Below are positions 1-64,000 of a stretch of DNA of 64,000 nucleotides, piece by piece. The stretch lies in contig NZ_CP014796.1 of the NCBI RefSeq assembly GCF_001969385.1, positions 3,303,501 to 3,367,500 on the forward strand. The letters run 5' to 3'. How positions within the stretch are numbered: the first letter of the stretch is position 1; each line of letters opens with the position of its first letter. A program made the translations under genes and the position numbers. Origin of the DNA: Salipiger profundus (GTDB taxonomy: Bacteria; Pseudomonadota; Alphaproteobacteria; Rhodobacterales; Rhodobacteraceae). The notes under the pieces were generated by a model. It saw only the letters and a program-made list of their open reading frames with translations. It was not told the origin of the DNA and did no database searches.

Positions 1-1
1 G

Positions 2-205
2 GTGCCGCTCATGCTCGAGGGCGAACTGCCGAGCCCGATGTCGCCGCCGAGCGGCTGCCGCTTCCGCACCCGCTGCCCCTTTGCCAGGGAGGACTGCGCA
101 AGCACGAGCCCCGCCGAGGTCCACGGCGACGGGCGTCGCGTCGCGTGCCTTCGCAACGGGTTGTGGCAAGGCGAAATGTCCGAGGCGGAGATCCTTCATG
201 CGTAG
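2..205 (+). CDS. Oligopeptide/dipeptide ABC transporter ATP-binding protein, C-terminal end (partial)
   Basis: Only the last 67 or so codons lie in the window; the reading frame is open to the left edge. The segment GELPSPMSPPSGCRFRTRCP is the hallmark of the C-terminal extension (oligo_HPY type) of DppD/DppF/OppD/OppF ATPases, with the conserved cysteines of the RTRCPFAREDC stretch. The protein would energise import of peptides or peptide-like compounds at the inner membrane. Its stop codon (203-205) lies inside the first codons of the next gene (ATG at 198), so it is probably translationally coupled to the flavoprotein operon and may import that pathway's substrate. The specificity cannot be told from this fragment. 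Confidence 0.85.
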   Translation: MPLMLEGELPSPMSPPSGCRFRTRCPFAREDCASTSPAEVHGDGRRVACLRNGLWQGEMSEAEILHA

Positions 206-1520
206 GAGTGCCCCGCCCCGTGCCCACCGCAGCCGGCTGGCGGCCGCCGAACGGGCCCTGCCCTCGTCAATGTGGCATGCCACTGCCGGCCCATCGGTTG
301 CCGCGTCGACCCTGACCGGGCCGGTCACCGCCGACGTGCTGGTGATCGGCGGCGGCTTCAACGGCATCTCGGCGGCGCTGCGGCTGGCGCAGAACGGTGC
401 CGACGCGGTGCTGCTGGAAGCCGGCGAGATCGGCGAGGGCGCCTCGGGACGGAACGCCGGCATGGTCAACCCGGGCCAGTTCCTCGGACCGGCCGAGATC
501 CGCGCCGTGCTGGGGGCCGGCCACGCCGAGACCTTCCTTGCCGAACTCGGGGGCGCGCCGGCGCTGGTCGGCGAACTGATCGAGGCCCACGGCATCGCGT
601 GCCACGCCGACTTCCGCCCGGTGATCCGGGCCGCCCACGACAGCGCCTCGGCCAAGCTGCTGGAACGCCAGTGCGACGATTGGCAGGCGCTGGGGCAACC
701 GGTGGAGATGGCCCGAGACGACGACCTCGCGGCCCTCACCGGCAGTACCCGCTGGGCCGCCGCGATGCTCGATCGGCGCGGCTTCACGATCCAGCCGCTC
801 GCCTTTGTCCGGGGACTGGCGTGGGCGGCACAGGAGGCCGGGGCACGGCTCTACCAGGAAAGCCGCGTGACCGGGCTTGCGCGTGACGGCGCCGCGTGGT
901 GCGCGACGACCGCCTCGGGTCACGAGGTCCGCGCGGGCAAGGTCATCCTGTCGACGAACGCCTACACCGGGGCGCTGCATCCGGCGTTCTCCGACCCGCT
1001 GGTGACCAGCGGCGCTTTCGGCGTCGCCAGCCGACCGCTGCCCGACGCCGCGCGCGAACGGATCCTCCCGCAGGGGCATTCGCTCTACGACACCCACCGC
1101 ATCCCGCTGTTCTTCCGCTTCGACCCGGACCGGCGGCTGATGGTCGGCTCGCTGGGGTTCCTCTCGGACGGGGCGCGCGCGCCGCAGGCCTGGGCGCAGC
1201 GCGTGATCGACCGGCTCTGGCCGGGGCTGCCGCCGCTCGACTGGAGCCATGTCTGGCAGGGCACGCTGGGGCTCACGTCGCATGGGATGCCGCGGCTGAT
1301 CTCGCCCGAGGAAGGCCTGATCGGCACCGTCGGATGCAATGGCCGGGGGATCGCGCCCAACTGCTACTTCGGGCGGATGCTGGCCGACATCGCGCTGGGT
1401 CGCGACTGCCCCATGCCGCTGCCGGTCGAGACCGGCGCCCCCTACCCGGCCCGCGCCCTGCGGCGCGATGCCATGGACGCGGCCATGCGCCTCTATCGCA
1501 ACACGTTTCTGCTAAACTGA
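198..1520 (+). CDS. FAD-dependent oxidoreductase, DadA/glycine oxidase (DAO) family
   Basis: A 440-residue flavoprotein of the D-amino-acid oxidase/dehydrogenase superfamily. The dinucleotide-binding motif VIGGGFNG sits at residues 49-56, preceded by the family's usual short leader, and is followed by an acidic strand end (LLEAGEIGEGASGRNAGMV) that contacts the FAD ribose. The C-terminal part has GTVGCNGRGIAPNCYFG, the FAD-capping region. These enzymes oxidise secondary or primary amines of amino-acid-like substrates to the imine or keto acid. The start at 198 overlaps the stop of the ABC ATPase by 8 bp, which supports it over an in-frame upstream ATG at 81 that would overlap much more. It is followed after 11 nt by an SDR gene. 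The substrate is unknown. Confidence 0.85.
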   Translation: MRRSAPPRAHRSRLAAAERALPSSMWHATAGPSVAASTLTGPVTADVLVIGGGFNGISAALRLAQNGADAVLLEAGEIGEGASGRNAGMVNPGQFLGPAEIRAVLGAGHAETFLAELGGAPALVGELIEAHGIACHADFRPVIRAAHDSASAKLLERQCDDWQALGQPVEMARDDDLAALTGSTRWAAAMLDRRGFTIQPLAFVRGLAWAAQEAGARLYQESRVTGLARDGAAWCATTASGHEVRAGKVILSTNAYTGALHPAFSDPLVTSGAFGVASRPLPDAARERILPQGHSLYDTHRIPLFFRFDPDRRLMVGSLGFLSDGARAPQAWAQRVIDRLWPGLPPLDWSHVWQGTLGLTSHGMPRLISPEEGLIGTVGCNGRGIAPNCYFGRMLADIALGRDCPMPLPVETGAPYPARALRRDAMDAAMRLYRNTFLLN

Positions 1521-1531
1521 AAGGAAAGAAG

Positions 1532-2344
1532 ATGGACTTCACTCTTACCGGCAAGGTCGCAGTGGTCACCGGCGCCGGCAAGGGCCTCGGGCGGGCCATC
1601 TCGCTCGCGTATGCCGAACAGGGCGCCAAGGTGGTGCTCGCGTCGCGCGGCCAGGCGGATCTCGACAGCCTCGCAAAGGAAATCACCGATGCCGGCGGAG
1701 AGGCGCTCGCGGTTTCGACCGACGTGACCTCGAAGGCCGCCGTCGAGGCGCTGGCCGATGCCGCGCTCGAAACCTTCGGCAAGGTCGACATCTGGGTGAA
1801 CAACGCCGGCGGCTTCATCGACGCGGCGATGACCGACTGGGCCGATGTCGACGCCGAGGCGCTCGACCAGATGTGGTCGCTCAACGTGACCTCCTATGTC
1901 TACGGCGCGCAGGCCGCGGCCCGCGCAATGAAGACGGGCGATGATGGTGGCAGCCTGATCTTCATGTCCTCGCTCGACGCGTTCAACGCCTGCCCCGGCG
2001 GCGAAGGCTGCTACGGCGCCGCGAAGATGGCGATCACCCACATCGCCCGCACGCTCGCCGTCGAGCTCGGCCGCTTCGGCATCCGCGTCAACTCGATCGC
2101 GCCCGGTATCGTCCAGACGCCGCTTCTGGACCACGTGCTGACCTCGGACGAGATCATCGCGGACAAGGCGAAGTTCTACCCGCTGGGCCGGATCGGCCAG
2201 CCCGACGACGTGGCCGGCGCCGCCGTCTACCTCGCGTCGGATGCCGCCTCCTACGTGTCGGGCGCCACGCTGCTGGTGTCGGGCGGGGCGATCTTCAACT
2301 CCGATCCCTTCCGCTATCTCAGCGCCCACGCCGAAGGAGCCTGA
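1532..2344 (+). CDS. Short-chain dehydrogenase/reductase
   Basis: A 270-residue classical SDR. The cofactor motif TGAGKGLG is at residues 13-20, NNAG at 90-93, and the catalytic Ser-Tyr-Lys are S147, Y161 and K165 (YGAAK). The length and the C-terminal glycine-rich end (LLVSGGAIF) are typical of the NAD(P)-dependent FabG-like class. A clear ribosome-binding site (AAGGAAAG) precedes ATG 1532. It lies between the flavoprotein and the racemase-like gene in one operon, so it probably reduces or oxidises the hydroxy/keto group of the same substrate. The exact substrate cannot be inferred. Confidence 0.85.
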   Translation: MDFTLTGKVAVVTGAGKGLGRAISLAYAEQGAKVVLASRGQADLDSLAKEITDAGGEALAVSTDVTSKAAVEALADAALETFGKVDIWVNNAGGFIDAAMTDWADVDAEALDQMWSLNVTSYVYGAQAAARAMKTGDDGGSLIFMSSLDAFNACPGGEGCYGAAKMAITHIARTLAVELGRFGIRVNSIAPGIVQTPLLDHVLTSDEIIADKAKFYPLGRIGQPDDVAGAAVYLASDAASYVSGATLLVSGGAIFNSDPFRYLSAHAEGA

Positions 2345-2347
2345 TCC

Positions 2348-3085
2348 GTGCCGATCTACCACGCCCGCCGGGGGGGCCAGAGCTACGGACATGACATCGG
2401 CATCCTGCTGATGGAATGCTGGAATCCGTTCCCTCCGGGGGACGTGGGCAACGCCTCGACCTACGGCTACCCGGTGCTTTACGAGACCGTGACCGGCGTC
2501 ACCATCGAGGCGCTGGTGGAGCGGGGCGAGACCTCGGCCATCGAGGCGATGATCGCCGCGGCGCAGAAGCTCGAACGGGAGGGCGTCAAGGCGATCACCT
2601 CGGACTGCGGCTTCATGCTCGCCTACCAGGACACCGTCGCACGGGCGGTGGACGTGCCGGTGATGATGTCGTCGATGCTGCAACTGCCCTTCATCGCCAG
2701 CCTGCTGGCGCCCGGGGCCGAGATCGGCGTCGTCTGCGCCCACGCGGGCAGCATGACCGCGCGGGTGCTCGACATGGCGTGGCCCGAGCGCAATCGCACG
2801 GTCCATGTCGCCGGAATGGAGGAACAGCCGGCCTTTCGCCGGGGCATCCTCGACGAGGAGGGGGTGCTTGATACCGAGGCGGTCGAGGCCGAGACGGTCG
2901 CGGTCACCCGCGCCATGATCGAGGCCAACCCGAAGATCCGGGCGATCCTGATCGAATGCTCGAACCTGCCGCCCTACTCGGCGGCGGTGCAGGCCGCGAC
3001 CGGGCTTCCGGTGTTCGATTTCATCACCATGATCGACATGGTGCGCGCCTCGGTCGCGCGCCCGGTCTTCACCGGGCGCTACTGA
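2348..3085 (+). CDS. Asp/Glu/hydantoin racemase-superfamily protein
   Basis: A 245-residue protein read from GTG at 2348, three bases after the SDR stop. It has the two-lobed aspartate/glutamate racemase layout with the two active-site cysteines in the expected contexts, C87 (TSDCGF) and C204 (IECSN). Relatives include aspartate and glutamate racemases, hydantoin racemases and maleate isomerase/arylmalonate decarboxylase. The N-terminal region (ECWNPFPPGDVGNASTYGYP) is a feature of an uncharacterised subgroup. With the DadA-like flavoprotein upstream, interconversion of stereoisomers of an amino-acid-like substrate before oxidation is a reasonable guess. Confidence 0.75.
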   Translation: MPIYHARRGGQSYGHDIGILLMECWNPFPPGDVGNASTYGYPVLYETVTGVTIEALVERGETSAIEAMIAAAQKLEREGVKAITSDCGFMLAYQDTVARAVDVPVMMSSMLQLPFIASLLAPGAEIGVVCAHAGSMTARVLDMAWPERNRTVHVAGMEEQPAFRRGILDEEGVLDTEAVEAETVAVTRAMIEANPKIRAILIECSNLPPYSAAVQAATGLPVFDFITMIDMVRASVARPVFTGRY

Positions 3086-3103
3086 GGGCGGGACATGCAG
3101 CGA

Positions 3104-4072
3104 TCAGGCCAGATCCTCCCACGGAACCTGCTGCAGCCGGCTGTGCAGGAAGTCGATCAGGTGCCGTACCTTCGGCACCAGCATCCGGTTTCCGGGCCAG
3201 CAGGCATAGATCCCGCTTTCGGGCAGCACGGTCCAGTCGGGCAGCAGCCGGACCAGGTCGCCGCGCTTGAGGGCATCGTGGCAGATGTAGTCCGCCACGA
3301 TGCCGATCCCCAGCCCCTGCAGGGCAAAGGTCTGCACGCTTTCGGAGTTGTCGCAGCGGAACGAGCCCTGCACGCTCACCGCTTCCTCGGGCCGCTCGCC
3401 CTTGCGGTGGCCGAAGCGCCAGATGTTGCCGGAGGAGCGGTAGAGCAGGTAGCGGATGCAGTCGTGATCTGCGAGATCGGCGGGTCGCCGCGGCGCCCCG
3501 TATTGCTCGAGGTATTTCGGCGAGGCGACCAGAAGTCGCTGGTTAGATGCGAGTTTCTTCGCGACCAGCGAGCTGTCGGGGAGGTTTCCGATGCGAATGG
3601 AGACGTCGAAGTTCTCGGCGATCATGTCGACGAACCGGTCGTTGAACGCGGCCTCTATCTCGATCCGCGTGTAGACCTGCAGGAACTCCGACAACAGCGG
3701 CGCGATGTGGCGCTGGCCGAAGGCGACGGGGACGGTGACCCTGACAAGGCCGTGCGGCGAGACCGACAGCGAGGACACCTCGGCCTCGGCGGCGACCAGA
3801 AGCTCGGTCACCGCGCGACAGGACCGGAGATAGATCGCCCCGGCCTCGGTCAGGTTCACCCGGCGCGTGGTGCGGTTCAGCAGCCGGACCCCGAGGCGGT
3901 TCTCGAGCCGCATGATCTTGCGACTGACCGTCGACGGCGTGAGCCGCAGCATCTCGGCGGCGGCGGCGAAGCTGCCGTTGTCGCACACGGCCATGAAGGC
4001 GGAAATCAGGCCGAGCTTCTCTTCGTCGAGGTCGGCGTAGGTAAAGGCGGTTTTCAGTGTGGGGGAGTTCAT
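3104..4072 (-). CDS. LysR-family transcriptional regulator
   Basis: A 322-residue LysR-type regulator. The winged-helix DNA-binding domain occupies residues 15-75, with the recognition region AAAAEMLRLTPSTVSRKIMR near 37-56, followed by an effector-binding periplasmic-protein-like domain. ATG 4072 is preferred because it puts the HTH at the usual distance from the N-terminus; an ATG at 4105 would add 11 residues. It is convergent with the racemase-like gene (19 nt apart) and divergent from the flavoprotein at 4202, which is the classical LysR arrangement, so the 4202-6852 pair is its most likely target. It might also control the 198-3085 genes. Confidence 0.9.
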   Translation of the reverse strand: MNSPTLKTAFTYADLDEEKLGLISAFMAVCDNGSFAAAAEMLRLTPSTVSRKIMRLENRLGVRLLNRTTRRVNLTEAGAIYLRSCRAVTELLVAAEAEVSSLSVSPHGLVRVTVPVAFGQRHIAPLLSEFLQVYTRIEIEAAFNDRFVDMIAENFDVSIRIGNLPDSSLVAKKLASNQRLLVASPKYLEQYGAPRRPADLADHDCIRYLLYRSSGNIWRFGHRKGERPEEAVSVQGSFRCDNSESVQTFALQGLGIGIVADYICHDALKRGDLVRLLPDWTVLPESGIYACWPGNRMLVPKVRHLIDFLHSRLQQVPWEDLA

Positions 4073-4201
4073 CGTCGTGACTTCGGCATGACGTGTCGCG
4101 CGCACCGGCGCGGACAGCGCGGCCCGACCGTGCAGCCAAGGTTGACGCTACGCAATGCACTCCGCGGCGGGCACCGCGAAACATGACAGGAAAATGCAGG
4201 A

Positions 4202-5881
4202 ATGAGCAGAAACTCATCATTCGCCGGGCGTTGTGACGTCGTCGTCCTCGGCTCCGGTGTCGCCGGCATGACCTGCGCACTGGCCGCGGCACGCGGCGGC
4301 GCAAGGGTCGTGCTGCTCGAAAAGAGCGCGTTGATCGGCGGCACCAGCGCCATGTCCGGGGCCGGCATCTGGGCCCCGGCGAACCATCTCGCGGCCGCCG
4401 AGGGCATCGAGGACAGCCCAGAGATCGCGCTTGATTACATGCGCAACGCGCTCGGCAACGAGCAGGCCAACCGGTTCACCGCCCATTGGCGCGAGCTCTG
4501 CACCCAATCCGGGCCGATGCTTCGCATGGTGGAGCAGGAAACCGAGCTGCGGTTCGCACTCACACCCGAGCCCGACCCGGTGGATGTCGACGGGGCCCTG
4601 CCCCGCGGCCGGATGCTCTCGCCGCTGGCGCTGCCGCGTGCCGTCGCGGGGCGGTTCGCCGACAAGATGCGCGGCTCGACCCTGCCGCATCTCTTCACCT
4701 ACCACGACATGTTCTCGCCCAACCCGTGGGGCCGGCCGGTCCGCACGCTGTTCAGCATGGGCCCGACGCTTCTCAAGCGCTGGCTCGGCAACATCGGCGG
4801 ACAGGGCAGCGCGCTGATGGCCGGGCTGATCGGGGGCGCCGAGAAACACGGCGTGGACATCCGCCTCGGCACCTCGGTGACCGGGCTGCTGCGCGATGAG
4901 GGCCGGGTTACGGGCGTGAGTCTGGCCGACGGCACCGAATTGCTGGCCGACCGCGGCGTGGTGCTTGCCACCGGCGGTTTCGAATGGAACCGCGAGCTTT
5001 ACGCCGAGCATTTCCCCGGCGAGACCGACTGGCTCTGCTCGCCCGATACGAATTCGGGCGACGCGGTCTCGCTGGCGCTCTCGGCGGGGGCTGCGCTCGA
5101 CGCCATGGGGGAAGCCAATGTGCACCCAGCCCTTCCCACGCGCTACGAGGGTCGCGCGCACGGCATGCCCGTCGCCTGGCATGTCGGCCCGCACGGGATC
5201 ATCGTCAACGCCCACGCGAAACGCTTCGTCAGCGAATACGACTACAATCTCGGCGCCGCGCTGAACCGCAAGACTCCCGACGGCCGCCCCGAGAACCTTC
5301 CGGCCTGGCTGATCTGCGACCGCCGCTTTCTCTTCCGGTCGCTGCCGTTCACCTACTACGCGCTGCGGTCGCGCGGGTGGATGCGCAGCGCCCCGACCAT
5401 CGCAGCGCTGGCTGCCAGGATCGGTCTCGATCCGAAGGCACTCGAAGCCGAGGTCGCGCGCTTCAACGGTTTCTGCGCCCGAAACCGCGACGAGGATTTC
5501 CATCGCGGCGAGCCGATGTGGGAGCGCTTCCGCTCGGGCAACTGGAAGGACGGGGAGAAGAACGCCGCACTCGGCGGGATCGGCAAGGGCCCCTATTTCG
5601 CGATGCCGGCCAACCGGTCGATCCTCGGCACGAAGGGCGGCCCGCGCACCGACGAGTTCGGCCGCGTGCTGACCGAGCAGGACGTGCCCATCCCCGGCCT
5701 CTACGCTGCCGGGAACGCCATGGCGAACCCGATCGGAACCCGGTCGATCGGCGCGGGCACCACCGTCGGCCCGCATATGACAATGGGCTACATCTGCGCG
5801 CTCGATCTGCTGAAACGCGACCCCGAGACCCCGGTTGCCGAGCTGCCCCGAGATCAAACCAAGAAGGTAGAATTCCAATGA
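4202..5881 (+). CDS. FAD-binding fumarate reductase/3-ketosteroid-dehydrogenase-type flavoprotein
   Basis: A 559-residue flavoprotein of the FAD_binding_2 family. The Rossmann motif GSGVAG is at residues 17-22, the LLEKSALIGGTSAMSGAG segment binds FAD near 38-55, and the conserved C-terminal FAD segment (GNAMANPIGTRSIGAGTTVG) is near residue 510. There is no signal peptide or heme motif, so it is a cytoplasmic single-domain member rather than a flavocytochrome c. It probably catalyses dehydrogenation or reduction next to a carbonyl. Its stop overlaps the next start as ATGA at 5878. Similar proteins include fumarate reductase-like, urocanate reductase-like and ketosteroid dehydrogenase-like enzymes; the substrate is not determined. 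Confidence 0.8.
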   Translation: MSRNSSFAGRCDVVVLGSGVAGMTCALAAARGGARVVLLEKSALIGGTSAMSGAGIWAPANHLAAAEGIEDSPEIALDYMRNALGNEQANRFTAHWRELCTQSGPMLRMVEQETELRFALTPEPDPVDVDGALPRGRMLSPLALPRAVAGRFADKMRGSTLPHLFTYHDMFSPNPWGRPVRTLFSMGPTLLKRWLGNIGGQGSALMAGLIGGAEKHGVDIRLGTSVTGLLRDEGRVTGVSLADGTELLADRGVVLATGGFEWNRELYAEHFPGETDWLCSPDTNSGDAVSLALSAGAALDAMGEANVHPALPTRYEGRAHGMPVAWHVGPHGIIVNAHAKRFVSEYDYNLGAALNRKTPDGRPENLPAWLICDRRFLFRSLPFTYYALRSRGWMRSAPTIAALAARIGLDPKALEAEVARFNGFCARNRDEDFHRGEPMWERFRSGNWKDGEKNAALGGIGKGPYFAMPANRSILGTKGGPRTDEFGRVLTEQDVPIPGLYAAGNAMANPIGTRSIGAGTTVGPHMTMGYICALDLLKRDPETPVAELPRDQTKKVEFQ

Positions 5882-6852
5882 AAGACCAGATCGACCAATC
5901 GCAGACGAGGCTCAGCCTCGCCCAGTTGCCGACCCCGCTCGAGCGGCTCGAGCGGCTGTCCGACGCGCTCGGGCTCGAGATCTGGATGAAGCGCGACGAC
6001 CTGACCGGTTTCGCGATGGGCGGCAACAAGGTGCGCAAGCTCGAGTACCTGATGCTCGAGGCGATCCGCGCGCGCGCCGACACCGTGCTGACCTCCGGAG
6101 CGCTGCAGTCGAACCATGCCCGGCAGACCGCCGCCGCCGCCGCGCGGCTGGGCCTGTCTTCGGTCCTCGTGCTGGCGGAAGCGGTGCAGGGGCGCACCGC
6201 CACCTATGCCAGCGGCGGCAATCTCGTGCTCGATCGGCTCGTTGGCTCGGACATCCGCCGGGTGCCGCATGGCGAAGACCCCGCCGCGGTGATCGAGACC
6301 ACGGTGCGCGAGCTGGAGGCGAAGGGGCGCAAGGTCTTCGTCATTCCGGTCGGCGGCTCCAACGTGACCGGCGCCCTCGGCTACCGGCAGGCGGCGCAGG
6401 AGCTCGACGCGCAGCTCGTCTCGGCGGGCGTGGAGGCCACGCAGATCGTGATGGCGTCGGGCTCCGGCGGGACACAGGCCGGGCTGGTGCTCGGCACCGC
6501 GACCCCGGTGCTCGGCGTGTCCGTATCGTCGTCGGAACAGGAGCTGTCGGACAAGGTGCGCGGGATCGTCGCCGAGGCGGTGGACACCCACGGGTTTACC
6601 GAGGCGCTCGACCGCAAGATCACGGTCGACGACGGTTTCGTCGGGGCCGGCTACGGCCAGCCGACCGAGGCGATGCACGAGGCGGTGACGATGGTGGCCC
6701 GGCTCGAGGGCATCTTCCTCGACCCGGTCTACAGCGGCAAGGCCATGGCCGGGCTCGTCAGCCTTGCCCGCGACGGCGCCTTGCGGGGGCCGGTCGTCTT
6801 CCTGCACACCGGCGGCTCGCCGGCGCTCTTCGCCTACGACGACGCGTTCTAG
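5878..6852 (+). CDS. PLP-dependent D-cysteine desulfhydrase / ACC deaminase / L-cysteate sulfo-lyase family
   Basis: A 324-residue fold-type II PLP enzyme. K51 in GGNKVRKLEYL forms the internal aldimine and SGALQSNHARQTAA (residues 73-86) binds the substrate carboxylate. The family removes amino and beta-leaving groups from small amino acids: D-cysteine (DcyD), aminocyclopropane carboxylate, or L-cysteate (CuyA, known from roseobacters). Sequence alone does not separate these. Tight coupling (ATGA) to the flavoprotein suggests a two-step path in which the lyase/deaminase acts on, or produces, the compound handled by the flavoprotein. The putative LysR regulator lies upstream in opposite orientation. 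Confidence 0.8.
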   Translation: MKDQIDQSQTRLSLAQLPTPLERLERLSDALGLEIWMKRDDLTGFAMGGNKVRKLEYLMLEAIRARADTVLTSGALQSNHARQTAAAAARLGLSSVLVLAEAVQGRTATYASGGNLVLDRLVGSDIRRVPHGEDPAAVIETTVRELEAKGRKVFVIPVGGSNVTGALGYRQAAQELDAQLVSAGVEATQIVMASGSGGTQAGLVLGTATPVLGVSVSSSEQELSDKVRGIVAEAVDTHGFTEALDRKITVDDGFVGAGYGQPTEAMHEAVTMVARLEGIFLDPVYSGKAMAGLVSLARDGALRGPVVFLHTGGSPALFAYDDAF

Positions 6853-6894
6853 GTTGCCGCTGCTGCGCCGTCCCGGCAGCTTGCTTCGGTTGGA

Positions 6895-6918
6895 GAGGGC
6901 CGCGACATGGCGGCCCTC
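6895..6918 (+). terminator. Possible terminator hairpin after the PLP enzyme gene
   Basis: A perfect 9-bp G/C stem (GAGGGCCGC / GCGGCCCTC) with a 6-nt loop lies 42 nt past the stop codon. There is no U tract, so intrinsic termination is uncertain. The rest of 6853-7099 holds nothing else recognisable. Confidence 0.35.
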
Positions 6919-7099
6919 GGTCCCGTGGGCAGCGCCGATCACCACCCGGCGACGGATTTCACCTCCAGCTCGTGGTGGCGCCCCCATCCGCCATGCTCTC
7001 GGTCGTTGCCGGAATGACGGTGGTCTCCGAACGGGCGGCGCCGGCGTGCAGGTGGCGCGGGGCGAGGCTTGCGCAGTGGCGCCGCGAAGACGGCCAGCC

Positions 7100-8002
7100 T
7101 CAGTGACGCGAGCGCTTTGCACCGTCCATGCCTTCGAGAAGGAAGCGGATGGACCGGCGGAAGGTTTCGCCGTGGCTGAGGCCGGGAAAGACCTCGTAGT
7201 CCACCGCAACCCCGGCCGCCGCGAGAGTCGAGACAAACCCTTCCAGCGCATCTTCGGGCAGGGCCGTCCGCATCTGCGCCAGTCTCTGCGCATCTGGCGT
7301 GTCGGGGTGCGAGGCGCGTGCGCGCTCCAGCTCCCCCTTGTGGATGGTCAGCGGTCTGCCGGGCCAGCGATCAACCTGCGTTTCGAGCCGGGCGAGGAAG
7401 CTGCCGTTGTCCCACCAGAGCGATGGGCTAGCAGCGACATATTGCGTGAAGGGCGTCTCGGGTCGGCTCGCGGCATACAGCACGAAGAGACCCCCGTAGC
7501 TGTGGCCCCAGAGCGTGCTGCGGTCCATGTCGACCGGCGCCAGCGTCCGGACCCGGGGAATGACCTCCGTCTCGAGCAGCCCGAGATAGGCGGCCGCCCC
7601 GCCGCCGGGCCGGCCGCGCGGGTCCTCCACCGGGCGGCCATCGGCGGACGGCGGCGTATAGTCGCGCGCCCGCTCCTCGCTCGCGAAGCGCCGGTCGGTC
7701 TCGTAGCCCAGCGTCACGATCACCGGCAGGGCCGGCAAAGCGGTGAGAGCTTCGTCGGTCAACAGTTCCAGTACCGCCTGCCCGTCGAGGGCAAAGACCA
7801 CCGGGAACCCCTCGGCGGGGGCCTCGCGGCGCGGGATCAGAACCCCGATTTCGTGCTCCGCACCCGCCTCCGCCGGCAGCGTGAAGCGTTCGGTCCGCAC
7901 CATGGTCGAGCCGGTGTCGAGCACCGACGGACCGAGCGGCTCGTTCGAGGGCTGCGCGGTGGCGGTAAGCGGCAGCATGAGCCAGAGCGCCAGCCACCTC
8001 AT
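7100..8002 (-). CDS. Secreted alpha/beta-hydrolase, IroE/BesA-like esterase family
   Basis: A 300-residue hydrolase with a cleavable signal peptide (residues 1-16, MRWLALWLMLPLTATA) and an esterase-D-like domain. The nucleophile elbow GHSYGG places S168 at the active site, and SHG near H277 supplies the histidine. Family members include ferric enterobactin/bacillibactin esterases and other periplasmic esterases. No siderophore genes are nearby, so the siderophore role is only one option. The start at 8002 places the signal sequence at the N-terminus; the frame continues upstream but without recognisable homology. The gene is convergent with the PLP enzyme gene. Confidence 0.75.
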   Translation of the reverse strand: MRWLALWLMLPLTATAQPSNEPLGPSVLDTGSTMVRTERFTLPAEAGAEHEIGVLIPRREAPAEGFPVVFALDGQAVLELLTDEALTALPALPVIVTLGYETDRRFASEERARDYTPPSADGRPVEDPRGRPGGGAAAYLGLLETEVIPRVRTLAPVDMDRSTLWGHSYGGLFVLYAASRPETPFTQYVAASPSLWWDNGSFLARLETQVDRWPGRPLTIHKGELERARASHPDTPDAQRLAQMRTALPEDALEGFVSTLAAAGVAVDYEVFPGLSHGETFRRSIRFLLEGMDGAKRSRH

Positions 8003-8280
8003 CGCACGGCCCCAGTCGCTGAATGGTAATTTGGCCGGGGATTGATGCACCCTGCGGCGAGGCGGGCGCGGTAAGCCGCCCGGTCTTGGTCGTGGCCCGT
8101 CGTGTTCCGCAGCCCAGAGGGCGACATGCCGCGCGCCAGCCCGACCCGCGCTTCCGCGGTCACCGAGGGAGTGCCGAGGTCGTGGCCTTCGCCGGGCGCG
8201 GTCCGGGCGTGACCTCTGCCCGTGAGTCTGCAGGGAGATGTGGCGGGCGCCGATGCCAGCCGCGCGCGTTCGGATCTCAT
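7999..8280 (-). CDS. Doubtful 93-codon ORF coupled to the esterase gene
   Basis: This short frame starts at an ATG preceded by GGAGGACAGAC, a good ribosome-binding site, and its TGA overlaps the esterase start as ATGA, the coupling pattern used elsewhere in the window. Against it, the predicted protein is Arg/Gly/Pro-rich with no recognisable domain and uses several AGA codons that are rare in neighbouring genes. It may be a leader peptide, a decayed gene or chance. Confidence 0.2.
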   Translation of the reverse strand: MRSERARLASAPATSPCRLTGRGHARTAPGEGHDLGTPSVTAEARVGLARGMSPSGLRNTTGHDQDRAAYRARLAAGCINPRPNYHSATGAVR

Positions 8281-8712
8281 GTCTGTCCTCCGTGATGCGC
8301 TGGCGGTAGCTCGCGCTGCTGTCCCCGTGTCGCGCCTGCTGCGGCGCGGGCCTCCGGGCGATGGCGAATGCGGCATGGCGCCTGCGGCCTCCCCGCGGCG
8401 GGGCGGCGCGGCGACCGGCTGATGAGCGGGATGTGACCATTGCGCAGGGTTTGCAAGACCTTCACTGCAGATTCCTGGTGGTATCGTCGGAAATAGGGGC
8501 CGCTGCCCTGCTTCACGGATCGCCCGCCCAGACCCGTGGCCTTGTAGGGAACGCATGAAAGTTAGGCAGACAAGGCCGGCGCCACGCGAAAGCGCCCTGT
8601 TTCCGGCACACGATAAGTTAGGTTTCCTTGAGCCCGGAACCGCTCCATCCTTCGGATGGTGCGCCGGGGAGCCCTCCGGCGGCCAATTCTGTTTGCAAGG
8701 AGTCCTGATGTG
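8281..8712. other. 432-bp stretch without a recognisable gene
   Basis: Between the doubtful short ORF and the efflux operon no frame gives a plausible protein. The right end (8690-8712) carries the AAGGAG ribosome-binding site of the membrane fusion protein gene. The promoters of the RND operon (plus) and the esterase (minus) should both lie here, but no convincing -35/-10 pair was seen. Confidence 0.5.
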
Positions 8713-9804
8713 ATGCGAGCGTTGCGCGTCCTGATCGGTCTGCTGCTGTTGGCCGGAGCCGGGTTCGGCGGCTTCGTCTATACCAGCGACATGCTCGCCG
8801 CCACGCAGGACAGTGGCGGCGGACGGCCCGAGCGCGGCCCGTTGCAGGTGCGCACCGAGGCGGCGCAGACCATGCGCTTTGCCGAAACCGTCGAGGCGGT
8901 CGGCACGGCGCGGGCACGTGAATCGGTGATGCTGCATCCACCGGCGGCAGGCCGCGTCACCGAGGTCGCCATCGACCCCGGCGCGCGTGTCTCCGAGGGA
9001 GACGTGCTCCTGCGGCTCGACGATGCCGAGGCCCGCGCCCGCCTGACCGCGACCGAGGCGACCCTGACCCAGACCCGCGCGGCCCATGACCGGCTGCAGG
9101 CGCTGTCGCGCAGCGGCAGCGTCACCGAGGCCAACCTCGAGGCCGCGCGCGCCGACATGATGCGGGCCGAGGCCGAGCACGCGCTGGCCGAGACCGCCCT
9201 GCGCGACCGCACGCTCACCGCGCCCTTCGCCGGGGTGGTGGGCTTCACCGATGTTGCGCGCGGCGAGCTCGTCGACACCGCGACCGAGGTCACGACGCTG
9301 GACGACCTGTCGGTGATCGACGTCGCCTTCTCGGTGCCCGAACGCTACCTTTCCCGGCTCGCGCGTGGCCAGCTCGTCGAGCTGACCTCGGCCGCCTGGC
9401 CGGACCGGCGGTTCATTGGCGAGATCAGCGCCATCGACACCCGTGTCGACGAGACCACCCGCGCCATCGCCATGCGCGCGCGGGTGCCCAACGACGACCG
9501 GGCGCTGACGGCGGGGATGTTCCTGCGGGCGGCCCTTGTGCTCGACGAGCGGCAGGCGACGGCCGTGCCCGAGCGGGCGCTGAGCGTCGCGGGGGATGAC
9601 AGCTATATCCACATCGCCGAGGCCGGCACCGCCCGTCGCGTCAGCGTGACCACCGGGCGCATGGCGGCCGGCATGATCGAGGTCTCGGGCCCGGTGCAGC
9701 CGGGCGACGCGGTGATCGTGACCAACCTCGCGAATGTCTCGGACGGGGCGGATGTCGAGGTGCTCGCCGCGGAGCAGGCTCGGCTCGAGGCGCCCTCGCA
9801 ATGA
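8713..9804 (+). CDS. RND efflux system periplasmic adaptor (membrane fusion protein)
   Basis: A 363-residue HlyD/AcrA-type adaptor. An N-terminal hydrophobic segment (residues 2-20) anchors or exports it, followed by the lipoyl halves (PPAAGRVTEVAIDPGARVSEGD and APFAGVVGFTDVARGELVD), a short alpha-hairpin between them (about residues 115-165), a beta-barrel and a membrane-proximal domain. The start at 8713 is set by AAGGAG ten bases upstream; the ATG at 8708 in another frame stops at once. It overlaps the pump gene by 4 bp. No outer-membrane factor gene is present, so a TolC-like protein encoded elsewhere would complete the complex. Confidence 0.93.
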   Translation: MRALRVLIGLLLLAGAGFGGFVYTSDMLAATQDSGGGRPERGPLQVRTEAAQTMRFAETVEAVGTARARESVMLHPPAAGRVTEVAIDPGARVSEGDVLLRLDDAEARARLTATEATLTQTRAAHDRLQALSRSGSVTEANLEAARADMMRAEAEHALAETALRDRTLTAPFAGVVGFTDVARGELVDTATEVTTLDDLSVIDVAFSVPERYLSRLARGQLVELTSAAWPDRRFIGEISAIDTRVDETTRAIAMRARVPNDDRALTAGMFLRAALVLDERQATAVPERALSVAGDDSYIHIAEAGTARRVSVTTGRMAAGMIEVSGPVQPGDAVIVTNLANVSDGADVEVLAAEQARLEAPSQ

Positions 9805-12800
9805 CCCTGCCCGACCTCTCTGTCAGGCGTCCGGTGCTGGCCACCGTGCTGAACCTGCTGATCGTGCTCATCGGTGCGGTGGCGCTCACGCGCCTGCCCG
9901 TGCGCGAGCTGCCGCAGGTGGAGACCGCCGAGGTGACCGTCAGCGTCAGCTATACCGGGGCCGCGCCGGACGTCGTCGACAACCAGGTCGCGGCGGTGAT
10001 CGAGGGCGGGCTTGCCGGCATTTCGGGACTTCAGAGCATGTCGACCGAAAGCGAGCGCGGCGGTTCGCGCACCGTGCTCGTCTTCGATCCTTCGGTGGAC
10101 ATCGACAGCGCCACCAACGACGTGCGGACCGCCATCGACCGCGCCGCCCGCGACCTGCCCGAGGGAGCCGACGCGCCCCGGGTGCGCAAGAACGACAGCG
10201 AGGGCGACCCGGTGGTCCGCCTGTCGCTCTCCTCCGACCGGATGAGCGCGCTGGAGCTGTCGGACTACGCCAGCCGTTACGTCGCCGACCGGCTCGCCCG
10301 GCTGCCCGGCGTGGCGAACGCCGCGATCTACGGAGAACGCGCGCCGGCCATGCGCATCTGGCTCGACGCCGGACTGATGGCGGCGCACGGCGTCACCACC
10401 GGCGACATCACCTCGGCGTTGCAGGCCAACAACGTCGAGCTGCCCGCCGGCGAGATCGAGACCGGCGCGCGGCAGTTGCAGCTGCTCGCGCGCACGCGGT
10501 TCACGGGGGCCGAGGAATTTGCGCAGCTGGCGATCCGCGACGACGGCGCGCGGCCGCTGCGGCTTGGCGACGTGGCCCGGATCGAGGAGGCGCCCGAGGG
10601 CTCCGAGAGCCTCTTCCGCTCGGATGGCGCGACGGGTCTCGGCATGGGCATCCAACCGCAGGCACAGGCCAACACCGTCGAGATCAGCCGCGCCGTGCGC
10701 GCCGAGATCGAGGCCATCCGGCCCACCCTGCCCGAGGGCATGCGCCTCGAAGTGACCACCGACGAGGCGACCTTCATCCAGACCACGCTCGACGAGGTGC
10801 GCGACGTCTTCGTCGAGGCGGTGCTGCTGGTGACGGCGGTGATCTTCCTGTTCCTCGGCTCGGCGCGCCTGAGCCTCGTGCCGATCGTGACGATCCCGGT
10901 GTCGATCCTCGGGGCGGCGATGGCGATGCTGCTGCTCGGCTTCTCGATCAACATCATCACGCTCTTCGCCATGATCCTTGCCATCGGCCTTGTCGTCGAC
11001 GACGCCATCGTGGTGCTCGAGAACATCCAGCGCCACCGCGCGCGGGGCGCGTCGCGTGCCGAGGCGGCGAAGGCCGGCGCGAACCAGGTGAATTTCGCGG
11101 TGATCGCCACCACCGCCGTGCTGATCGCCGTGTTCCTTCCGGTGAGCTTCATGGATGGCGAGATCGGCCAGATCTTCGGCGAGTTCGGCATCGTGCTGGC
11201 CGTGGCGGTCACCGTGTCGGGGCTCACCGCGCTGACGCTGTCGCCGGTGCTGGCCTCGAAGCTGATGCCCTCGGACAACCGTCCCAACCTCCTTACCCGT
11301 GGTGTCGACCGGGTGATCGGCTGGGTCGAGGGCGGCTACCGGCGCGGCCTGACCGCCGTGATGAAGCTGCCCGAGCTGCTGCTCGGGGCGGCGGCCTTCG
11401 CGGTGGCGGCCTGCGTGGCGATCTACCTCGTGCTGCCGCAGGAGGTGACGCCGCGCGAGGATCGCGGCCAGTTCCGGATCTACGTCACCGCGCCGCAGGG
11501 CAGTTCGCTCGCGGTCACGGACCAGGCCGCGCGCGAGGTCGAGGCGGCGCTCGAGCCGCTGCGCGACGAGGGCGTGGTGACCAACATCACCACCATCGTG
11601 GGCATGTGGGGCGAGCTGCGCCGCGCCATGCTCTTCGTCAACCTCGCCCCCTGGGATGCCCGCGACGTGAGCGTTTCCGAGGCGATGGCGCGGATGCGCG
11701 GACCGCTGGCGGAGATCACCGACGTGCAGACATGGATGCGGCCCTCGGGCGGGCTCGGCATCGGAGGCGGACGCGGCGGCCTGCAGTTCATGCTGGGCGG
11801 GCCGGACATCGAGCGCGCGGCGGAATGGGCGCATGAGATCGCCCCGCAACTCGAAGACGACCCGGCGCTTGAGGGTGTCGAGGTCGGCTATGCCGCGAAC
11901 CAGCCCGGCGCGACGATCACCGTCGACCGGCTGCGGGCGCAGGATCTCGGGCTCGACGCTGAAACCGTCTCGTCCACGCTTCAGGTGCTGGTCGCCTCGC
12001 GCACCGTGGGCGAGTTCAGCCGCGACGGGCGGCAATACCCGGTCGTCCTGCAGGCCGCGCCCGAGGACCGCGACGCGCCCGAGGACCTGCTGTCGATCCT
12101 GCTGCGCAACGATCGCGGCGACCTGATCCCGCTTTCCGCCTTTGCCGAGGTGCAGACCGCCGCCTCGGTCCCGGCCATCGAGCGGCAGGACCGGGTGCAT
12201 TCGGTCGAGGTCGAAGCCGACATGACCGCCGGCGCCAACCTGGCCGAGGTCATGGCGCGGGTCGAGACGATCGTCGCCGGGCTGCCGCCGGGCGCGACGA
12301 TGGTCTGGGACGGCCAGGCGGCGGATTTCGAGCGCAGTTCGGGCGACATGGCGATGGTCTTCGGCATGGCGCTGGCCATCGTCTTCCTCGTGCTTGCGGC
12401 GCAGTTCGAAAGTTTCCGCACGCCGCTCACCATCCTGCTGACGGTGCCGCTGGGGCTGGCCGGCGCGGTGCTGACGCTCTGGCTGACCGGGCAGAGCGTC
12501 AACATCTTCAGCCAGATCGGGCTCGTGCTGCTGGTCGGGCTGATGGCCAAGAACGGCATCCTGATGGTCGAGTTCTCGAACCAGCTGCGCGAGGAAGGGA
12601 TGGCCCTGCGCGAGGCTGCCATCGAGGGCGCGGTGACGCGGCTGCGGCCGGTGACGATGACGACGGTGGCGACCATCCTCGGCGCGGTGCCGCTCGCCAC
12701 CGCGACCGGCGCGGGCGCCGAAAGCCGCATCGCCATCGGCATGGTCATCACCGGGGGGCTGGCGCTCGCGTTCGTGCTGACGCTCTTCGTCACCCCGGTC

Positions 12801-12884
12801 ATCTACCTGCTGATCGAGGGCCTCTGGCCGTCGAAGCACAAGGGCAAGCCCGGCCAGGAGGGCGGGCCGGTCCCGGCGGAATGA
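9801..12884 (+). CDS. RND multidrug efflux pump, AcrB/MexF-like inner-membrane transporter
   Basis: A 1027-residue resistance-nodulation-division transporter with the expected two-fold repeat: TM1 at residues 13-30, a large periplasmic loop, six TMs, and a second copy. The proton-relay residues are intact, D400 and D401 in TM4 (VVDDAIVVLEN) and K917 in TM10 (LMAKNGILMVEF). The length matches hydrophobe/amphiphile pumps rather than heavy-metal (CusA) pumps. It forms a trimer with the adaptor encoded by the overlapping upstream gene and exports drugs or toxic metabolites with proton influx. The substrate is not predictable. Confidence 0.95.
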   Translation: MTLPDLSVRRPVLATVLNLLIVLIGAVALTRLPVRELPQVETAEVTVSVSYTGAAPDVVDNQVAAVIEGGLAGISGLQSMSTESERGGSRTVLVFDPSVDIDSATNDVRTAIDRAARDLPEGADAPRVRKNDSEGDPVVRLSLSSDRMSALELSDYASRYVADRLARLPGVANAAIYGERAPAMRIWLDAGLMAAHGVTTGDITSALQANNVELPAGEIETGARQLQLLARTRFTGAEEFAQLAIRDDGARPLRLGDVARIEEAPEGSESLFRSDGATGLGMGIQPQAQANTVEISRAVRAEIEAIRPTLPEGMRLEVTTDEATFIQTTLDEVRDVFVEAVLLVTAVIFLFLGSARLSLVPIVTIPVSILGAAMAMLLLGFSINIITLFAMILAIGLVVDDAIVVLENIQRHRARGASRAEAAKAGANQVNFAVIATTAVLIAVFLPVSFMDGEIGQIFGEFGIVLAVAVTVSGLTALTLSPVLASKLMPSDNRPNLLTRGVDRVIGWVEGGYRRGLTAVMKLPELLLGAAAFAVAACVAIYLVLPQEVTPREDRGQFRIYVTAPQGSSLAVTDQAAREVEAALEPLRDEGVVTNITTIVGMWGELRRAMLFVNLAPWDARDVSVSEAMARMRGPLAEITDVQTWMRPSGGLGIGGGRGGLQFMLGGPDIERAAEWAHEIAPQLEDDPALEGVEVGYAANQPGATITVDRLRAQDLGLDAETVSSTLQVLVASRTVGEFSRDGRQYPVVLQAAPEDRDAPEDLLSILLRNDRGDLIPLSAFAEVQTAASVPAIERQDRVHSVEVEADMTAGANLAEVMARVETIVAGLPPGATMVWDGQAADFERSSGDMAMVFGMALAIVFLVLAAQFESFRTPLTILLTVPLGLAGAVLTLWLTGQSVNIFSQIGLVLLVGLMAKNGILMVEFSNQLREEGMALREAAIEGAVTRLRPVTMTTVATILGAVPLATATGAGAESRIAIGMVITGGLALAFVLTLFVTPVIYLLIEGLWPSKHKGKPGQEGGPVPAE

Positions 12885-12917
12885 CCCGCCGGGCATGACC
12901 ACGAGGGAGGATTCACC

Positions 12918-13811
12918 ATGACCCAGCAACCCCGCATGACCGCCCGGGATTTCGCGCCCGAGCTGCTCGAGCTCTACGACTTCTACGCGCACGGGATCAT
13001 CTCGCGCCGCGAGTTTCTCGAACGCGCCGGCAAGTATACCGCCGCAGGGATCACCGCGACCGCCGTGCTGGGGATGATGTCGCCCGACTACGCGCTGGCC
13101 GAGCAGGTGAGCTTCAACGATCCCGACATCAAGGCCGAGTGGATCACCTATCCCTCGCCCAACGGTCACGGCGAGATGCGCGCCTACTACGTGCGCCCCG
13201 CCGGGGTCGAAAGCGCACCGGGCGTGGTCGTGGTGCACGAGAACCGTGGCCTCAACCCCTACATCCGCGACGTGGCGCGGCGGCTTGCCAAGGCCGGGTT
13301 CATCGCCATGGCCCCGGACGGGCTGACGCCGATGGGCGGCTATCCCGGCAACGACGAGGAGGGGCGCGAGCTGCAGCGGCAGGTCGACGGCGAGAAGCTG
13401 ATGAACGATTTCTTTGCGGCCATCGAGTATCTGATGGCGCAGGAAGAGGTCACCGGCAAGGTCGGCATCACCGGCTTCTGCTACGGTGGCGGTGTCGCGA
13501 ATGCGGCGGCGGTGGCCTACCCCGAGCTTGGCGCCGCGGTGCCCTTCTACGGGCGTCAGCCGGCGGCCGAGGATGTGCCGAAGATCGAGGCCCCCATCCT
13601 GCTGCATTATGGTGAGCTCGACGAGCGGGTGAACGCCGGATGGCCCGCCTACAAGGAGGCGCTCGACGCCAACGGCAAGACCTACGAGGCCTACATCTAC
13701 GAGGGCGCGAACCACGGGTTCCACAACGACTCGACCCCGCGCTACGACGAAGAGGCCGCCGAACTCGCGTGGAGCCGCACCCTCGAGTGGTTCCGGACGC
13801 ATCTCGGCTGA
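12918..13811 (+). CDS. Dienelactone hydrolase family protein with Tat-like signal
   Basis: A 297-residue alpha/beta hydrolase with the dienelactone-hydrolase Cys-Asp-His triad: C188 (GFCYGGG), D235 (ELDERV) and H266 (NHGF). The N-terminus carries a twin-arginine-like motif (SRREFL, residues 29-34) followed by a hydrophobic stretch (about 42-60), preceded by an unusually long charged n-region of about 28 residues. It is therefore probably exported folded to the periplasm. It lies 33 nt after the RND pump in the same direction and may be co-transcribed. The natural substrate of this exported subgroup is not known. Confidence 0.8.
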   Translation: MTQQPRMTARDFAPELLELYDFYAHGIISRREFLERAGKYTAAGITATAVLGMMSPDYALAEQVSFNDPDIKAEWITYPSPNGHGEMRAYYVRPAGVESAPGVVVVHENRGLNPYIRDVARRLAKAGFIAMAPDGLTPMGGYPGNDEEGRELQRQVDGEKLMNDFFAAIEYLMAQEEVTGKVGITGFCYGGGVANAAAVAYPELGAAVPFYGRQPAAEDVPKIEAPILLHYGELDERVNAGWPAYKEALDANGKTYEAYIYEGANHGFHNDSTPRYDEEAAELAWSRTLEWFRTHLG

Positions 13812-13877
13812 GGCCTTTGTGGTCGGCGGAGCCGCGTTGCCTGCGGCCCCGTCACCGGCCACGGCTGGCGTGGCTCC

Positions 13878-14570
13878 CTAGCGCCGTTCCAGCGGCGGCC
13901 AGATCCCGTGCCGGTCGTGCAGCCAGTCGGCGCAGGCCCGGTTGGCCGCGGCTCTATTGAGACCGTCGAGGGCGGCATCCTGCAGCGCATCCAGTGCCGA
14001 GCGTGGCGTGATCGCCCGGCGGGCAGCGGGCGCCTCGACAAGCGGGACGCCCCGGCGCGCAAGCTGGCCCGAGATCCAGACGTCATCGACCGACCACGCT
14101 TCGGGCGGCGGATGGAAGAGCGCCTCGTCGAACATCCCGGCGTTCAGCAGAAGCCCCGCGAAGCCTTGCGCGATCGGCGGCCCCTGCCGTTTCAGCCGGC
14201 GCACGGGGAAGGACGATCCCGCCACGGCGACACCCGGCCGGCGCGCCCCGAGCAGCGCCGCCAGCCAGCCCGGCCCGTAAAGCCAGTCGTCGTCACAGAC
14301 GACAAGGTCGTGGCCGGCGCCTCCGACCTCGCGCAGCGCCGGAAGGAGCTTCAGCACCGGCCCGGGGTCGTCCTCCGATCGGACAAGGCGCACCCCGGCG
14401 GGCAGCGGCGGCGGAACGACCGGCTCCGGAAAGCGGCGATAGTGCCGCGGCAGGCAAAGCAGCACCTCGTCCGGCGCCGGGCGCTGCGCCAGCAGCGACT
14501 CGAGCGTCGGGCCGAGCGTCGCGAAGCGCGGCGGAATCGAGGTGAGTGAAACAACGACCATGCCTGCCAT
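13878..14570 (-). CDS. Glycosyltransferase-like protein (GT-A-type fold, uncharacterised)
   Basis: A 230-residue protein starting with a GT-A-like strand (VVVSLTSIPPRF) and carrying an acidic CDDDW motif at residues 92-96, where family-2-type transferases keep the DxD that binds the nucleotide-sugar metal. The following SGPGWL-like segment (YGPGWLAALL) and the VDDVWISGQLARRG region near residue 180 support a transferase. Two candidate starts exist, 14570 and 14561; neither has a strong ribosome-binding site. It is a singleton facing away from the nuclease gene, with no polysaccharide cluster around it, so the acceptor is unknown. Confidence 0.6.
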   Translation of the reverse strand: MAGMVVVSLTSIPPRFATLGPTLESLLAQRPAPDEVLLCLPRHYRRFPEPVVPPPLPAGVRLVRSEDDPGPVLKLLPALREVGGAGHDLVVCDDDWLYGPGWLAALLGARRPGVAVAGSSFPVRRLKRQGPPIAQGFAGLLLNAGMFDEALFHPPPEAWSVDDVWISGQLARRGVPLVEAPAARRAITPRSALDALQDAALDGLNRAAANRACADWLHDRHGIWPPLERR

Positions 14571-14761
14571 CGAACCGCTTGGCACGCTGCCGCGCAAGCC
14601 CCGCGCCGGCCCGGTCACATCCAGCCATCCCCGTGCGCCGATAGATCCGGAGTTATCTTGCACGCATAGGCTCTTAGGCGCCGATGTTCAGGTTGCGTGT
14701 TGCCGAAATGTTCCGCCCGTCGTAAGATGGGCGAAAAACCAATGACCAAGGCGCACGAGCA

Positions 14762-15574
14762 ATGAAAAAAGACCACGAGCCCGCGTTGGGCCTCATCACG
14801 GTCGCCGCGCTGGGGGCGGCGGGCTACGCCTTCTACACTCTCGATACGTTCACCGCCGCGGCCATTGCCCTTCCGGCGATCGTCGTGACCTACCTTGTCG
14901 TCCTGTTCGCGGCGGCACGGCTCTTCGGGCTCACGCTGTCGGCCGGCAAGAAGCGCGAGCTTGCGCGATACGTGCGCACCCACTCGGGCGCGCTGTCGAA
15001 GAATCTCCGGCTTGCGGTGCGCAAGAACGACTATGGCCGGATCGAGGCGGACGAGCGCGAGGAGTGCGTGCGCGAGTTCCTCGACAGCATCGAGCTGTCG
15101 TTCAATCCGTGGCGTGTCGAGGCGGCGGCCATCGACTTCGTGCTCGCCGAGATCGAGCGGGTCGAGGCCGATGCCCGCGCGGGCGGGTTCGACGCCGATG
15201 GCTACCCGTCGGACCCGGCGGAATTCGAGCATTGGTGTGCCGAGCAGCTGCGCCGCTTCGGCTGGGAGGCCGATGTCACCAAACGCGGCTACGACCAGGG
15301 CATCGACATCGTCGCCCGGCGCGGCGCGCTGGTCGTGGGGCTGCAGGTCAAGCGCTACAATTCGCCCGTCGGAAACAAGGCCATCCAGGAAGCCGTCGCC
15401 GGTCGCAGCCACTACGGTCTTGCAGCGGCGGGGGTGCTGGCCACGGCGGGATTTACCCCAAGCGCGCGCCGGCTGGCCGCGAGCACGCAGACGGTGCTGC
15501 TCAGCCCCTACGACCTGCCGCACATGGACCGCGCCTTCGGGCTCGAGACCGTGCCCGAGGCCTGGGCCGGCTGA
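14762..15574 (+). CDS. Membrane-anchored Mrr-type PD-(D/E)xK restriction endonuclease-like protein
   Basis: A 270-residue protein with two N-terminal membrane helices (about residues 9-27 and 33-57), a charged helical linker (60-150), and a C-terminal Mrr_cat domain (153-250). The nuclease core is intact by eye: E156 in AEFEHW, D182 in DQGIDIV, and Q195/K197 in GLQVKRY. Mrr domains cut modified or foreign DNA; membrane-tethered versions are widespread but poorly understood and may act on DNA at the membrane or on stress. It stands alone, with no methylase or helicase beside it. Divergent from the glycosyltransferase; the 14571-14761 spacer would hold both promoters. Confidence 0.8.
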   Translation: MKKDHEPALGLITVAALGAAGYAFYTLDTFTAAAIALPAIVVTYLVVLFAAARLFGLTLSAGKKRELARYVRTHSGALSKNLRLAVRKNDYGRIEADEREECVREFLDSIELSFNPWRVEAAAIDFVLAEIERVEADARAGGFDADGYPSDPAEFEHWCAEQLRRFGWEADVTKRGYDQGIDIVARRGALVVGLQVKRYNSPVGNKAIQEAVAGRSHYGLAAAGVLATAGFTPSARRLAASTQTVLLSPYDLPHMDRAFGLETVPEAWAG

Positions 15575-15577
15575 GCG

Positions 15578-15933
15578 CTAGCGCCTGTCTCCGGTCTGCC
15601 GGTCGATCCATTCCATCATCACGCCCACGACCCGGGCCTGCTCGGCCTCGGTCAGGGCGCGCCCGGCGGGCAGCCCGTGCCCCACTTGGCAAGGCAGGAC
15701 CGGCAACAGGTGGCCGTGGCATGCTGCGCGACAAAGGCCGGGTGCCCTCGCATGGGCGTCTGGCGCCCGTCGTTTTTCGGCTGCGCGGGCGCGAGCCGCT
15801 GGCGGACGAAATCCGTGGCATGCGATTCGATGACCGCCCGGCCCTTCGTGTCGAGATAATCCCGTTCTTTCATGCCCAGGCGGAACCGCGACCGGAAGCG
15901 CGAGCGGGCAAGGCGTTCGAACAGCATCTCCAT
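15578..15933 (-). pseudogene. DUF4186 protein gene broken by a frameshift
   Basis: The frame from ATG 15933 gives the start of a DUF4186 protein: RSRFRLGMKERDYLDTKG, then HATDFVRQRLAPAQPKNDG, then MRGHPAFVAQHATATCCRSC, ending AKW. At that point a run of four C on the plus strand (15680-15683) throws the frame and a stop follows within a dozen codons. In the neighbouring frame the family's C-terminal tail resumes at once (HGLPAGRALTEAEQ ... MMEWIDRQ) and ends at 15578. Homologues are one continuous protein of about 120 residues, so this is either a true mutation in a G run or a sequencing error. DUF4186 has no known function. An in-frame ATG at 15972 is also possible. Confidence 0.8.
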
Positions 15934-16012
15934 GAGGGTCTCCGGTGACGGATCGTGCCGCGAGGGCGACATACGGCTCTGCGGATCAGGGTAAACCCGA
16001 CATGAGTATCTT

Positions 16013-16133
16013 TAAAGGAGGAGGAGGGGGAGCGGCGACCCCCAGGGAGGAGGAGAGAGGGTCGCCGCAAATTCCCGGGGTCCAGGGAGGAGGAGAGAAC
16101 CCCAAGAAATCCTGCAACGCCTGCTGGCGTCTT
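16013..16133 (-). ncRNA. Tandem CCUCCUCCC-loop small RNAs (CcsR/cuckoo type)
   Basis: On the minus strand two hairpins present the identical 17-nt loop containing CCTCCTCCC. The 5' one has a 5-bp stem (16077-16081 / 16099-16103) and the 3' one a perfect 10-bp stem (16032-16041 / 16059-16068); a further CCTCCTCC tract follows at 16018-16030. This is the architecture of the rhodobacterial CcsR/cuckoo RNAs, whose loops resemble anti-Shine-Dalgarno sequences and which are stress-induced. In Rhodobacter they often follow a DUF1127 gene; none is present upstream here, so an own promoter is likely. The family assignment is from structure and motif recall; exact ends are estimated. Confidence 0.7.
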
Positions 16134-16140
16134 GCTGATA

Positions 16141-16169
16141 GAATTACCCATTGCTGCGACGCAGAACAA
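16141..16169 (-). promoter_or_regulatory. Predicted promoter for the tandem small RNAs
   Basis: On the minus strand TTGTTC (16169-16164) and TAATTC (16146-16141) are separated by exactly 17 nt, placing transcription start near 16133, just before the first small hairpin (ACGCC/GGCGT, 16118-16131) and the two CCTCCTCCC loops. The match is moderate, and an alternative sigma factor is possible given the stress role of related RNAs. Confidence 0.4.
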
Positions 16170-16383
16170 TGGTCAGTATCGCAGACCTGAATTGCACCAC
16201 GCGCATGGCGCGTTTCCCCTTCCCTGCCCGGCCACGATCCGCCCAGCGATGCGGCACTTCGGGCACCCTTGCGGGCCGCACGCCCCGGGACCGCATTCCG
16301 TGGCTCGAAATCGCCCTGAAACCAAGGTATCGCGGAAGGACACCCGGTCGTGTGATCCGGGACGAATTGTCAGGAGGTCCCCC

Positions 16384-17568
16384 ATGCGCAACAAGCTCAC
16401 CGCGTTCCCGGAGCAGGAATATCGCCGGAGACTCGAGCTTGTGAGATACGAGATGCACCAACAGGGCATCGACCTTCTCTACGTGACGAACCCGTCGAAC
16501 ATGAACTGGCTGACCGGCTACGATGGCTGGTCGTTCTACGTTCACCAGGGCGTTCTCATCACCTTCGATTCCGATCCGCTCTGGTGGGGCCGCCGGATGG
16601 ACGCGAACGGCGCGCTGCTGACCGTCTGGATGCCCGACGACCACGTCTTCGGCTACCCCGACCGCTTCATCCAGAGCTCGCGGATCCACCCGATGCAGGA
16701 CCTGTCGCAGCATATCCATGCGCTCGGGCTGGAAAATGGCGTGGTGGGCGTGGAAAAGGAGAACTTCTACTATTCGGCCAAGGCACATGAAGAGCTGACG
16801 AACATGCTCCCCGATGCCGAGTTCCGCGATGCGACCAACCTCGTGAACTGGCAGCGCCGGGTGAAATCCGAGCTCGAGATCGATTTCATGCGCCGCGCGG
16901 CGCGGATTTCGGAAAAGATCGTCGACGGCTTCATCGAGCGCATCGAGCCGGGCATGGCCAAGAACGACCTCGTCTCCGAGATCTACCGCGACGCCATCTC
17001 GGGGGCCGACGGTCACTGGGGCGACTATCCCGCCATCGTGCCGATGCTGCCGTCGGGCTCGGATGCGAGTGCGCCGCACCTGACATGGGACGGGCGCCCC
17101 TTCCAGAGCGGCGAGGCGACCTTTCTCGAGACCGCCGGCTGCTACCGCCGCTACCACGTGCCGTTCTGCCGGACGGTGTTCCTTGGCGAGATGCCCGACC
17201 ACATGAAGCGGGCCGAAGAGGCGCTGCTCGAAGGGCTCGAGGCCGGCATCCACTGGGCGCAGGCCGGCAACCGGGCCTGTGACATCGCCAACGCGCTGGC
17301 GGTGCCGCTCGAGCGCGCCGGGATCGAGCGCGGCGCGCGCTGCGGCTACTCGGTCGGGCTCAGCTACCCGCCGGACTGGGGCGAGCACACCATCAGTCTG
17401 CGGCCCGAGGACACCACGGAACTCGAACCGGGGATGACCTTCCACTTTATGCCGGGTCTGTGGATGGACGACTGGGGAATCGAGATTACCGAGACCATCC
17501 TCATCAAGGAGGACGGCGCCGCCGAGCCGCTGGCCAAGCGCCCGCGCGAGGTCGTGGTCAAACCGTAG
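16384..17568 (+). CDS. doeA: M24 family hydrolase, ectoine hydrolase (DoeA/EutD)-like
   Basis: A 394-residue creatinase/Xaa-Pro-aminopeptidase-fold protein with an N-terminal creatinase domain (1-155) and a pita-bread catalytic domain. Several segments match what I know of ectoine hydrolase DoeA closely: DPSNMNWLTGYDGWSFYVHQ-like at residues 35-55, the DYPAIVPMLPSGSDASAPHL block, and the SYPPDWGEHTISLRP and FHFMPGLWMDDWG blocks. DoeA opens the ectoine ring to N-acetyl-diaminobutyrate. The start at 16384 follows AGGAGGT. No doeB/eutE or ectoine transporter flanks it, which is unusual, so another cyclic or N-substituted substrate is possible. Confidence 0.7.
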   Translation: MRNKLTAFPEQEYRRRLELVRYEMHQQGIDLLYVTNPSNMNWLTGYDGWSFYVHQGVLITFDSDPLWWGRRMDANGALLTVWMPDDHVFGYPDRFIQSSRIHPMQDLSQHIHALGLENGVVGVEKENFYYSAKAHEELTNMLPDAEFRDATNLVNWQRRVKSELEIDFMRRAARISEKIVDGFIERIEPGMAKNDLVSEIYRDAISGADGHWGDYPAIVPMLPSGSDASAPHLTWDGRPFQSGEATFLETAGCYRRYHVPFCRTVFLGEMPDHMKRAEEALLEGLEAGIHWAQAGNRACDIANALAVPLERAGIERGARCGYSVGLSYPPDWGEHTISLRPEDTTELEPGMTFHFMPGLWMDDWGIEITETILIKEDGAAEPLAKRPREVVVKP

Positions 17569-17592
17569 GAAGGAACCGCGCCGGATGCCGTG

Positions 17593-18192
17593 TCAGCGCG
17601 ACGCGCCGTTGAGCTGACGCGCGATCCGCATCCAGCGAAAGACCATCATCAGCCCCAGCGTGGTGACGACGAGGCCGAGCAGATCGCCTGCAGCGTATGT
17701 CGCCACGATGGATGCCATGTGGTCGGGCAGGATCCTGTCAGAGAACACGAACGCCTGGCCGACCGAGTTCAACACCGAGGCCAGCACGCCGACCAGCAGC
17801 AGCGCGCGCCAGTCCACCCGGCGCTCGCGTCCGGCGTAGAGCGGCCTGCCGACGAGCCTGAACACTTCGAAGGCCACCAGTGCCGAGCTTGCGCCGATGG
17901 CGATCGAGGCGATCAGCACGGGGTCGGTGATCGAGCCGAATTCGGCAGGCGTGAAAAGCACCTCCGAGGCCGCCGCCCCGAGGCAGAGCGGAGGGAAGGC
18001 CCGCCAGCCCAGCAGCCAGGCGGACAGCACCCGCACCCCGTGCGGCAGGTAGAGGAGGCTGGCAAACAAGGTTACGTCAGGGAAGAGCTGGTTCTGCAGC
18101 GGCGTGATCAGAAGCGCCGTCAGACCGTGGCACAGGACGTAGGCGAGGATCACCACCGGGTAGGATTGAAGGGAAGTCACGTCTCGGCTCAC
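17593..18192 (-). CDS. Multi-spanning membrane protein of unknown function
   Basis: A 199-residue integral membrane protein with about five or six predicted helices (residues 10-30, 38-60, 66-80, 88-110, 128-150, 160-182) and few charged residues between them. The LPHGVRVLSAWLLGW segment is reminiscent of MASE1-like sensory membrane domains, but no output domain follows. It lies 54 nt downstream of the small winged-helix regulator in the same direction, so the two may form a unit. No function can be assigned. Confidence 0.6.
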   Translation of the reverse strand: MSRDVTSLQSYPVVILAYVLCHGLTALLITPLQNQLFPDVTLFASLLYLPHGVRVLSAWLLGWRAFPPLCLGAAASEVLFTPAEFGSITDPVLIASIAIGASSALVAFEVFRLVGRPLYAGRERRVDWRALLLVGVLASVLNSVGQAFVFSDRILPDHMASIVATYAAGDLLGLVVTTLGLMMVFRWMRIARQLNGASR

Positions 18193-18246
18193 TGAAAGTC
18201 TGGCATTGCTGGCGTTTTCGCGTGACGCGGTGCCCCGGGGGCGCCG

Positions 18247-18564
18247 CTAGCGCGAGGTCAGCTCGGGGTCGATGCGGTCACTGCGCACCGTGTAGGTCTT
18301 GGCGCGAGAGCCGTCTGCCCGTTCGAGAAAGCCGCAGTTCAGAAGGCGACGCATCGCGCGATAGAAGGTCGCCTGCGTCACCGAGGTCAGCAGCGGATGC
18401 GCGCGGATCTGCTCGGAGCTGACCACCGCGCCGGTGCCTTCGCTCAGGCTGTGCGCTGCCAGCAGCACGTCCCTCTCGATGCGGCTCAGGGTGTCGAGCC
18501 CGACATCGTGCTCGAGCTGGCTGAGCATCTCGCGAAGCTGAAAGATCGAGGTGAGCTTGTCCAT
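18247..18564 (-). CDS. Small winged-helix transcriptional regulator
   Basis: A 105-residue protein. The central region (residues 27-90) forms a winged helix: IERDVLLAAHSL, then SSEQIRAHPLLTSVTQATFYRAMRRL as the probable HTH with recognition helix SVTQATFYRAMRRL, and a wing ending in KTYTV. It resembles MarR/phage-type single-domain regulators found in roseobacters. A perfect inverted repeat about 50 bp upstream (18615-18639) is a good candidate autoregulatory operator. The following gene encodes a membrane protein that may be its target. Confidence 0.65.
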   Translation of the reverse strand: MDKLTSIFQLREMLSQLEHDVGLDTLSRIERDVLLAAHSLSEGTGAVVSSEQIRAHPLLTSVTQATFYRAMRRLLNCGFLERADGSRAKTYTVRSDRIDPELTSR

Positions 18565-18614
18565 TTCCCTACCGTCCTTCCGGACTGTTGCAACCTGAGC
18601 TAAACGGTCAGATC

Positions 18615-18639
18615 AGAAATTATCGTAATGATAATTTCT
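18615..18639. promoter_or_regulatory. Perfect 10-bp inverted repeat, likely operator
   Basis: AGAAATTATC (18615-18624) and its exact complement GATAATTTCT (18630-18639) are separated by 5 nt. The element is A/T-rich in a G/C-rich genome and sits about 50 bp upstream of the winged-helix gene (start 18564, minus strand). A dimeric regulator would cover the two half-sites on adjacent turns; autoregulation by the winged-helix protein is the simplest reading. Confidence 0.55.
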
Positions 18640-18962
18640 TGGATTCGTCAATTCGACGTGCTAGTTATGCGACTGCGTTGAGTCCGTGAGTGAACCCGGC
18701 GCTGTAACTTTTGAGTACCTTACCCCTCGGCAACTTCGGTTGTCGAGGGTATTACGGTTGACCAGAGACCGCACTGACCTCCGTTCCACGCAAGCCATTG
18801 ACCCGGCGCAGGGTGAACATCCGCCCCACCCGAAATCGGATTCTGACCCCACCGTACCTGCCATTCCCGCTCGGGCTGACATTGCGCAGACCGCCCTTCC
18901 CGCGGCACCGCGAGCTTGCAACGGACATCTCGCGTTGTCGCCCGGCATCCGCTGGCCGCGGG
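18640..18962. other. Non-coding stretch with a UUCG-type hairpin
   Basis: Between the operator and the LacI stop no frame looks coding. The notable element is an imperfect hairpin at 18721-18751 (TACCCCTCGGCAAC then TTCG then GTTGTCGAGGGTA), with about 12 pairs, one bulge and a stable UUCG tetraloop. It has no U tract on either strand. It could stabilise or end the convergent or passing transcripts; its role is unknown. Confidence 0.4.
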
Positions 18963-19976
18963 TCATCGGCTGCCCGCGCGGTAGAGCTCGGGCTGGACGA
19001 TCTCGACACTGGGCGGACCGCCGGCTTCCAGCAATGCAAAGGCACGCTGAATGAGCATCTGGTGGCGCTGGCGGATCATGTGGACCGGGAACCGCAGAAG
19101 CTGTCCGAAAGGCTCGTAGTCGAAACACCCGACCGCGCAGCGCTGCAACTCTGCCTCGGGCAAGGTCGCGAGAAAGCGCAGCACCCCCTCGAAAACGCTG
19201 TCCGAGTTGATGAACAATCCGGCCGGGAGCCGCCCGAGATGCGCGTAGAGATCGGCGATGGTGAGGGTCGCGGCGCCGACGTCGTAGCTCGTGGCAAGGA
19301 TGTGGTCTTCCGGCGCAGCGCCGAGCCGCGCGTAGAGCGCCGCCTTGTAGCCCTCGATCCGGTTGGCCGTCGCAGGCAAGCCCCTGTCGCCGCCGATGAA
19401 GTAGGGCCCCTCCCCCGCGGCAAGGCTTTCGGGAACCATCGAGGCCATGATCTCGTCGGTGAGGATGCGCGCGCCGTTGCGGTTGTCGGTCACCACCGAC
19501 GCCGCGAGGCTGCACGGCTGGTCGACGAAGACATGCGGGATCCGGGCCGCCTGGCACTGGCGGCTGATCTCGTCGGGCGCAGCGGCACCGGCGACGAACA
19601 GCGCGTCGATGGAATAGGCGGTCAGGTCGGCGACCGTAGTGCCCTCTTCCTCGGGGTCGCGGTCGGTCGAGACGATGACCGGGCATTGCCCCCGCGCGCG
19701 GACCTCGCGCGAGAACGTCTGGGCGATGTTCGAGAAGAAGCGGTTGTAGTCGGGAATGAGCAGCGCCACGAGTCCGGAGTTCGAGGTCCGCAGCCCCCGC
19801 GCCTGAAGATTCGCCGAGTAGCCGAAATCGCGCGCGGCCTGGATGATCCGCTCGGCGGTTTCCTTCTTGATCCGCCGCTTCTTCCACGACCCGTTGAGCG
19901 CGGCACTGACCGTCGAGGGCGACGCACCGACCCTTTCGGCGATGTCGTAGATCGTTCTTTTCTGCTTGTCCGTCAT
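18963..19976 (-). CDS. LacI-family repressor of the adjacent sugar ABC operon
   Basis: A 337-residue LacI/GalR regulator: N-terminal HTH with TIYDIAERVGASPSTVSAAL (residues 8-27) and hinge helix near 50-60, then a periplasmic-binding-protein-like sensor domain. It is divergent from the ABC importer operon starting at 20206, and the 229-bp spacer holds two TGCACAA/TTGTGCA-type operators, one directly after the predicted -10 box. It is therefore expected to repress the importer until the imported ketose or a phosphorylated derivative binds. Confidence 0.92.
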   Translation of the reverse strand: MTDKQKRTIYDIAERVGASPSTVSAALNGSWKKRRIKKETAERIIQAARDFGYSANLQARGLRTSNSGLVALLIPDYNRFFSNIAQTFSREVRARGQCPVIVSTDRDPEEEGTTVADLTAYSIDALFVAGAAAPDEISRQCQAARIPHVFVDQPCSLAASVVTDNRNGARILTDEIMASMVPESLAAGEGPYFIGGDRGLPATANRIEGYKAALYARLGAAPEDHILATSYDVGAATLTIADLYAHLGRLPAGLFINSDSVFEGVLRFLATLPEAELQRCAVGCFDYEPFGQLLRFPVHMIRQRHQMLIQRAFALLEAGGPPSVEIVQPELYRAGSR

Positions 19977-20027
19977 GTGGTTGGTCGCAGCTTTCGAAAA
20001 TTTCCCGGCCCGAATGAATTCGCCATG

Positions 20028-20075
20028 TTGACAGTCTGCGCGATCCGGGTGTTAGATTGCAACATCGATTGTGCG
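20028..20075 (+). promoter_or_regulatory. Predicted promoter with overlapping LacI operator (upstream site)
   Basis: TTGACA (20028-20033) and TTAGAT (20052-20057) are 18 nt apart, and immediately after the -10 box lies a CG-centred inverted repeat (TGCAACATCGATTGTGCG, 20058-20075), a degenerate version of the perfect site at 20138-20155. Repressor bound here would occlude the start of transcription. Confidence 0.6.
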
Positions 20076-20137
20076 GACCAATTCCCCAATTGATCGCCAC
20101 GCAACTGGAGGGGTTACGTGGTTTTCTTAGGGAAGAG

Positions 20138-20155
20138 TGCACAACCGATTGTGCA
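20138..20155. promoter_or_regulatory. LacI-type operator (downstream, strong site)
   Basis: TGCACAACCGATTGTGCA has 7-bp perfect arms (TGCACAA/TTGTGCA) around a central CG, the classic LacI-family form. It lies 63 nt downstream of the predicted -10 box and 51 nt before the binding-protein start. Together with the site at 20058-20075 (80 bp centre-to-centre) it could allow looping. Confidence 0.65.
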
Positions 20156-20205
20156 ACATCGGAGACCAGAGGGCGCATGATTTCCTGCGCCGAGGGAGGA
20201 CAGAC

Positions 20206-21189
20206 ATGAAGTTCAAGGGTTTGATCAGCGCGATTGCGCTTGCCGCGGGGCTTGCCTCGGCGGCCCACGCCGAGACCAGCATCGGTGTCGTGGTGAAGAT
20301 CGGCGGCATTCCGTGGTTCAACGCGATGGAAGACGGCATCGAGCGCCGCGCCGAGGAGCTTGGCGTCGAGGCCGAGATGATCGGCCCCGTCTCCGCCGAC
20401 CCCGCGCTGCAGGTGCAGGCCATCGAAGACCTGATCGCCAAGGGCGTTGACGTCATCGGCGTGGTGCCCAACGACGAAGCCGCGCTCGAGCCGGTCCTGA
20501 AGAAGGCCCGTGACGCCGGCATCAAGGTGATCTCGCACGAGGGCCCCGGCCTCGAGAACGTCGACTGGAACTTCGAGCTGGCCTCGGCCGAGGGCTTCGG
20601 AGAGGCGCATGCGCAGCTGCTGTCGGAGAAGATCGGCGACGAGGGCGGCAAGTACGCGGTCTACGTCGGCTCGCTCACCGTGCCGCTGCACAACGCCTGG
20701 GCCGATGCCGCCATCGCGTGGATGCAGGAGAACCGCCCCGACCTCGAGATGGTCGGCGACCGCTACGGCGTGGCCGAGAACGTCGACGACAGCCGCTCGA
20801 CGGCGCTTGACCTGATCGCCGCGAACCCGGACCTCAAGGGCTTCCTCGCCTTCGGCAGCCAGGGCCCCATCGGCGCGGGCCGCGCGGTCGAAGAGCGCCG
20901 CAAGACCGGCGAGATCTTCGTGCTCGGACCGTTCTCGCCCGGTCAGGGACGCAAGATGATCCACAACGACGTGCTCTCGGGCGGGTTCATGTGGAACCCG
21001 GCACAGGCCGGCGAGGTCTTCGTCTCGCTCGGCAAGATGCTGGCTGACGGCGAAGAGATCACCGCCGGCACCGAGATCCCCGGTCTCGGCACGGTCGAGC
21101 CCGACGTCGAGGGTCACGACATCATCACGGACAACCTGCTCGAGATCAACGAGTCGACCGTGGACGAACTGGCCGACATGGGTCTCTGA
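20206..21189 (+). CDS. Ribose/ketose-type ABC transporter substrate-binding protein
   Basis: A 327-residue periplasmic binding protein of the RbsB-like family with a signal peptide (residues 1-22, cleavage after AHA). The mature start TSIGVVVKIGGIPWFNAMEDG shows the first strand and sugar-contact loop, and QAIEDLIAKGVDVIGVVPND is the typical second strand-helix unit. ATG 20206 follows AGGGAGGA. It delivers a monosaccharide to the two permeases encoded downstream. The partner 3-epimerase suggests a ketohexose such as tagatose, allulose or fructose. Confidence 0.92.
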   Translation: MKFKGLISAIALAAGLASAAHAETSIGVVVKIGGIPWFNAMEDGIERRAEELGVEAEMIGPVSADPALQVQAIEDLIAKGVDVIGVVPNDEAALEPVLKKARDAGIKVISHEGPGLENVDWNFELASAEGFGEAHAQLLSEKIGDEGGKYAVYVGSLTVPLHNAWADAAIAWMQENRPDLEMVGDRYGVAENVDDSRSTALDLIAANPDLKGFLAFGSQGPIGAGRAVEERRKTGEIFVLGPFSPGQGRKMIHNDVLSGGFMWNPAQAGEVFVSLGKMLADGEEITAGTEIPGLGTVEPDVEGHDIITDNLLEINESTVDELADMGL

Positions 21190-21206
21190 GCCCTCTTATC
21201 CTCCCC

Positions 21207-21234
21207 GGCGGGGCGGCCCTCGTGCCGTCCCGCC
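21207..21234 (+). other. Intercistronic stem-loop between binding protein and ATPase genes
   Basis: A 10-bp stem (GGCGGGGCGG / CCGTCCCGCC, one G-U pair) with an 8-nt loop occupies the 66-nt gap. Such structures commonly protect the upstream mRNA or partly terminate, giving more binding protein than membrane components. Confidence 0.5.
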
Positions 21235-21255
21235 ACCCAGACTTTCCCCGACAGG

Positions 21256-22770
21256 ATGGATGACATGACAACTGCCAAGGCAGACCGCTACGCCTTGCGC
21301 TTGCGGAAGGTCTCCAAGGCCTTCGGCGGCGTGCAGGCGCTCAACGCGGTGGACTTCGAGGTCCGCGCCGGAGAGGTGCATTGCCTCGCCGGCGAGAACG
21401 GATGCGGCAAGTCCACGCTGATCAAGGTGGTGACCGGCGTTCACCAGCCCGAACAGGCCGAGCTGATCGAGCTGTTCGGCGAACCCGTCGACAGCATCAC
21501 CCCCGTTCAGGCCCGCCAGATGGGCGTTTCCGTGATCTGGCAGGACCTTGCGCTGTTTCCCCACATGAGCGTGGCCGAGAACATCGCCTTCGACAGTCTC
21601 GTCGGGCTGCGCCCCGGGCTTTCGCGCACCGGCGCGATGACCGAGCGGGCGCGGGCCGTGCTCGACCGGCTGGGCGTGACGCTCGACCTCGGCGCGCCGC
21701 TCAACGATCTTCCCATCGCGCAGCGGCAGGTGGTCGCCATCGCGCGGGCGCTTATGAACGATGCGCGGCTGATCTTCATGGACGAGCCGACCGCTTCGCT
21801 GACACAGTCCGAGACCGACCGGCTACTCGACATCGTGCGCAAGCTCTCGGCGGACGGCGTGGCCATCGTCTTCGTCAGTCACCGTCTGGCCGAGGTGCTC
21901 GACATCGCCGAGCGTGTCACGGTCGTCCGCGACGGCAACCTCGTCGGCGTCTACCCCACCGAGGGCATGAGCCAGGCCCGCTTGGGCGAGCTGATGACCG
22001 GCCACCACATCGAGCACGAGGTCGACGTTCGCGACCGGCCCGAGGCCCGCCCGGTGTTCGAGGTCACGGGCCTGTCGCGCCATGGCGAGTTCGAGGACGT
22101 CTCGCTGACCATCCGCGAGGGCGAGGTGCTGGGGCTCACGGGCCTCATCGGTGCCGGCCGCACCGAGCTTGCCCATGTGCTGATGGGCATGCGCCGCGCG
22201 AACGCCGGCACCATGCGGCTCGAGGGCGCGGCCTACCGTCCGACCAACATCCGCGAGGCCATCGCGCGCGGCATGGCCTACGTCTCCGAGGACCGCCTGT
22301 CGCTGGGTCTGCTGCAGAAGCAGTCCATCGCCGACAACACCGTGATTTCCGCGCTGCACAAGCTGCTGGAGCCCACTGGCCTGCTCTCAGAGCGGAAGAA
22401 GGACGCGCTCGTCCGTCACTGGATCAAGGAGCTGGGCGTGAAGATCGGCCAGCCCGAGGATGCCATCTCGACCCTGTCGGGGGGCAACCAGCAGAAGGTC
22501 GTGCTGGCGAAATGGCTCGCCACCGATCCGAGGCTGCTGATCCTCGACAGCCCGACCGTTGGCGTCGACGTCGGCGCTCGGGCGGGGATCTTCCGCATCG
22601 TGCGGCAGCTGGCCGACGCCGGGCTCGCGATCCTGCTGATCTCGGACGAGGTGACCGAGGTGATGTTCCACTCGGACCGCATCCTGCACATGGCCGACGG
22701 GCGCATCGTCTCGGAAATCGACCCGCGCGAGATCACCGTGCCCGAGCTCGAGGAGCGAATCTATGCGTAA
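21256..22770 (+). CDS. Sugar ABC transporter ATP-binding protein (RbsA/XylG type)
   Basis: A 504-residue double ATPase. The first half has Walker A GENGCGKST (residues 50-58), a signature-like LPIAQRQVVAIARAL and Walker B LIFMDEPTA. The second half has a degenerate Walker A (GLIGAGRTEL) and the LSGGNQQKVVLAKWL signature, as usual for the family. The start at 21256 is in the ATGGATGACATG context; a second ATG at 21265 is possible. It energises the two permeases that follow and its end overlaps the next gene by 8 bp. Confidence 0.93.
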   Translation: MDDMTTAKADRYALRLRKVSKAFGGVQALNAVDFEVRAGEVHCLAGENGCGKSTLIKVVTGVHQPEQAELIELFGEPVDSITPVQARQMGVSVIWQDLALFPHMSVAENIAFDSLVGLRPGLSRTGAMTERARAVLDRLGVTLDLGAPLNDLPIAQRQVVAIARALMNDARLIFMDEPTASLTQSETDRLLDIVRKLSADGVAIVFVSHRLAEVLDIAERVTVVRDGNLVGVYPTEGMSQARLGELMTGHHIEHEVDVRDRPEARPVFEVTGLSRHGEFEDVSLTIREGEVLGLTGLIGAGRTELAHVLMGMRRANAGTMRLEGAAYRPTNIREAIARGMAYVSEDRLSLGLLQKQSIADNTVISALHKLLEPTGLLSERKKDALVRHWIKELGVKIGQPEDAISTLSGGNQQKVVLAKWLATDPRLLILDSPTVGVDVGARAGIFRIVRQLADAGLAILLISDEVTEVMFHSDRILHMADGRIVSEIDPREITVPELEERIYA

Positions 22771-23758
22771 CCTGTTCCGAACCCACAAGATCGAGATGCG
22801 GCTCGCGGTGGTGCTGGCGCTTCTGTGCCTGTTCCTTTCGGTGAGCGCGCCGCAATTCGCCACGCTGAGCAACATCACCTCGCTGTTCAACAACAGCGCC
22901 GTGAACCTGATCTGGGCGGTCGGCCTGCTGGTGGTGCTGATCGCCGGCGGCATCGACATCTCCTTCGCCGTCGCGGCCTCGGTGGTGCAATACGTCGCCG
23001 CGAAGCTGCTGATCGGCATCGGCGGCGGCAACTGGCTGCTGGGCTTCCTGTTCTGCGGCTCGCTCGGCATCCTGCTGGGACTGCTGAACGCCTGGCTGAT
23101 CCACGGCTTCCGCATCATCTCGATCGTGGTGACCATTGCCACCTTCAACGCCTTCTTCGGGCTGCTGATGTTCTTCACCGGCGGGCGCAACATCTACAAC
23201 CTGCCCGACTGGTGGACCGCGCGGATCTTCATCTTCGAGTACGAGAACGCGCAAGGCATCTGGTCCGAGCTGACGCTTGCGGTCGCCGTGATGATCGGCT
23301 GTGTCGCCGCGACATGGCTGCTGCTGCGCCATACCAACATCGGCCGGCAGCTCTATGCCTTCGGCGACAACCCCGAGGGCGCCCGCCGCGCTGGTGTCAA
23401 CATCGCCGCGATGCAGGGCATCGCCTTCGGCTGGAGCGGCCTGATGGCCGGCATCGCGGGCCTCATGCAGGTCAACATCGTGAAGGAAGTCGTCCCCAAC
23501 GCGCTTTACGGACGCGAGCTCGACGTGCTGGCCGCGGTGGTGCTGGGCGGAGCCCGTCTCGGTGGCGGGCGCGGTTCGATCCTCGGTGCGGTGCTGGGGG
23601 TGATGTTCGTCGCGGTCACGCAGAACGGCCTGAACCTGCTCGGCATCTCGCCCTTCGCCTTCCAGATGATCATCGGCGCCGCGATCCTGATCGCGATCTC
23701 CACCTCCAACGTCGATCTCTCGGAACTCTTCCACCGCCGGAAAGGAGGCCGCGCATGA
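22763..23758 (+). CDS. Sugar ABC transporter permease (RbsC family), first
   Basis: A 331-residue permease with about 8-10 membrane helices and the family motifs VLIAGGIDISFAV (residues 58-70) and GGARLGGGRGSILGAVLG near residue 258. It overlaps the ATPase gene by 8 bp and the second permease by 4 bp, so the operon likely makes a heterodimeric channel. Confidence 0.92.
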   Translation: MRNLFRTHKIEMRLAVVLALLCLFLSVSAPQFATLSNITSLFNNSAVNLIWAVGLLVVLIAGGIDISFAVAASVVQYVAAKLLIGIGGGNWLLGFLFCGSLGILLGLLNAWLIHGFRIISIVVTIATFNAFFGLLMFFTGGRNIYNLPDWWTARIFIFEYENAQGIWSELTLAVAVMIGCVAATWLLLRHTNIGRQLYAFGDNPEGARRAGVNIAAMQGIAFGWSGLMAGIAGLMQVNIVKEVVPNALYGRELDVLAAVVLGGARLGGGRGSILGAVLGVMFVAVTQNGLNLLGISPFAFQMIIGAAILIAISTSNVDLSELFHRRKGGRA

Positions 23759-24798
23759 CCCCGTCCAACACGACCGCCAAGCCCAAGGCGCGGGCCGAGG
23801 CCCGGCAGCCGGGCGGACTGAAGCGCCTGGTCGGCGGCGAGAACGCCGGTCTGCTCATCCTGCTCGCTCTGCTCGTTGCGGCCTTCTCGATCGCCTCGCC
23901 GCGGTTCCTGACCGGCGCGAACCTCGGCTCCATGGGGTTCCAGATGCCGCTGCTGGGCCTGCTCACGCTGGCGATGCTGGCACCCATCGTCTCGGGCGGG
24001 CTGAACCTCGCTATCGTCTACACCGCCAACATCAGCGGCCTGACGCTTGCCTGGACCTTCATGCAGCTCGGCGGTGCCGACGCGGGGATCATGGCGCTGA
24101 TCCTCGGGACCGTCGCGGCGCTGGCGGTGGGGGCCGCCTCGGGCGCGGTGATGGGCGCCGTCGTCGCCTATGTCGGCGCGCACCCGATCCTCGTGTCGCT
24201 GGCGATGATGATCTTCCTGCGCGGTCTGGGCGAGTTCCTGACCCGCGGCGGCGACATCTCGGGCTTTCCCGACTACATGCGCACGCTCGGCCACGGCAGC
24301 CTGATGGGCCTGCCCGTCCCGCTGATCATCTTCGCGCTGGTGGCGCTCGGTTGGCACATCCTGCTGCGCCGCACGCCGCACGGGTTCTCGGTCTACATGA
24401 CCGGATCGAACATCAAGGCGGCGGAATACGCGGGCCTGCATACCAAGCGCACGCTGGTGCTGATCTATGCCCTGTCGGGAGTGCTCTGCGCCGTTGCCGG
24501 CATCCTGATGGCGGCGCGCTTCAACTCGGTCCGCGTGGGCCACGGCGAGGCGATGCTGCTGATCACCGTGCTGGCCTGCTTCCTCGGCGGGATCGACCCC
24601 TTCGGCGGGCACGGCCGGGTGATGCCGGTCATCATCTCGCTGGTCATCCTGCAGGTGCTGTCCTCGGGGCTGAACCTCGTGGGGGCGAACCAGCACCTCT
24701 CGACGGCCGTCTGGGGCCTCTTCCTGATCGCGGTCATGATGATGCGCTCGCGCCAGGCCGCACAACTCTACCGATTTATCCTCAGAAAGGACACATGA
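23755..24798 (+). CDS. Sugar ABC transporter permease (RbsC family), second
   Basis: A 347-residue permease of the same family with a longer Lys/Ala-rich cytoplasmic N-terminus (about 35 residues) before the first helix. Motifs include IVSGGLNLAIVY and LGGIDPFGGHGRVMPVIIS. The start ATG at 23755 overlaps the previous stop (ATGA). It pairs with the first permease in the membrane; its own stop overlaps the epimerase start. Confidence 0.92.
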   Translation: MTPSNTTAKPKARAEARQPGGLKRLVGGENAGLLILLALLVAAFSIASPRFLTGANLGSMGFQMPLLGLLTLAMLAPIVSGGLNLAIVYTANISGLTLAWTFMQLGGADAGIMALILGTVAALAVGAASGAVMGAVVAYVGAHPILVSLAMMIFLRGLGEFLTRGGDISGFPDYMRTLGHGSLMGLPVPLIIFALVALGWHILLRRTPHGFSVYMTGSNIKAAEYAGLHTKRTLVLIYALSGVLCAVAGILMAARFNSVRVGHGEAMLLITVLACFLGGIDPFGGHGRVMPVIISLVILQVLSSGLNLVGANQHLSTAVWGLFLIAVMMMRSRQAAQLYRFILRKDT

Positions 24799-25646
24799 TG
24801 GAAGGTTTTGGCGTTCATACGAGCATGTGGACGATGAACTGGGACCGCGAGGGCGCCGAGCGCGCCGTTGCAGGCGCCCTTGAATACGGCGTCGACTTCA
24901 TCGAGATCCCGATGCTGCGTCCGTCCGAGATCGACACCGCCCACACTGCCGCGCTGCTCGAGAAGAGCGGCCTGCGCGCGATCTGCTCGCTCGGCCTGCC
25001 CGAGCAGTACTGGGCCTCGGTCAATCCTGAGGGCGCGATCGAGTACCTGCAACTGGCGATCGACAAGACCAAGGCCTGCGGCGCCGAGGCGCTTTCGGGC
25101 GTCACCTTCGGCGGCATCGGCCAGCGCACCGGGACGACCCCGACGCAGGGCGAATACGACAATATCGCCAAGGTGCTGGACGCGTCCTCGCGCTACGCGA
25201 AATCCGTCGACCTTCTCTTCGGGATCGAGCCGGTCAACCGCTACGAGAACCACCTCATCAACACCGGCTGGCAGGCGCGCGACATGATCGAGCGCGTCGG
25301 CTCGGACAACATCTTCATCCACCTCGACACCTACCACATGAACATCGAGGAAAAGGGCGCCGGCAACGGCATTCTCGATGCCCGCGACTACCTGAAGTAC
25401 ATCCACCTGAGCGAGAGCGACCGGGGCACCCCCGGCGAAGGCACTTGCGATTGGGACGAGATCTTTGCCACCCTGAAGGCCATCGACTTCAAGGGAGGGC
25501 TCGCCATGGAGAGCTTCATCAACATGCCGCCCGAGGTGGGCTTCGGGCTGGCCGTGTGGCGCCCGGTGGCGGAAAGCCACGACGAGGTGATGTCGAAGGG
25601 CCTGCCGTTCCTGCGCAACAAGGCCGCGCAGTATCGGCTGATCTGA
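24795..25646 (+). CDS. D-tagatose/D-allulose 3-epimerase-like TIM-barrel protein
   Basis: A 283-residue AP-endonuclease-2-type TIM barrel of the ketose 3-epimerase family. The Mn-binding and catalytic residues line up as E145 (GIEPVNRYENH), D178 (HLDTYHMN), H204 (KYIHLSESDRG) and E239 (AMESF), with the SESDRGTPGEG loop typical of D-tagatose/psicose 3-epimerases. Epimerisation at C3 would convert an imported ketohexose such as allulose to fructose, or tagatose to sorbose. ATG codons at 24795 and 24798 are both possible. It is coupled to the permease (ATGA overlap) and to the kinase (TGATG). Confidence 0.82.
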   Translation: MMEGFGVHTSMWTMNWDREGAERAVAGALEYGVDFIEIPMLRPSEIDTAHTAALLEKSGLRAICSLGLPEQYWASVNPEGAIEYLQLAIDKTKACGAEALSGVTFGGIGQRTGTTPTQGEYDNIAKVLDASSRYAKSVDLLFGIEPVNRYENHLINTGWQARDMIERVGSDNIFIHLDTYHMNIEEKGAGNGILDARDYLKYIHLSESDRGTPGEGTCDWDEIFATLKAIDFKGGLAMESFINMPPEVGFGLAVWRPVAESHDEVMSKGLPFLRNKAAQYRLI

Positions 25647-26287
25647 TGAGCCGGGCCACCGATCTGGAGGGGCTCGTCGCAGAGTCCCTCCGCCTGCTCG
25701 ACCAGCCCGGGCGACAGGTTCTGGCCATCGCCGGCGCGCCGGGCTCGGGCAAGAGCACGACCGTCGAAGCGCTGCACACGCGGCTCGAGGCCGTGCGTCC
25801 GGGCGAGAGCGCGGTCCTTCCGATGGATGGGTTCCATTACGACGACGCGGTGCTGCGACAGATGGGGCGCCTTCCCTGGAAGGGCGCGCCCGACACCTTC
25901 GACGTGGGCGGGCTGCGCTCGGCGCTGACCCGGCTGCGCGCCGACGACGAGGACACGGTGGCGGTGCCGGTCTTCGACCGCGATCTCGAGATCTCGCGCG
26001 GCTCCGCGCGGCTCGTGCCCTCGACGGTCCGTCTGATCCTGGCCGAGGGAAACTACCTGCTTCTGGACCGCGCGCCGTGGTCGGCGTTGCATCCACTGTT
26101 TGACCTGACCTGCATGATCGACGTGCCCGAAAGCGTGCTGGCCGAACGGCTGCGCGCACGCTGGGTGGGCTACGGTCTCGACGCCGAGGCGATCCGTCAC
26201 AAGCTCGACGGGAACGATCTGCCGAACGGGGCCACCGTGCGCGGGCAGAGCATTCCGGCAGATCTCGTGTTCGCCATGGAGAGCTAG
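25646..26287 (+). CDS. P-loop sugar/nucleoside kinase-like protein (FrcK/URK-like)
   Basis: A 213-residue P-loop kinase: Walker A GAPGSGKST at residues 30-38, a MDGFHYDDAVL segment near 62-72 typical of the uridine kinase/pantothenate kinase-like group, and LILAEGNYLLL as the Walker B-like strand. A similar kinase (FrcK) accompanies the fructose ABC genes of rhizobia. As the last gene of the importer-epimerase operon it probably phosphorylates the epimerised sugar, though this has to my knowledge not been firmly shown for the family. Its start shares one base with the epimerase stop. Confidence 0.75.
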   Translation: MSRATDLEGLVAESLRLLDQPGRQVLAIAGAPGSGKSTTVEALHTRLEAVRPGESAVLPMDGFHYDDAVLRQMGRLPWKGAPDTFDVGGLRSALTRLRADDEDTVAVPVFDRDLEISRGSARLVPSTVRLILAEGNYLLLDRAPWSALHPLFDLTCMIDVPESVLAERLRARWVGYGLDAEAIRHKLDGNDLPNGATVRGQSIPADLVFAMES

Positions 26288-26401
26288 GCGAGTCCTGCGT
26301 CTGTCTGGTCTGTGTGCGGGCCGGCCTGGAAATCGCTGCGCTCTGCCGATGAGGCGCGCGCCCTGTCCGCCATCCGCGCGAAGCATCAAAGGCGGGGGAA
26401 C

Positions 26402-26440
26402 ATGGGGGCCGGTCGACCAACCGGTACGACCCGCCCCCAT
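26402..26440. terminator. Large hairpin between convergent operons (possible bidirectional terminator)
   Basis: ATGGGGGC (26402-26409) pairs with GCCCCCAT (26433-26440), and an inner CCGGT/ACCGG (26409-26413 / 26420-26424) can also pair. A second small hairpin, CCTATCC-CGAA-GGATAGG, lies at 26532-26549. Both sit in the 284-nt space where the kinase (plus) and OtnC (minus) operons converge. Neither has a U tract. Nothing else is recognisable in this gap. Confidence 0.4.
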
Positions 26441-26571
26441 CCGGGACTCGTTACACCACGACACCTATCCCAGAGGCCGGGGCCGGCGCGAGTGAGCATA
26501 GGGATCACGTGCTGGACACGCGGATGGGTGTCCTATCCCGAAGGATAGGGTCGCCGCAGTGCCCTGGGCCC

Positions 26572-27219
26572 TCAGTCCCAGTCGGGCTTGTGGATGCGGA
26601 CCAGTTCCATCACCTCGGCATCGCTCAGCAGCACCGGGTCGCGGTCGCGCAGAAGAAGCGCCAGCTTCGAGGTCTCCTCGAGCTCTTCCATGGCGTAGAG
26701 CGCCGCCTCGAGGTCCTTGCCCGCGACGACGGGGCCATGATGCGCGAGGACCATCGCCGAGCGCCGTCCGGCGAGCCCCCGCACCGCTTCGCCCATGGCC
26801 GGATCGCCGGGCCGGAAGTAGGGCAGTCGCACGACCTTGCCGAGCCGCATGATCGAGTAGGCGGTGAGCGGCGGCAGCATGTTCTCGGGATCGACGTCGC
26901 GCAGCATCGACAGCGCCGTCGAATGGGTCGAGTGCAGGTGAACCACCGCGCCGGTGGACGCGCGGGTGTCGTAGAACGCCGTGTGCAGCGGCATTTCCTT
27001 GGTCGGCCTGTCGCCGTCGATGTGCCGGCCCTCGGCATCGAAACGCGACAGCCGGGCGGGATCGAGCGTGCCCATCGACGCGCCGGTCGGCGTCACCAGC
27101 AGCCCGCCGTCCGGCAGCCGGGCCGAGATGTTGCCCGAGGCGCCGCCGGTCAGCCCGCGATCGAAGATCGACCTGGCGATGGTGCAGATCTGCTCGCGCA
27201 GCGCGGTCTCGGCGCTCAT
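26572..27219 (-). CDS. otnC: 3-oxo-tetronate 4-phosphate decarboxylase (class II aldolase family)
   Basis: A 215-residue class II aldolase/adducin-fold protein. The metal site is visible as H94 and H96 (VVHLHSTHS) with a third histidine in LAHHGPV near residue 158, and E75 is in the catalytic position. OtnC decarboxylates 3-oxo-tetronate 4-phosphate to dihydroxyacetone phosphate. The assignment rests on the family and on its direct coupling (ATGA overlap) to the OtnK kinase, with OtnI just upstream. It is the last gene of the long minus-strand locus. Confidence 0.88.
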   Translation of the reverse strand: MSAETALREQICTIARSIFDRGLTGGASGNISARLPDGGLLVTPTGASMGTLDPARLSRFDAEGRHIDGDRPTKEMPLHTAFYDTRASTGAVVHLHSTHSTALSMLRDVDPENMLPPLTAYSIMRLGKVVRLPYFRPGDPAMGEAVRGLAGRRSAMVLAHHGPVVAGKDLEAALYAMEELEETSKLALLLRDRDPVLLSDAEVMELVRIHKPDWD

Positions 27220-28475
27220 GCTTCGCCCTCCCCGGTGCCGAGGATGCCGGCGGCGGTCTCGAAGAAGTCATCCTCGCCGAAGTTGCCCGACTTCAGCGCC
27301 AGCGTGAGGTCCCCCGCGCGCAGCGCCGGGGCGCCGGGCGCGATCTCGGGGCCGATCTCCAGCGCGTCGATGCCGAGGCCTTCGACCACCGCGCCGGAGG
27401 TCTCGCCCCCGGCCGCGATCAGCCGGGTCACGCCGCGCGCCACGATCTGCCGGGCAACTTCGGCGAAGAGGGCCTCGAGCGCGCTGGCAGCACGGTCCCG
27501 GCCGTATTCCTCCTGAACCGCGCGCACGGTTTCCGGGTCGGCGGTGGCATAGGCGAGCGGCAGTTCGTCCGCGTGCCGCATGATCCAGTCGGTCACGTCT
27601 TCGGGCGTCGTGCGGCCTTCGATCACGTCGCCGGCGACGATCCGCAGCGCCGGGTGCGACGCGGCATGCCGGGCGACCTGCGCGCGGGTCTGGCGCGAAC
27701 TCGATCCGGCGAGGATGGCGCAGGGCCCGGCGTTGCCGCGCCACGCCGCGCCGTCCCCTGAGAGCTTGCCCCGCTCGCGGAAATTGGCGGGCAGCCCCAT
27801 GGCGATGCCCGATCCCCCGGTGACCAGCTTCAGCCCCGCGCAAGCGGCGCCGATGGCCATGAGGTCGGCGTCACAGACGGTATCGACGACCTGCATCCGA
27901 CGCCCCGCTTTGGCCTCGGCCTGCATCCGGGCGCGGATGGACTCTGCCCCGCCATGCACGGCGTCGAAGGGCACATGCCCCACCGGCTCGGAGAGTTGAA
28001 GGGCCAGCCAGCGCCGGATGTCGGGGTCGGTCATCGGGGTCAGCGGATGCGCCTCCATGCCGCTTTCCGAAAGCAGCGTATCCTTAACGAAGAGATGGCC
28101 CTGGTAGACCGTGCGGCCCGCCCCGGGAAACGAGGGGACGACCGGCACGATCGAGGCGCCCAGCCGGTCGGCGAGTGCCGCCGCAACGGGGCCGATGTTG
28201 CCCTGGGGCGTGGAATCGAAGGTCGAGCAATACTTGAACACGATCTGCTCGCAGCCCTGCGCCAGCAGCCAGTCGAGCGCGGCAAGCGAGGCGCGGACCG
28301 CGTCCTTGACCGGGACGGTGCGCGATTTCAGCGCCACGATCCCGGCCTCGACCGAGGGCGCCGCTGCACCCTGCGGCACGCCGCTGTATTGCGTCACCGC
28401 CATGCCGGCCTTGGCCAGCGTGTTGGCGATGTCGCTCGATCCGGTGAAATCGTCTCCGATCACGCCCAAAAGCAT
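27216..28475 (-). CDS. otnK: 3-oxo-tetronate kinase (DUF1537 family)
   Basis: A 419-residue four-carbon acid sugar kinase. The N-terminal domain starts with the substrate-binding GVIGDDFTGSSDIANTLA (residues 4-21) and contains FKYCSTFDSTPQGNIG near 94-109; the C-terminal nucleotide-binding domain has RLIAAGGETSGAVVE and LALKSGNFG near the end. OtnK phosphorylates 3-oxo-tetronate at O4. The length is normal for the family. ATG 28475 begins directly at MLLGVIGDD; no better upstream start was seen. It overlaps otnC and lies 76 nt after otnI. Confidence 0.9.
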   Translation of the reverse strand: MLLGVIGDDFTGSSDIANTLAKAGMAVTQYSGVPQGAAAPSVEAGIVALKSRTVPVKDAVRASLAALDWLLAQGCEQIVFKYCSTFDSTPQGNIGPVAAALADRLGASIVPVVPSFPGAGRTVYQGHLFVKDTLLSESGMEAHPLTPMTDPDIRRWLALQLSEPVGHVPFDAVHGGAESIRARMQAEAKAGRRMQVVDTVCDADLMAIGAACAGLKLVTGGSGIAMGLPANFRERGKLSGDGAAWRGNAGPCAILAGSSSRQTRAQVARHAASHPALRIVAGDVIEGRTTPEDVTDWIMRHADELPLAYATADPETVRAVQEEYGRDRAASALEALFAEVARQIVARGVTRLIAAGGETSGAVVEGLGIDALEIGPEIAPGAPALRAGDLTLALKSGNFGEDDFFETAAGILGTGEGEA

Positions 28476-28551
28476 GTGTCGCTCCCTCGGGGTTTGGTCT
28501 CCCGCGCGCAGGCGGGGCATTGTTGGTCTTCGGCGAGGCCGGGCACCGGCC

Positions 28552-29337
28552 TCACGCGGCGGCGCGGTCAAAGGCCTCGGCCATCGCGCGCAATTCCGGC
28601 AGGCCGTCCTCGACCGTGCTCGCGGGCAGGTATTCGCAGCCCACCCAGCCGTCGTAGCCGCGCGCCGCAAGATGCGCGAGGAACCGCGCCATGTCGACCG
28701 TGCCGCCAAACGGTTCGCGCCGGTCCGGGACCGAGGCGAACTGGACGTGGCCGACATGCGGCGCGGCGCCGTCGTATTCCGCTTCGGGCGACAGGCCCTC
28801 GCGGCCGACGTGGTAGGCGTCGAACATCAGCCGGGTGCGGGCGAGCCCTGCGCCTTCGATGATCTCCAGAGCCTGTTCGGGCAGGTGATAGAAATAGCCC
28901 GGCTTGTCGTGGCGGTTGAGCGGCTCGAGCAGCAGCGTCAGTTCGGGCGCGGCCTCTTCGGCCCAGCGGAGGTTCTCGGCCATCGCCGCGCGGCCCGCCG
29001 CGTCGAAGGCGGTGATCCCGGCCATGACGTGCACCCTGCCCGCGCCCGCCTCGCGCGCGTAGTCGGCGGCGCGGTGAAAGCTCTCGCGGAAGTCGGCCTG
29101 CCGCCCGGGCAGCGCCGCGAGTCCCGACTCTCCGGCCGACGTGTCGCCGAGCGGCGAGTTGAGCGCGAGCAGCCGCACGCCCGCGTCGGCGCAAGCCCGG
29201 CGCACGTCGGCTGCGGGCACGTCGTAGGGCCAGTGCAGCTCGACCGCCGGAAAGCCCGCCGCGCCAGCGTGTGCGATGCGGGTGAGCAGCTCCTCTCCGG
29301 ACCAGAGGAAGCCGAGATTTGCCGAGAAACGCTTCAT
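28552..29337 (-). CDS. otnI: 2-oxo-tetronate isomerase (hydroxypyruvate isomerase family)
   Basis: A 261-residue TIM barrel of the hydroxypyruvate isomerase (Hyi/OtnI) family. Expected metal ligands are E138 (LLEPLNRHD), D173 (MFDAYHVG) and E235 (GCEYLP). OtnI interconverts 2-oxo- and 3-oxo-tetronate. Next to OtnK and OtnC this assignment is preferred over glyoxylate-pathway hydroxypyruvate isomerase. The spacing to the neighbours is short (61 and 76 nt) and all run in the same direction. Confidence 0.88.
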   Translation of the reverse strand: MKRFSANLGFLWSGEELLTRIAHAGAAGFPAVELHWPYDVPAADVRRACADAGVRLLALNSPLGDTSAGESGLAALPGRQADFRESFHRAADYAREAGAGRVHVMAGITAFDAAGRAAMAENLRWAEEAAPELTLLLEPLNRHDKPGYFYHLPEQALEIIEGAGLARTRLMFDAYHVGREGLSPEAEYDGAAPHVGHVQFASVPDRREPFGGTVDMARFLAHLAARGYDGWVGCEYLPASTVEDGLPELRAMAEAFDRAAA

Positions 29338-29398
29338 CCTTGGCCTTTCGTTGGTGTTCGTGGCGCGACACGCGGGACCGCGGCGCGCAGGTGGCAGG

Positions 29399-30160
29399 CT
29401 AGTCCGCCGTCCAGCCGCCGTCGAGCATCAGCGCGCTGCCGGTCATCAGCGCCGAGGCGTCTGAGGCAAGGAACACCGCCGCGCCGGTCACGTCGTCCAC
29501 CTGCCCGAGGCGCCCGAGCTTGATCTTCGACAGCACCGAGGCGCGAAACGCGCTGTCCTCGAAGAACGGCTTCGTCATCGGGGTCTCGATGAAGGTCGGG
29601 CAGATCGTGTTGACCCTGATGCCATGCTCGCCGAGTTCGACCGCGAGCGCTTTGGTAAAGCCCTCGATGGCCCATTTCGAGGCGCAGTAGAGCGTCCGGT
29701 CACGGGCCCCAACGTGCCCCATCTGCGAGGACATGTTGATGACCGAGCCGCCCTGCCCCGCCGCCACCATGCGCCGGGTGACCGCACGGGCGCAGAACAT
29801 CGCGGCCTTGAGGTTCAGCCCCATGACCGCGTCGTAATCCGCCTCGGTGACCTCCGAGAGCGGTTTCGGGCGGTTGGTGCCGGCGTTGTTGACGAAGACG
29901 TCGAAGGGCGCGCGCGCCACGACTGCCGCCTCGAAGGCGGCGATGTCGGTCACGTCGAGCGCCAGCGCCTCGGCAGCAAGACCGGCGGCGCGCAGCTCTG
30001 CCGCCGCGGCCTCGATCTCGGGCGCGGTGCGGGCGCAGAGGGTCACCTCCGCCCCCGCTTCCGCGTAGGCCTGCGCGATGGCGAGGCCGATGCCCCGCCC
30101 CGCGCCGGTCACCAGCGCACGCCTGCCGTCGAGCCGGAAATCGGGCAGCATGGCCGTCAT
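29399..30160 (-). CDS. Short-chain dehydrogenase/reductase of the tetronate locus
   Basis: A 253-residue classical SDR with TGAGRGIG (residues 17-24), NNAG near 88 and the YCASK active-site Tyr/Lys near 155-159. ATG 30160 overlaps the stop of the HisD-like gene (ATGA) and gives the usual short N-terminus. In the locus it is the best candidate for the enzyme that oxidises a secondary hydroxyl of an aldonate or polyol, producing a 2- or 3-oxo acid for OtnI/OtnK, but it could equally oxidise an earlier intermediate. Confidence 0.85.
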
Positions 30161-31485
30161 TCCGCCGCCTCGCGATAGGGTGCGGCCGCGCCGTAGGGCA
30201 CGTTCTGCCCGCCGTAGCGGCGCACCCGGATGTTGCACTGCTCGGCGTGGCCCACGAAGCCCTCGAGCATGCACAGGCGCGAGCCGTATTCGCCGATCAG
30301 CGTCGCGGCCTCGTCGGTGGTCACCTTCTGGTAGCTGTGGGTCTTCAGGAACTTGCCGACCCAGAGCCCGCCGGTGTAGCGGCCCGCCTTCTTGGTGGGC
30401 AGCGTGTGGTTGGTGCCGATCACCTTGTCGCCGTTGGCGACATTGGTCCGCGCCCCGAGGAACAGCGCCCCGTAGGAGTGCATCTTCTCGAGGAACCAGT
30501 CGTCGCGGTCGGTCATCACCTGCACGTGCTCCGAGGCGATGTCGTTGGCCACGTCGAGCATCTCGTCGTAGCTGTCGCAGACGATGACCTCGCCGTAGTC
30601 CTGCCAGCTCACGCTGGCGGTGCCGGCGGTGGGCAGGATCTCGAGCAGCCGGTCGATCTCGCTCAGGGTGTCCTCGGCAAGCTTGCGCGAATTGGTCACC
30701 AGCACGGCGGGCGAGTTGTAGCCGTGCTCGGCCTGCCCCAGCAGGTCGGTGGCGCAGAGCTCGGCGTCGACGGTCTCGTCGGCGATCACCATGGTCTCGG
30801 TCGGGCCGGCGAAGAGGTCGATGCCGACGCGGCCGAAAAGCTGGCGCTTGGCCTCGGCCACGAAGGCGTTGCCGGGGCCGACCAGCATGTGCACCGGCTC
30901 GATGGTCTCGGTGCCGATGGCCATGGCGCCGATGGCCTGAATACCGCCCAGCACGTAGATCTCGTGGGCACCGCCGAAGTGCATGGCGGCGATCACCGCC
31001 GGGTTGGGCTTGCCCTGGAACGGCGGCGTGCAGGCGATGATGCGCGGCACCCCCGCAACCGAGGCGGTGGCCACCGACATGTGCGCCGAGGCGACCATCG
31101 GGAACTTGCCACCGGGCACGTAGCAGCCCACCGACTGCACGGGGATGTTCTTGTGCCCGAGGATCACGCCCGGCATCGTCTCGACCTCGAGGTCGAGCAT
31201 GGTGTCGCGCTGCGCCTGCGCGAAGTTGCGCACCTGCTCCTGCGCGAACCTGATGTCGGCGACCTCGCGCTCGGAGAGCTGGCCGATCAGATCGTCGATC
31301 TCCTGCTGGCTGAGGCGGAAGCTCTCAGGGGTATAGCTGTCGAATTTCTCCGACAGCTCGCGCACCGCGACATCACCGCGGGCCTCGATGTCCTTGAGGG
31401 TGGATTCCACGATGCCGCGGGTCTTGGCGTCGTCCTCGGCCCGGTCGGCCTCGGGCATGCCGCGTTTGAGATAGGTCACTGACAT
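30157..31485 (-). CDS. Histidinol-dehydrogenase-family alcohol-to-acid dehydrogenase (sulfopropanediol dehydrogenase-like)
   Basis: A 442-residue HisD-superfamily protein. The zinc and catalytic residues of HisD are retained: Q251 and H254 (GQAEHG), E319/H320 (SEH), D353 (NGDKV), H360 (TNHTLPT) and a C-terminal histidine (FVGHAEQ). Histidine biosynthesis genes are absent, and the [18 protein letters not shown] block (residues 369-386) is that of catabolic paralogues such as HpsN, which oxidises dihydroxypropanesulfonate to sulfolactate. It is therefore likely to oxidise a terminal CH2OH of a polyol-like substrate to a carboxylate with two NAD. Coupled to the SDR. Confidence 0.8.
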
Positions 31486-31531
31486 GGTGTTTCCTTTCGA
31501 AGTCGGAGAATGGGGAAGCGGGCCGACACGG

Positions 31532-32473
31532 TCAGTCGGTCAGCCCCTGCGATGTCTTGAAGGCCACGAGCCGCGAGAGCTTGGCGTCGCGCCAGGCGCG
31601 GCGCTCGGCGAGATCCTCGGCGGGAAGCGCGGCGCGGCGTTCCTCGGTGGCCCTGGCGATGACCGCGTCGGGCCAGGGCCCGCGCGGCGGCGTGCGCACC
31701 ATCCCGGCATAGAGACCGCGCAGCCGGGCGGCGTAATCCTCGATGCCGCCGGGCGCGTTGAGGTCGATGGTCTCGAACGGCCCCATGAACGACCAGCGCA
31801 GGCCGAGACCGTGCGCGATGGTCGCGTCGATGTCGGCAAGGCTCGCGATGCCGTCCTCGTAGAGCGCCCAGGCCTCGTTCAACAGCACGCCCTGAAGACG
31901 GTTCAGAACGAAGCCGTCGATCTCGCGCGTGAGGCGCACGGGCACCTGTCCGACCTCGCGCATGAGGTCGGCGACCTGCTCGACGCCCTCCGCCGCGGTC
32001 CAGGGCGCGGGCACGATCTCGACCACCGGCACGAGATGCGGCGGGTTCACCGGGTGCGCGATCATGTAGCGGTCGCGGTTGCTGCAGTCTTCGGTGAAAC
32101 GCGAGGCGGGGATGCCCGACGAGGACGAGCCGACAAGCGTCGCCGGGCCGATGGCGGCGTCGAGCTCGAGGCTGACGGCGGTCTTGGCCTCGACCGTCTC
32201 GAACACCGACTCCTGCACGTAGAAGGCGCCCTCGACCGCCCCGGCCAGCGTGTCATGCACGCTGAGCCGCGCCAGCACGGTCTCGGGGTCGTCCACCAGT
32301 CCGACCTCCTGAAGGTCGGCAAGACTGTCCTTCGCCCACGACAGGATGCGCCCGCGCACCTCTTCCGAGGGGTCGTAGGCGCGGACGGTATAGCCCGCGC
32401 GGGCGAAGACGAGCGCCCAGCCCGAGCCCACGAGGCCCGCACCGACGATGGCGATGGTTGTGTTGTCGGTCAT
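31532..32473 (-). CDS. 3-hydroxyacyl-CoA-dehydrogenase-fold oxidoreductase, CRYL1/L-gulonate 3-dehydrogenase-like
   Basis: A 313-residue protein with a Rossmann domain ([13 protein letters not shown], residues 9-21) and the all-helical C-terminal domain of 3-hydroxyacyl-CoA dehydrogenases. The [17 protein letters not shown] block contains the catalytic histidine, and the ending is that of the lambda-crystallin/L-gulonate 3-dehydrogenase and L-carnitine dehydrogenase group rather than of fatty-acid oxidation enzymes. A 3-dehydrogenation of an aldonate fits the tetronate locus. Its start shares one base with the stop of the metallo-hydrolase gene. Confidence 0.82.
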
Positions 32474-33360
32474 CAGGACACCTTCGAGCTTTCACCGTCG
32501 GCAAGGCAGATCTCGGTGATCCGCAGGCCCTCTTTCGAGATCCGCGACGGGAAGGTGTCGTTCAGTCGCTCCTCGTGGATCGGGATCACGCGGCGCGCCT
32601 CGTAGCCCGCCTGCGACATCATCTCCTCGGTGGCGAGGATCAGGTTCGTCTGGCTGCCGACGGCGAGGCCGACCGGGGTATACATCTCCTCGACATCGAC
32701 GACCGAGCCGTCGTTGGTGATGTTGTCGAACTGGTAGACGAGGTCGCCGGCCAGAACCCAGGTGTCCTCGGACTGTTTCTTGCCGTCGTTGCGCACGGTG
32801 ACCCACATCGAGCCCCAGGTGTGGCTGTCGGGCGCGGCGTGCAGGTCGATGCCGGGCAGCACGTCCTCGACCGCGCCGTCGACGGTCACCAGCCGCTTGT
32901 CGCGGGCAAGATCGACGCCGCGGACGATGTCGCCGGGGTCGACCGCGACCATCATCCAGCGCATCCGGTCGGGCAGCGACATCGCCCAGACCCACTTCGA
33001 GATCTCGCGCTCCTGGATGTAGAATTTCGTGTTCGGGAAGTCCTCGACGTTGCCGAAGTGATCAAAGTGGGCATGGGTGATGAAGCAGGTGTCGACCTCT
33101 TCCGGGGTCACGCCGACCTCGGCCAGCACGGTCTTGGGGTCGCGCCAGTTCTCGACGCCGAACCGGTCGCCGAGGGTCTTGCCGTAGTCCTTGTCGTTGT
33201 AGCCCACGTCGACCATGGCGACATGATCGCGGCCCTTGATGACGACGTAGCAGTAGGGAAGCTTCACGTAGCCTTCGTTGTGCGCGCCGTAGAGCACGCC
33301 GCTCTTGTGGTAGTTCGGCACGTAGCTGTACTCGAGCACCCAGATGGAATAGTCAGCCAT
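32473..33360 (-). CDS. Metallo-beta-lactamase-fold hydrolase (AHL-lactonase-like)
   Basis: A 295-residue MBL-fold protein with the dinuclear metal motif HAHFDH (residues 96-101), a downstream histidine in PDSHTWG (about 180), an aspartate in LAGDLVY and the last histidine in IPIHEE. The arrangement is that of the lactonase subgroup that includes AHL lactonases. In this setting hydrolysis of a sugar-acid lactone (for example a tetronolactone) is more plausible than quorum quenching, because it is coupled to sugar-acid dehydrogenases and no LuxI/LuxR genes are present. Confidence 0.8.
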   Translation of the reverse strand: MADYSIWVLEYSYVPNYHKSGVLYGAHNEGYVKLPYCYVVIKGRDHVAMVDVGYNDKDYGKTLGDRFGVENWRDPKTVLAEVGVTPEEVDTCFITHAHFDHFGNVEDFPNTKFYIQEREISKWVWAMSLPDRMRWMMVAVDPGDIVRGVDLARDKRLVTVDGAVEDVLPGIDLHAAPDSHTWGSMWVTVRNDGKKQSEDTWVLAGDLVYQFDNITNDGSVVDVEEMYTPVGLAVGSQTNLILATEEMMSQAGYEARRVIPIHEERLNDTFPSRISKEGLRITEICLADGESSKVS

Positions 33361-33388
33361 TCTTCTCCTCCATGGAACAGATGTTGTT

Positions 33389-33952
33389 TCAGCGGCTTGG
33401 CTGCTGGCCGCAGCAGCAGCAGGCCTGTGACAGGTCGACCATCTCGAGCCCGGCCTTCGCGGCGCTGGCGGCGCGCAGATGGGCGTAGGCGCGTTTGACG
33501 AGCAGCCCGGCGCGGTCGAGATCGGCGGCGAGCGCCTCGCCGCCCCGCGCCTGTGAGAACGTTCCCATCGCAAGGCGTGAGAATTGCAGCGCGGCATCGA
33601 GCTGCGCCTTGTGCGCCTCGGTCCCGGTGGGCACCTTCAGCGCCCCCAGCCGGTCGCGCGCCTGTGCCGCCCGCGCCTCGCAGGCGGTGTATTCCGGCAG
33701 GTCTGTGACCTGACGCTGCGCGGTGAGCTGCGCGAGGATCACCAACCCCGAGATCTGGCCGATGATGCGGCGCAGGTCCTCGTAGACCGGGCGGCAGGCG
33801 GCGGCGTAGCGCGCCACCGCGTCCGATCCGAGCGTGACCGCGAGTTCGTCCGGCGACGCCACGGTCTCGGGCAGCGGCCCGCCGAGCGACAGCACGCAGT
33901 CGGGTTTGTGCGACTGCGCGAGCCGCGTGAAAAGATGGGTCTGGTCAGTCAT
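33389..33952 (-). CDS. Unknown 187-residue protein with a tetra-cysteine tail
   Basis: I do not recognise this family. The protein is mostly helical, Ala-rich, without signal peptide or membrane segment, and ends in QACCCCGQQPSR, four consecutive cysteines eight residues from the C-terminus; further cysteines are at about 19, 53 and 91. The start at 33952 overlaps the LacI stop by 8 bp and the gene lies 28 nt before the metallo-hydrolase, so it belongs to the operon. The cysteine run could bind a metal or a cofactor. Confidence 0.65.
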   Translation of the reverse strand: MTDQTHLFTRLAQSHKPDCVLSLGGPLPETVASPDELAVTLGSDAVARYAAACRPVYEDLRRIIGQISGLVILAQLTAQRQVTDLPEYTACEARAAQARDRLGALKVPTGTEAHKAQLDAALQFSRLAMGTFSQARGGEALAADLDRAGLLVKRAYAHLRAASAAKAGLEMVDLSQACCCCGQQPSR

Positions 33953-34991
33953 CGGCCCTCCTCCGGTCCATGACGGTGTTGCGCTCGACAAGCCTGCCGG
34001 GCGGGATGTGCAGGATGCGCTGCGCAACGTCTGTCGAAGTCGCCAGATCGGAGGCGAGCTTCACGGTCGCATCCATCATCTTCTCGAGCGGCTGCGCGAC
34101 GGTGGTCAGCCGGTGCGACGGCCAGCCGGCCATGGCGATGTCGTCATATCCCACCACCGAGATGTCCTCGGGCACCTTCAGCCCGATGCCCTCCTGCACG
34201 CCCTCGATGAAGCCGATGGCCACGATGTCGTTGGCACAGAGCACCCCGTCGGGGCGGCGCGGCAGGTCCTTGACGGCCAGCCCGGCCTCGTAGCCGGCCT
34301 CGTAGGTGAAGCGCCCGGCCTCGATCACCTGCGGCGCGACAAGTCCGCGCCGGGTGGCTTCCTCGCAGAAGCCCTGATGCCGCTCGACGTTGGTCGAGGC
34401 ATCGGGGAAGGCCGAGACGTAGAGCAGCTCGCGGTGGCCGAGGTCGGCGAGATAATCTGCGGCGAGGCGACCGCCCGCGACGTTGTCGCAGGAGATGCCG
34501 TAGCCGAGCCCGTCCTCGGACAGGCGGTTGAAGAAGATGACCGGCGCGCCGGCGGCCTCGCAGCGCTCGCGGGCATGGGATTTCAGGTTGGTCGCCAGCA
34601 CGATCATCAGGTCGGGCTGGTAGCTCAGCAGCAGATCGACCGCCTCGTCGGTGCCGTCGGCCTGCTCGGCCGAGGCCAGCATGACGTTCATCCCCTGCTT
34701 CTGCAGCAGGCTCGTGAGCCGGGTCATCACCTCGGGGTAGAACGGGTTGGTCAGGTCCGAGACCACCATGCCGACGATCTGGGTCTTCTTGGTGATGAGA
34801 CTCTGGGCGAAAGGGTTGGGCCGGTAGCCGATCTCATGCGCGCGCTCCAGCACGATCTTCCGGGTCGCCTCGGCGATGACCGCATCGGGGTAGAAGGCCC
34901 GCGAGACGGTCGACACCGACATGCCGAGATCCTTTGCGAGATCCTTCACCGTGATCCGGCTGCGCTTTGTCCTAGGCATCGTCTTTTCCAT
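33945..34991 (-). CDS. LacI-family regulator of the tetronate locus
   Basis: A 348-residue LacI/GalR protein with HTH ITVKDLAKDLGMSVSTVSRA (about residues 13-32) and a sugar-binding-protein-like effector domain. Starts at 34991 and 34979 are both reasonable; the second has GGAAAAG close upstream. It lies between the ABC importer genes and the catabolic genes, all on the minus strand, and is the obvious candidate to bind the 31-nt palindrome in front of the importer operon. Confidence 0.9.
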   Translation of the reverse strand: MEKTMPRTKRSRITVKDLAKDLGMSVSTVSRAFYPDAVIAEATRKIVLERAHEIGYRPNPFAQSLITKKTQIVGMVVSDLTNPFYPEVMTRLTSLLQKQGMNVMLASAEQADGTDEAVDLLLSYQPDLMIVLATNLKSHARERCEAAGAPVIFFNRLSEDGLGYGISCDNVAGGRLAADYLADLGHRELLYVSAFPDASTNVERHQGFCEEATRRGLVAPQVIEAGRFTYEAGYEAGLAVKDLPRRPDGVLCANDIVAIGFIEGVQEGIGLKVPEDISVVGYDDIAMAGWPSHRLTTVAQPLEKMMDATVKLASDLATSTDVAQRILHIPPGRLVERNTVMDRRRADD

Positions 34992-35075
34992 TTTTCCGTT
35001 TTCTGCCTGAAAAGCGAGTGTCCCTGATGTCGGCGCAGAGTCCAACGGCTTGCGGTCGCCGCGATGGCGTGGAAT

Positions 35076-35102
35076 GGCGCCCGCCGCCGGAGGGCGGGCG
35101 CC
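35076..35102 (-). terminator. Strong hairpin after the binding-protein gene
   Basis: A perfect 10-bp G/C stem (GGCGCCCGCC / GGCGGGCGCC) with a 7-nt loop lies 12 nt after the stop of the substrate-binding protein gene. Without a U tract it may act as an mRNA 3' stabiliser or weak terminator separating the importer genes from the LacI and catabolic genes. Confidence 0.5.
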
Positions 35103-35113
35103 GATGGCATGGC

Positions 35114-36325
35114 TTACGGCTGGACCGTCGCCGCGACCTTGGTCAGCTTGTAGAGATCCTCGGGCGCGTCGCAGCGGGTGCAGTTGATGCCCGGCTCGTT
35201 GGCCGCCTCGGTCACCTCGGCGGGCAGCGGCTGGATCTCGGCGCCCTCGACCGGCGTGCCGTTCAGCGCCGACTCCACGTTGACCTCGGGCAACAGCTCG
35301 GGGTTCAGCACCTCGGAGACGAAGGAGGTCGGCACCTTGCTCGGCGGGAAGACGTTGCAGCCGCTCTCGTAGCTGTCGCCCTCGCAGACCTTCACCGCGT
35401 CCGCCGGCACCCAGGGCAGCGGATACTCGATGTTCATCGGCTCGAGCTCGCGCTTGCCGGTGAGGATCTCCATCGCGAGCTTGAAGGCATAGCCCGATTG
35501 CGCCGGCGGCGAGCCCGCCGAAACGCCTGCGAGGCCCTTCTCCTGCATCTCGGGGTCGGCCAGCGCGAGACGGAAGCCCGCCGAGTTCTCGCCGGTCATC
35601 GGCACCAGCCGGTCGCCCGCGTCGAGCATCGCCTGGATCGCGCCGTATTCGCCCGCCTGCGCCCAGATGCCGTCGACGTCGGGATGCGCGGTCAGCGCCT
35701 TGGCGGTTTCCTGCTGCGTGGTGCGGTCGTCCCAGTAGGAATAGTATTCCGCGACCACCTCGATCCCGGGATACTGGCCGAAGATGTGCATCGCGCCGTC
35801 GGTGTGGCGCTGGTCGACCGAGTTGCCCGGCACGCCGCGCGACAGGAAGATCTTGCCCTCGCCGCCCAGCTCGTTGACCAGCGCCTGCGCAGTGTTCTCG
35901 CCGAAGCCCGCCGAAAGGTAGCTGACGTTGTAGGCGCAGCTCTCGGTCACCGTGGCGTCATACATGAAGAACAGCACGCCCTCCTCGCAGCCGCGATTGA
36001 TCGTGCGGTTGAGCGCCGTCGAGGAAATCGGGAAGCTGATGATGGCGTCCGCGCCCTCGTCGATCATGCTCTCGTAGGCCGAGATCTGTGCCTGCGGGTC
36101 GGTGCCCGAGATCACCTCTTCGAGCTCGACCATCTCGTCGTAGGGCGGCGTCTGCGCCAGCGCCTTGACGATGTTCGCCGCCTCGGACTGCCAGGCGTTC
36201 CCGGAGTAGGACAGGCTCAGGTAGACCTTGAACTTCTCCTGGGCCTGCGCCGCGTTCGCGAGCCCCAGCGTGGCCGCCGCGAGCGCGAGCCCCGCCGCCG
36301 TCGTCTTCAGTGCAGTCGTCTTCAT
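35114..36325 (-). CDS. ABC transporter substrate-binding protein with cysteine-rich C-terminal part
   Basis: A 403-residue periplasmic sugar-binding protein of the RbsB-like superfamily with a signal peptide (about residues 1-28, ending AAQA). It is about 80 residues longer than typical RbsB because of a C-terminal extension. It has six cysteines in the mature part, including CEGDSYESGC and a CTRC motif near the end, so disulfides or a bound ligand are possible. Motifs IDEGADAIISFPISSTALN and ALTAHPDVDGIWAQAGEYG are family-typical. It is the last gene of the importer operon; the substrate is probably a polyol, aldose or lactone that feeds the tetronate enzymes. Confidence 0.88.
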   Translation of the reverse strand: MKTTALKTTAAGLALAAATLGLANAAQAQEKFKVYLSLSYSGNAWQSEAANIVKALAQTPPYDEMVELEEVISGTDPQAQISAYESMIDEGADAIISFPISSTALNRTINRGCEEGVLFFMYDATVTESCAYNVSYLSAGFGENTAQALVNELGGEGKIFLSRGVPGNSVDQRHTDGAMHIFGQYPGIEVVAEYYSYWDDRTTQQETAKALTAHPDVDGIWAQAGEYGAIQAMLDAGDRLVPMTGENSAGFRLALADPEMQEKGLAGVSAGSPPAQSGYAFKLAMEILTGKRELEPMNIEYPLPWVPADAVKVCEGDSYESGCNVFPPSKVPTSFVSEVLNPELLPEVNVESALNGTPVEGAEIQPLPAEVTEAANEPGINCTRCDAPEDLYKLTKVAATVQP

Positions 36326-36370
36326 GTTGTCTCTCCTCCTGACAAGTCTGACGTTCCACGCGCCCGGTCC

Positions 36371-37396
36371 TCAGCGACCGAGACCGCGCAGTTTCTGGAA
36401 AAGCTCCTCGCGCAGCAGCAGCAGCGCCGCGAGAATGATGGATCCCTCGATGATCGTGCGCAGGCCGAATTCGAGCCCCAGCGCCGAGATGATGGTGCCG
36501 AGGATGGTGAGCAGCAGCGCGCCGCCCACGGTCCCGAGGAAGGTGCCCCGCCCGCCGAGGATCGACGAGCCGCCGATCACCACGGCGGCAATCGAGGGCA
36601 GCAGGTAGTCGTCGCCCATGCGCAGCGTGGCGCCGTTCGAGTAGCCGACCAGCGCGATGCCGACGAAGCCGGCGCAGACGGCGCTGATCACGTAGGGCAG
36701 GATCCGCACCAGCGCGACCGGAACACCGGCGTTGCGCGCCGCGTCGACGTTGGTGCCGACGGCGTAGAGATAGCGGCCGTAGACGGTGCGGCTCTGGAAC
36801 AGCCAGCCCGCGATGGCGAAGATCACCAGCGCCACGACCGGCGTCGGCAGGCCGAGGACCTGGCTCTTCATCAGCGCGACGGCGGCGTCGGGCGCGGCGC
36901 CGCGCGGCGTGCCGCGGGTATAGCCCAGCAGGCCCGAGGCCACGATGATCGACATCGCCATGCTCATGATGAACGGCGGCACGCGCAGCCAGAGGACGCC
37001 CGCGCCGGTGGCCAGCCCCACGAGCCCGCAGGCCGCCAGCACGCCGGGCAGCAGGTACCATTCTCCAGGGTTGCCGGCGCCCACCCAGCTCGTCGCGAGG
37101 ATGCCGCCCATGGTGATCGTCGCGGGCAGCGACAGGTCGAGACCGCCGGTCAGGATCACCACGCCCTGCCCGAAGGACAGCACCACGAGGAAGAAGCCCA
37201 GCACCAGAACGGTTTCCACCTGCGACCACGAGCCGAGGGCGGGGTTGATGAGCCGCGCGCTCAGCAGCAGCAGCACGCACAGGATCGCGACGCTGACGGT
37301 GCTGACGGTCTCGCGGGTGAGCCTGGCACTGCCGCGTGTGTCTCCGGTCTGGGTGAAGCCGGTCTCGGGGGTGGCGGTCTTGCTTGTGGCGGTCAT
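36371..37396 (-). CDS. Sugar ABC transporter permease (RbsC family)
   Basis: A 341-residue permease with a cytoplasmic N-terminus of about 30 residues and 8-10 helices. VILTGGLDLSLPATI and IGGSSILGGRGTFLGTVGG are the RbsC family signatures. The start at 37396 overlaps the stop of the upstream permease (ATGA), and the gene is followed after 45 nt by the binding-protein gene. Confidence 0.92.
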   Translation of the reverse strand: MTATSKTATPETGFTQTGDTRGSARLTRETVSTVSVAILCVLLLLSARLINPALGSWSQVETVLVLGFFLVVLSFGQGVVILTGGLDLSLPATITMGGILATSWVGAGNPGEWYLLPGVLAACGLVGLATGAGVLWLRVPPFIMSMAMSIIVASGLLGYTRGTPRGAAPDAAVALMKSQVLGLPTPVVALVIFAIAGWLFQSRTVYGRYLYAVGTNVDAARNAGVPVALVRILPYVISAVCAGFVGIALVGYSNGATLRMGDDYLLPSIAAVVIGGSSILGGRGTFLGTVGGALLLTILGTIISALGLEFGLRTIIEGSIILAALLLLREELFQKLRGLGR

Positions 37397-38385
37397 TTGC
37401 GGTCTCCGAGGCGAACGAGGAAGGCGCTGAAGACGACGGCGAGGATCAGCACCGCGCCCTGGAACATGCCGGTGTAGAACGACGCGATCCCGGCCGAGAA
37501 CAGCACCTTTTGCAGAAGCGTGAGCGTGGCCGCGCCCATCATCGTGGCGAAGACGCCGCCACGGCCGCCCGACAGCGAGGTGCCGCCGAGCGCCACCGCG
37601 GCAAAGGTCAGCATCAGCAGCGGCGTGCCCGACGACGGGTTGCCGGTGGCGGTCTGGGCGCTGAGCATGAAGCCCGCGAGCCCGTAGGCGCAGCCCGCCA
37701 CCACATGCGCCAGCAGCCGCACGCGGGTGGTGTTGATGCCCGAGAGCGCGGCCGAGCTCTCGTCGGCGCCGATGGCGTAGAGCGAGATGCCGAAGGGCGA
37801 GCGCCGCAGCACCATCCAGATCACCAGCACCAGCCCGAGCACCAGCCCCGACACCGGGATCACGCCCCACAGCCGGTCGGTCATCTCGTAGGAAATCCAC
37901 TCGGCGACCCAGCCGCCGGGCGCCTTGAGGATCACCAGCGCGATGCCCTGGCAGATGATCATGGTGGCCAGCGTCGCGGCGATGGACTGGAGCTTCAGCA
38001 CCGCCACGAGGTAGCCGTTCACCACGCCCACCGCCGCGCCGATGGCAAGGCAGATCAAGACCGAGACGGCGGCGCCGCCCGGCCCTTCCAGCGGATAGAC
38101 GGCGAGCACCACGTTGCAGATCGAGATCACCCCCGCGACCGACAGGTCGAAGCCCCGGCTGATGACGATGATCGCCTGCCCGGCGGCGGCCAGTGCCAGC
38201 GGCGCGGTGTTGTTGATCAGCGCCGCGATCGAATAGGAGGTCAGCGCCTTGGGCTGCTGCACGGCGTAGAGCACGTAGAGCAGCACGTAGACCATCACGA
38301 TCAGCCCGGCACCGGTCAGGAAGCGGGTGGCAAGTCCGGGGCGGCTGTCGTGGAACGTCGGGTGTTGCAGCTGCGCGTCGGTCAT
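37393..38385 (-). CDS. Sugar ABC transporter permease (RbsC family)
   Basis: A 330-residue permease. IVISRGFDLSVAGVISICN (about residues 76-94) and LGGTSLSGGRGGVFATMMG are conserved family motifs. ATG 38385 overlaps the ATPase stop by 4 bp. It forms a heterodimer with the permease encoded next. Confidence 0.92.
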   Translation of the reverse strand: MTDAQLQHPTFHDSRPGLATRFLTGAGLIVMVYVLLYVLYAVQQPKALTSYSIAALINNTAPLALAAAGQAIIVISRGFDLSVAGVISICNVVLAVYPLEGPGGAAVSVLICLAIGAAVGVVNGYLVAVLKLQSIAATLATMIICQGIALVILKAPGGWVAEWISYEMTDRLWGVIPVSGLVLGLVLVIWMVLRRSPFGISLYAIGADESSAALSGINTTRVRLLAHVVAGCAYGLAGFMLSAQTATGNPSSGTPLLMLTFAAVALGGTSLSGGRGGVFATMMGAATLTLLQKVLFSAGIASFYTGMFQGAVLILAVVFSAFLVRLGDRK

Positions 38386-39953
38386 GCGGGCACTCCTTCG
38401 GTAGTCTCCGGGGCGACGTGGCCCAGCATGGCCGCGACGAGGGATTGCTCGGTGATCTCGGCGGCCTCGAAATGGCGGGTGATGCGCCCGACGTAGAAGG
38501 CGAGGCAACGGTCGGCGAGCTGGACGATCTCGGGAAGCTCGGACGAGTAGAACAGCACCGCCCCGCCCTCGTCGGCAAAGGCGCGGATGGCGGCGTAGAT
38601 CGACTGCTTGGTGCCCACGTCGACGCCGCGCGACGGGTCGAACAGCAGCAGCGTCTTGGCGCCGGTAGCAAGGGTCCGGGCGATCAGTGCCTTCTGCTGG
38701 TTGCCGCCCGACAGGTCGCCGATGGGAAAGCTCAGGTAGCGCGGGTTCATCTCGACGCGGTCGGCGGCGGCCTGCGCCACCGACATCTCGCGCCCCTGCG
38801 AGATCAGCGTGCCGCGCGCCGCCTGCCCCATCACCGGCAGCACCACGTTGGTGGCGGCGCTGAGACCGGAGAGGATGCCCTCGGTCTTGCGCTCTTCGGG
38901 CAGGTAGGCGATGCCGCTCCCGGTCTTCAGCGCGTCGCGCGGGCCGGACAGTTTCACCGGCGTGCCGTCCACCTCGATCCGGCCGGAATGCGGGCTTTCA
39001 AGGCCCGCGAGCATCCGGAACAACTCCTGCTGCCCCTGCCCTTCCAGCGCCGCGACCCCGAGGATCTCGCCGGGCCGCAGGTCGAAACTCATGTCGTGCA
39101 GGTCGTGCCCCGACAGCCCGCTGACCGCCAGTCGCGCCGGCGCGTCCGAGGCGGGCCGCTTGGCGCGCGGCTTGCGCTCGTGGGCGGATTTCCGGCCCAC
39201 CATCATCTCGAAGATGTCGCCGTCGGACGCATCGCCGAGGTCGACCGAGGCGATGGTCGTGCCGTTGCGCAGAACGGTGGCCTCGGTGCAGATCTCGCGG
39301 ACCTCGGCAAGCCGGTGCGAGATGTAGAGCACCGCGACCCCGCGCCGGGTGGCCTGCCGGATCTGGTCGAACAGCCAGTCGGTTTCCGCGAGCGAGGCGG
39401 TGGGCTCGTCGAGGATCAGCACCTGCCCCGCGTTGTCGATGGCGCGGGTGATCTCGATGCGCTGCCGGTCGGCGAGCGCCAGCTTGGCAACCGTCGGCGG
39501 CGGGTCGATCCGCTCGAGCCCGTGGCGGGCGAGGATCTCGGCCCCGGCCTCGAGCGTGCGCCGCGTCGAGACCATGCCGGCGAAGGCGCGCGGGAGATCG
39601 GGCAGCAGCAGGTTCTGCGCGACGCTCAGGTTGGGAACGAGGCTCAGCTCCTGGAAGGCGGTGGCGACCTTGCGGGTGCGGGCATCGAGCAGCGACTGCA
39701 GCGCGTAGGGCGCGCCGTTCAGAAGCATGGTCCCCGCGTCGGGCGCGACGGCACCGGTCAGGATGCGCACGAGCGTGGATTTGCCCGCGCCGTTCTCGCC
39801 CAGCAGTGCGTGAACCTTCCCCGCCGCGAGCGAGATGTCGGCATGCTCCAGCGCCACGGTGGCGCCGTATGCCTTGTGCAATCCTGCAGCGCTCAGCGCG
39901 GCGCGCTCCGCACCGGGCTCGGCTCCCGAAGGCTCGGGCCGATCGTCGAACAT
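38382..39953 (-). CDS. Sugar ABC transporter ATP-binding protein (RbsA type)
   Basis: A 523-residue double ATPase: Walker A GENGAGKST at residues 52-60, LALADRQRIEITRAI as first signature, VLILDEPTASL as Walker B; second half with degenerate Walker A (LEGQGQQELF), LSGGNQQKALIARTL and LLLFDPSRGVDVG. ATG 39953 follows GGGAGGAG with good spacing; the frame is open further upstream but the extra codons would cross the palindrome and promoter. It is the first gene of the minus-strand importer operon. Confidence 0.93.
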   Translation of the reverse strand: MFDDRPEPSGAEPGAERAALSAAGLHKAYGATVALEHADISLAAGKVHALLGENGAGKSTLVRILTGAVAPDAGTMLLNGAPYALQSLLDARTRKVATAFQELSLVPNLSVAQNLLLPDLPRAFAGMVSTRRTLEAGAEILARHGLERIDPPPTVAKLALADRQRIEITRAIDNAGQVLILDEPTASLAETDWLFDQIRQATRRGVAVLYISHRLAEVREICTEATVLRNGTTIASVDLGDASDGDIFEMMVGRKSAHERKPRAKRPASDAPARLAVSGLSGHDLHDMSFDLRPGEILGVAALEGQGQQELFRMLAGLESPHSGRIEVDGTPVKLSGPRDALKTGSGIAYLPEERKTEGILSGLSAATNVVLPVMGQAARGTLISQGREMSVAQAAADRVEMNPRYLSFPIGDLSGGNQQKALIARTLATGAKTLLLFDPSRGVDVGTKQSIYAAIRAFADEGGAVLFYSSELPEIVQLADRCLAFYVGRITRHFEAAEITEQSLVAAMLGHVAPETTEGVPA

Positions 39954-39991
39954 GGTGGTCTCCTCCCTGCGTCCCCGAGGTCGTTCCGCGC

Positions 39992-40022
39992 AATGGGAAC
40001 GTTCTCTGAGAACGTTCCCATT
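39992..40022. promoter_or_regulatory. 31-nt perfect palindrome, likely LacI operator pair
   Basis: AATGGGAACGTTCTC (39992-40006), a central T, then the exact complement (40008-40022). Each arm contains AACGTT, so the element can be read as two overlapping GGGAACGTTC-type sites. It lies 39 bp upstream of the ATPase start and abuts the predicted -10 box, an ideal repressor position. The LacI encoded at 34991-33945 is the natural candidate ligand. Confidence 0.7.
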
Positions 40023-40049
40023 AGCAGCATCTAAAGGGATTCGCGTCAA
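40020..40049 (-). promoter_or_regulatory. Predicted promoter of the importer operon
   Basis: On the minus strand TTGACG (40049-40044) and GCTAAT (40025-40020) are separated by 18 nt. The -10 box overlaps the outer bases of the 31-nt palindrome, so repressor binding would block transcription initiation. Confidence 0.5.
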
Positions 40050-40213
40050 GACCTTCATGAGGATTTGCCGCCACAGGCCGCGCGACGCATCGCGCGCCAT
40101 TCAGATTAGGTATTAGATTTCATAATCTTGCGGGCAGATCTGCTCGAACGCATTTCCTTGCACAGCACCGGCGCCGTCGCGGCGCAATGCCCGCAGCCGC
40201 CGGTCGCGAAACG

Positions 40214-40245
40214 AAAAACGCCCCGGCACGTTGCATGCCGGGGCG
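40214..40245 (-). terminator. Rho-independent terminator after pdxA2
   Basis: On the minus strand a perfect 10-bp stem (CGCCCCGGCA / TGCCGGGGCG) with a 7-nt loop is followed directly by TTTTTCGTTT. It lies 55 nt past the pdxA2 stop and closes the operon that begins with tctB. This is the clearest intrinsic terminator in the window. Confidence 0.85.
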
Positions 40246-40299
40246 TGGTCATTTCCAGGGGGGAGTCGCCGAACGACGGCCCTCCGGTGGGTGGGACCC

Positions 40300-41292
40300 T
40301 CAGGCCATCTGCGCGCGCTTTGCGGCCGAGAGCTTCCCCGCGTAGTCCAGCGCGGCCAGCATGTTGACGTGGTTCGCCTTGCCGGTGCCCGCGATGTCGA
40401 AGGCGGTGCCGTGATCGACCGAGCAACGGTCGATCGGCAGGCCCAGCGAGACGTTCACCGCCGTGTCGAAGGCGATGAGCTTGATCGGGATGTGGCCCTG
40501 GTCATGATACTGCGCGATGACGAGGTCGAAGGCGCCGGTGTTGGCGCGGTGATAGACCGTGTCCGCCGAGATCGGGCCCTGCACGTCGATGCCCTCTTTC
40601 TGCGCCATCGCGACGCCCGGTGCGATCTGCGTGTCGTCCTCGCGGCCGAACAGCCCGTCCTCGCCGCAGTGCGGGTTGATCCCGGCGACGGCGATGCGCG
40701 GCGCGGCGATGCCCATGCGGCGCAGGTGATTGTGGCCGGTGCGGATCGTCTCGAGCACGCGCTCGGGCGTTGCCCGGTCGATGGCGTCCTTGAGCGACAC
40801 GTGTGTCGAGACGTGCAACACGTTGAGCGTCGGCGAGGCCAGCAGCATCCACGACGACTTGCAGCCGGTGAGATGCGCGAGCATCCCGGTGTGACCGTCG
40901 TAGTGGTGGCCGGCTGAGTTCAGAGCCGCCTTGTTGATCGGCGCCGTCACGATGCACGAGGCATCCCCCGCGCTCGTCAGATCGACGGCTTTCTTGATGT
41001 AGCGGAAGCAGGCCTCGCCACAGGCTTCTGACAGCACGCCGAACTTGCCCGGCAGGCCGTCCACCGGCACGTGGATCATCTGCAGCGCCGAGGCATCGCC
41101 GCCCGGGCCCTGCGGCCTGAGCCCGAGTTCGAGACCCGCGGCCCGCACGGCGCGCTCCATCGTGTCGCTGTCGCCGATCACGGCGTAGCGGGCGCGCTCT
41201 TCGGGGCTGAGGCCGGCCATGGCCTTGGCGGTCACCTCGGCGCCGACGCCGGACGGGTCGCCCATGGTGATGACAATCGGTTGCTCTGACAT
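40300..41292 (-). CDS. pdxA2: D-threonate/D-erythronate 4-phosphate dehydrogenase (PdxA family, PdxA2)
   Basis: A 330-residue PdxA-family protein starting [12 protein letters not shown], with the metal-binding region [10 protein letters not shown] (about residues 127-136) and [13 protein letters not shown] near 263. PdxA2 proteins oxidise 4-phospho-D-threonate or -erythronate, and the product loses CO2 to give dihydroxyacetone phosphate. The four-carbon-acid kinase gene (DUF1537) in the divergent half of the locus provides the substrate, so PdxA2 is preferred over the vitamin B6 enzyme PdxA. The gene ends an operon with a strong terminator. Confidence 0.85.
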
Positions 41293-41324
41293 CTTGGTCT
41301 CTCCGGAAGGTCTGGCGGCATCCC

Positions 41325-42305
41325 TCAGCGGGACGCCAGCTCTTTTGCGTTCAGCATGCGGGGCGGCGTCTCGCCCGCGAGCACGGCATCGAGGCTTTCG
41401 ATCACCATCAGGCCGACGTTCTCGAGCGCCTCCTTGGTATCCGCCCCGGAATGCGGCGTGAAGACCGCGCGGGGATGCGAGAAGATCGGGTGCGTCGTGT
41501 CCGGCGGCTCGCTCACGTAGGCGTCGATGGCAACGCCGCCAAGCCGGTCCGCGTCGAGCGCCGCGACGACCGCATCGAGATCCACCACCTCGCCACGGGC
41601 AAGGTTGATGAGCTTTGCGTCGGGCTTCATCAGCGCGAGCGTGTCCTCGTTGATGAGTGCGGCATTGTCGGCCCCGCCGAAGACATGGAGCGAGACGTAG
41701 TCCGACTGCCCGAGAAGCTCTTCGAGCGACAGGAAGGTCACGCCGTGCTCGGCCGCGAAGGCCTCGTCGGGATACATGTCGGTCGCGACGACCTGCATGC
41801 CCAGCCCCCGGGCGAGCTTTGCCAGCCGCTTGCCGATGTTGCCGAGACCCACGATGCCCAGCGTCTTGCCGCCGAGCTGCGTGCCGATGCGCCGGTCCCA
41901 GCCACCGCCGGTGACCGAGACATGCCCCTGCGGGATCCAGCGCGCCATCGAGAACATCAGCCCCACGGCGAGTTCGGCCACCGCGTCGGCGTTGGCCGCG
42001 GGCGTGTTGCAGACCGGCAGGCCGGCCGCCGTGCAGGCGGGAATGTCGATGTTGTCGACGCCCACACCGTGCTTGATGACCGCTTTCAGCTTGCCACCCT
42101 GCTCAAGCGTCTCGGGGGTCACCGGCACAAGGCCCACGACCAGCGCGTCGGCGCGGCCGATGTGCTCGGAGACACCACCGTCGGGCTTCGAGGTATCGGT
42201 GCAGGTGATGAACTCCCACCCCCGCTCGGCGATGAGCTCGGGCACCCGGCCGTGCTTTCCGAAGCCCGGCGAGGTGCTGACGATCACGGGTTTGCCGTCC
42301 GCCAT
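41325..42305 (-). CDS. D-2-hydroxyacid dehydrogenase (phosphoglycerate-dehydrogenase-like)
   Basis: A 326-residue NAD-dependent D-isomer 2-hydroxyacid dehydrogenase. The cofactor motif [18 protein letters not shown] is near residues 152-169; the catalytic Arg (NLARGE), Glu (YVSEPPD) and His (TPHSGA) are present. There is no regulatory ACT domain, so it is catabolic rather than serine biosynthetic. ATG 42305 overlaps the stop of the DapA-like gene. It may reduce or oxidise a 2-oxo acid made by that lyase. Confidence 0.85.
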
Positions 42306-43192
42306 CAGAGAAGCTCGTATTTCTTGAGGATCGCCTCGATCTGCTTGTCCTGCTCGGGATCGGGCAGCAGGGCGGGCTGGCGCGAGGCGCCGACCGAGTT
42401 GTCCATCACCCACAGCGCGCGCTTCACCAGCGCCGGCGGGTAGCCGAGTTTATACAGGTCGGTGCGGAACGCGCCGTAGGTCTCCTGCGCCTTGGCCGCG
42501 CCCTCTTCGTCGCCCGCGTTGAAGCAGGACACGATCTTCGCCAGCACCTCGGGCATCACGTTGCCAAGCCCCGAGATCGCGCCCTTGGCGCCGTTTTGGA
42601 AGGCCCAGTGTACGAGATGATCGGGGCCGGAATAGACGTCGAAGCCGTCCTCGTCGCGGCCCACGGCCATGTACTGCTCGAGCGTCTCCTGTGCGCCGCC
42701 GGAATCCTTGATGCCGGCGATGTTGGGATGCTGCGCCAGCTTGCGCGCGGTCTCGGGCTCGATGTGGTTCTGGGTGCGGGCCGGGATGTCGTAGAGGTAG
42801 ACCGGCGTCTTCACCGCGTCCGCGACGGTAGTGAAGTGGCGCACCAGCCCGTCCTGCGTGCAGGCGATGAAGAACGGCGTGATGACGGCGATGCCGTCGA
42901 CGCCGATGCGGTCGAACTCACGCGCCAGCGCCACGGTCTCGAAGGTCGCGGGCATCCCGGCGTTGACGATGACCTTGGCGCGGCCGTCCACCTCGGCAAC
43001 CACCTCCTCGGTGAGCCGGACCTTCTCGTCGAAGGTCAGCGCCGAGAAATCGCCGTTGGTGCCGGCGCACATGATGTTGTTTCCGGCGGCCACCTGCCGG
43101 CGCACCTGCGCGCGGGTGGCGTCGAAGTTGATGGTCTCGTCGTCGTTGAAACAGGTGACGAGGGCGACAAAGGCCTCTTTCTGCGAGCTCAT
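42305..43192 (-). CDS. DapA-family lyase/dehydratase (dihydrodipicolinate synthase-like)
   Basis: A 295-residue class I aldolase-like TIM barrel. The Schiff-base lysine is in AGIKDSGG and the assisting tyrosine in VYLYDIPARTQN; the GTNGDFSALTFDEK loop binds the oxo-acid carboxylate. In a catabolic operon with a TTT transporter, a hydroxyacid dehydrogenase and PdxA2 it is more likely a 2-keto-3-deoxy-sugar-acid aldolase/dehydratase than DapA itself. ATG 43192 is preceded by GGAG-like sequence (CAGGAGTCCTC on the minus strand). Confidence 0.85.
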   Translation of the reverse strand: MSSQKEAFVALVTCFNDDETINFDATRAQVRRQVAAGNNIMCAGTNGDFSALTFDEKVRLTEEVVAEVDGRAKVIVNAGMPATFETVALAREFDRIGVDGIAVITPFFIACTQDGLVRHFTTVADAVKTPVYLYDIPARTQNHIEPETARKLAQHPNIAGIKDSGGAQETLEQYMAVGRDEDGFDVYSGPDHLVHWAFQNGAKGAISGLGNVMPEVLAKIVSCFNAGDEEGAAKAQETYGAFRTDLYKLGYPPALVKRALWVMDNSVGASRQPALLPDPEQDKQIEAILKKYELL

Positions 43193-43205
43193 GAGGACTC
43201 CTGGG

Positions 43206-44690
43206 TCAAGTGTTCTGCGCGGCACGTCTGCGGACGATCGCGCGGGAGAGGAACGGCCAGCCGGCAGAGAGCACGGTCAGCGCGAGGAAGAGAAGCGTGA
43301 TCGGCGTCGAGACGAAGGCGAGCACGTTGTCGTCGTTCTGCAAGAGGCCGCGGCGCAGGTTCGATTCCAGCAGCGGCCCGAGGATCAGCGCGATGCAGAG
43401 CGCCGCCTGGCTGAAGCCGAATTTCTGCATCCCCCAGCCCAGCACGCCGAAGCCCACCATGGTGTAGAGCTCGACCGGGTTCAGGTTGATCGAGAACGAG
43501 CCGATGAAGCAGAAGACGACGATCGACATGGCCAGCAGCCGGCGCGGGATCTGCAGGATGCGGCTGAACAGCGGGATCAGCGCCATGCCGAAGATGAACA
43601 TGAAGATCGTGGCGATGAAGGTGCCGCCGAACATGCCGACGACGACGTCGGGGTTGGTCTGGAACAGCATCGGCCCCGGCGCGAGCCCCTGGATCAGCAG
43701 GCCACCCATGAGCACCGCCGTGACCACGTCGCCGGGGATGCCGAGGGCCAGCAGCGGGATCAGGGCCGAGGCGCAGACGGCGTTGTTGGCCGACTCGGTG
43801 GCCGCGATGCCGGGCGCGTAGCCGGTGCCGAACTTCTCCGGCGTCTTCGAGGACCGGCGCGTCTCGTTGTAGGAGATCCAGGACGCGGTGCCCGAGCCGG
43901 TGCCCGGAACGATGCCGATCAGCGTGCCGATGATAGAGCCGCGGATCAGCGCGCCACGGCTCTCCTTCATCTCGTTGCGCGACGGCCAGCGGCCCGAGGT
44001 GCTCTTGATCGGCTCCTCGTTGGCGGCGATGCGCTCCATCTGGGTAAAGACCTCGGAGAGCGCGAAGAGGCCGATCAGCGCGGGGGTGAAGGCGAAGCCC
44101 GAGGCAAAGCCCTGCACGCCGAAGGTATAGCGCAGCACGCCCGAGATCGGGTCGGCCCCTACCGTCGAGATGAGAATACCCAGCAGCCCCGAGATCGCCC
44201 CCTTGAGCAGGTCGCCCGAGAGCGAGGCGATGATGGTCAGCCCGAAGAGCGCCAGCGCGAAATATTCGGCGGCGCCGAACTCGAGCGCGATGCCCGCGAG
44301 CTGCGGTGCAAGCGTGGCAAGCACGATGGCGGCGATCAGGCCGCCGACGGTCGAGGCGATCGTCGCCATCCCCAGCGCTTTGCCGGCCTCGCCCTTCTGC
44401 GCCATCGGGTAGCCGTCGAGCACGGTCGCGGCGGACGCGGGGGTGCCGGGTGTGCGCAGCAGGATCGACGAGACACAGCCGCCGTAGATGCCGCCGATAT
44501 AGATGCCGATCAGCATGTTGAGCCCCATCACCGGGGCCATGCCGAAGGTCAGCGGGATCAGCAGCGCGACGCCCATCGTGGCCGTCAGCCCCGGCAGCGC
44601 GCCGATGACCAGTCCGCCGAAGGTGCCCGCGGCGATGGTCATCAGGATCTTCGGCTCGAAGAGTGGTGTGAGAAAGGCGATGGAGTCCAT
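43206..44690 (-). CDS. tctA: Tripartite tricarboxylate transporter, large permease subunit TctA
   Basis: A 494-residue protein with about 12 membrane helices. The conserved TctA signatures GALPGLTATMGVALLIPLTF (about residues 30-49), GGIYGGCVSSILL and GTGSGTASWISYNETRR are present, as is the second repeat (LALGIPGDVVTAVLMGGL). It imports a carboxylate with the small subunit TctB and the binding protein TctC. Compared with the usual tctCBA order the genes here run B, C, A. Confidence 0.93.
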   Translation of the reverse strand: MDSIAFLTPLFEPKILMTIAAGTFGGLVIGALPGLTATMGVALLIPLTFGMAPVMGLNMLIGIYIGGIYGGCVSSILLRTPGTPASAATVLDGYPMAQKGEAGKALGMATIASTVGGLIAAIVLATLAPQLAGIALEFGAAEYFALALFGLTIIASLSGDLLKGAISGLLGILISTVGADPISGVLRYTFGVQGFASGFAFTPALIGLFALSEVFTQMERIAANEEPIKSTSGRWPSRNEMKESRGALIRGSIIGTLIGIVPGTGSGTASWISYNETRRSSKTPEKFGTGYAPGIAATESANNAVCASALIPLLALGIPGDVVTAVLMGGLLIQGLAPGPMLFQTNPDVVVGMFGGTFIATIFMFIFGMALIPLFSRILQIPRRLLAMSIVVFCFIGSFSINLNPVELYTMVGFGVLGWGMQKFGFSQAALCIALILGPLLESNLRRGLLQNDDNVLAFVSTPITLLFLALTVLSAGWPFLSRAIVRRRAAQNT

Positions 44691-44744
44691 GATACCCCTG
44701 AGGCTCTGACGATGGCCGCGCGGCGCGGCCGTAAGCGGGTATGA

Positions 44745-44766
44745 CCGGGGCACCTTCGTGCCCCGG
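44745..44766 (-). other. Intercistronic hairpin between tctC and tctA
   Basis: A perfect 9-bp stem (CCGGGGCAC / GTGCCCCGG) closed by a tetraloop lies in the 112-nt gap after tctC. It has no U tract. It is in the place where stem-loops protect abundant binding-protein transcripts from decay. Confidence 0.5.
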
Positions 44767-44802
44767 CCGGTGTCGGTCAGGCGCCGGCAGGCGCCCGCCC
44801 GA

Positions 44803-45759
44803 TCAGTCGTTCATGCCGAGCATGCCGAGCTTCTCGAGCACCGCCTCGGTGGTTTCCATGTCGCGGCGTGCGCGGGCCTCGAACTCTTCACCGCTCTCGT
44901 AGGTGACGAACTCGCCCATGTCGGTCAGGGTCTCGCGGAACTGCTCGTCGTTGGCCACCTGTTCGACCGCGTCGCGCAGCCACGCGAGCGTCTCCTCGTC
45001 CATGCCCTTGGGACCGATCAGGCCCTTCCAGGACGACCAGGTGAAATCGACGCCCTTCTCGACCGCCGTCGGCGTGTCGGGGAACAGGTCGATGCGCTCG
45101 TCCTCCATGACGAAGAGCGGCGTCATCTGGCCCGCGTCCGATGCCGATTTTGCCTCGGCCGGCGAAGCGACCATCGCGTCGATGTGACCGCCGATGCAGG
45201 CGGTGCGTGCCTCGGAGGAACCGTTGAACGGCACCGACTCGATCGAGATGCCCGCCGCGTCGGCAAAGGCCTCGGCCGAGATCTGGTTCGCGCCGCCGGC
45301 ACCCGAGTTGCCGACCTGCGGCGCGTTCTCTCCGGCATAGTCGATGAAGCTGTCATAGTCCTCGAACGGCGCGTCGGCGCAGCCCACCATGACCTGAAGT
45401 GAACGGGCGTAGAGGCCGATAAACTCGACGTCGTCGAGCGTGTAACCGGCGCCGCCGATCAGCGGCTTGATGACCAGCGGGCCCTGCGCACCGGCGCCCA
45501 GCGTGTAGCCGTCGGGGCGGGCGTTGATCGTCGCCGAGGAGCCGATCGCGCCGCCGCCACCGGGCTGGTTTCGCACCACCATGGTGCCGTCGAACAGGCG
45601 CTCGAACGTGTCGGCGACCACGCGCATCGACAGGTCGGTCGAGCCGCCTGCGGAATAGGGCACCACCACCTGCACGGGGCGCTGCGGGTAGTCCTGCGCA
45701 AGCGCCGCGCCGGCCGTGATGGCCGCCACTGCGGCACCGATGAAAGTCGTCTTGAGCAT
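44803..45759 (-). CDS. tctC: Tripartite tricarboxylate transporter substrate-binding protein TctC
   Basis: A 318-residue periplasmic protein of the Bug/TctC family with a signal peptide (residues 1-21, ending GAALA). The mature protein starts YPQRPVQVVVPYSAGGSTDL and contains the family's NQPGGGGAIG and PDGYTLG motifs. ATG 45759 follows GGGAGGACA. It gives the importer its specificity, presumably for the hydroxycarboxylate (tetronate-like acid) degraded by the operon. Confidence 0.92.
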   Translation of the reverse strand: MLKTTFIGAAVAAITAGAALAQDYPQRPVQVVVPYSAGGSTDLSMRVVADTFERLFDGTMVVRNQPGGGGAIGSSATINARPDGYTLGAGAQGPLVIKPLIGGAGYTLDDVEFIGLYARSLQVMVGCADAPFEDYDSFIDYAGENAPQVGNSGAGGANQISAEAFADAAGISIESVPFNGSSEARTACIGGHIDAMVASPAEAKSASDAGQMTPLFVMEDERIDLFPDTPTAVEKGVDFTWSSWKGLIGPKGMDEETLAWLRDAVEQVANDEQFRETLTDMGEFVTYESGEEFEARARRDMETTEAVLEKLGMLGMND

Positions 45760-45796
45760 GAAGTGTCCTCCCTTCAATTGGATTGCTCTTGGGGTG

Positions 45797-46252
45797 TTAC
45801 GGAAGCCAGACGGAGAGCAGCTCCGTGAAGCCGAAATAGATGCCGAAGGTCATCGCGACCGGGAACAGGACCACCAAAAGCCAGTTGCGCTCTCCCAGAA
45901 GGATGAGCCCGATGACGAAGACCGCGAGGGTCGACGGCAGGTAGCCGACCGGCATGAAGGCGACCGCGTAGGCGATCATCAGCACGGTGAACCCCGCCAT
46001 CGCGGCAAGCACCCGCTTGCCGGGCATGGTGATGTCGGTTTCGGGGTCGTGGTCGGCGCGCAGCGCCCGGACGATCAGCAGCACCGACAGCACCGCGATC
46101 AGCAGGATGACGAGCCAGGGCACGAAGCTCGGGCCGGCCGCGCTAGAGCTGAAGCCCTGCTTGATGTAGGTGGCACGCCACCCGGCAAAGCCGCAGAGCG
46201 CCAGAAGGCCACAGCCAACCCAGAGATCCGCTTTCGCCTCGCGTAAGATCAT
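45797..46252 (-). CDS. tctB: Tripartite tricarboxylate transporter small subunit TctB
   Basis: A 151-residue membrane protein with four helices (about residues 10-26, 44-62, 78-98, 105-150 region split in two), of the size and hydropathy of TctB, placed at the head of the tctBCA operon. The sequence similarity within TctB is low, so context carries most of the weight. ATG 46252 follows GGGAGGAG. Confidence 0.85.
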   Translation of the reverse strand: MILREAKADLWVGCGLLALCGFAGWRATYIKQGFSSSAAGPSFVPWLVILLIAVLSVLLIVRALRADHDPETDITMPGKRVLAAMAGFTVLMIAYAVAFMPVGYLPSTLAVFVIGLILLGERNWLLVVLFPVAMTFGIYFGFTELLSVWLP

Positions 46253-46633
46253 GTGCAGCTCCTCCCGTCGGGGCGCGGGGTCCGTTCGCGCCAAATCTAG
46301 GGCCGGACCATGCACCGAAGATGACAACCTGTCAATTATCACGGCGAAATTTCCTGCTCCTTGGCACAAATCCGGACAGATGTAACGGTTCGAACTTGCG
46401 TGAGAGGCGCAGAGCATAAGGATAAAACCCTTATATATATGGCGTATTCCCGCCATCTCGGGCGACCTCAACCACTGGACTTATACGGCAAAGCTCTCGC
46501 AACAACTCCGGAACCAATTGACAAGTTGTAAAATATGCCGCACCTCTCAGCCTGTAATTCAGCCCGGGAACCGACGTTTGGCCCGCTCTTTCGACGCAGG
46601 GCCGCGCCGATTCCGCTCAGAGGAGGATCCTTG
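46253..46633. promoter_or_regulatory. Divergent regulatory region of the second tetronate module
   Basis: This A/T-richer 381-bp region separates tctB (minus) from the alcohol dehydrogenase (plus). It contains a palindrome TGACAACCTGTCA (46322-46334), which overlaps a TTGACA -35 candidate for tctB (46335-46330, minus; -10 CATGGT at 46312-46307 is weak), and a related TTGACAAGTTGTAA element at 46518-46531. An A/T block with ATAAGG/CCTTAT arms sits near 46417-46437. The GntR protein encoded downstream may bind the TTGACA/TGTCAA-type sites. Confidence 0.45.
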
Positions 46634-47752
46634 ATGCACAACCTGACGACCCCCATCGAGCTGCGCCGGCCCGCGCTCGTTCACTACGGCAGCGGCACGC
46701 TCTCGAAACTGGCCGACTGGGTCGCCGAAGGCGGCTACAAGGCGCCCTTCGTGGTGGCCGACCCGATCAACGCCGCACGGCTCGACGCGCTCGGCCTGGG
46801 CACCGTCGCCTGCTTCGGGGACGTGGTGCCGGAACCCGGCAGCGACAACCTCGACAAGGCCGTCGCCGCCGCAACGGGCGCGGACCTGGTCATCGGCTTC
46901 GGTGGCGGCTCGGCGATGGATCTCGCGAAGCTCGTGGCGGTGATGGTCGGACAGGACGTCGACCTTGGCGACATCAGCGGCCCGAATCGCGCACCTGCCC
47001 GCAAGGTCGGCCTCGTGCAGATCCCGACGACCGCCGGCACCGGCTCCGAGGTCGGCACCCGCGCGCTGGTCACCGACCCCGCGACCAACAGCAAGATCGC
47101 GACGGAAAGCCCGCACATGCTGGCCGACATCGCGATCATCGACCCCGACCTGACGATGACCGTGCCCGCCCATGTGACCGCCGCCACCGGTGTCGATGCG
47201 ATGGCGCACTGCGTCGAGGCCTACACCTCGAAGCGCGCACACCCGCTGATCGACGGCTACGCGCTGCAGGGCATCGAGCTGGTCGGCCGCTACCTGAAGC
47301 GCGCCGTCGACAACGGTGACGATGCCGAGGCCCGCGCCGGCCTGTCGCTCGCCGCTTTCTATGGCGGCGTTTGCCTCGGACCGGTGAACACCACCGCGGG
47401 CCACGCGCTGAGCTACCCGCTCGGCACCCGCTACAAGCTGCCGCACGGCATTGCCAACGCACTGATCTTTCCGCACGTACTGGCGGCCAACGCCGCCGTC
47501 CGCCCCGAGAAGACGGCCGCGGTGGCCGAAGCACTCGGCTTCGAGGCCGGCGACGAGGCCACGGTGCGCGAAGGCGCGACCGCCTTCTGCGCGGCGCTCG
47601 GGCTCGACATGCGCCTGCGCGCCCATGGCGTGACCGAGGACAGCCTGCGTGCGATGGCCGAAGAGGCGCACGGCATCCGGCGCCTGCTGGACTGGAACCC
47701 GCGTGACCTTACGGTGGACGAGATCGAAACGATCTACCGCAACGCCTACTGA
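46634..47752 (+). CDS. Iron-containing alcohol dehydrogenase (class III)
   Basis: A 372-residue Fe-ADH/maleylacetate-reductase-fold protein. GFGGGSAMDLAKL binds NAD(P) near residue 95, PTTAGTGSEVG follows, and the metal ligands are in DAMAHCVEAY, TAGHALSYPLG and LPHGIANAL. ATG 46634 follows AGAGGAGGA. It heads an operon with the four-carbon acid sugar kinase and the GntR regulator and is divergent from tctB. It could oxidise a hydroxyacid to the oxo acid before phosphorylation. Confidence 0.88.
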   Translation: MHNLTTPIELRRPALVHYGSGTLSKLADWVAEGGYKAPFVVADPINAARLDALGLGTVACFGDVVPEPGSDNLDKAVAAATGADLVIGFGGGSAMDLAKLVAVMVGQDVDLGDISGPNRAPARKVGLVQIPTTAGTGSEVGTRALVTDPATNSKIATESPHMLADIAIIDPDLTMTVPAHVTAATGVDAMAHCVEAYTSKRAHPLIDGYALQGIELVGRYLKRAVDNGDDAEARAGLSLAAFYGGVCLGPVNTTAGHALSYPLGTRYKLPHGIANALIFPHVLAANAAVRPEKTAAVAEALGFEAGDEATVREGATAFCAALGLDMRLRAHGVTEDSLRAMAEEAHGIRRLLDWNPRDLTVDEIETIYRNAY

Positions 47753-47809
47753 CACCGCGCGCGCCCCGTCCACGATCGGAGCGGGGCGCCGCCGCAACGG
47801 ACGGACGAG

Positions 47810-48832
47810 ATGCGCGACAGGGTTTTCATCGTTGCCGACGACCTGACCGGGGCTCTCGACAGCGCCGCCACCTTTGCCATGCGCGGAGCCAGCGTCCGCG
47901 TGGCCTGCCGCCCCGACGACCTGCCAGCGGCGCTTGGCTCCGATGCCGGGGTGGTGGCGGTCGCGACCGGAACCCGCGACGGCTCCGAGGCCCACGCGCG
48001 CTCGGTCGCGACGCGGGTCGCGGCGATGCTCGCAGACCATTCCGGCATTCTTTTCAAGAAGATAGACAGCCGTCTCAAGGGGCATATCGCGACCGAACTC
48101 GAGGCGCTTACGAGCGCCGGCACCACCCTTCTGGTCAATCCGGCGATCCCGCGGCTTGGCCGCATCTGCGTCGGCGGGGCAGTAACCGGCGCCGGGGTCG
48201 AAACCCCGATCCCCGTGGCCCCTCGCGTCGGACAGCCGGTCACGCTTCCCGACACGCACACGGCCGAAGACCTTGCCCGCCAGCTTCCCGAGCGGCTCGA
48301 CGGCGTGGTCTCCGTCGGCGCGGCGGGCCTCGCCGAGGCGCTGGCCGACCGGCTCTGGCCCGAGGCGCTGCCCCACCAGCTGCCGCGCCCCGAACGGCCT
48401 GCCCTGCTCGCCATCGGGTCCCGCGATCCGGTCACGGCCGCACAGATTGCGACCCTGCAGGGCGTGCCGGTAACGGATGCGCCCAACGGCATCGCGCCCG
48501 ATTTGACGAACCACCCCCTGCAGCTTATCCGCATGTCTCCGGGCGCCGAGGAGATCCCCGGCGCAGAGGCCGGCGCGCAGTTCGCCGACACGCTCGCCCG
48601 GGCCCACGCGCAGCTGAAGCCCCGCACGCTCTTTGCCTGCGGCGGCGAAAGCGCGGCGGCGTTGCTGGCGCGGCTCGGCATCGGGCAGCTCGACCTTCTG
48701 GGCGAAATCCTTCCCGGCGTGCCCATTGCGCGCACGACGGGTGCCGAAAAGCTCACCCTCATCACCAAGTCCGGCGGGTTCGGGCCTCCCGACACGCTTG
48801 TGAAACTTGTAAATTTTCTGGCAAACGACTAA
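47810..48832 (+). CDS. dtnK: Four-carbon acid sugar kinase (DUF1537), DtnK-like, short form
   Basis: A 340-residue DUF1537 kinase. The N-terminal IVADDLTGALDSAATFA (residues 7-23) and KKIDSRLKGH (about 84-93) bind the sugar acid, and the C-terminal FACGGESAAALLARLG and LITKSGGFGPPD bind nucleotide. It is about 80 residues shorter than OtnK at 27216-28475, the difference being in the middle. With PdxA2 in the facing operon, D-threonate (or D-erythronate) 4-kinase is the best guess. It lies 57 nt after the alcohol dehydrogenase. Confidence 0.8.
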   Translation: MRDRVFIVADDLTGALDSAATFAMRGASVRVACRPDDLPAALGSDAGVVAVATGTRDGSEAHARSVATRVAAMLADHSGILFKKIDSRLKGHIATELEALTSAGTTLLVNPAIPRLGRICVGGAVTGAGVETPIPVAPRVGQPVTLPDTHTAEDLARQLPERLDGVVSVGAAGLAEALADRLWPEALPHQLPRPERPALLAIGSRDPVTAAQIATLQGVPVTDAPNGIAPDLTNHPLQLIRMSPGAEEIPGAEAGAQFADTLARAHAQLKPRTLFACGGESAAALLARLGIGQLDLLGEILPGVPIARTTGAEKLTLITKSGGFGPPDTLVKLVNFLAND

Positions 48833-48861
48833 TCAGGTGCGCGGTGCAACGCGGGGCTCAC

Positions 48862-49584
48862 ATGACGACAGGCAAGACGAAATCCCGGATGCCCCTTGCG
48901 GACAAGGTGTATCACTCGCTGCACGCCCGGATCGTCAACGGCGACTATCCCGCCAACGAGAAGCTTCCGCCCGAGATCCAGCTTGCCGAAGAATTCGGCG
49001 TCTCCCGCCCGGTCCTGCGCAACGCGCTCGAACGGCTGCGCGAAGAGGGGATCGTCCATTCGCGTCAGGGCGCCGGCAGCTTCGTGCGGCCATTGCGGCA
49101 AAACGTGCCGCTGGGCTTCGCCAAGGTCGAGACGCTCGCCGACATCCAGCGGTGCTACGAATTCCGCATCAACCTCGAGACCGAGGCGGCCGCGCTCGCG
49201 GCGCTGCGCCACAACGACGAGGCCCTGACCGAGATCGGCCGCGCGCTCGAACTGCTACGGGCCGCCACCGGGTCGCTGCAGCACCGCGAAGACGCCGACT
49301 TCATGTTTCACGGCGCCATCGCCAAGGCCTCGAACAACCAGTATTTCGAGGCGACCTTCCGCGCCCTGCGTGACCATGTGAACGTTGGCATGAAGCTGCA
49401 CGGCGAGTCGCTGATGAACGACGGCGCCAAGGGTCTCGAGGACGTGCTGGCCGAGCACGCCCGCATCTACGACGGCATCCGTGCGCGCGATCCGCAGGTG
49501 GCCCGCGACGAGATGCGGCTGCATCTCGAACACTCGCGCGACCGGTTGTTCGGTGGCGGCCTGCTCGACCTCTCGATGCGCTGA
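48862..49584 (+). CDS. GntR-family regulator (FadR/FCD subfamily)
   Basis: A 240-residue regulator: winged helix with LPPEIQLAEEFGVSRPVLRNALERL (about residues 33-57) and SRQGAGSFV wing, then an all-helical FCD effector domain with the expected Asp/His metal-site residues (HREDADFMFHGAI; EHARIYDGI; LHLEHSRDRLF). A GTG at 48844 could add six residues; ATG 48862 is the conservative choice. It closes the plus-strand operon and probably senses the acid imported by TctABC. Confidence 0.88.
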   Translation: MTTGKTKSRMPLADKVYHSLHARIVNGDYPANEKLPPEIQLAEEFGVSRPVLRNALERLREEGIVHSRQGAGSFVRPLRQNVPLGFAKVETLADIQRCYEFRINLETEAAALAALRHNDEALTEIGRALELLRAATGSLQHREDADFMFHGAIAKASNNQYFEATFRALRDHVNVGMKLHGESLMNDGAKGLEDVLAEHARIYDGIRARDPQVARDEMRLHLEHSRDRLFGGGLLDLSMR

Positions 49585-49603
49585 GCCGCCGGCCCCTCGC
49601 CGT

Positions 49604-50452
49604 TCAGATATCCAGCCCGAGATCCAGCGTGCGCACCGAATGCGTCAGCGCCCCCGCCGAGATGTAATCGACACCGGTCGCGGCGACCTCGGCGATGCGC
49701 TCGAGCCGCATGTTGCCCGACGCCTCGAGACAGAGCCGCCCCTCGGTCATCGCCACCGCCTCGCGCAGGGTCGGCGTGTCCATGTTGTCGAGCAGGACGA
49801 CATCGGCGCCGCCCTCGTCGAGCACCTCGGCAAGCTGGTCGAGCGTGTCGACCTCGATCTCGACCCGCACCATGTGAGAAGCCTGTGCCTTGATCGCGCG
49901 CAGCACCGGGCGCACGCCGCCCGCCGCCGCGATGTGATTGTCCTTCACCAGGATCGCGTCCGAAAGCGAGAAGCGATGGTTGAAGCCGCCGCCATGCAGC
50001 ACCGCCTGTTTCTCGACGATGCGCAGGCCAGGCGTGGTCTTGCGGGTGCAGGTGATGCGGGTCCTGGTGCCCGAGGTCTCCGCCACGAAGGCGGCGGTCA
50101 TCGTGGCGATGCCCGCGAGCCGCCCGGCGAAGTTCAGCGCCACGCGCTCGGCCGAAAGGATCGAGGCGGCCTCGCCCCGGATCTCCATGAGCACATCGCC
50201 CGGCGCGATCCGGCTGCCGTCGGCCTTGCGGACATCGAGCTCCAGTTCCGGATCCACGGCGTGGAAGGCAAGCCGCGCGATCTGCATGCCCGAGACGATC
50301 CCGGGCTCGCGCGCCCGTATCTGCGCGGTCTGTCGCGTGCCGGCGGGAATGACGGTCCGGGTGGTCAGGTCGCCGCAGGTGCCGAGATCCTCCATCAGCG
50401 CGGCGCGGACCAGCGGCTCGAGGATCATGTCGGGAAGCGGAGGCGTGGTCAT
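49604..50452 (-). CDS. nadC: Nicotinate-nucleotide pyrophosphorylase (quinolinate phosphoribosyltransferase)
   Basis: A 282-residue NadC. The TRKTTPGLRIVEKQAVLHGG region (about residues 134-153) and FSLSDAILVKDNH contain the quinolinate and PRPP contacts, and the ending IDYISAGALTHS-like block (VDYISAGALTHSVRTLDLGLDI) is diagnostic. It converts quinolinate and PRPP to nicotinate mononucleotide in de novo NAD synthesis. Its start shares one base with the nadB stop, and it is convergent with the GntR gene 19 nt away. Confidence 0.96.
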   Translation of the reverse strand: MTTPPLPDMILEPLVRAALMEDLGTCGDLTTRTVIPAGTRQTAQIRAREPGIVSGMQIARLAFHAVDPELELDVRKADGSRIAPGDVLMEIRGEAASILSAERVALNFAGRLAGIATMTAAFVAETSGTRTRITCTRKTTPGLRIVEKQAVLHGGGFNHRFSLSDAILVKDNHIAAAGGVRPVLRAIKAQASHMVRVEIEVDTLDQLAEVLDEGGADVVLLDNMDTPTLREAVAMTEGRLCLEASGNMRLERIAEVAATGVDYISAGALTHSVRTLDLGLDI

Positions 50453-52014
50453 CAGGCGGGTTCCTTCCGAAGGCTGCGGCGCAACTGCCTTGCGTCGTCG
50501 AGGGTCAGGTGGTTGCGCGCCCCGGGCGCGACGGGATCGGGCGGCGCGTCCGACCGGAAATGGGCGCCGCAGCTTTCGCGGCGCATGAGGGCCGCGGCGC
50601 AGATCATGGTCGCCGTGGCGGTCATGTTCTGCAGCGGCAGGTTGTCCGGCTGGGCGGCTTCGACCCCCGCGATCTCGTGCAGCGCACGCGACAGCCCCTC
50701 GGCGTCGCGGATCACCCCGGCGCCCGCTGTCATGGCACGACGCAGCCGCATCACCAGCGCGGGGTCGGGGGCGTTGCCCGCGCGCATCTCAGGCAGCGCG
50801 ACCGGCTCCGCGTCGGGCATCGGGCCCAGCGTCGCGGCGATGTCCGAGGCACAGCGGCGGGCGTAGACCAGCGCCTCGAGCAGCCCGTTCGAGGCCAGCC
50901 GGTTCGCCCCGTGCAGCCCGGTCGAGGCGACCTCGCCACAGGCCCAGAGCCCGGCGAGCGAACTGCGGCCCGCCGCATCGGTGGCGATGCCGCCCATGTG
51001 GTAATGCGCGGCGGCGGCGACCGGGATCGGCTCTTTCGCCGGGTCGAGCCCGGCGCGCGCGCAGGCGGCGGCCACCGCGGGAAAGGCCTCGTGGATACGC
51101 GCGCCGAGCGCCGCGCGGGTGTCGAGCATCGGGCGCAGTCCGGCGGTGCTCTGCGCGTAGACGGCACGGGCGACGATGTCGCGGGGTGCAAGCTCGAGAT
51201 CCGGATGCAGCCCCTGCATGAACCGTTCGCCCCGGGCGTTGACCAGCACCGCCCCCTCGCCGCGCAGCGCCTCGGTCGCGAGCGGCGCCGGGTCGAGCCC
51301 GATGTCCATGGCGGTGGGGTGAAACTGCACGAACTCCATGTCGGCCATCACGACCCCGGCGCGGGCCGCCAGCCCGGCGACCTGGCCGCAGATGCGTGCA
51401 GGGTTGGTGGTCAGCGCGAACAGCCCGCCCGAACCACCACCCGCCAGCAGGCAGGCGGGCCCCAGAAGCGCCACCGGGTCGCCGCCCGCCGAAGGCGCGA
51501 CCTCGACCCCGGTCACGCGCCCCACCTCCGTGCGCAGGCCCGAGGCGACCATCCCCTCGAGCACCTGCACCGACGGTGTGGCCTGCACCCGCGCCACGAG
51601 CGCCCGCATGATCTCGGCCCCGGCCCGGTCGCCACGCACCCGGACGACGCGGGCAAAACGGTGCGCCGCCTCGCGCGAGAGCAGCCATCCGCCCGAGGCG
51701 TCCCGGTCGAAGGGCGCCCCCAGTCCGGCCAGGGCAAGGATGTGGTCGCGGGCCTCGCGGGTGACGGCACGGGCGACGGCTTCATCGACGAGCCCGGCGC
51801 CTGCGCGCAGGGTATCGGCGGCGTGGGCCTCGGGGCTGTCGGGGGCCTGCATCGCCGCGGCGACGCCGCCTTGTGCCCATGCCGAGCTTGCGCCCTCGCC
51901 CAGCGGTTCGGGAGACACCAGCAGAACCGGTCGCGGTGCCAGCGCCAGCGCCGCGTAGAGCGCGGCAAGCCCCGCTCCGACGATGACCACCCGGCCGGTG
52001 GTGACGCTCTGCAA
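50452..52014 (-). CDS. nadB: L-aspartate oxidase
   Basis: A 520-residue flavoprotein with VGAGLAALYAALAL near residues 11-24, ASSAWAQGGVAAA (about 40-52) and the HYHMGGIATD and GLWACGEVASTGLHGANRLA blocks that identify NadB among succinate-dehydrogenase-like flavoproteins. It oxidises L-aspartate to iminoaspartate for NadA. Three nucleotides separate it from nadA, and it overlaps nadC. Confidence 0.96.
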   Translation of the reverse strand: MQSVTTGRVVIVGAGLAALYAALALAPRPVLLVSPEPLGEGASSAWAQGGVAAAMQAPDSPEAHAADTLRAGAGLVDEAVARAVTREARDHILALAGLGAPFDRDASGGWLLSREAAHRFARVVRVRGDRAGAEIMRALVARVQATPSVQVLEGMVASGLRTEVGRVTGVEVAPSAGGDPVALLGPACLLAGGGSGGLFALTTNPARICGQVAGLAARAGVVMADMEFVQFHPTAMDIGLDPAPLATEALRGEGAVLVNARGERFMQGLHPDLELAPRDIVARAVYAQSTAGLRPMLDTRAALGARIHEAFPAVAAACARAGLDPAKEPIPVAAAAHYHMGGIATDAAGRSSLAGLWACGEVASTGLHGANRLASNGLLEALVYARRCASDIAATLGPMPDAEPVALPEMRAGNAPDPALVMRLRRAMTAGAGVIRDAEGLSRALHEIAGVEAAQPDNLPLQNMTATATMICAAALMRRESCGAHFRSDAPPDPVAPGARNHLTLDDARQLRRSLRKEPA

Positions 52015-52017
52015 GGG

Positions 52018-53067
52018 TCAGCCCGCGCGTTGCGACAGGTCGATCATGCGTTGCACCGCCTGTCGCGCGCCCTCGGCGACAGAGGGGTCGACCTCGACCG
52101 CGCCGTCCATCGTGTGCAGCGACCAGAGCACCTTTTCCAGCGTGATCATCTTCATGTAGGGGCACATGTTGCACGGGCCCACGAACTCGATCCCGGGCAG
52201 CGCATCCGAGATGTTCGAGGCCATCGAGCACTCGGTCACGAGCATTGCCTTCTGCGGCTGCTCGCGGGTCACGTAGTCGATGATGCCGCTGGTCGAGCCC
52301 GAGAAATCGGCCTCGGCCACCACGTCGGGCGGGCACTCGGGGTGGGCGATGATGCGGGTGTCGGGCTGCCACTCGCGGAAGTCGCGCAGCTCTTCGGCGG
52401 TGAAACGTTCGTGCACGATGCAGCGGCCGTCGTACCAGACGATCTCTTTATCGGGCACCTGCTTTGCCACGTTCTGCGCAAGATACTTGTCGGGCGTCAT
52501 GATGACCGTCTCGGCCTCGAGCGCGGCGACGATCTTGGCGGCATTGGACGAGGTGCAGCAGATGTCCGACGCTGCCTTCACCTCGGCCGAGGTGTTCACG
52601 TAGGTCACCACCGGCGCGCCCGGATGGCGGCGGCGCATTTCGGCGATGTCCTCGGGGGTGATGCTCTCGGCCAGCGAGCAGCCGGCCTCCATGTCGGGGA
52701 TCAGCACCGTCTTGGCGGGGTTCAGGATCTTCGAGGTCTCGGCCATGAAGTGCACGCCGCACTGCACGATCACCTCGGCCTCGACCCGCGTCGCCTCGAT
52801 GGCGAGTTGCAGGCTGTCGCCCACCACGTCGGCGATGCCGTGGTAGATCTGCGGCGTCATGTAGTTGTGCGCGAGGATCACCGCGTTGCGCTCGGCCTTG
52901 AGCCGCTCGATCGCCTCGACGTAGGGCGCGTGCACTGCCCAGTCCGCGGGCGAGACCACCCGGCGCATCTGCGCATACCGGTCCGCGAGCCGCTCCGCAG
53001 CCTCGGTCGAGGGGGCAAGATCGTAGTGCTGCGCAAGGGTCGCGGCGATGGTGGTCTGGTCGAGCAT
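52018..53067 (-). CDS. nadA: Quinolinate synthase
   Basis: A 349-residue NadA. The [4Fe-4S]-binding cysteines are visible in VQCGVHFMAE, in the SDICCTSSN region and in VGPCNMCPYMK; AHNYMTPQIYH near the N-terminus is also conserved. It condenses iminoaspartate with dihydroxyacetone phosphate to quinolinate. First gene of the nadABC operon, downstream of a perfect inverted repeat. Confidence 0.96.
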   Translation of the reverse strand: MLDQTTIAATLAQHYDLAPSTEAAERLADRYAQMRRVVSPADWAVHAPYVEAIERLKAERNAVILAHNYMTPQIYHGIADVVGDSLQLAIEATRVEAEVIVQCGVHFMAETSKILNPAKTVLIPDMEAGCSLAESITPEDIAEMRRRHPGAPVVTYVNTSAEVKAASDICCTSSNAAKIVAALEAETVIMTPDKYLAQNVAKQVPDKEIVWYDGRCIVHERFTAEELRDFREWQPDTRIIAHPECPPDVVAEADFSGSTSGIIDYVTREQPQKAMLVTECSMASNISDALPGIEFVGPCNMCPYMKMITLEKVLWSLHTMDGAVEVDPSVAEGARQAVQRMIDLSQRAG

Positions 53068-53095
53068 GGCGGGCTCCTCCTCCCGGTCTTCTGCC

Positions 53096-53119
53096 TAATC
53101 GTTTGCACATAAACGATTA
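53096..53119. promoter_or_regulatory. Perfect 9-bp inverted repeat upstream of nadA, likely NAD-regulon operator
   Basis: TAATCGTTT (53096-53104) and AAACGATTA (53111-53119) are exact complements with a 6-nt spacer. The element lies 29 bp upstream of the nadA start (minus strand). NAD synthesis genes in alphaproteobacteria are known to be controlled by repressors such as NadQ or NrtR; which one reads this site cannot be told here. The remainder of 53068-53408 shows no gene. Confidence 0.65.
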
Positions 53120-53408
53120 TTCTCCGTGCAACCGGAACGGAGGTCATAGACCGGGATTTCCCCGGGGGCAACCCGCTCCGCCGCCCCTGCTCCGCCACGG
53201 TTTGAAATCCCGGCACGCGGCGTTTCCAAGCAGTGGCAGTGCGCTATCTGGTATCGGGAAAGGTCGCGCAGGCGGCGCCGTCAGGCGCGACAGGCCACGG
53301 CTATACCCCATGCGCGCGCGGCGCGTGGACCACAGGATCGTCCGCGCGGTGCCGCGACTTCGGCGCCGGATGGTTCGTCACAGGACATATCGGAAAGAGC
53401 CGACTCAG

Positions 53409-54242
53409 ATGGCAAAGAACAACTCGAAGGACGACATCACCGACTCGAAGGAGCAACAGGACAACATTGCCCGGAACCAGGGTCTCAGCGCCGTTTCGGT
53501 CTACGGGATCGTCCACCAGGAGGGCGTGGACGAGCTGAACCGCCCGCTTTCGTCGCTCTGGTGGTCGGGGGTGGCGGCGGGCCTTGGCATCACCGCCTCG
53601 GTCACCGCCGAGGGCATCCTGCACGGCGTGTTCGAGGGGCACCCCTACCGCGAGGCGATAGAGAACCTCGGCTACTCGGTGGGCTTCGTGCTGGTGATCC
53701 TCGGACGGCTGCAACTGTTCACCGAGAACACGCTGACGGCGATCCTGCCGCTGCTGATCCAGCGCACCCCGCAGATGCTGTGGTGCACCGCGCGGCTCTG
53801 GGCGATCATCCTCGTGGCGAACTTCGTGGGCGCGTTCCTCGCCATCGCCTTCGCGATCTGGGGCGGGGTGATCCCCGACCAGCATATCGAGGGGATGCTC
53901 GCCATCTCGCGCCACTTCGCCGAGCGCGAACCCTGGGCCGCCTTCGCCCACGGGGTGCCAGCCGGGTTCTACGTGGCGGCAATCGTCTGGATGATGCCCT
54001 CGGCCCGTGGCGGCGCGGCGGTTCTGGTGATCGTGATGTTCACCTACCTGATCGCCATGGGCGAGTTCACCCACGTGATCGCCGGCTCTGCCGAGTTGTT
54101 CCTGCTGATGCTATCGGGCGGGATCGCGCCGATGCAGGTCGCTTCTCTGCTCGGCGCCACCCTGGTCGGCAACATCCTCGGGGGGACCGGGCTGTTCGCC
54201 CTGCTCGCCTACGGACAGGTGGCGCGCGAGATACCGGACTGA
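53409..54242 (+). CDS. Formate/nitrite transporter (FNT) family protein
   Basis: A 277-residue membrane protein with a charged N-terminal tail of about 45 residues and six helices (about 50-72, 85-105, 125-155, 175-195, 205-225, 240-265). The helix content and the GRLQLFTENTLTAILPLL block fit the YfdC-like branch of the FNT family rather than FocA or NirC. These pentameric channels pass small monocarboxylates or anions, but the substrate of this branch is not known. No formate or nitrite genes lie nearby. Confidence 0.82.
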   Translation: MAKNNSKDDITDSKEQQDNIARNQGLSAVSVYGIVHQEGVDELNRPLSSLWWSGVAAGLGITASVTAEGILHGVFEGHPYREAIENLGYSVGFVLVILGRLQLFTENTLTAILPLLIQRTPQMLWCTARLWAIILVANFVGAFLAIAFAIWGGVIPDQHIEGMLAISRHFAEREPWAAFAHGVPAGFYVAAIVWMMPSARGGAAVLVIVMFTYLIAMGEFTHVIAGSAELFLLMLSGGIAPMQVASLLGATLVGNILGGTGLFALLAYGQVAREIPD

Positions 54243-54432
54243 CCTGAATGCCCTGAGCGCTGTCGAAACCGGTAGCGCCCCGGACTTCGTGCCTTACCGG
54301 CGCGGCACCGCGTCGGTCACCCGATGACCTGCCACCGGCGGGCGCTGCGTCCCCCATTCCGGCCCTTGACGTGTATCAACGCGGCTTGGACCTCGTTCCG
54401 CGATACTCGCAACGGATCCGGGAGGGGGTATC

Positions 54433-56301
<1,869 letters not shown>

Positions 56302-56311
56302 TCCCTGCGCG

Positions 56312-57184
56312 TCAGCCGCGCGACCTGTCGGAGAACCGTGGCAGCATGGCCGAGAAATCGCGCCCCTTGCCGCCCTCGTCCTCGACGAAGCTGCGGTAGA
56401 GCTCGAGCGCGCGCTGGCCCATGGGCGTGTCCGCGTCGGCGGTTTCGGCGGCCTGCTGCGAGAGGCCGAGATCCTTGAGCATCAGTTCGGCCGCGAACCC
56501 GGGTTTGTAGCCGTTGTCGGCGGGCGAGGTCGGCCCCACGCCGGGCGCCGGGCAGTAGGTGTTCATCGACCACGACGAACCCGACGAGGTCGAGACCACG
56601 TCGAACATCGCCTCGCGCGACAGGCCCAGCTTGTCGGCCAGCGCGAAGGCCTCGCAGGTGGCGATCATCGTGACGCCAAGGATCATGTTGTTGCAGATCT
56701 TCGCCGCCTGGCCGTTGCCGGAGGGGCCGCAGTGCACGGCCTTCTGGCCCATGATGTCGAAGAGCGGTTTCGCCTTGGCAAAGGCCTCCTCCGAGCCGCC
56801 GACCATGAAGGTGAGCGTGCCGCCGGCCGCTCCGCCGATGCCGCCCGAGACCGGCGCGTCGAGTGCGCCGAGACCCGCAGCCGCGGCCTGGTCGGCCACG
56901 GCGCGGGCGCTGTCGACGTCCACGGTGGAGCAGTCGAGCAGCACCGCGCCGGGCGCCATGGCGGGGATGATCTCGTCGGCAACGCTGCGCAGGATGGCGC
57001 CGTTGGGCAGCATGGTGATGACGACCTCGGCCTCCGCCACGGCCTCCGGGCCCGAGCCGGCCTGCGCGACGCCCTCGGCGGTGGCGCCGGCGACGTCGAA
57101 GCCGGTCACCGTGTGGCCGGCCTTTGCGAGATTGGCCGCCATGGGCGCGCCCATGTTGCCGAGCCCGATGAATGCGATCTTCAT
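56312..57184 (-). CDS. mmsB: 3-hydroxyisobutyrate dehydrogenase
   Basis: A 290-residue beta-hydroxyacid dehydrogenase. FIGLGNMGAPMAANLAKAGH at residues 5-24 binds NAD, DAPVSGGIGGAAGGTLTFMVGG (about 115-136) is the substrate motif, and the catalytic lysine lies in GQAAKICNNMILG (about 170). It oxidises 3-hydroxyisobutyrate to methylmalonate semialdehyde in valine catabolism. The two upstream genes encode the preceding two steps, and MmsA is encoded at the window's end. Confidence 0.93.
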   Translation of the reverse strand: MKIAFIGLGNMGAPMAANLAKAGHTVTGFDVAGATAEGVAQAGSGPEAVAEAEVVITMLPNGAILRSVADEIIPAMAPGAVLLDCSTVDVDSARAVADQAAAAGLGALDAPVSGGIGGAAGGTLTFMVGGSEEAFAKAKPLFDIMGQKAVHCGPSGNGQAAKICNNMILGVTMIATCEAFALADKLGLSREAMFDVVSTSSGSSWSMNTYCPAPGVGPTSPADNGYKPGFAAELMLKDLGLSQQAAETADADTPMGQRALELYRSFVEDEGGKGRDFSAMLPRFSDRSRG

Positions 57185-57213
57185 GTCTTCTCCTCCCCTT
57201 GGCGGCGCCTCCT

Positions 57214-58248
57214 CTAGAGCGCCAGTTCATCCTCTCCGAGCGGGGCCAGCATGGCGGCGACCGTCTCGGGGGTCACCTCGTCGAGCGCGAGCCGCCAGTG
57301 CGGATCGCGGTCCTTGTCGATGATCTGCGCGCGCACGCCTTCGAGGAAGTCGCCTTCGGATGCGATGCGGTGCGAGACGCGGTATTCCTGTCGCAATGCG
57401 GTGCGAATGTCGGGGTCGGCCTCCGCCCGGAGCCGGCGCAGCATCTCGAGCGTCACCGCCATCGAGAGCGGCGAGTTGCGCCCGACCGCCTTGCGGGCAC
57501 GTGCCGCGAGCTCGCCCTCGGCCCCCTCCAGGGCGGTGGCGATCCCGGCAAGGTCGCCGGCTGCGAAAAGCCGGTCGATCTCGGGCTGGGCGGCGGCGAG
57601 CGGGCTTTCGGGCAGCGGGTAGCCGTCCTCTTCGAGCGCCTCGAGATCGCCGGTGTCGGCAAGCTCGGTCTTGATGCCTTCCCACTTCTCCTCGGGCAGG
57701 AAGACATCCGCGAAATTGGCGTGGAGCGCGTCGGCGGGGCCCATGCGCGCGGCGGTAAGGCCGAGGTAGACGCCCAGCCGCCCGGGCGCGCGTGACAGCA
57801 GCAGCGAGCCGCCGACGTCGGGAACGAAGCCGATGCCGCATTCGGGCATGGCGATCTGGGCACTTTCGCCGACCACGCGGTGCGAGACATGGCCGCCGAG
57901 CCCGACGCCACCGCCCATGACGAAGCCGTTCAGGAAGCTGACGATGGGCTTGGCGTATTCAGCGAGCTTCGCGTTCATCCGGTATTCGTCGCGCCAGAAC
58001 CGCCGGCCGGTGTCGAAGTCGCCGGCCTTGCCCTGCCGGTAGATCTCGGCGATGTCGCCGCCGGCGCAGAATGCCTTGTCGCCCTCGGCGTCGAGAAGCA
58101 CGAGCGAGACGGCGTCGTCGTCACGCCACTCGTCGAGCGCGGCCTCGATCGCCATGCACATGTCATAGGTCAGCGCGTTGAGCGCCCTGGGGCGGGTGAG
58201 GGTGATGCGCCCGGCGCGGCCCTGCTTTCGGATGTGGATGTCTGTCAT
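57214..58248 (-). CDS. 3-hydroxyisobutyryl-CoA hydrolase (enoyl-CoA hydratase family)
   Basis: A 344-residue crotonase-fold protein, longer than ordinary enoyl-CoA hydratases, as expected for HIBYL-CoA hydrolase. KAFCAGGDIAEIYRQG (about residues 57-72) and MPECGIGFVPDVGGSLLLSR (about 133-152) are the oxyanion and catalytic glutamate/aspartate regions. It releases 3-hydroxyisobutyrate from its CoA ester. It lies between the acyl-CoA dehydrogenase and mmsB in one direction, with gaps of 51 and 29 nt. Confidence 0.9.
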   Translation of the reverse strand: MTDIHIRKQGRAGRITLTRPRALNALTYDMCMAIEAALDEWRDDDAVSLVLLDAEGDKAFCAGGDIAEIYRQGKAGDFDTGRRFWRDEYRMNAKLAEYAKPIVSFLNGFVMGGGVGLGGHVSHRVVGESAQIAMPECGIGFVPDVGGSLLLSRAPGRLGVYLGLTAARMGPADALHANFADVFLPEEKWEGIKTELADTGDLEALEEDGYPLPESPLAAAQPEIDRLFAAGDLAGIATALEGAEGELAARARKAVGRNSPLSMAVTLEMLRRLRAEADPDIRTALRQEYRVSHRIASEGDFLEGVRAQIIDKDRDPHWRLALDEVTPETVAAMLAPLGEDELAL

Positions 58249-58299
58249 GCTCCCGTCTCTTGTCTGGCGACCCGGTCGCGGGCGCGCGCTGCCGGTCGT

Positions 58300-59439
58300 T
58301 CAGCCCGAGACCAGGCTGCGCGCCACGATGAGCCGCATGATTTCGTTCGTCCCCTCGAGGATCTGGTGGACCCGCAGGTCGCGGACGATCTTCTCGATGC
58401 CGTAGTCGGCGAGATAGCCGTAGCCACCATGGAGCTGCAGGCACTGGTCGGCCACCCTCGATCCGGCCTCGGTGACGAATTTCTTGGCCATGGCGCAGTA
58501 TTTCGTCGCGTCCGGGCTGCCCTGGTCGAGTTTCCACGCCGCCTGTCGCAGGAAGGTACGGGCGGCCTGAAGCTCGATCTCCATGTCGGCAAGACGGAAC
58601 TGCAGCGCCTGGAAGCGGTCGATGCTCTGTCCGAAGGCCTGGCGTTCGGCCATGTAGGCGAGGGTCGCGTCGAGCGCCGCCTGTGCCGCACCGAGCGAGC
58701 AGGCCGAGATGTTGAGCCGCCCTCCGTCGAGCCCGGCCATGGCGTAGCGGAAGCCCTTGCCCTCGTCGCCGAGCAGGTTCGTGCGCGGTACGGTGCAGCC
58801 GTCCATCTGGACCTGCCGGGTGGGCTGGGATTTCCAGCCCATCTTCTGCTCGAGCCCGCCGAAGGAGAGCCCCGGCGTGCCGTCCTCGACCACGATGGCC
58901 GAGATTCCGCGCGGGCCGTCGCCGCCGGTGCGCGCCATGACGATGTAGGCATCGGAGTAGCCGCCGCCGGAGATGAAGGCCTTGGTGCCCTCGAGCCGGT
59001 AGGCGTCGCCCTGCGCGTCGGCACGGGTGCGCAGCGCCGCCGCGTCCGAGCCCGACCCGGGTTCGGTCAGACAGTAGGAGAACACCGTCTCCATGGTCAG
59101 CGCCTTCGGCAGGAACCGCGCGCGCAGATCCTCGGAGCCGTAGAGGTCGAGCATCTTGGCGCACATGTTGTGGATCGACAGGAAGGCCGCGACCGAGGGG
59201 CAGGCCATGGACAGCGCTTCGAACACCAGCGTGGCGTCGAGCCGTCCGAGCCCGGAGCCGCCGTGGTCCTCACTGACGTAGATGCCGCCGAGGCCGAGCT
59301 GGCCGACCTCGTGCCAGAGCTCCCTCGGGATGGTGCCGGCGGTCTCCCATTCCGCCGCCTTTGGCGTCACGTGCTCCTGTCCGAAGCCGTAGGCCATGTC
59401 GAAGATCGCCGTCTGCTCCTCGCTCAGACCAAAATCCAT
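58300..59439 (-). CDS. Acyl-CoA dehydrogenase, probably isobutyryl-CoA dehydrogenase
   Basis: A 379-residue flavoprotein with YCLTEPGSGSDAAALRTRA near residues 131-149 (FAD and substrate binding), QLHGGYGYLADYGIEKIVRD (about 343-362), and the catalytic glutamate in QILEGTNEIMR near the C-terminus. The sequence is that of short branched-chain acyl-CoA dehydrogenases; the company of HIBYL-CoA hydrolase and MmsB makes isobutyryl-CoA the likely substrate. First gene of the valine catabolic run; no enoyl-CoA hydratase for methacrylyl-CoA is seen here. Confidence 0.9.
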   Translation of the reverse strand: MDFGLSEEQTAIFDMAYGFGQEHVTPKAAEWETAGTIPRELWHEVGQLGLGGIYVSEDHGGSGLGRLDATLVFEALSMACPSVAAFLSIHNMCAKMLDLYGSEDLRARFLPKALTMETVFSYCLTEPGSGSDAAALRTRADAQGDAYRLEGTKAFISGGGYSDAYIVMARTGGDGPRGISAIVVEDGTPGLSFGGLEQKMGWKSQPTRQVQMDGCTVPRTNLLGDEGKGFRYAMAGLDGGRLNISACSLGAAQAALDATLAYMAERQAFGQSIDRFQALQFRLADMEIELQAARTFLRQAAWKLDQGSPDATKYCAMAKKFVTEAGSRVADQCLQLHGGYGYLADYGIEKIVRDLRVHQILEGTNEIMRLIVARSLVSG

Positions 59440-59584
59440 GTCCGGCCCTCCCTGCCATGATGGAAATTGAACAACTGTTCAGATTGTGTCGGGAGTCGGG
59501 CCGCGATGCAAGCGGGAAAGCGGAGGCGCGTGAGCGGGGTGAGCCCCGCGCGCTCTGCGTCGGATGGGTGCGCCTGTGGCTTGC

Positions 59585-59656
59585 GGGGAAAAGGGGGCTC
59601 TGCCCCCGTCCGCCCTGCGGGCGCAGTCCCCCGAGGGTATTTGGAAACCGGAGAAG
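59585..59656 (-). repeat. G/C-rich intergenic repeat of the roseobacter type
   Basis: The segment contains GGGGGC-TCT-GCCCCC (59593-59607), CGCCC-TGC-GGGCG (59611-59623), CAGTCCCCCGAGGGTATTTG and a GGAAACCGGAGAAG end. I recognise this as one of the short dispersed elements, about 70 bp, that appear between genes in many roseobacter genomes. It sits just after the glycosyltransferase gene (minus strand) and may function as its terminator. The copy number in this genome cannot be seen from one window. Confidence 0.5.
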
Positions 59657-59665
59657 ACCCTTGGG

Positions 59666-60805
59666 TCAGGCGCGGGCGGCGAGGGTGTCGCGGATGGTGG
59701 TCTCGACCTTGGCGAGGAGCCTTGCGTTGTCGAAGCGGGCGACGGCGGTGTCGCGGGCGGCGCGGGTCATGGCGCTGCGGTCGGCCATGTCGAGCAGCTG
59801 GCCGATGCGGTCGGCGAAGGCGCTCTCGTCCCATTCCGGCACCAGCAGGCCGTTGACGCTGTCCTCGACCGCTTCCGGAATGCCGGCGTGCAGGGTCGAG
59901 AGGGTGATGCAGCCGCAGGCCAGCGCTTCCTGGATGGCGGTGGGCAGCCCTTCTGTGTTGCCGTTCTTCGCGGTAACGGAATGCTGCAGGAAGACCTCGG
60001 TCCGGGCGAGGTGATCGCGCACGGCGTCATGAGGCAGGGCGCCGGTGAAGGTGACCTGCGGTGCGATGCCGAGATCTTTGGCGAGGCTGCGGCAGGTCTC
60101 GAGCAGGGGGCCGTCGCCGATCATCGTCAGATGTGCGTCGCGGTCGCGGGCGGCTGCGGCGAAGGCGCGCAGCGTGACCTGGGGCGCCTTCTTCTCGACC
60201 ATGCGGCCGACGGCGAGGAAGGAGCCGGGGCTTTTTTCGCCCGGGGTGAAGCGGCGGATGTCGACGCCGGAGGGCACGACATGCGCGTTGGGATGGGTGA
60301 CGCCGTGCCGCGCGAGGTTGTCGAGCAGGAACCGCGAGACCGAGAACACGCCGGCGAGCCGCGGCATCATGCGGCGGTAGGCGCGCACGATCTGGCGCGA
60401 GCGCAGCGCGAAGCTGGCGTCGGTGCCGCGGAAGTAGGTGAAGCAGGGGATGCCGAGCTCCTGCGCGAGCTTCGCGACCACGAGGGCCTGCGTGCCGAAC
60501 TCGGCTAGGATGACCTCGACCCGTTCAGCGCGCAGCCAGGCTGCGAGGCGGGCCCTGGCGTCGCCGAAGGGCAGGCGGCCGGTGCCCTCGACGGCGGCAT
60601 TCCAGCCCATGGCGAAGGGGGCACGCAGCCGGTCACCGGGGCTGAGCGGTGCGCGCCGCACGAACAGCGGTTTGCCGAGCGGGTCGGTGCCGTTGCTACG
60701 GCCGGCGAGCACGCAGGTGTCGCCACCGAAGATGTGTTCGATGTGGCGGTTGATGAAGGTCTCGCCCGGGACGAAATAGTCGGATGTGACGATGCAGGTC
60801 TTCAT
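59666..60805 (-). CDS. Glycosyltransferase family 4 protein
   Basis: A 379-residue GT-B-fold transferase. The N-terminal domain (1-165) starts CIVTSDYFVPGETFINRH; the C-terminal domain has PSGVDIRRFTPG (about residues 178-189), SFLAVGRMVEKK, and the nucleotide-sugar motif SVTAKNGNTEGLPTAIQEAL near 275-294 with the E-x7-E spacing. It probably adds a sugar to a lipid-linked or exopolysaccharide precursor. No other polysaccharide genes surround it, so its product is unknown. Confidence 0.88.
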   Translation of the reverse strand: MKTCIVTSDYFVPGETFINRHIEHIFGGDTCVLAGRSNGTDPLGKPLFVRRAPLSPGDRLRAPFAMGWNAAVEGTGRLPFGDARARLAAWLRAERVEVILAEFGTQALVVAKLAQELGIPCFTYFRGTDASFALRSRQIVRAYRRMMPRLAGVFSVSRFLLDNLARHGVTHPNAHVVPSGVDIRRFTPGEKSPGSFLAVGRMVEKKAPQVTLRAFAAAARDRDAHLTMIGDGPLLETCRSLAKDLGIAPQVTFTGALPHDAVRDHLARTEVFLQHSVTAKNGNTEGLPTAIQEALACGCITLSTLHAGIPEAVEDSVNGLLVPEWDESAFADRIGQLLDMADRSAMTRAARDTAVARFDNARLLAKVETTIRDTLAARA

Positions 60806-60881
60806 GGGCGCTCCCGGGTCTGCGGACCGGGTCTAGATGCCCGTCCGGGGCGCCCCGTGCAAGGGGCGGCCGCTGCCCGGG

Positions 60882-62000
60882 TCAGAGCCCGTCGTGGAAT
60901 TCGTCGATGAGGTGGCCGACCACCGCGCGCATGCGGGCGTCATCGTCTCCCGTCTCGGCGGCGGCGACCGCGCGCTGGCGGCTGGCGGAGGTGCCCCGGG
61001 CGACGACCTCGCGGGCGCGCTCGATCTCGGGCAGGCAGCCGAGCGCCCGTGCGTCCTCCTCGAGAAGCGCGATCAGCTCTTCGACGAGCTGCGGGAAGGG
61101 GGTGATCGAGGCGGCGCCGAAGTCGATCAGCCCCTCGGTCACACCGTAGCGCTGCGCGCGCCAGCGGTTCTCGGCGATCAGGACGTTCTCGTAGATACGC
61201 CAGCGCAGGTTGCGGCGCCGGAGCCGCCAGAGCATCCGCAGGATGCACTGGTTGAGCGCGGCGAGCATGAGCGCGTCCTCGAGGCGGGGCTGCACGTCCA
61301 TGATCCGGGTCTCGAGCGTGGGGAAGCTGGCCGAGGGGCGCATGTCCCACCAGATCTTCGAGGCGTCCTCGATCACGCCGAGGTCGACCAGCACCTGCAC
61401 CGAGCGGCGGTAGTCCTGCCAGTTGGCGAATTGCGGCGGCAGGCCGGTGCGGGGCAGGTTGTCGAAGACCGAGATCCGGTAACTGGCAAGGCCGGTGTCC
61501 TGCCCCTGCCAGAACGGCGAGGAGGTGGAGAGCGCCAGCAGATGCGGCAGGAAGTAGCTCGCCTGTCGCATCAGGTCGGCGCGCAACGTGTCGTCTCCGA
61601 GGCCGACGTGCACGTGCATGCCGCAGATCAGCAGGCGCTGCACCACGCCGCCGAGATCGCGGCGCAGGTCGTTGTAGCGGTCCTTGTCGGTGTGGTGCTG
61701 GTTCTTCCAGTGCGCCAGCGGGTGGCAGGAGGCAGCGATGGGGGCGAGCCCGTGCCGCGCGGCAAGTTTCGAGATCGTCGCGCGCAGGCGCTTCAGGTCG
61801 TCGCGGGCAGCGGCGATGTCGGTGCAGGGCAAGGTGCCGATCTCGATCTGGCATTGCAGGTATTCGCGGCTGACCTGGTCGCCGAGCTCGGCGCGGCAGG
61901 CATCCAGCAGGTCTTGCGGCGCTTCGTGCAAGGCAAGGCTCTCGCGGTCGACGAGAAGATACTCCTCCTCGATGCCGAGCGTGAATTCCGGCGTCTGCAT
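60882..62000 (-). CDS. Carboxylate-amine ligase, YbdK/GCS2 family
   Basis: A 372-residue glutamate-cysteine-ligase-type protein. [11 protein letters not shown] at residues 8-18, [11 protein letters not shown] near 126-136 and [15 protein letters not shown] near 220-234 are the ATP/metal and substrate motifs of the YbdK group. These enzymes show weak gamma-glutamyl-cysteine ligase activity; the physiological role is not settled. Lone gene, downstream of a small unknown gene in the same direction. Confidence 0.9.
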
Positions 62001-62073
62001 CTGCTGCGCCCTCCGGTGTCCCTTGCGCTGCGGGTCAGGAAAGCAGAGCGGCGGGTTTCGGGCAAGGGGCCGG

Positions 62074-62493
62074 TCAGCGCGCGGCGCGCAGGAAGGCGCG
62101 TAGCGTGCTTTCGGGCTGCCGGATATGGGCGAGCGCTGGCTGCTGCCGCGAGAACACGTCGAAGTGGTAGGGCAGCACGGTCTCGGCGATCTGGTGGAAC
62201 ATCCGCGCCGCGCCGAAGCTGAGATCGTCCGGCGCGAAGAGCGCGTAGCGCGTCCCGGGATCCACCCTTTTCGCGAGCCTTGCCTCGAGAGCGACCAAGG
62301 TCAGGGTCCGCATGAAATCCGTGTAGACGTGATCGACCGCCGAGAGGTCGGCGAGCTGTGCCGTGTCTGTCCGGTGGAGCGGAGCATCGAGAGCGCGGCG
62401 CAGACCATCGAGATGGTCTACCGGGCCGATCGTGCCGTGGAAATGCTGGTAGGCGACGTTGCGCCTTGCGAAGATGGCGGTCTCGACGGGCAT
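62074..62493 (-). CDS. Hypothetical 139-residue protein
   Basis: I do not recognise the family. The protein has no signal peptide or membrane helix and reads as a mixed alpha/beta domain with a conserved-looking centre ([27 protein letters not shown], cut here to positions about 78-104) that resembles the STAS-like or SpoIIAA-like small proteins common in roseobacters only loosely. A good ribosome-binding site (CGAGGAGG) precedes ATG 62493. It lies 73 nt before the YbdK gene in the same direction. Confidence 0.55.
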
Positions 62494-62814
62494 GGGGCCT
62501 CCTCGAGAAACAGGTATATGGAATATATCTTAAATCAAGCCGTGGGGTGCGACTGTAGCTGCCTAGCTGTCCGGGCCGTCAGCGACTGTCCATAAGAAGC
62601 TCTGTGAGGCTGTTCCGAACGACGCCGATCAGTATCAGCGCCTTGCGGATCCTCCTGTTGAACCAGCAGCACCATCTCGCGTCCTTCCGTGAGTGCAGGA
62701 GGGGGAGCGTCGACACCTTGTAAGGCAGGCAGGTCACCGGGCTGGCGTCCGCGGCGGGTGCCGCTTCCGGTCGCACGGGCCGCGGCTCTGGGGAGCGGGC
62801 ACCACTTTTGCAGA
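62494..62814. other. 321-bp stretch without a recognisable gene
   Basis: The left part (62515-62540) is A/T-rich (TATATGGAATATATCTTAAA) and probably holds the promoter of the hypothetical gene. A 65-codon minus-strand frame (62579-62776) has no recognisable domain and an unlikely composition. Nothing else could be identified. Confidence 0.4.
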
Positions 62815-62846
62815 AAGCAAAAGCCCGCGCCGAAGTGGCGCGGGCT
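62815..62846 (-). terminator. Rho-independent terminator of mmsA
   Basis: On the minus strand AGCCCGCGCC, loop ACTTC, GGCGCGGGCT form a perfect 10-bp stem followed by TTTGCTTT. It lies 30 nt after the mmsA stop. Confidence 0.8.
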
Positions 62847-62876
62847 CCTGTGAGGCATGCAATGCGATGCGGAAGG

Positions 62877-64000
62877 TCAGTCCATCGCCTTGAAGTTGAA
62901 CTCGCCGCCTTCCTTGATGCCCGAGAACCAGCGCGCCGTGACGGTCTTGGTCTTGGTGTAGAAGCGGAAGGCGTCGGGGCCGTACTGGTTGAGGTCGCCG
63001 AAGCCGGACTTCTTCCAGCCGCCGAAGGTGAAGTAGCTCAGCGGCACCGGGATCGGGAAGTTGATGCCGACCATGCCGACGTTCACCCGGTGCGCGAAGT
63101 CGCGCGCGGTGTCGCCGTCGGCGGTGTAGATCGCCGTGCCGTTGCCGTAGTCGTTCTTCATGACCAGGTCGAGCGCCTCGTCGTAGGTCTCGGTGCGCAC
63201 CTGGCTCAGGACCGGGCCGAAGATCTCTTCCTTGTAGATGTCCATGTCCGGCGTGACGTTGTCGAACATCGACGGACCCACGAAGAAGCCGTTCTCGTAG
63301 CCCTGCAGCTCGAAGTTGCGGCCATCGACCACCAGGTTCGCACCCTGCTCGACACCCGAGGCGATGAGCCCGTTGATGCGGTCCTTCGACGCCTGGGTGA
63401 TGACCGGGCCGTAGTCCACGTCGTCGCCCGAGGTGTAGGGGCCGACCTTGAGCGCCTCGATGCGCGGGACCAGCTTCTCGATCAGCGCGTCTGCGGTCTT
63501 CTGACCGACCGGAACCGCGACCGAGATCGCCATGCAGCGTTCGCCCGCGGCGCCGAAGCCGGCACCGACCAGCGCGTCGGCGGCCTTGTCGATGTCCGCG
63601 TCGGGCATGATGATCATGTGGTTCTTGGCGCCGCCGAAGCACTGGGCACGCTTGCCGTTCGAGCAGGCGCGGCCGTAGATGTACTGTGCGATCGGGGTGG
63701 AGCCGACGAAGGCCACTGCCGGGATCTCTTCGTGGTCGATGATGCCGTCGACGATGTCCTTGTCACCGTTGACCACCTGCAGCACGCCCTCGGGCAGGCC
63801 TGCTTCGATGAGCAGCTCGGCGAGGCGCAGCGCGGTCGAGGGCACGCGCTCGGAGGGCTTGAGGATCATCGCGTTGCCGCAGGCGAGGGCGCCGGCCATC
63901 TTCCACAGCGGAATCATCGCCGGGAAGTTGAAGGGCGTGATGCCCGCGACCACGCCGAGCGGCTGACGCATCGAATACAGGTCGATGCCCGGCCCGCCGT
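62877..64000 (-). CDS. mmsA: Methylmalonate-semialdehyde dehydrogenase (partial, 5' end beyond window)
   Basis: The C-terminal 374 or more residues of an aldehyde dehydrogenase; the frame stays open to position 64000 and reads GGPGIDLYSMRQPLGVVAG at the edge, so the start lies outside. GITPFNFPAMIPLWKMAGAL, FGAAGERCMA with the catalytic cysteine, and FPIPVPLSYFTFGGWKKSGFG identify the CoA-acylating MmsA/IolA group. It converts methylmalonate semialdehyde to propionyl-CoA, completing the valine path begun by the genes at 56.3-59.4 kb. A strong terminator follows. Confidence 0.95.
   Translation of the reverse strand, partial: GGPGIDLYSMRQPLGVVAGITPFNFPAMIPLWKMAGALACGNAMILKPSERVPSTALRLAELLIEAGLPEGVLQVVNGDKDIVDGIIDHEEIPAVAFVGSTPIAQYIYGRACSNGKRAQCFGGAKNHMIIMPDADIDKAADALVGAGFGAAGERCMAISVAVPVGQKTADALIEKLVPRIEALKVGPYTSGDDVDYGPVITQASKDRINGLIASGVEQGANLVVDGRNFELQGYENGFFVGPSMFDNVTPDMDIYKEEIFGPVLSQVRTETYDEALDLVMKNDYGNGTAIYTADGDTARDFAHRVNVGMVGINFPIPVPLSYFTFGGWKKSGFGDLNQYGPDAFRFYTKTKTVTARWFSGIKEGGEFNFKAMD

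What the first reader, a model, noticed from the sequence alone, without database searches (positions are those of the whole stretch)
26572..34991. Ten-gene locus that may convert a polyol or sugar lactone to DHAP through oxo-tetronates
OtnI, OtnK and OtnC form a known end-path (2-oxo-tetronate to 3-oxo-tetronate to its 4-phosphate to DHAP). Upstream in the same direction, with overlaps or short gaps, are a lactonase-like MBL protein, a CRYL1-like 3-dehydrogenase, a HisD-family alcohol-to-acid dehydrogenase and an SDR, plus an unknown protein and a LacI. HisD-family catabolic enzymes turn a terminal CH2OH into COOH. A coherent hypothesis is oxidation of a C4 polyol/ketose, or opening of a tetronolactone, to a tetronate that is then oxidised to 2-oxo-tetronate. 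I do not know this gene combination as a described pathway.
Basis: partly seen in the sequence, partly recalled or inferred. Interest (0 to 1): 0.75.

Follow-up and report, generated by a model that had tools for sequence, protein, structure and literature searches.

The report
Mobile operon beside a tetronate pathway
A gene cluster that seems to spread between bacteria, and to import and oxidise an unidentified small sugar-like compound, lies directly in front of a known pathway that turns four-carbon sugar acids into a glycolysis intermediate; it carries an uncharacterised type of dehydrogenase related to a histidine-making enzyme.

Summary
The genes are real: OtnC and OtnK pass NCBI cut-offs; OtnI does not, though its model is the best match. 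The reported span holds nine genes, not ten; the same-direction run continues to 39953 with an ABC sugar transporter, thirteen genes, behind a double LacI-type operator found once in the genome. The transporter-LacI-unknown-MBL-CRYL1-HisD-SDR part is a horizontally spread block seen in Rhodobacterales and on rhizobial plasmids. Its DNA homology stops at the SDR stop codon in four of four comparisons, and otnIKC follows it in one of seven loci read, here only. So otnIKC is an added neighbour. The HisD is neither the biosynthetic enzyme nor HpsN by the published marker: Met replaces His126 while catalytic residues stay. It pairs with an SDR in 65 of 72 loci. A CRYL1-like gene lies one gene from otnK in a congener. 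Best reading: the block oxidises a polyol or lactone to a 3-oxo-aldonate; here a C4 product could go through OtnK and OtnC to DHAP. The C4 step is unproven; two block carriers give no OtnK or OtnC match.

The parts
40218..40246 (-). terminator-like stem (13 pairs) between pdxA and the operon
   Evidence: the number of such hits in the region (7) is not above shuffles (mean 5.1, sd 2.0)
39997..40017 (.). double LacI-type operator GAACGTTCTCAGAGAACGTTC
   Evidence: its 19-bp core is found once in the whole genome at up to 2 mismatches; related double sites before the ATPase gene in L033, L039 and L121, a variant pair in L117
38382..39953 (-). sugar ABC transporter ATPase (CUT2 type)
37393..38385 (-). 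ABC permease 1
36371..37396 (-). ABC permease 2
   Evidence: position and start; the Pfam scan used a wrong frame and found nothing; homologous to annotated ABC permeases in L121 and L122
35114..36325 (-). CUT2-type periplasmic substrate-binding protein, 403 aa
   Evidence: Peripla_BP_4; best solved matches 4pe6, 4rs3, 5hko, 4rsm
33945..34979 (-). LacI family regulator
33389..33952 (-). unknown 187-aa protein with C-terminal ACCCCG, partner of the MBL gene
   Evidence: no Pfam or NCBIfam family above cut-off; 50 homologues; alignment A1
33555..33566 (-). single operator half GGGAACGTTCTC inside the unknown gene
   Evidence: AACGTTCTC at the corresponding place in L033
32473..33360 (-). metallo-beta-lactamase fold hydrolase, lactonase-like
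   Evidence: Lactamase_B; best solved match 8x78; THAHFDH, SHTWGS, LAGDLVY, VIPIHEE motifs
31532..32473 (-). CRYL1-like 3-hydroxyacid dehydrogenase
   Evidence: best solved match lambda-crystallin 3ado over 301 residues; PRK06129 401.6 bits, cut-off 347
30157..31485 (-). HisD/HpsN-like alcohol dehydrogenase, GKFPM subfamily
29399..30160 (-). classical SDR, frequent partner of the HisD-like gene
   Evidence: an SDR of 45% or more within 3 kb of HisD in 65 of 72 loci
28552..29337 (-). otnI, 2-oxo-tetronate isomerase-like (below NCBI cut-off)
   Evidence: of 29 homologue loci L157-L185, 23 show otnC within the roughly 3.7 kb held
27216..28475 (-). otnK, 3-oxo-tetronate kinase
   Evidence: NF043035 543.8 bits, cut-off 350
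26572..27219 (-). otnC, 3-oxo-tetronate 4-phosphate decarboxylase
   Evidence: NF043034 303.7 bits, cut-off 250

Best explanation
A LacI-controlled, horizontally spread transport-and-oxidation block (29399 to about 40022) has come to lie directly upstream of an otnIKC module. SHOWN by sequence: the block, its boundary, the operator, the families. INFERRED: the ABC transporter imports a small neutral polyhydroxy compound (polyol or aldonolactone). The HisD-like enzyme oxidises a terminal CH2OH next to a chelating OH to COOH. The SDR interconverts the neighbouring secondary alcohol and ketone, as HpsO does beside HpsN. The MBL opens a lactone. The CRYL1-like enzyme oxidises C3 of the aldonate to a 3-oxo-aldonate, which loses CO2. 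In this genome, if the aldonate is a tetronate, the product is 3-oxo-tetronate, the OtnK substrate, and OtnK plus OtnC make DHAP, expressed by read-through from the one LacI promoter. Confidence by step: mobile self-contained block 0.85; HisD acts on a non-sulfonated polyol-type alcohol 0.55; CRYL1-like acts as aldonate 3-dehydrogenase 0.5; C4 flux into OtnKC here 0.35.
For: The block is collinear in L033, L039 and L121, partly present in L120, and rearranged in L117 and L122. Blastn homology to L033, L039, L120 and L121 ends at window 29399-29403. Its double operator is unique in the genome and related ones precede the ATPase gene in relatives. otnI begins 61 bp after the SDR, with no second copy of the double operator in the window. 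HisD keeps E318, H319, D352, K353, H359 and H411 of CpHpsN but has Met for His126. A CRYL1-like gene lies one GntR gene before otnK, with a TRAP transporter after it, in a congener (L186). CRYL1-like genes in L129 and L130 sit with SMP-30 lactonase, SDR, a beta-keto acid cleavage gene and a distant form of the same ABC transporter. In L039 the block is followed by PdxA-family, DeoR and DUF1537 genes.
Against: No C4-acid gene is annotated beside the block in L121 or L122 and tblastn with the window's otn, pdxA and DUF1537 proteins found none in L117 or L119. No OtnK or OtnC match in Sediminimonas (G215/G786) or in the MAG G787. The best otnI outside the own genome is 52% in 283 genomes of the order, while the block is far closer to its relatives, so the two parts have different histories. 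In L039 the PdxA-family gene faces the block and the kinase has its own DeoR neighbour. HisD of the block loci does not form one clade: L121, L117 and L122 fall apart from the Rhodobacterales four, so HisD may move separately. HisD-SDR pairs occur mostly without CRYL1, MBL or otn, with SnoaL, cupin, TRAP or CUT1 genes. CRYL1-like genes also sit in non-sugar contexts: with beta-keto acid cleavage and branched-chain-type ABC genes (L133) or a thioesterase (L134). The SBP family also sits with amidase and nitrile hydratase genes (L132). An imperfect 14-bp palindrome, unlike the LacI site, lies in the sdr-otnI gap, so a separate control there is not excluded.
Confidence: 0.4

Rival explanations
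1. Two unrelated catabolic modules are neighbours by chance: the block degrades some other compound through central metabolism, and otnIKC serves tetronates made or imported elsewhere.
For: otnIKC follows the block in 1 of 7 loci read; homology ends exactly at the SDR stop; the sequence just after the SDR in L033 and L120 reads by eye as transposase fragments; Sediminimonas (G215/G786) and the MAG G787 carry the block with no OtnK or OtnC match.
Against: Same strand, 61-bp gap, no second double operator; CRYL1-like gene near otnK in an independent locus L186; DUF1537 kinase-like gene beside the block in L039.
Confidence: 0.4
2. The block acts on C5 or C6 polyols, aldonates or lactones; the CRYL1-like enzyme makes a 3-oxo acid that decarboxylates to a ketose, as L-gulonate gives L-xylulose in the uronate pathway (recalled), and otnIKC is not used.
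For: The best solved match is lambda-crystallin, whose family is recalled as L-gulonate 3-dehydrogenase; transporter and repressor are of sugar type.
Against: No ketose kinase or other C5-C6 enzyme was seen inside the conserved block.
Confidence: 0.17
3. The HisD-like enzyme is an HpsN and the block degrades dihydroxypropanesulfonate.
For: HpsN structures are the best solved matches (376.2 bits); Lys353 is kept; in Roseobacteraceae HpsN is often in an operon with the SDR HpsO (PMC11131964, passages).
Against: His126, the published HpsN marker (PMC11382572, passages), is Met in the window and His in 0 of 112 orthologues; the genome has another HisD paralogue with GRYAH; no sulfolactate or sulfite-releasing gene was seen in the block.
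Confidence: 0.03

Closest known systems
L-threonate / D-erythronate catabolism through OtnI, OtnK, OtnC
   Same: otnK and otnC pass the equivalog cut-offs; otnI is best matched by its model
   Different: no ltnD or denD was recognised among the thirteen genes; an oxidation block with HisD, CRYL1 and SDR lies upstream instead. [quoted passage not shown]
HpsN-HpsO (DHPS dehydrogenases)
   Same: HisD-fold enzyme with conserved catalytic residues, next to an SDR
   Different: Met instead of His126; CUT2 ABC transporter and LacI, where Ruegeria pomeroyi has TRAP genes hpsKLM (PMC4334477, passages); no sulfonate genes seen
CRYL1 / L-gulonate 3-dehydrogenase
   Same: aligns over residues 7-307 of 313 with lambda-crystallin; HPVNPP stretch
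   Different: bacterial, in a polyol/lactone-like operon; substrate untested
CRYL1-like plus beta-keto acid cleavage plus SMP-30 clusters (L129, L130)
   Same: CRYL1-like 3-dehydrogenase, SDR, lactonase and a distant form of the same ABC transporter
   Different: the block here has no beta-keto acid cleavage gene

Membership tests
3-oxo-tetronate kinase OtnK | NCBIfam NF043035 cut-off 350 bits | tested here: met
   543.8 bits
3-oxo-tetronate 4-phosphate decarboxylase OtnC | NCBIfam NF043034 cut-off 250 bits | tested here: met
   303.7 bits
2-oxo-tetronate isomerase OtnI | NCBIfam NF043033 cut-off 325 bits | tested here: not met
   214.2 bits; otnC lies beside homologues in 23 of 29 loci read, so it may work like OtnI
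otn tetronate operon | a tetronate dehydrogenase (LtnD or DenD) in the operon | tested here: inconclusive
   none recognised by Pfam/NCBIfam among the thirteen genes, but only the best 25 of 232 NCBIfam matches of the SDR were listed and the permeases were not scanned with NCBIfam; the rest of the genome was not searched
HpsN (DHPS 3-dehydrogenase) | His126 of CpHpsN | tested here: not met
   Met in the window; GKFPM in 109 of 112 orthologues, no His in any of the 112
HpsN (DHPS 3-dehydrogenase) | oxidation of R-DHPS to R-sulfolactate | not testable with these tools
   needs enzyme assay
Histidinol dehydrogenase (biosynthetic HisD) | NCBIfam TIGR00069 cut-off 243.8 bits | tested here: met
   430.8 bits; this model was not tested for separating HpsN-like proteins
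Histidinol dehydrogenase (biosynthetic HisD) | grouping with the genome's own presumed biosynthetic HisD | tested here: not met
   37-38% identity to the G000:C1:335286 copy, which has Tyr where this protein has the Lys353 equivalent; separate branch in a 28-sequence tree
CRYL1 / lambda-crystallin | full-length similarity to lambda-crystallin | tested here: met
   residues 7-307 of 313, 204.7 bits
CRYL1 / lambda-crystallin | L-gulonate or aldonate 3-dehydrogenase activity | not testable with these tools
   needs enzyme assay
MBL-fold lactonase | dinuclear metal motifs HxHxDH...H...D...H (motif recalled) | tested here: met
   THAHFDH at 95, SHTWGS at 179, LAGDLVY at 203, VIPIHEE at 258
AHL lactonase (AiiA, AttM, AidB and others) | NCBIfam cut-offs 325-475 bits | tested here: not met
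   at most 32.9 bits for the six lactonase models listed

The most novel reading that the evidence does not exclude
A third catalytic subfamily of the histidinol dehydrogenase fold (GKFPM type), common in Rhodobacterales and rhizobia and usually paired with an SDR, oxidises a tetritol straight to a tetronate; a CRYL1-like 3-dehydrogenase then makes 3-oxo-tetronate, which OtnK and OtnC turn into DHAP. That would be a polyol-to-DHAP route with no polyol kinase, assembled here by placing a mobile oxidation block in front of otnIKC.
Probability: 0.25. Interest if true: 0.7.

Novelty: new variant of a known kind. Interest (0 to 1): 0.48.

Why it matters
The HisD-like subfamily is annotated as histidinol dehydrogenase of histidine biosynthesis in the plasmid records opened here, yet 145 of 292 genomes sampled from the order, own genome included, have a match at E 1e-150, and the marker residue speaks against both HpsN and the biosynthetic enzyme. 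Finding its substrate would correct many annotations and probably name a carbon source used by marine and rhizosphere bacteria. The block also gives a clean genetic test, because its double operator occurs once in the genome.

Tried and rejected
HisD as HpsN: rejected on the marker residue. HisD as the biosynthetic enzyme: the genome has a separate presumed HisD at 37-38% identity. otnIKC as an inherited part of the block: rejected by the boundary comparison. An OtnC on contig C121 of G785 (the genome of L033, Limimaricola cinnabarinus) looked at first as if the otn genes continued past the L033 contig end; it is only 74% identical, in K-C-I order, and the roughly 300 bp after the SDR in L033 are not otnI. 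A class-wide search for the MBL at E 1e-100, made after the first plasmid search, found only the own genome, 1 of 385. Literature: ten searches listed no paper on this gene combination; only open-licence PMC papers are held, so absence there is weak. Papers seen as passages only: PMC4334477, PMC11131964, PMC11382572, PMC5445326, PMC10580937; others only as search listings. That 4rs3, 4rsm and 5hko bind polyols is recalled and was not found in print.

Limits: the 80 HisD loci are the best 80 of 561 relatives, and 8 of them were dropped for having under 3 kb downstream, so 65 of 72 describes close relatives only. Downstream of the SDR only about 300 bp can be read in L033 and about 670 bp in L120. 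G215 and G786 look like one assembly, since the contig coordinates agree. The terminator scan is not above chance in number. The tree was printed without support values.
Full report
What is there. On the minus strand from 39953 down to 26572 run thirteen genes: ATPase, two permeases, SBP, LacI, a 187-aa unknown, MBL, CRYL1-like, HisD-like, SDR, otnI, otnK, otnC, with gaps from -8 to +134 bp. OtnC and OtnK pass their NCBI equivalog cut-offs; OtnI does not (214.2 against 325) though its model is the best match. Among solved structures the HisD-like protein is nearest to HpsN, the CRYL1-like one to lambda-crystallin, the MBL to 8x78.

Regulation. Just before the ATPase start is a 21-bp double palindrome, 39997-40017, built of two LacI-type sites. 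Its 19-bp core, at up to two mismatches, occurs once in the 5.4 Mb genome. Related double sites stand before the ATPase gene in L033, L039 and L121, and a variant pair in L117. A terminator-like stem lies upstream at 40246-40218; the only other minus-strand hit in the scanned region is a 5-bp stem inside lacI; the total number of hits is not above chance. No second copy of the double operator lies in the window; a different imperfect 14-bp palindrome lies in the 61-bp sdr-otnI gap. One transcript from ATPase to otnC is therefore possible but not shown.

The ATPase-to-SDR block is collinear in Limimaricola cinnabarinus (L033), a Rhodobacteraceae MAG (L039) and a Pararhizobium gei plasmid (L121); MBL-CRYL1-HisD-SDR is left on a Sediminimonas contig (L036, read again as L120); G313 (L117) and a Mesorhizobium ciceri plasmid (L122) have transporter-HisD-LacI-unknown-MBL-CRYL1. 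A second M. ciceri plasmid appeared in hit lists only. Blastn homology with L033 (89% over 10.6 kb), L039 (73%), L120 (80%) and L121 (74% at that end) stops at window 29399-29403, the SDR stop. What follows differs each time; in L033 and L120 the next 300 and 670 bases read by eye as transposase fragments. otnIKC follows the block in 1 of 7 loci, the window. The MBL is found in 1 of 20 genomes of the genus and 4 of 390 of the order at E 1e-60, and in 1 of 385 of the class sample at the stricter E 1e-100, the own genome counted each time. OtnK is found in 14 of 20 genomes of the genus, own included, the best other at 64%. The two parts have different histories. Against a single moving unit: in the HisD tree the block copies of L121, L117 and L122 do not group with the four Rhodobacterales copies.

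Do block carriers need otn? With the NCBIfam models, G000 and G313 have both OtnK and OtnC (in G313 on another contig than the block); G785 (L. cinnabarinus) has OtnC, on a contig that begins inside what looks like the end of otnK; G215 and G786, which look like one Sediminimonas assembly, and the MAG G787 have neither; the two plasmid records have neither but are only plasmids. So the block seems able to exist without OtnKC.

The HisD-like enzyme. At the position of CpHpsN His126, named as the mark of HpsN (PMC11382572, passages), the window has Met130; 109 of 112 distinct orthologues at 65% identity or more, among the loci held then, read GKFPM, the other three GAFPM, GKYPM and GKYPL. Residues equal to E318, H319, D352, K353, H359 and H411 are kept; S226 is Thr. 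The same genome has a GRYAH paralogue at about 42% and a presumed true HisD at 37-38%. In a 28-sequence tree the GKFPM proteins form one branch apart from CpHpsN and the paralogues (no support values printed). 145 of 292 genomes of the order have a match at E 1e-150, own included, and 126 plasmid records at E 1e-130. Of the 80 named loci, 72 have 3 kb downstream: 65 have an SDR of 45% or more on the same strand, 1 a CRYL1-like gene, 1 the MBL, 0 otnK or otnC. Contexts seen include SnoaL-cupin-CUT1 clusters, TRAP clusters, and NAD transhydrogenase or NAD-synthesis genes. HisD plus SDR is thus the commoner pair, resembling HpsN plus HpsO; the CRYL1-like gene joins it in the block and in L127, L128, L202 and, less closely placed, L203.

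The CRYL1-like enzyme. In L186 (a congener) it is followed by GntR, otnK and a TRAP transporter. In L129 and L130 it sits with SMP-30 lactonase, SDR, a beta-keto acid cleavage gene and a distant form of the same ABC transporter; L130 also has a glycerate kinase. These contexts fit oxidation of the 3-hydroxyl of sugar-type acids. Others do not: L133 and L134 pair it with beta-keto acid cleavage beside branched-chain-type ABC genes or a thioesterase. 3-Oxo-tetronate is the named substrate of OtnK, so for a C4 acid this enzyme could feed OtnK without OtnI. This is inference.

C4 link. For: otnIKC here; a DUF1537 kinase-like and a PdxA-family gene beside the block in L039, the latter facing it; PdxA-family and DUF1537 genes elsewhere in this window; CRYL1 near otnK in L186. 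Against: none annotated in L121 and L122, none detected in L117 or L119, and the chance rate of such neighbours in catabolic islands was not measured. I give the C4 route 0.35 in this genome.

Verdict. A horizontally spread, LacI-controlled oxidation block, with an uncharacterised HisD subfamily, has otnIKC next to it in this genome.

Noticed in passing
33389-33952 and L117, L118, L121-L126: The unknown gene, or a small gene like it, directly precedes the MBL gene in nine of nine loci compared (chosen from MBL hits), from alpha- and gammaproteobacteria and with differing partner genes (GMC, aldo-keto reductases, others). Each copy has a Cys-Cys pair within about 35 residues of the C-terminus (window, L117, L118; six others). 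It may be a conserved partner of this MBL family.
   Followed up: partly
40300-48832: A second C4-acid-like set: PdxA-family, 2-hydroxyacid dehydrogenase, DHDPS-family and TctABC on the minus strand, Fe-ADH and a short DUF1537 kinase-like gene on the plus strand.
   Followed up: no
49604-53067: nadC and nadA models pass their cut-offs, with an ORF between; in Alloyangia pacifica (L211) nadA, L-aspartate oxidase and nadC directly follow HisD-SDR.
   Followed up: no
20137-26287: A second ribose-type ABC transporter followed by a psicose epimerase-like gene (24795-25646, below the NCBI cut-off) on the plus strand, converging on otnC.
   Followed up: no
L215, L216, L217: Other otnK genes on plasmids, each followed by an 'aldolase' gene, lie with TctABC and a SAF-domain or 'FlgA' gene and no annotated otnI, suggesting another dehydrogenase that yields 3-oxo-tetronate.
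   Followed up: no
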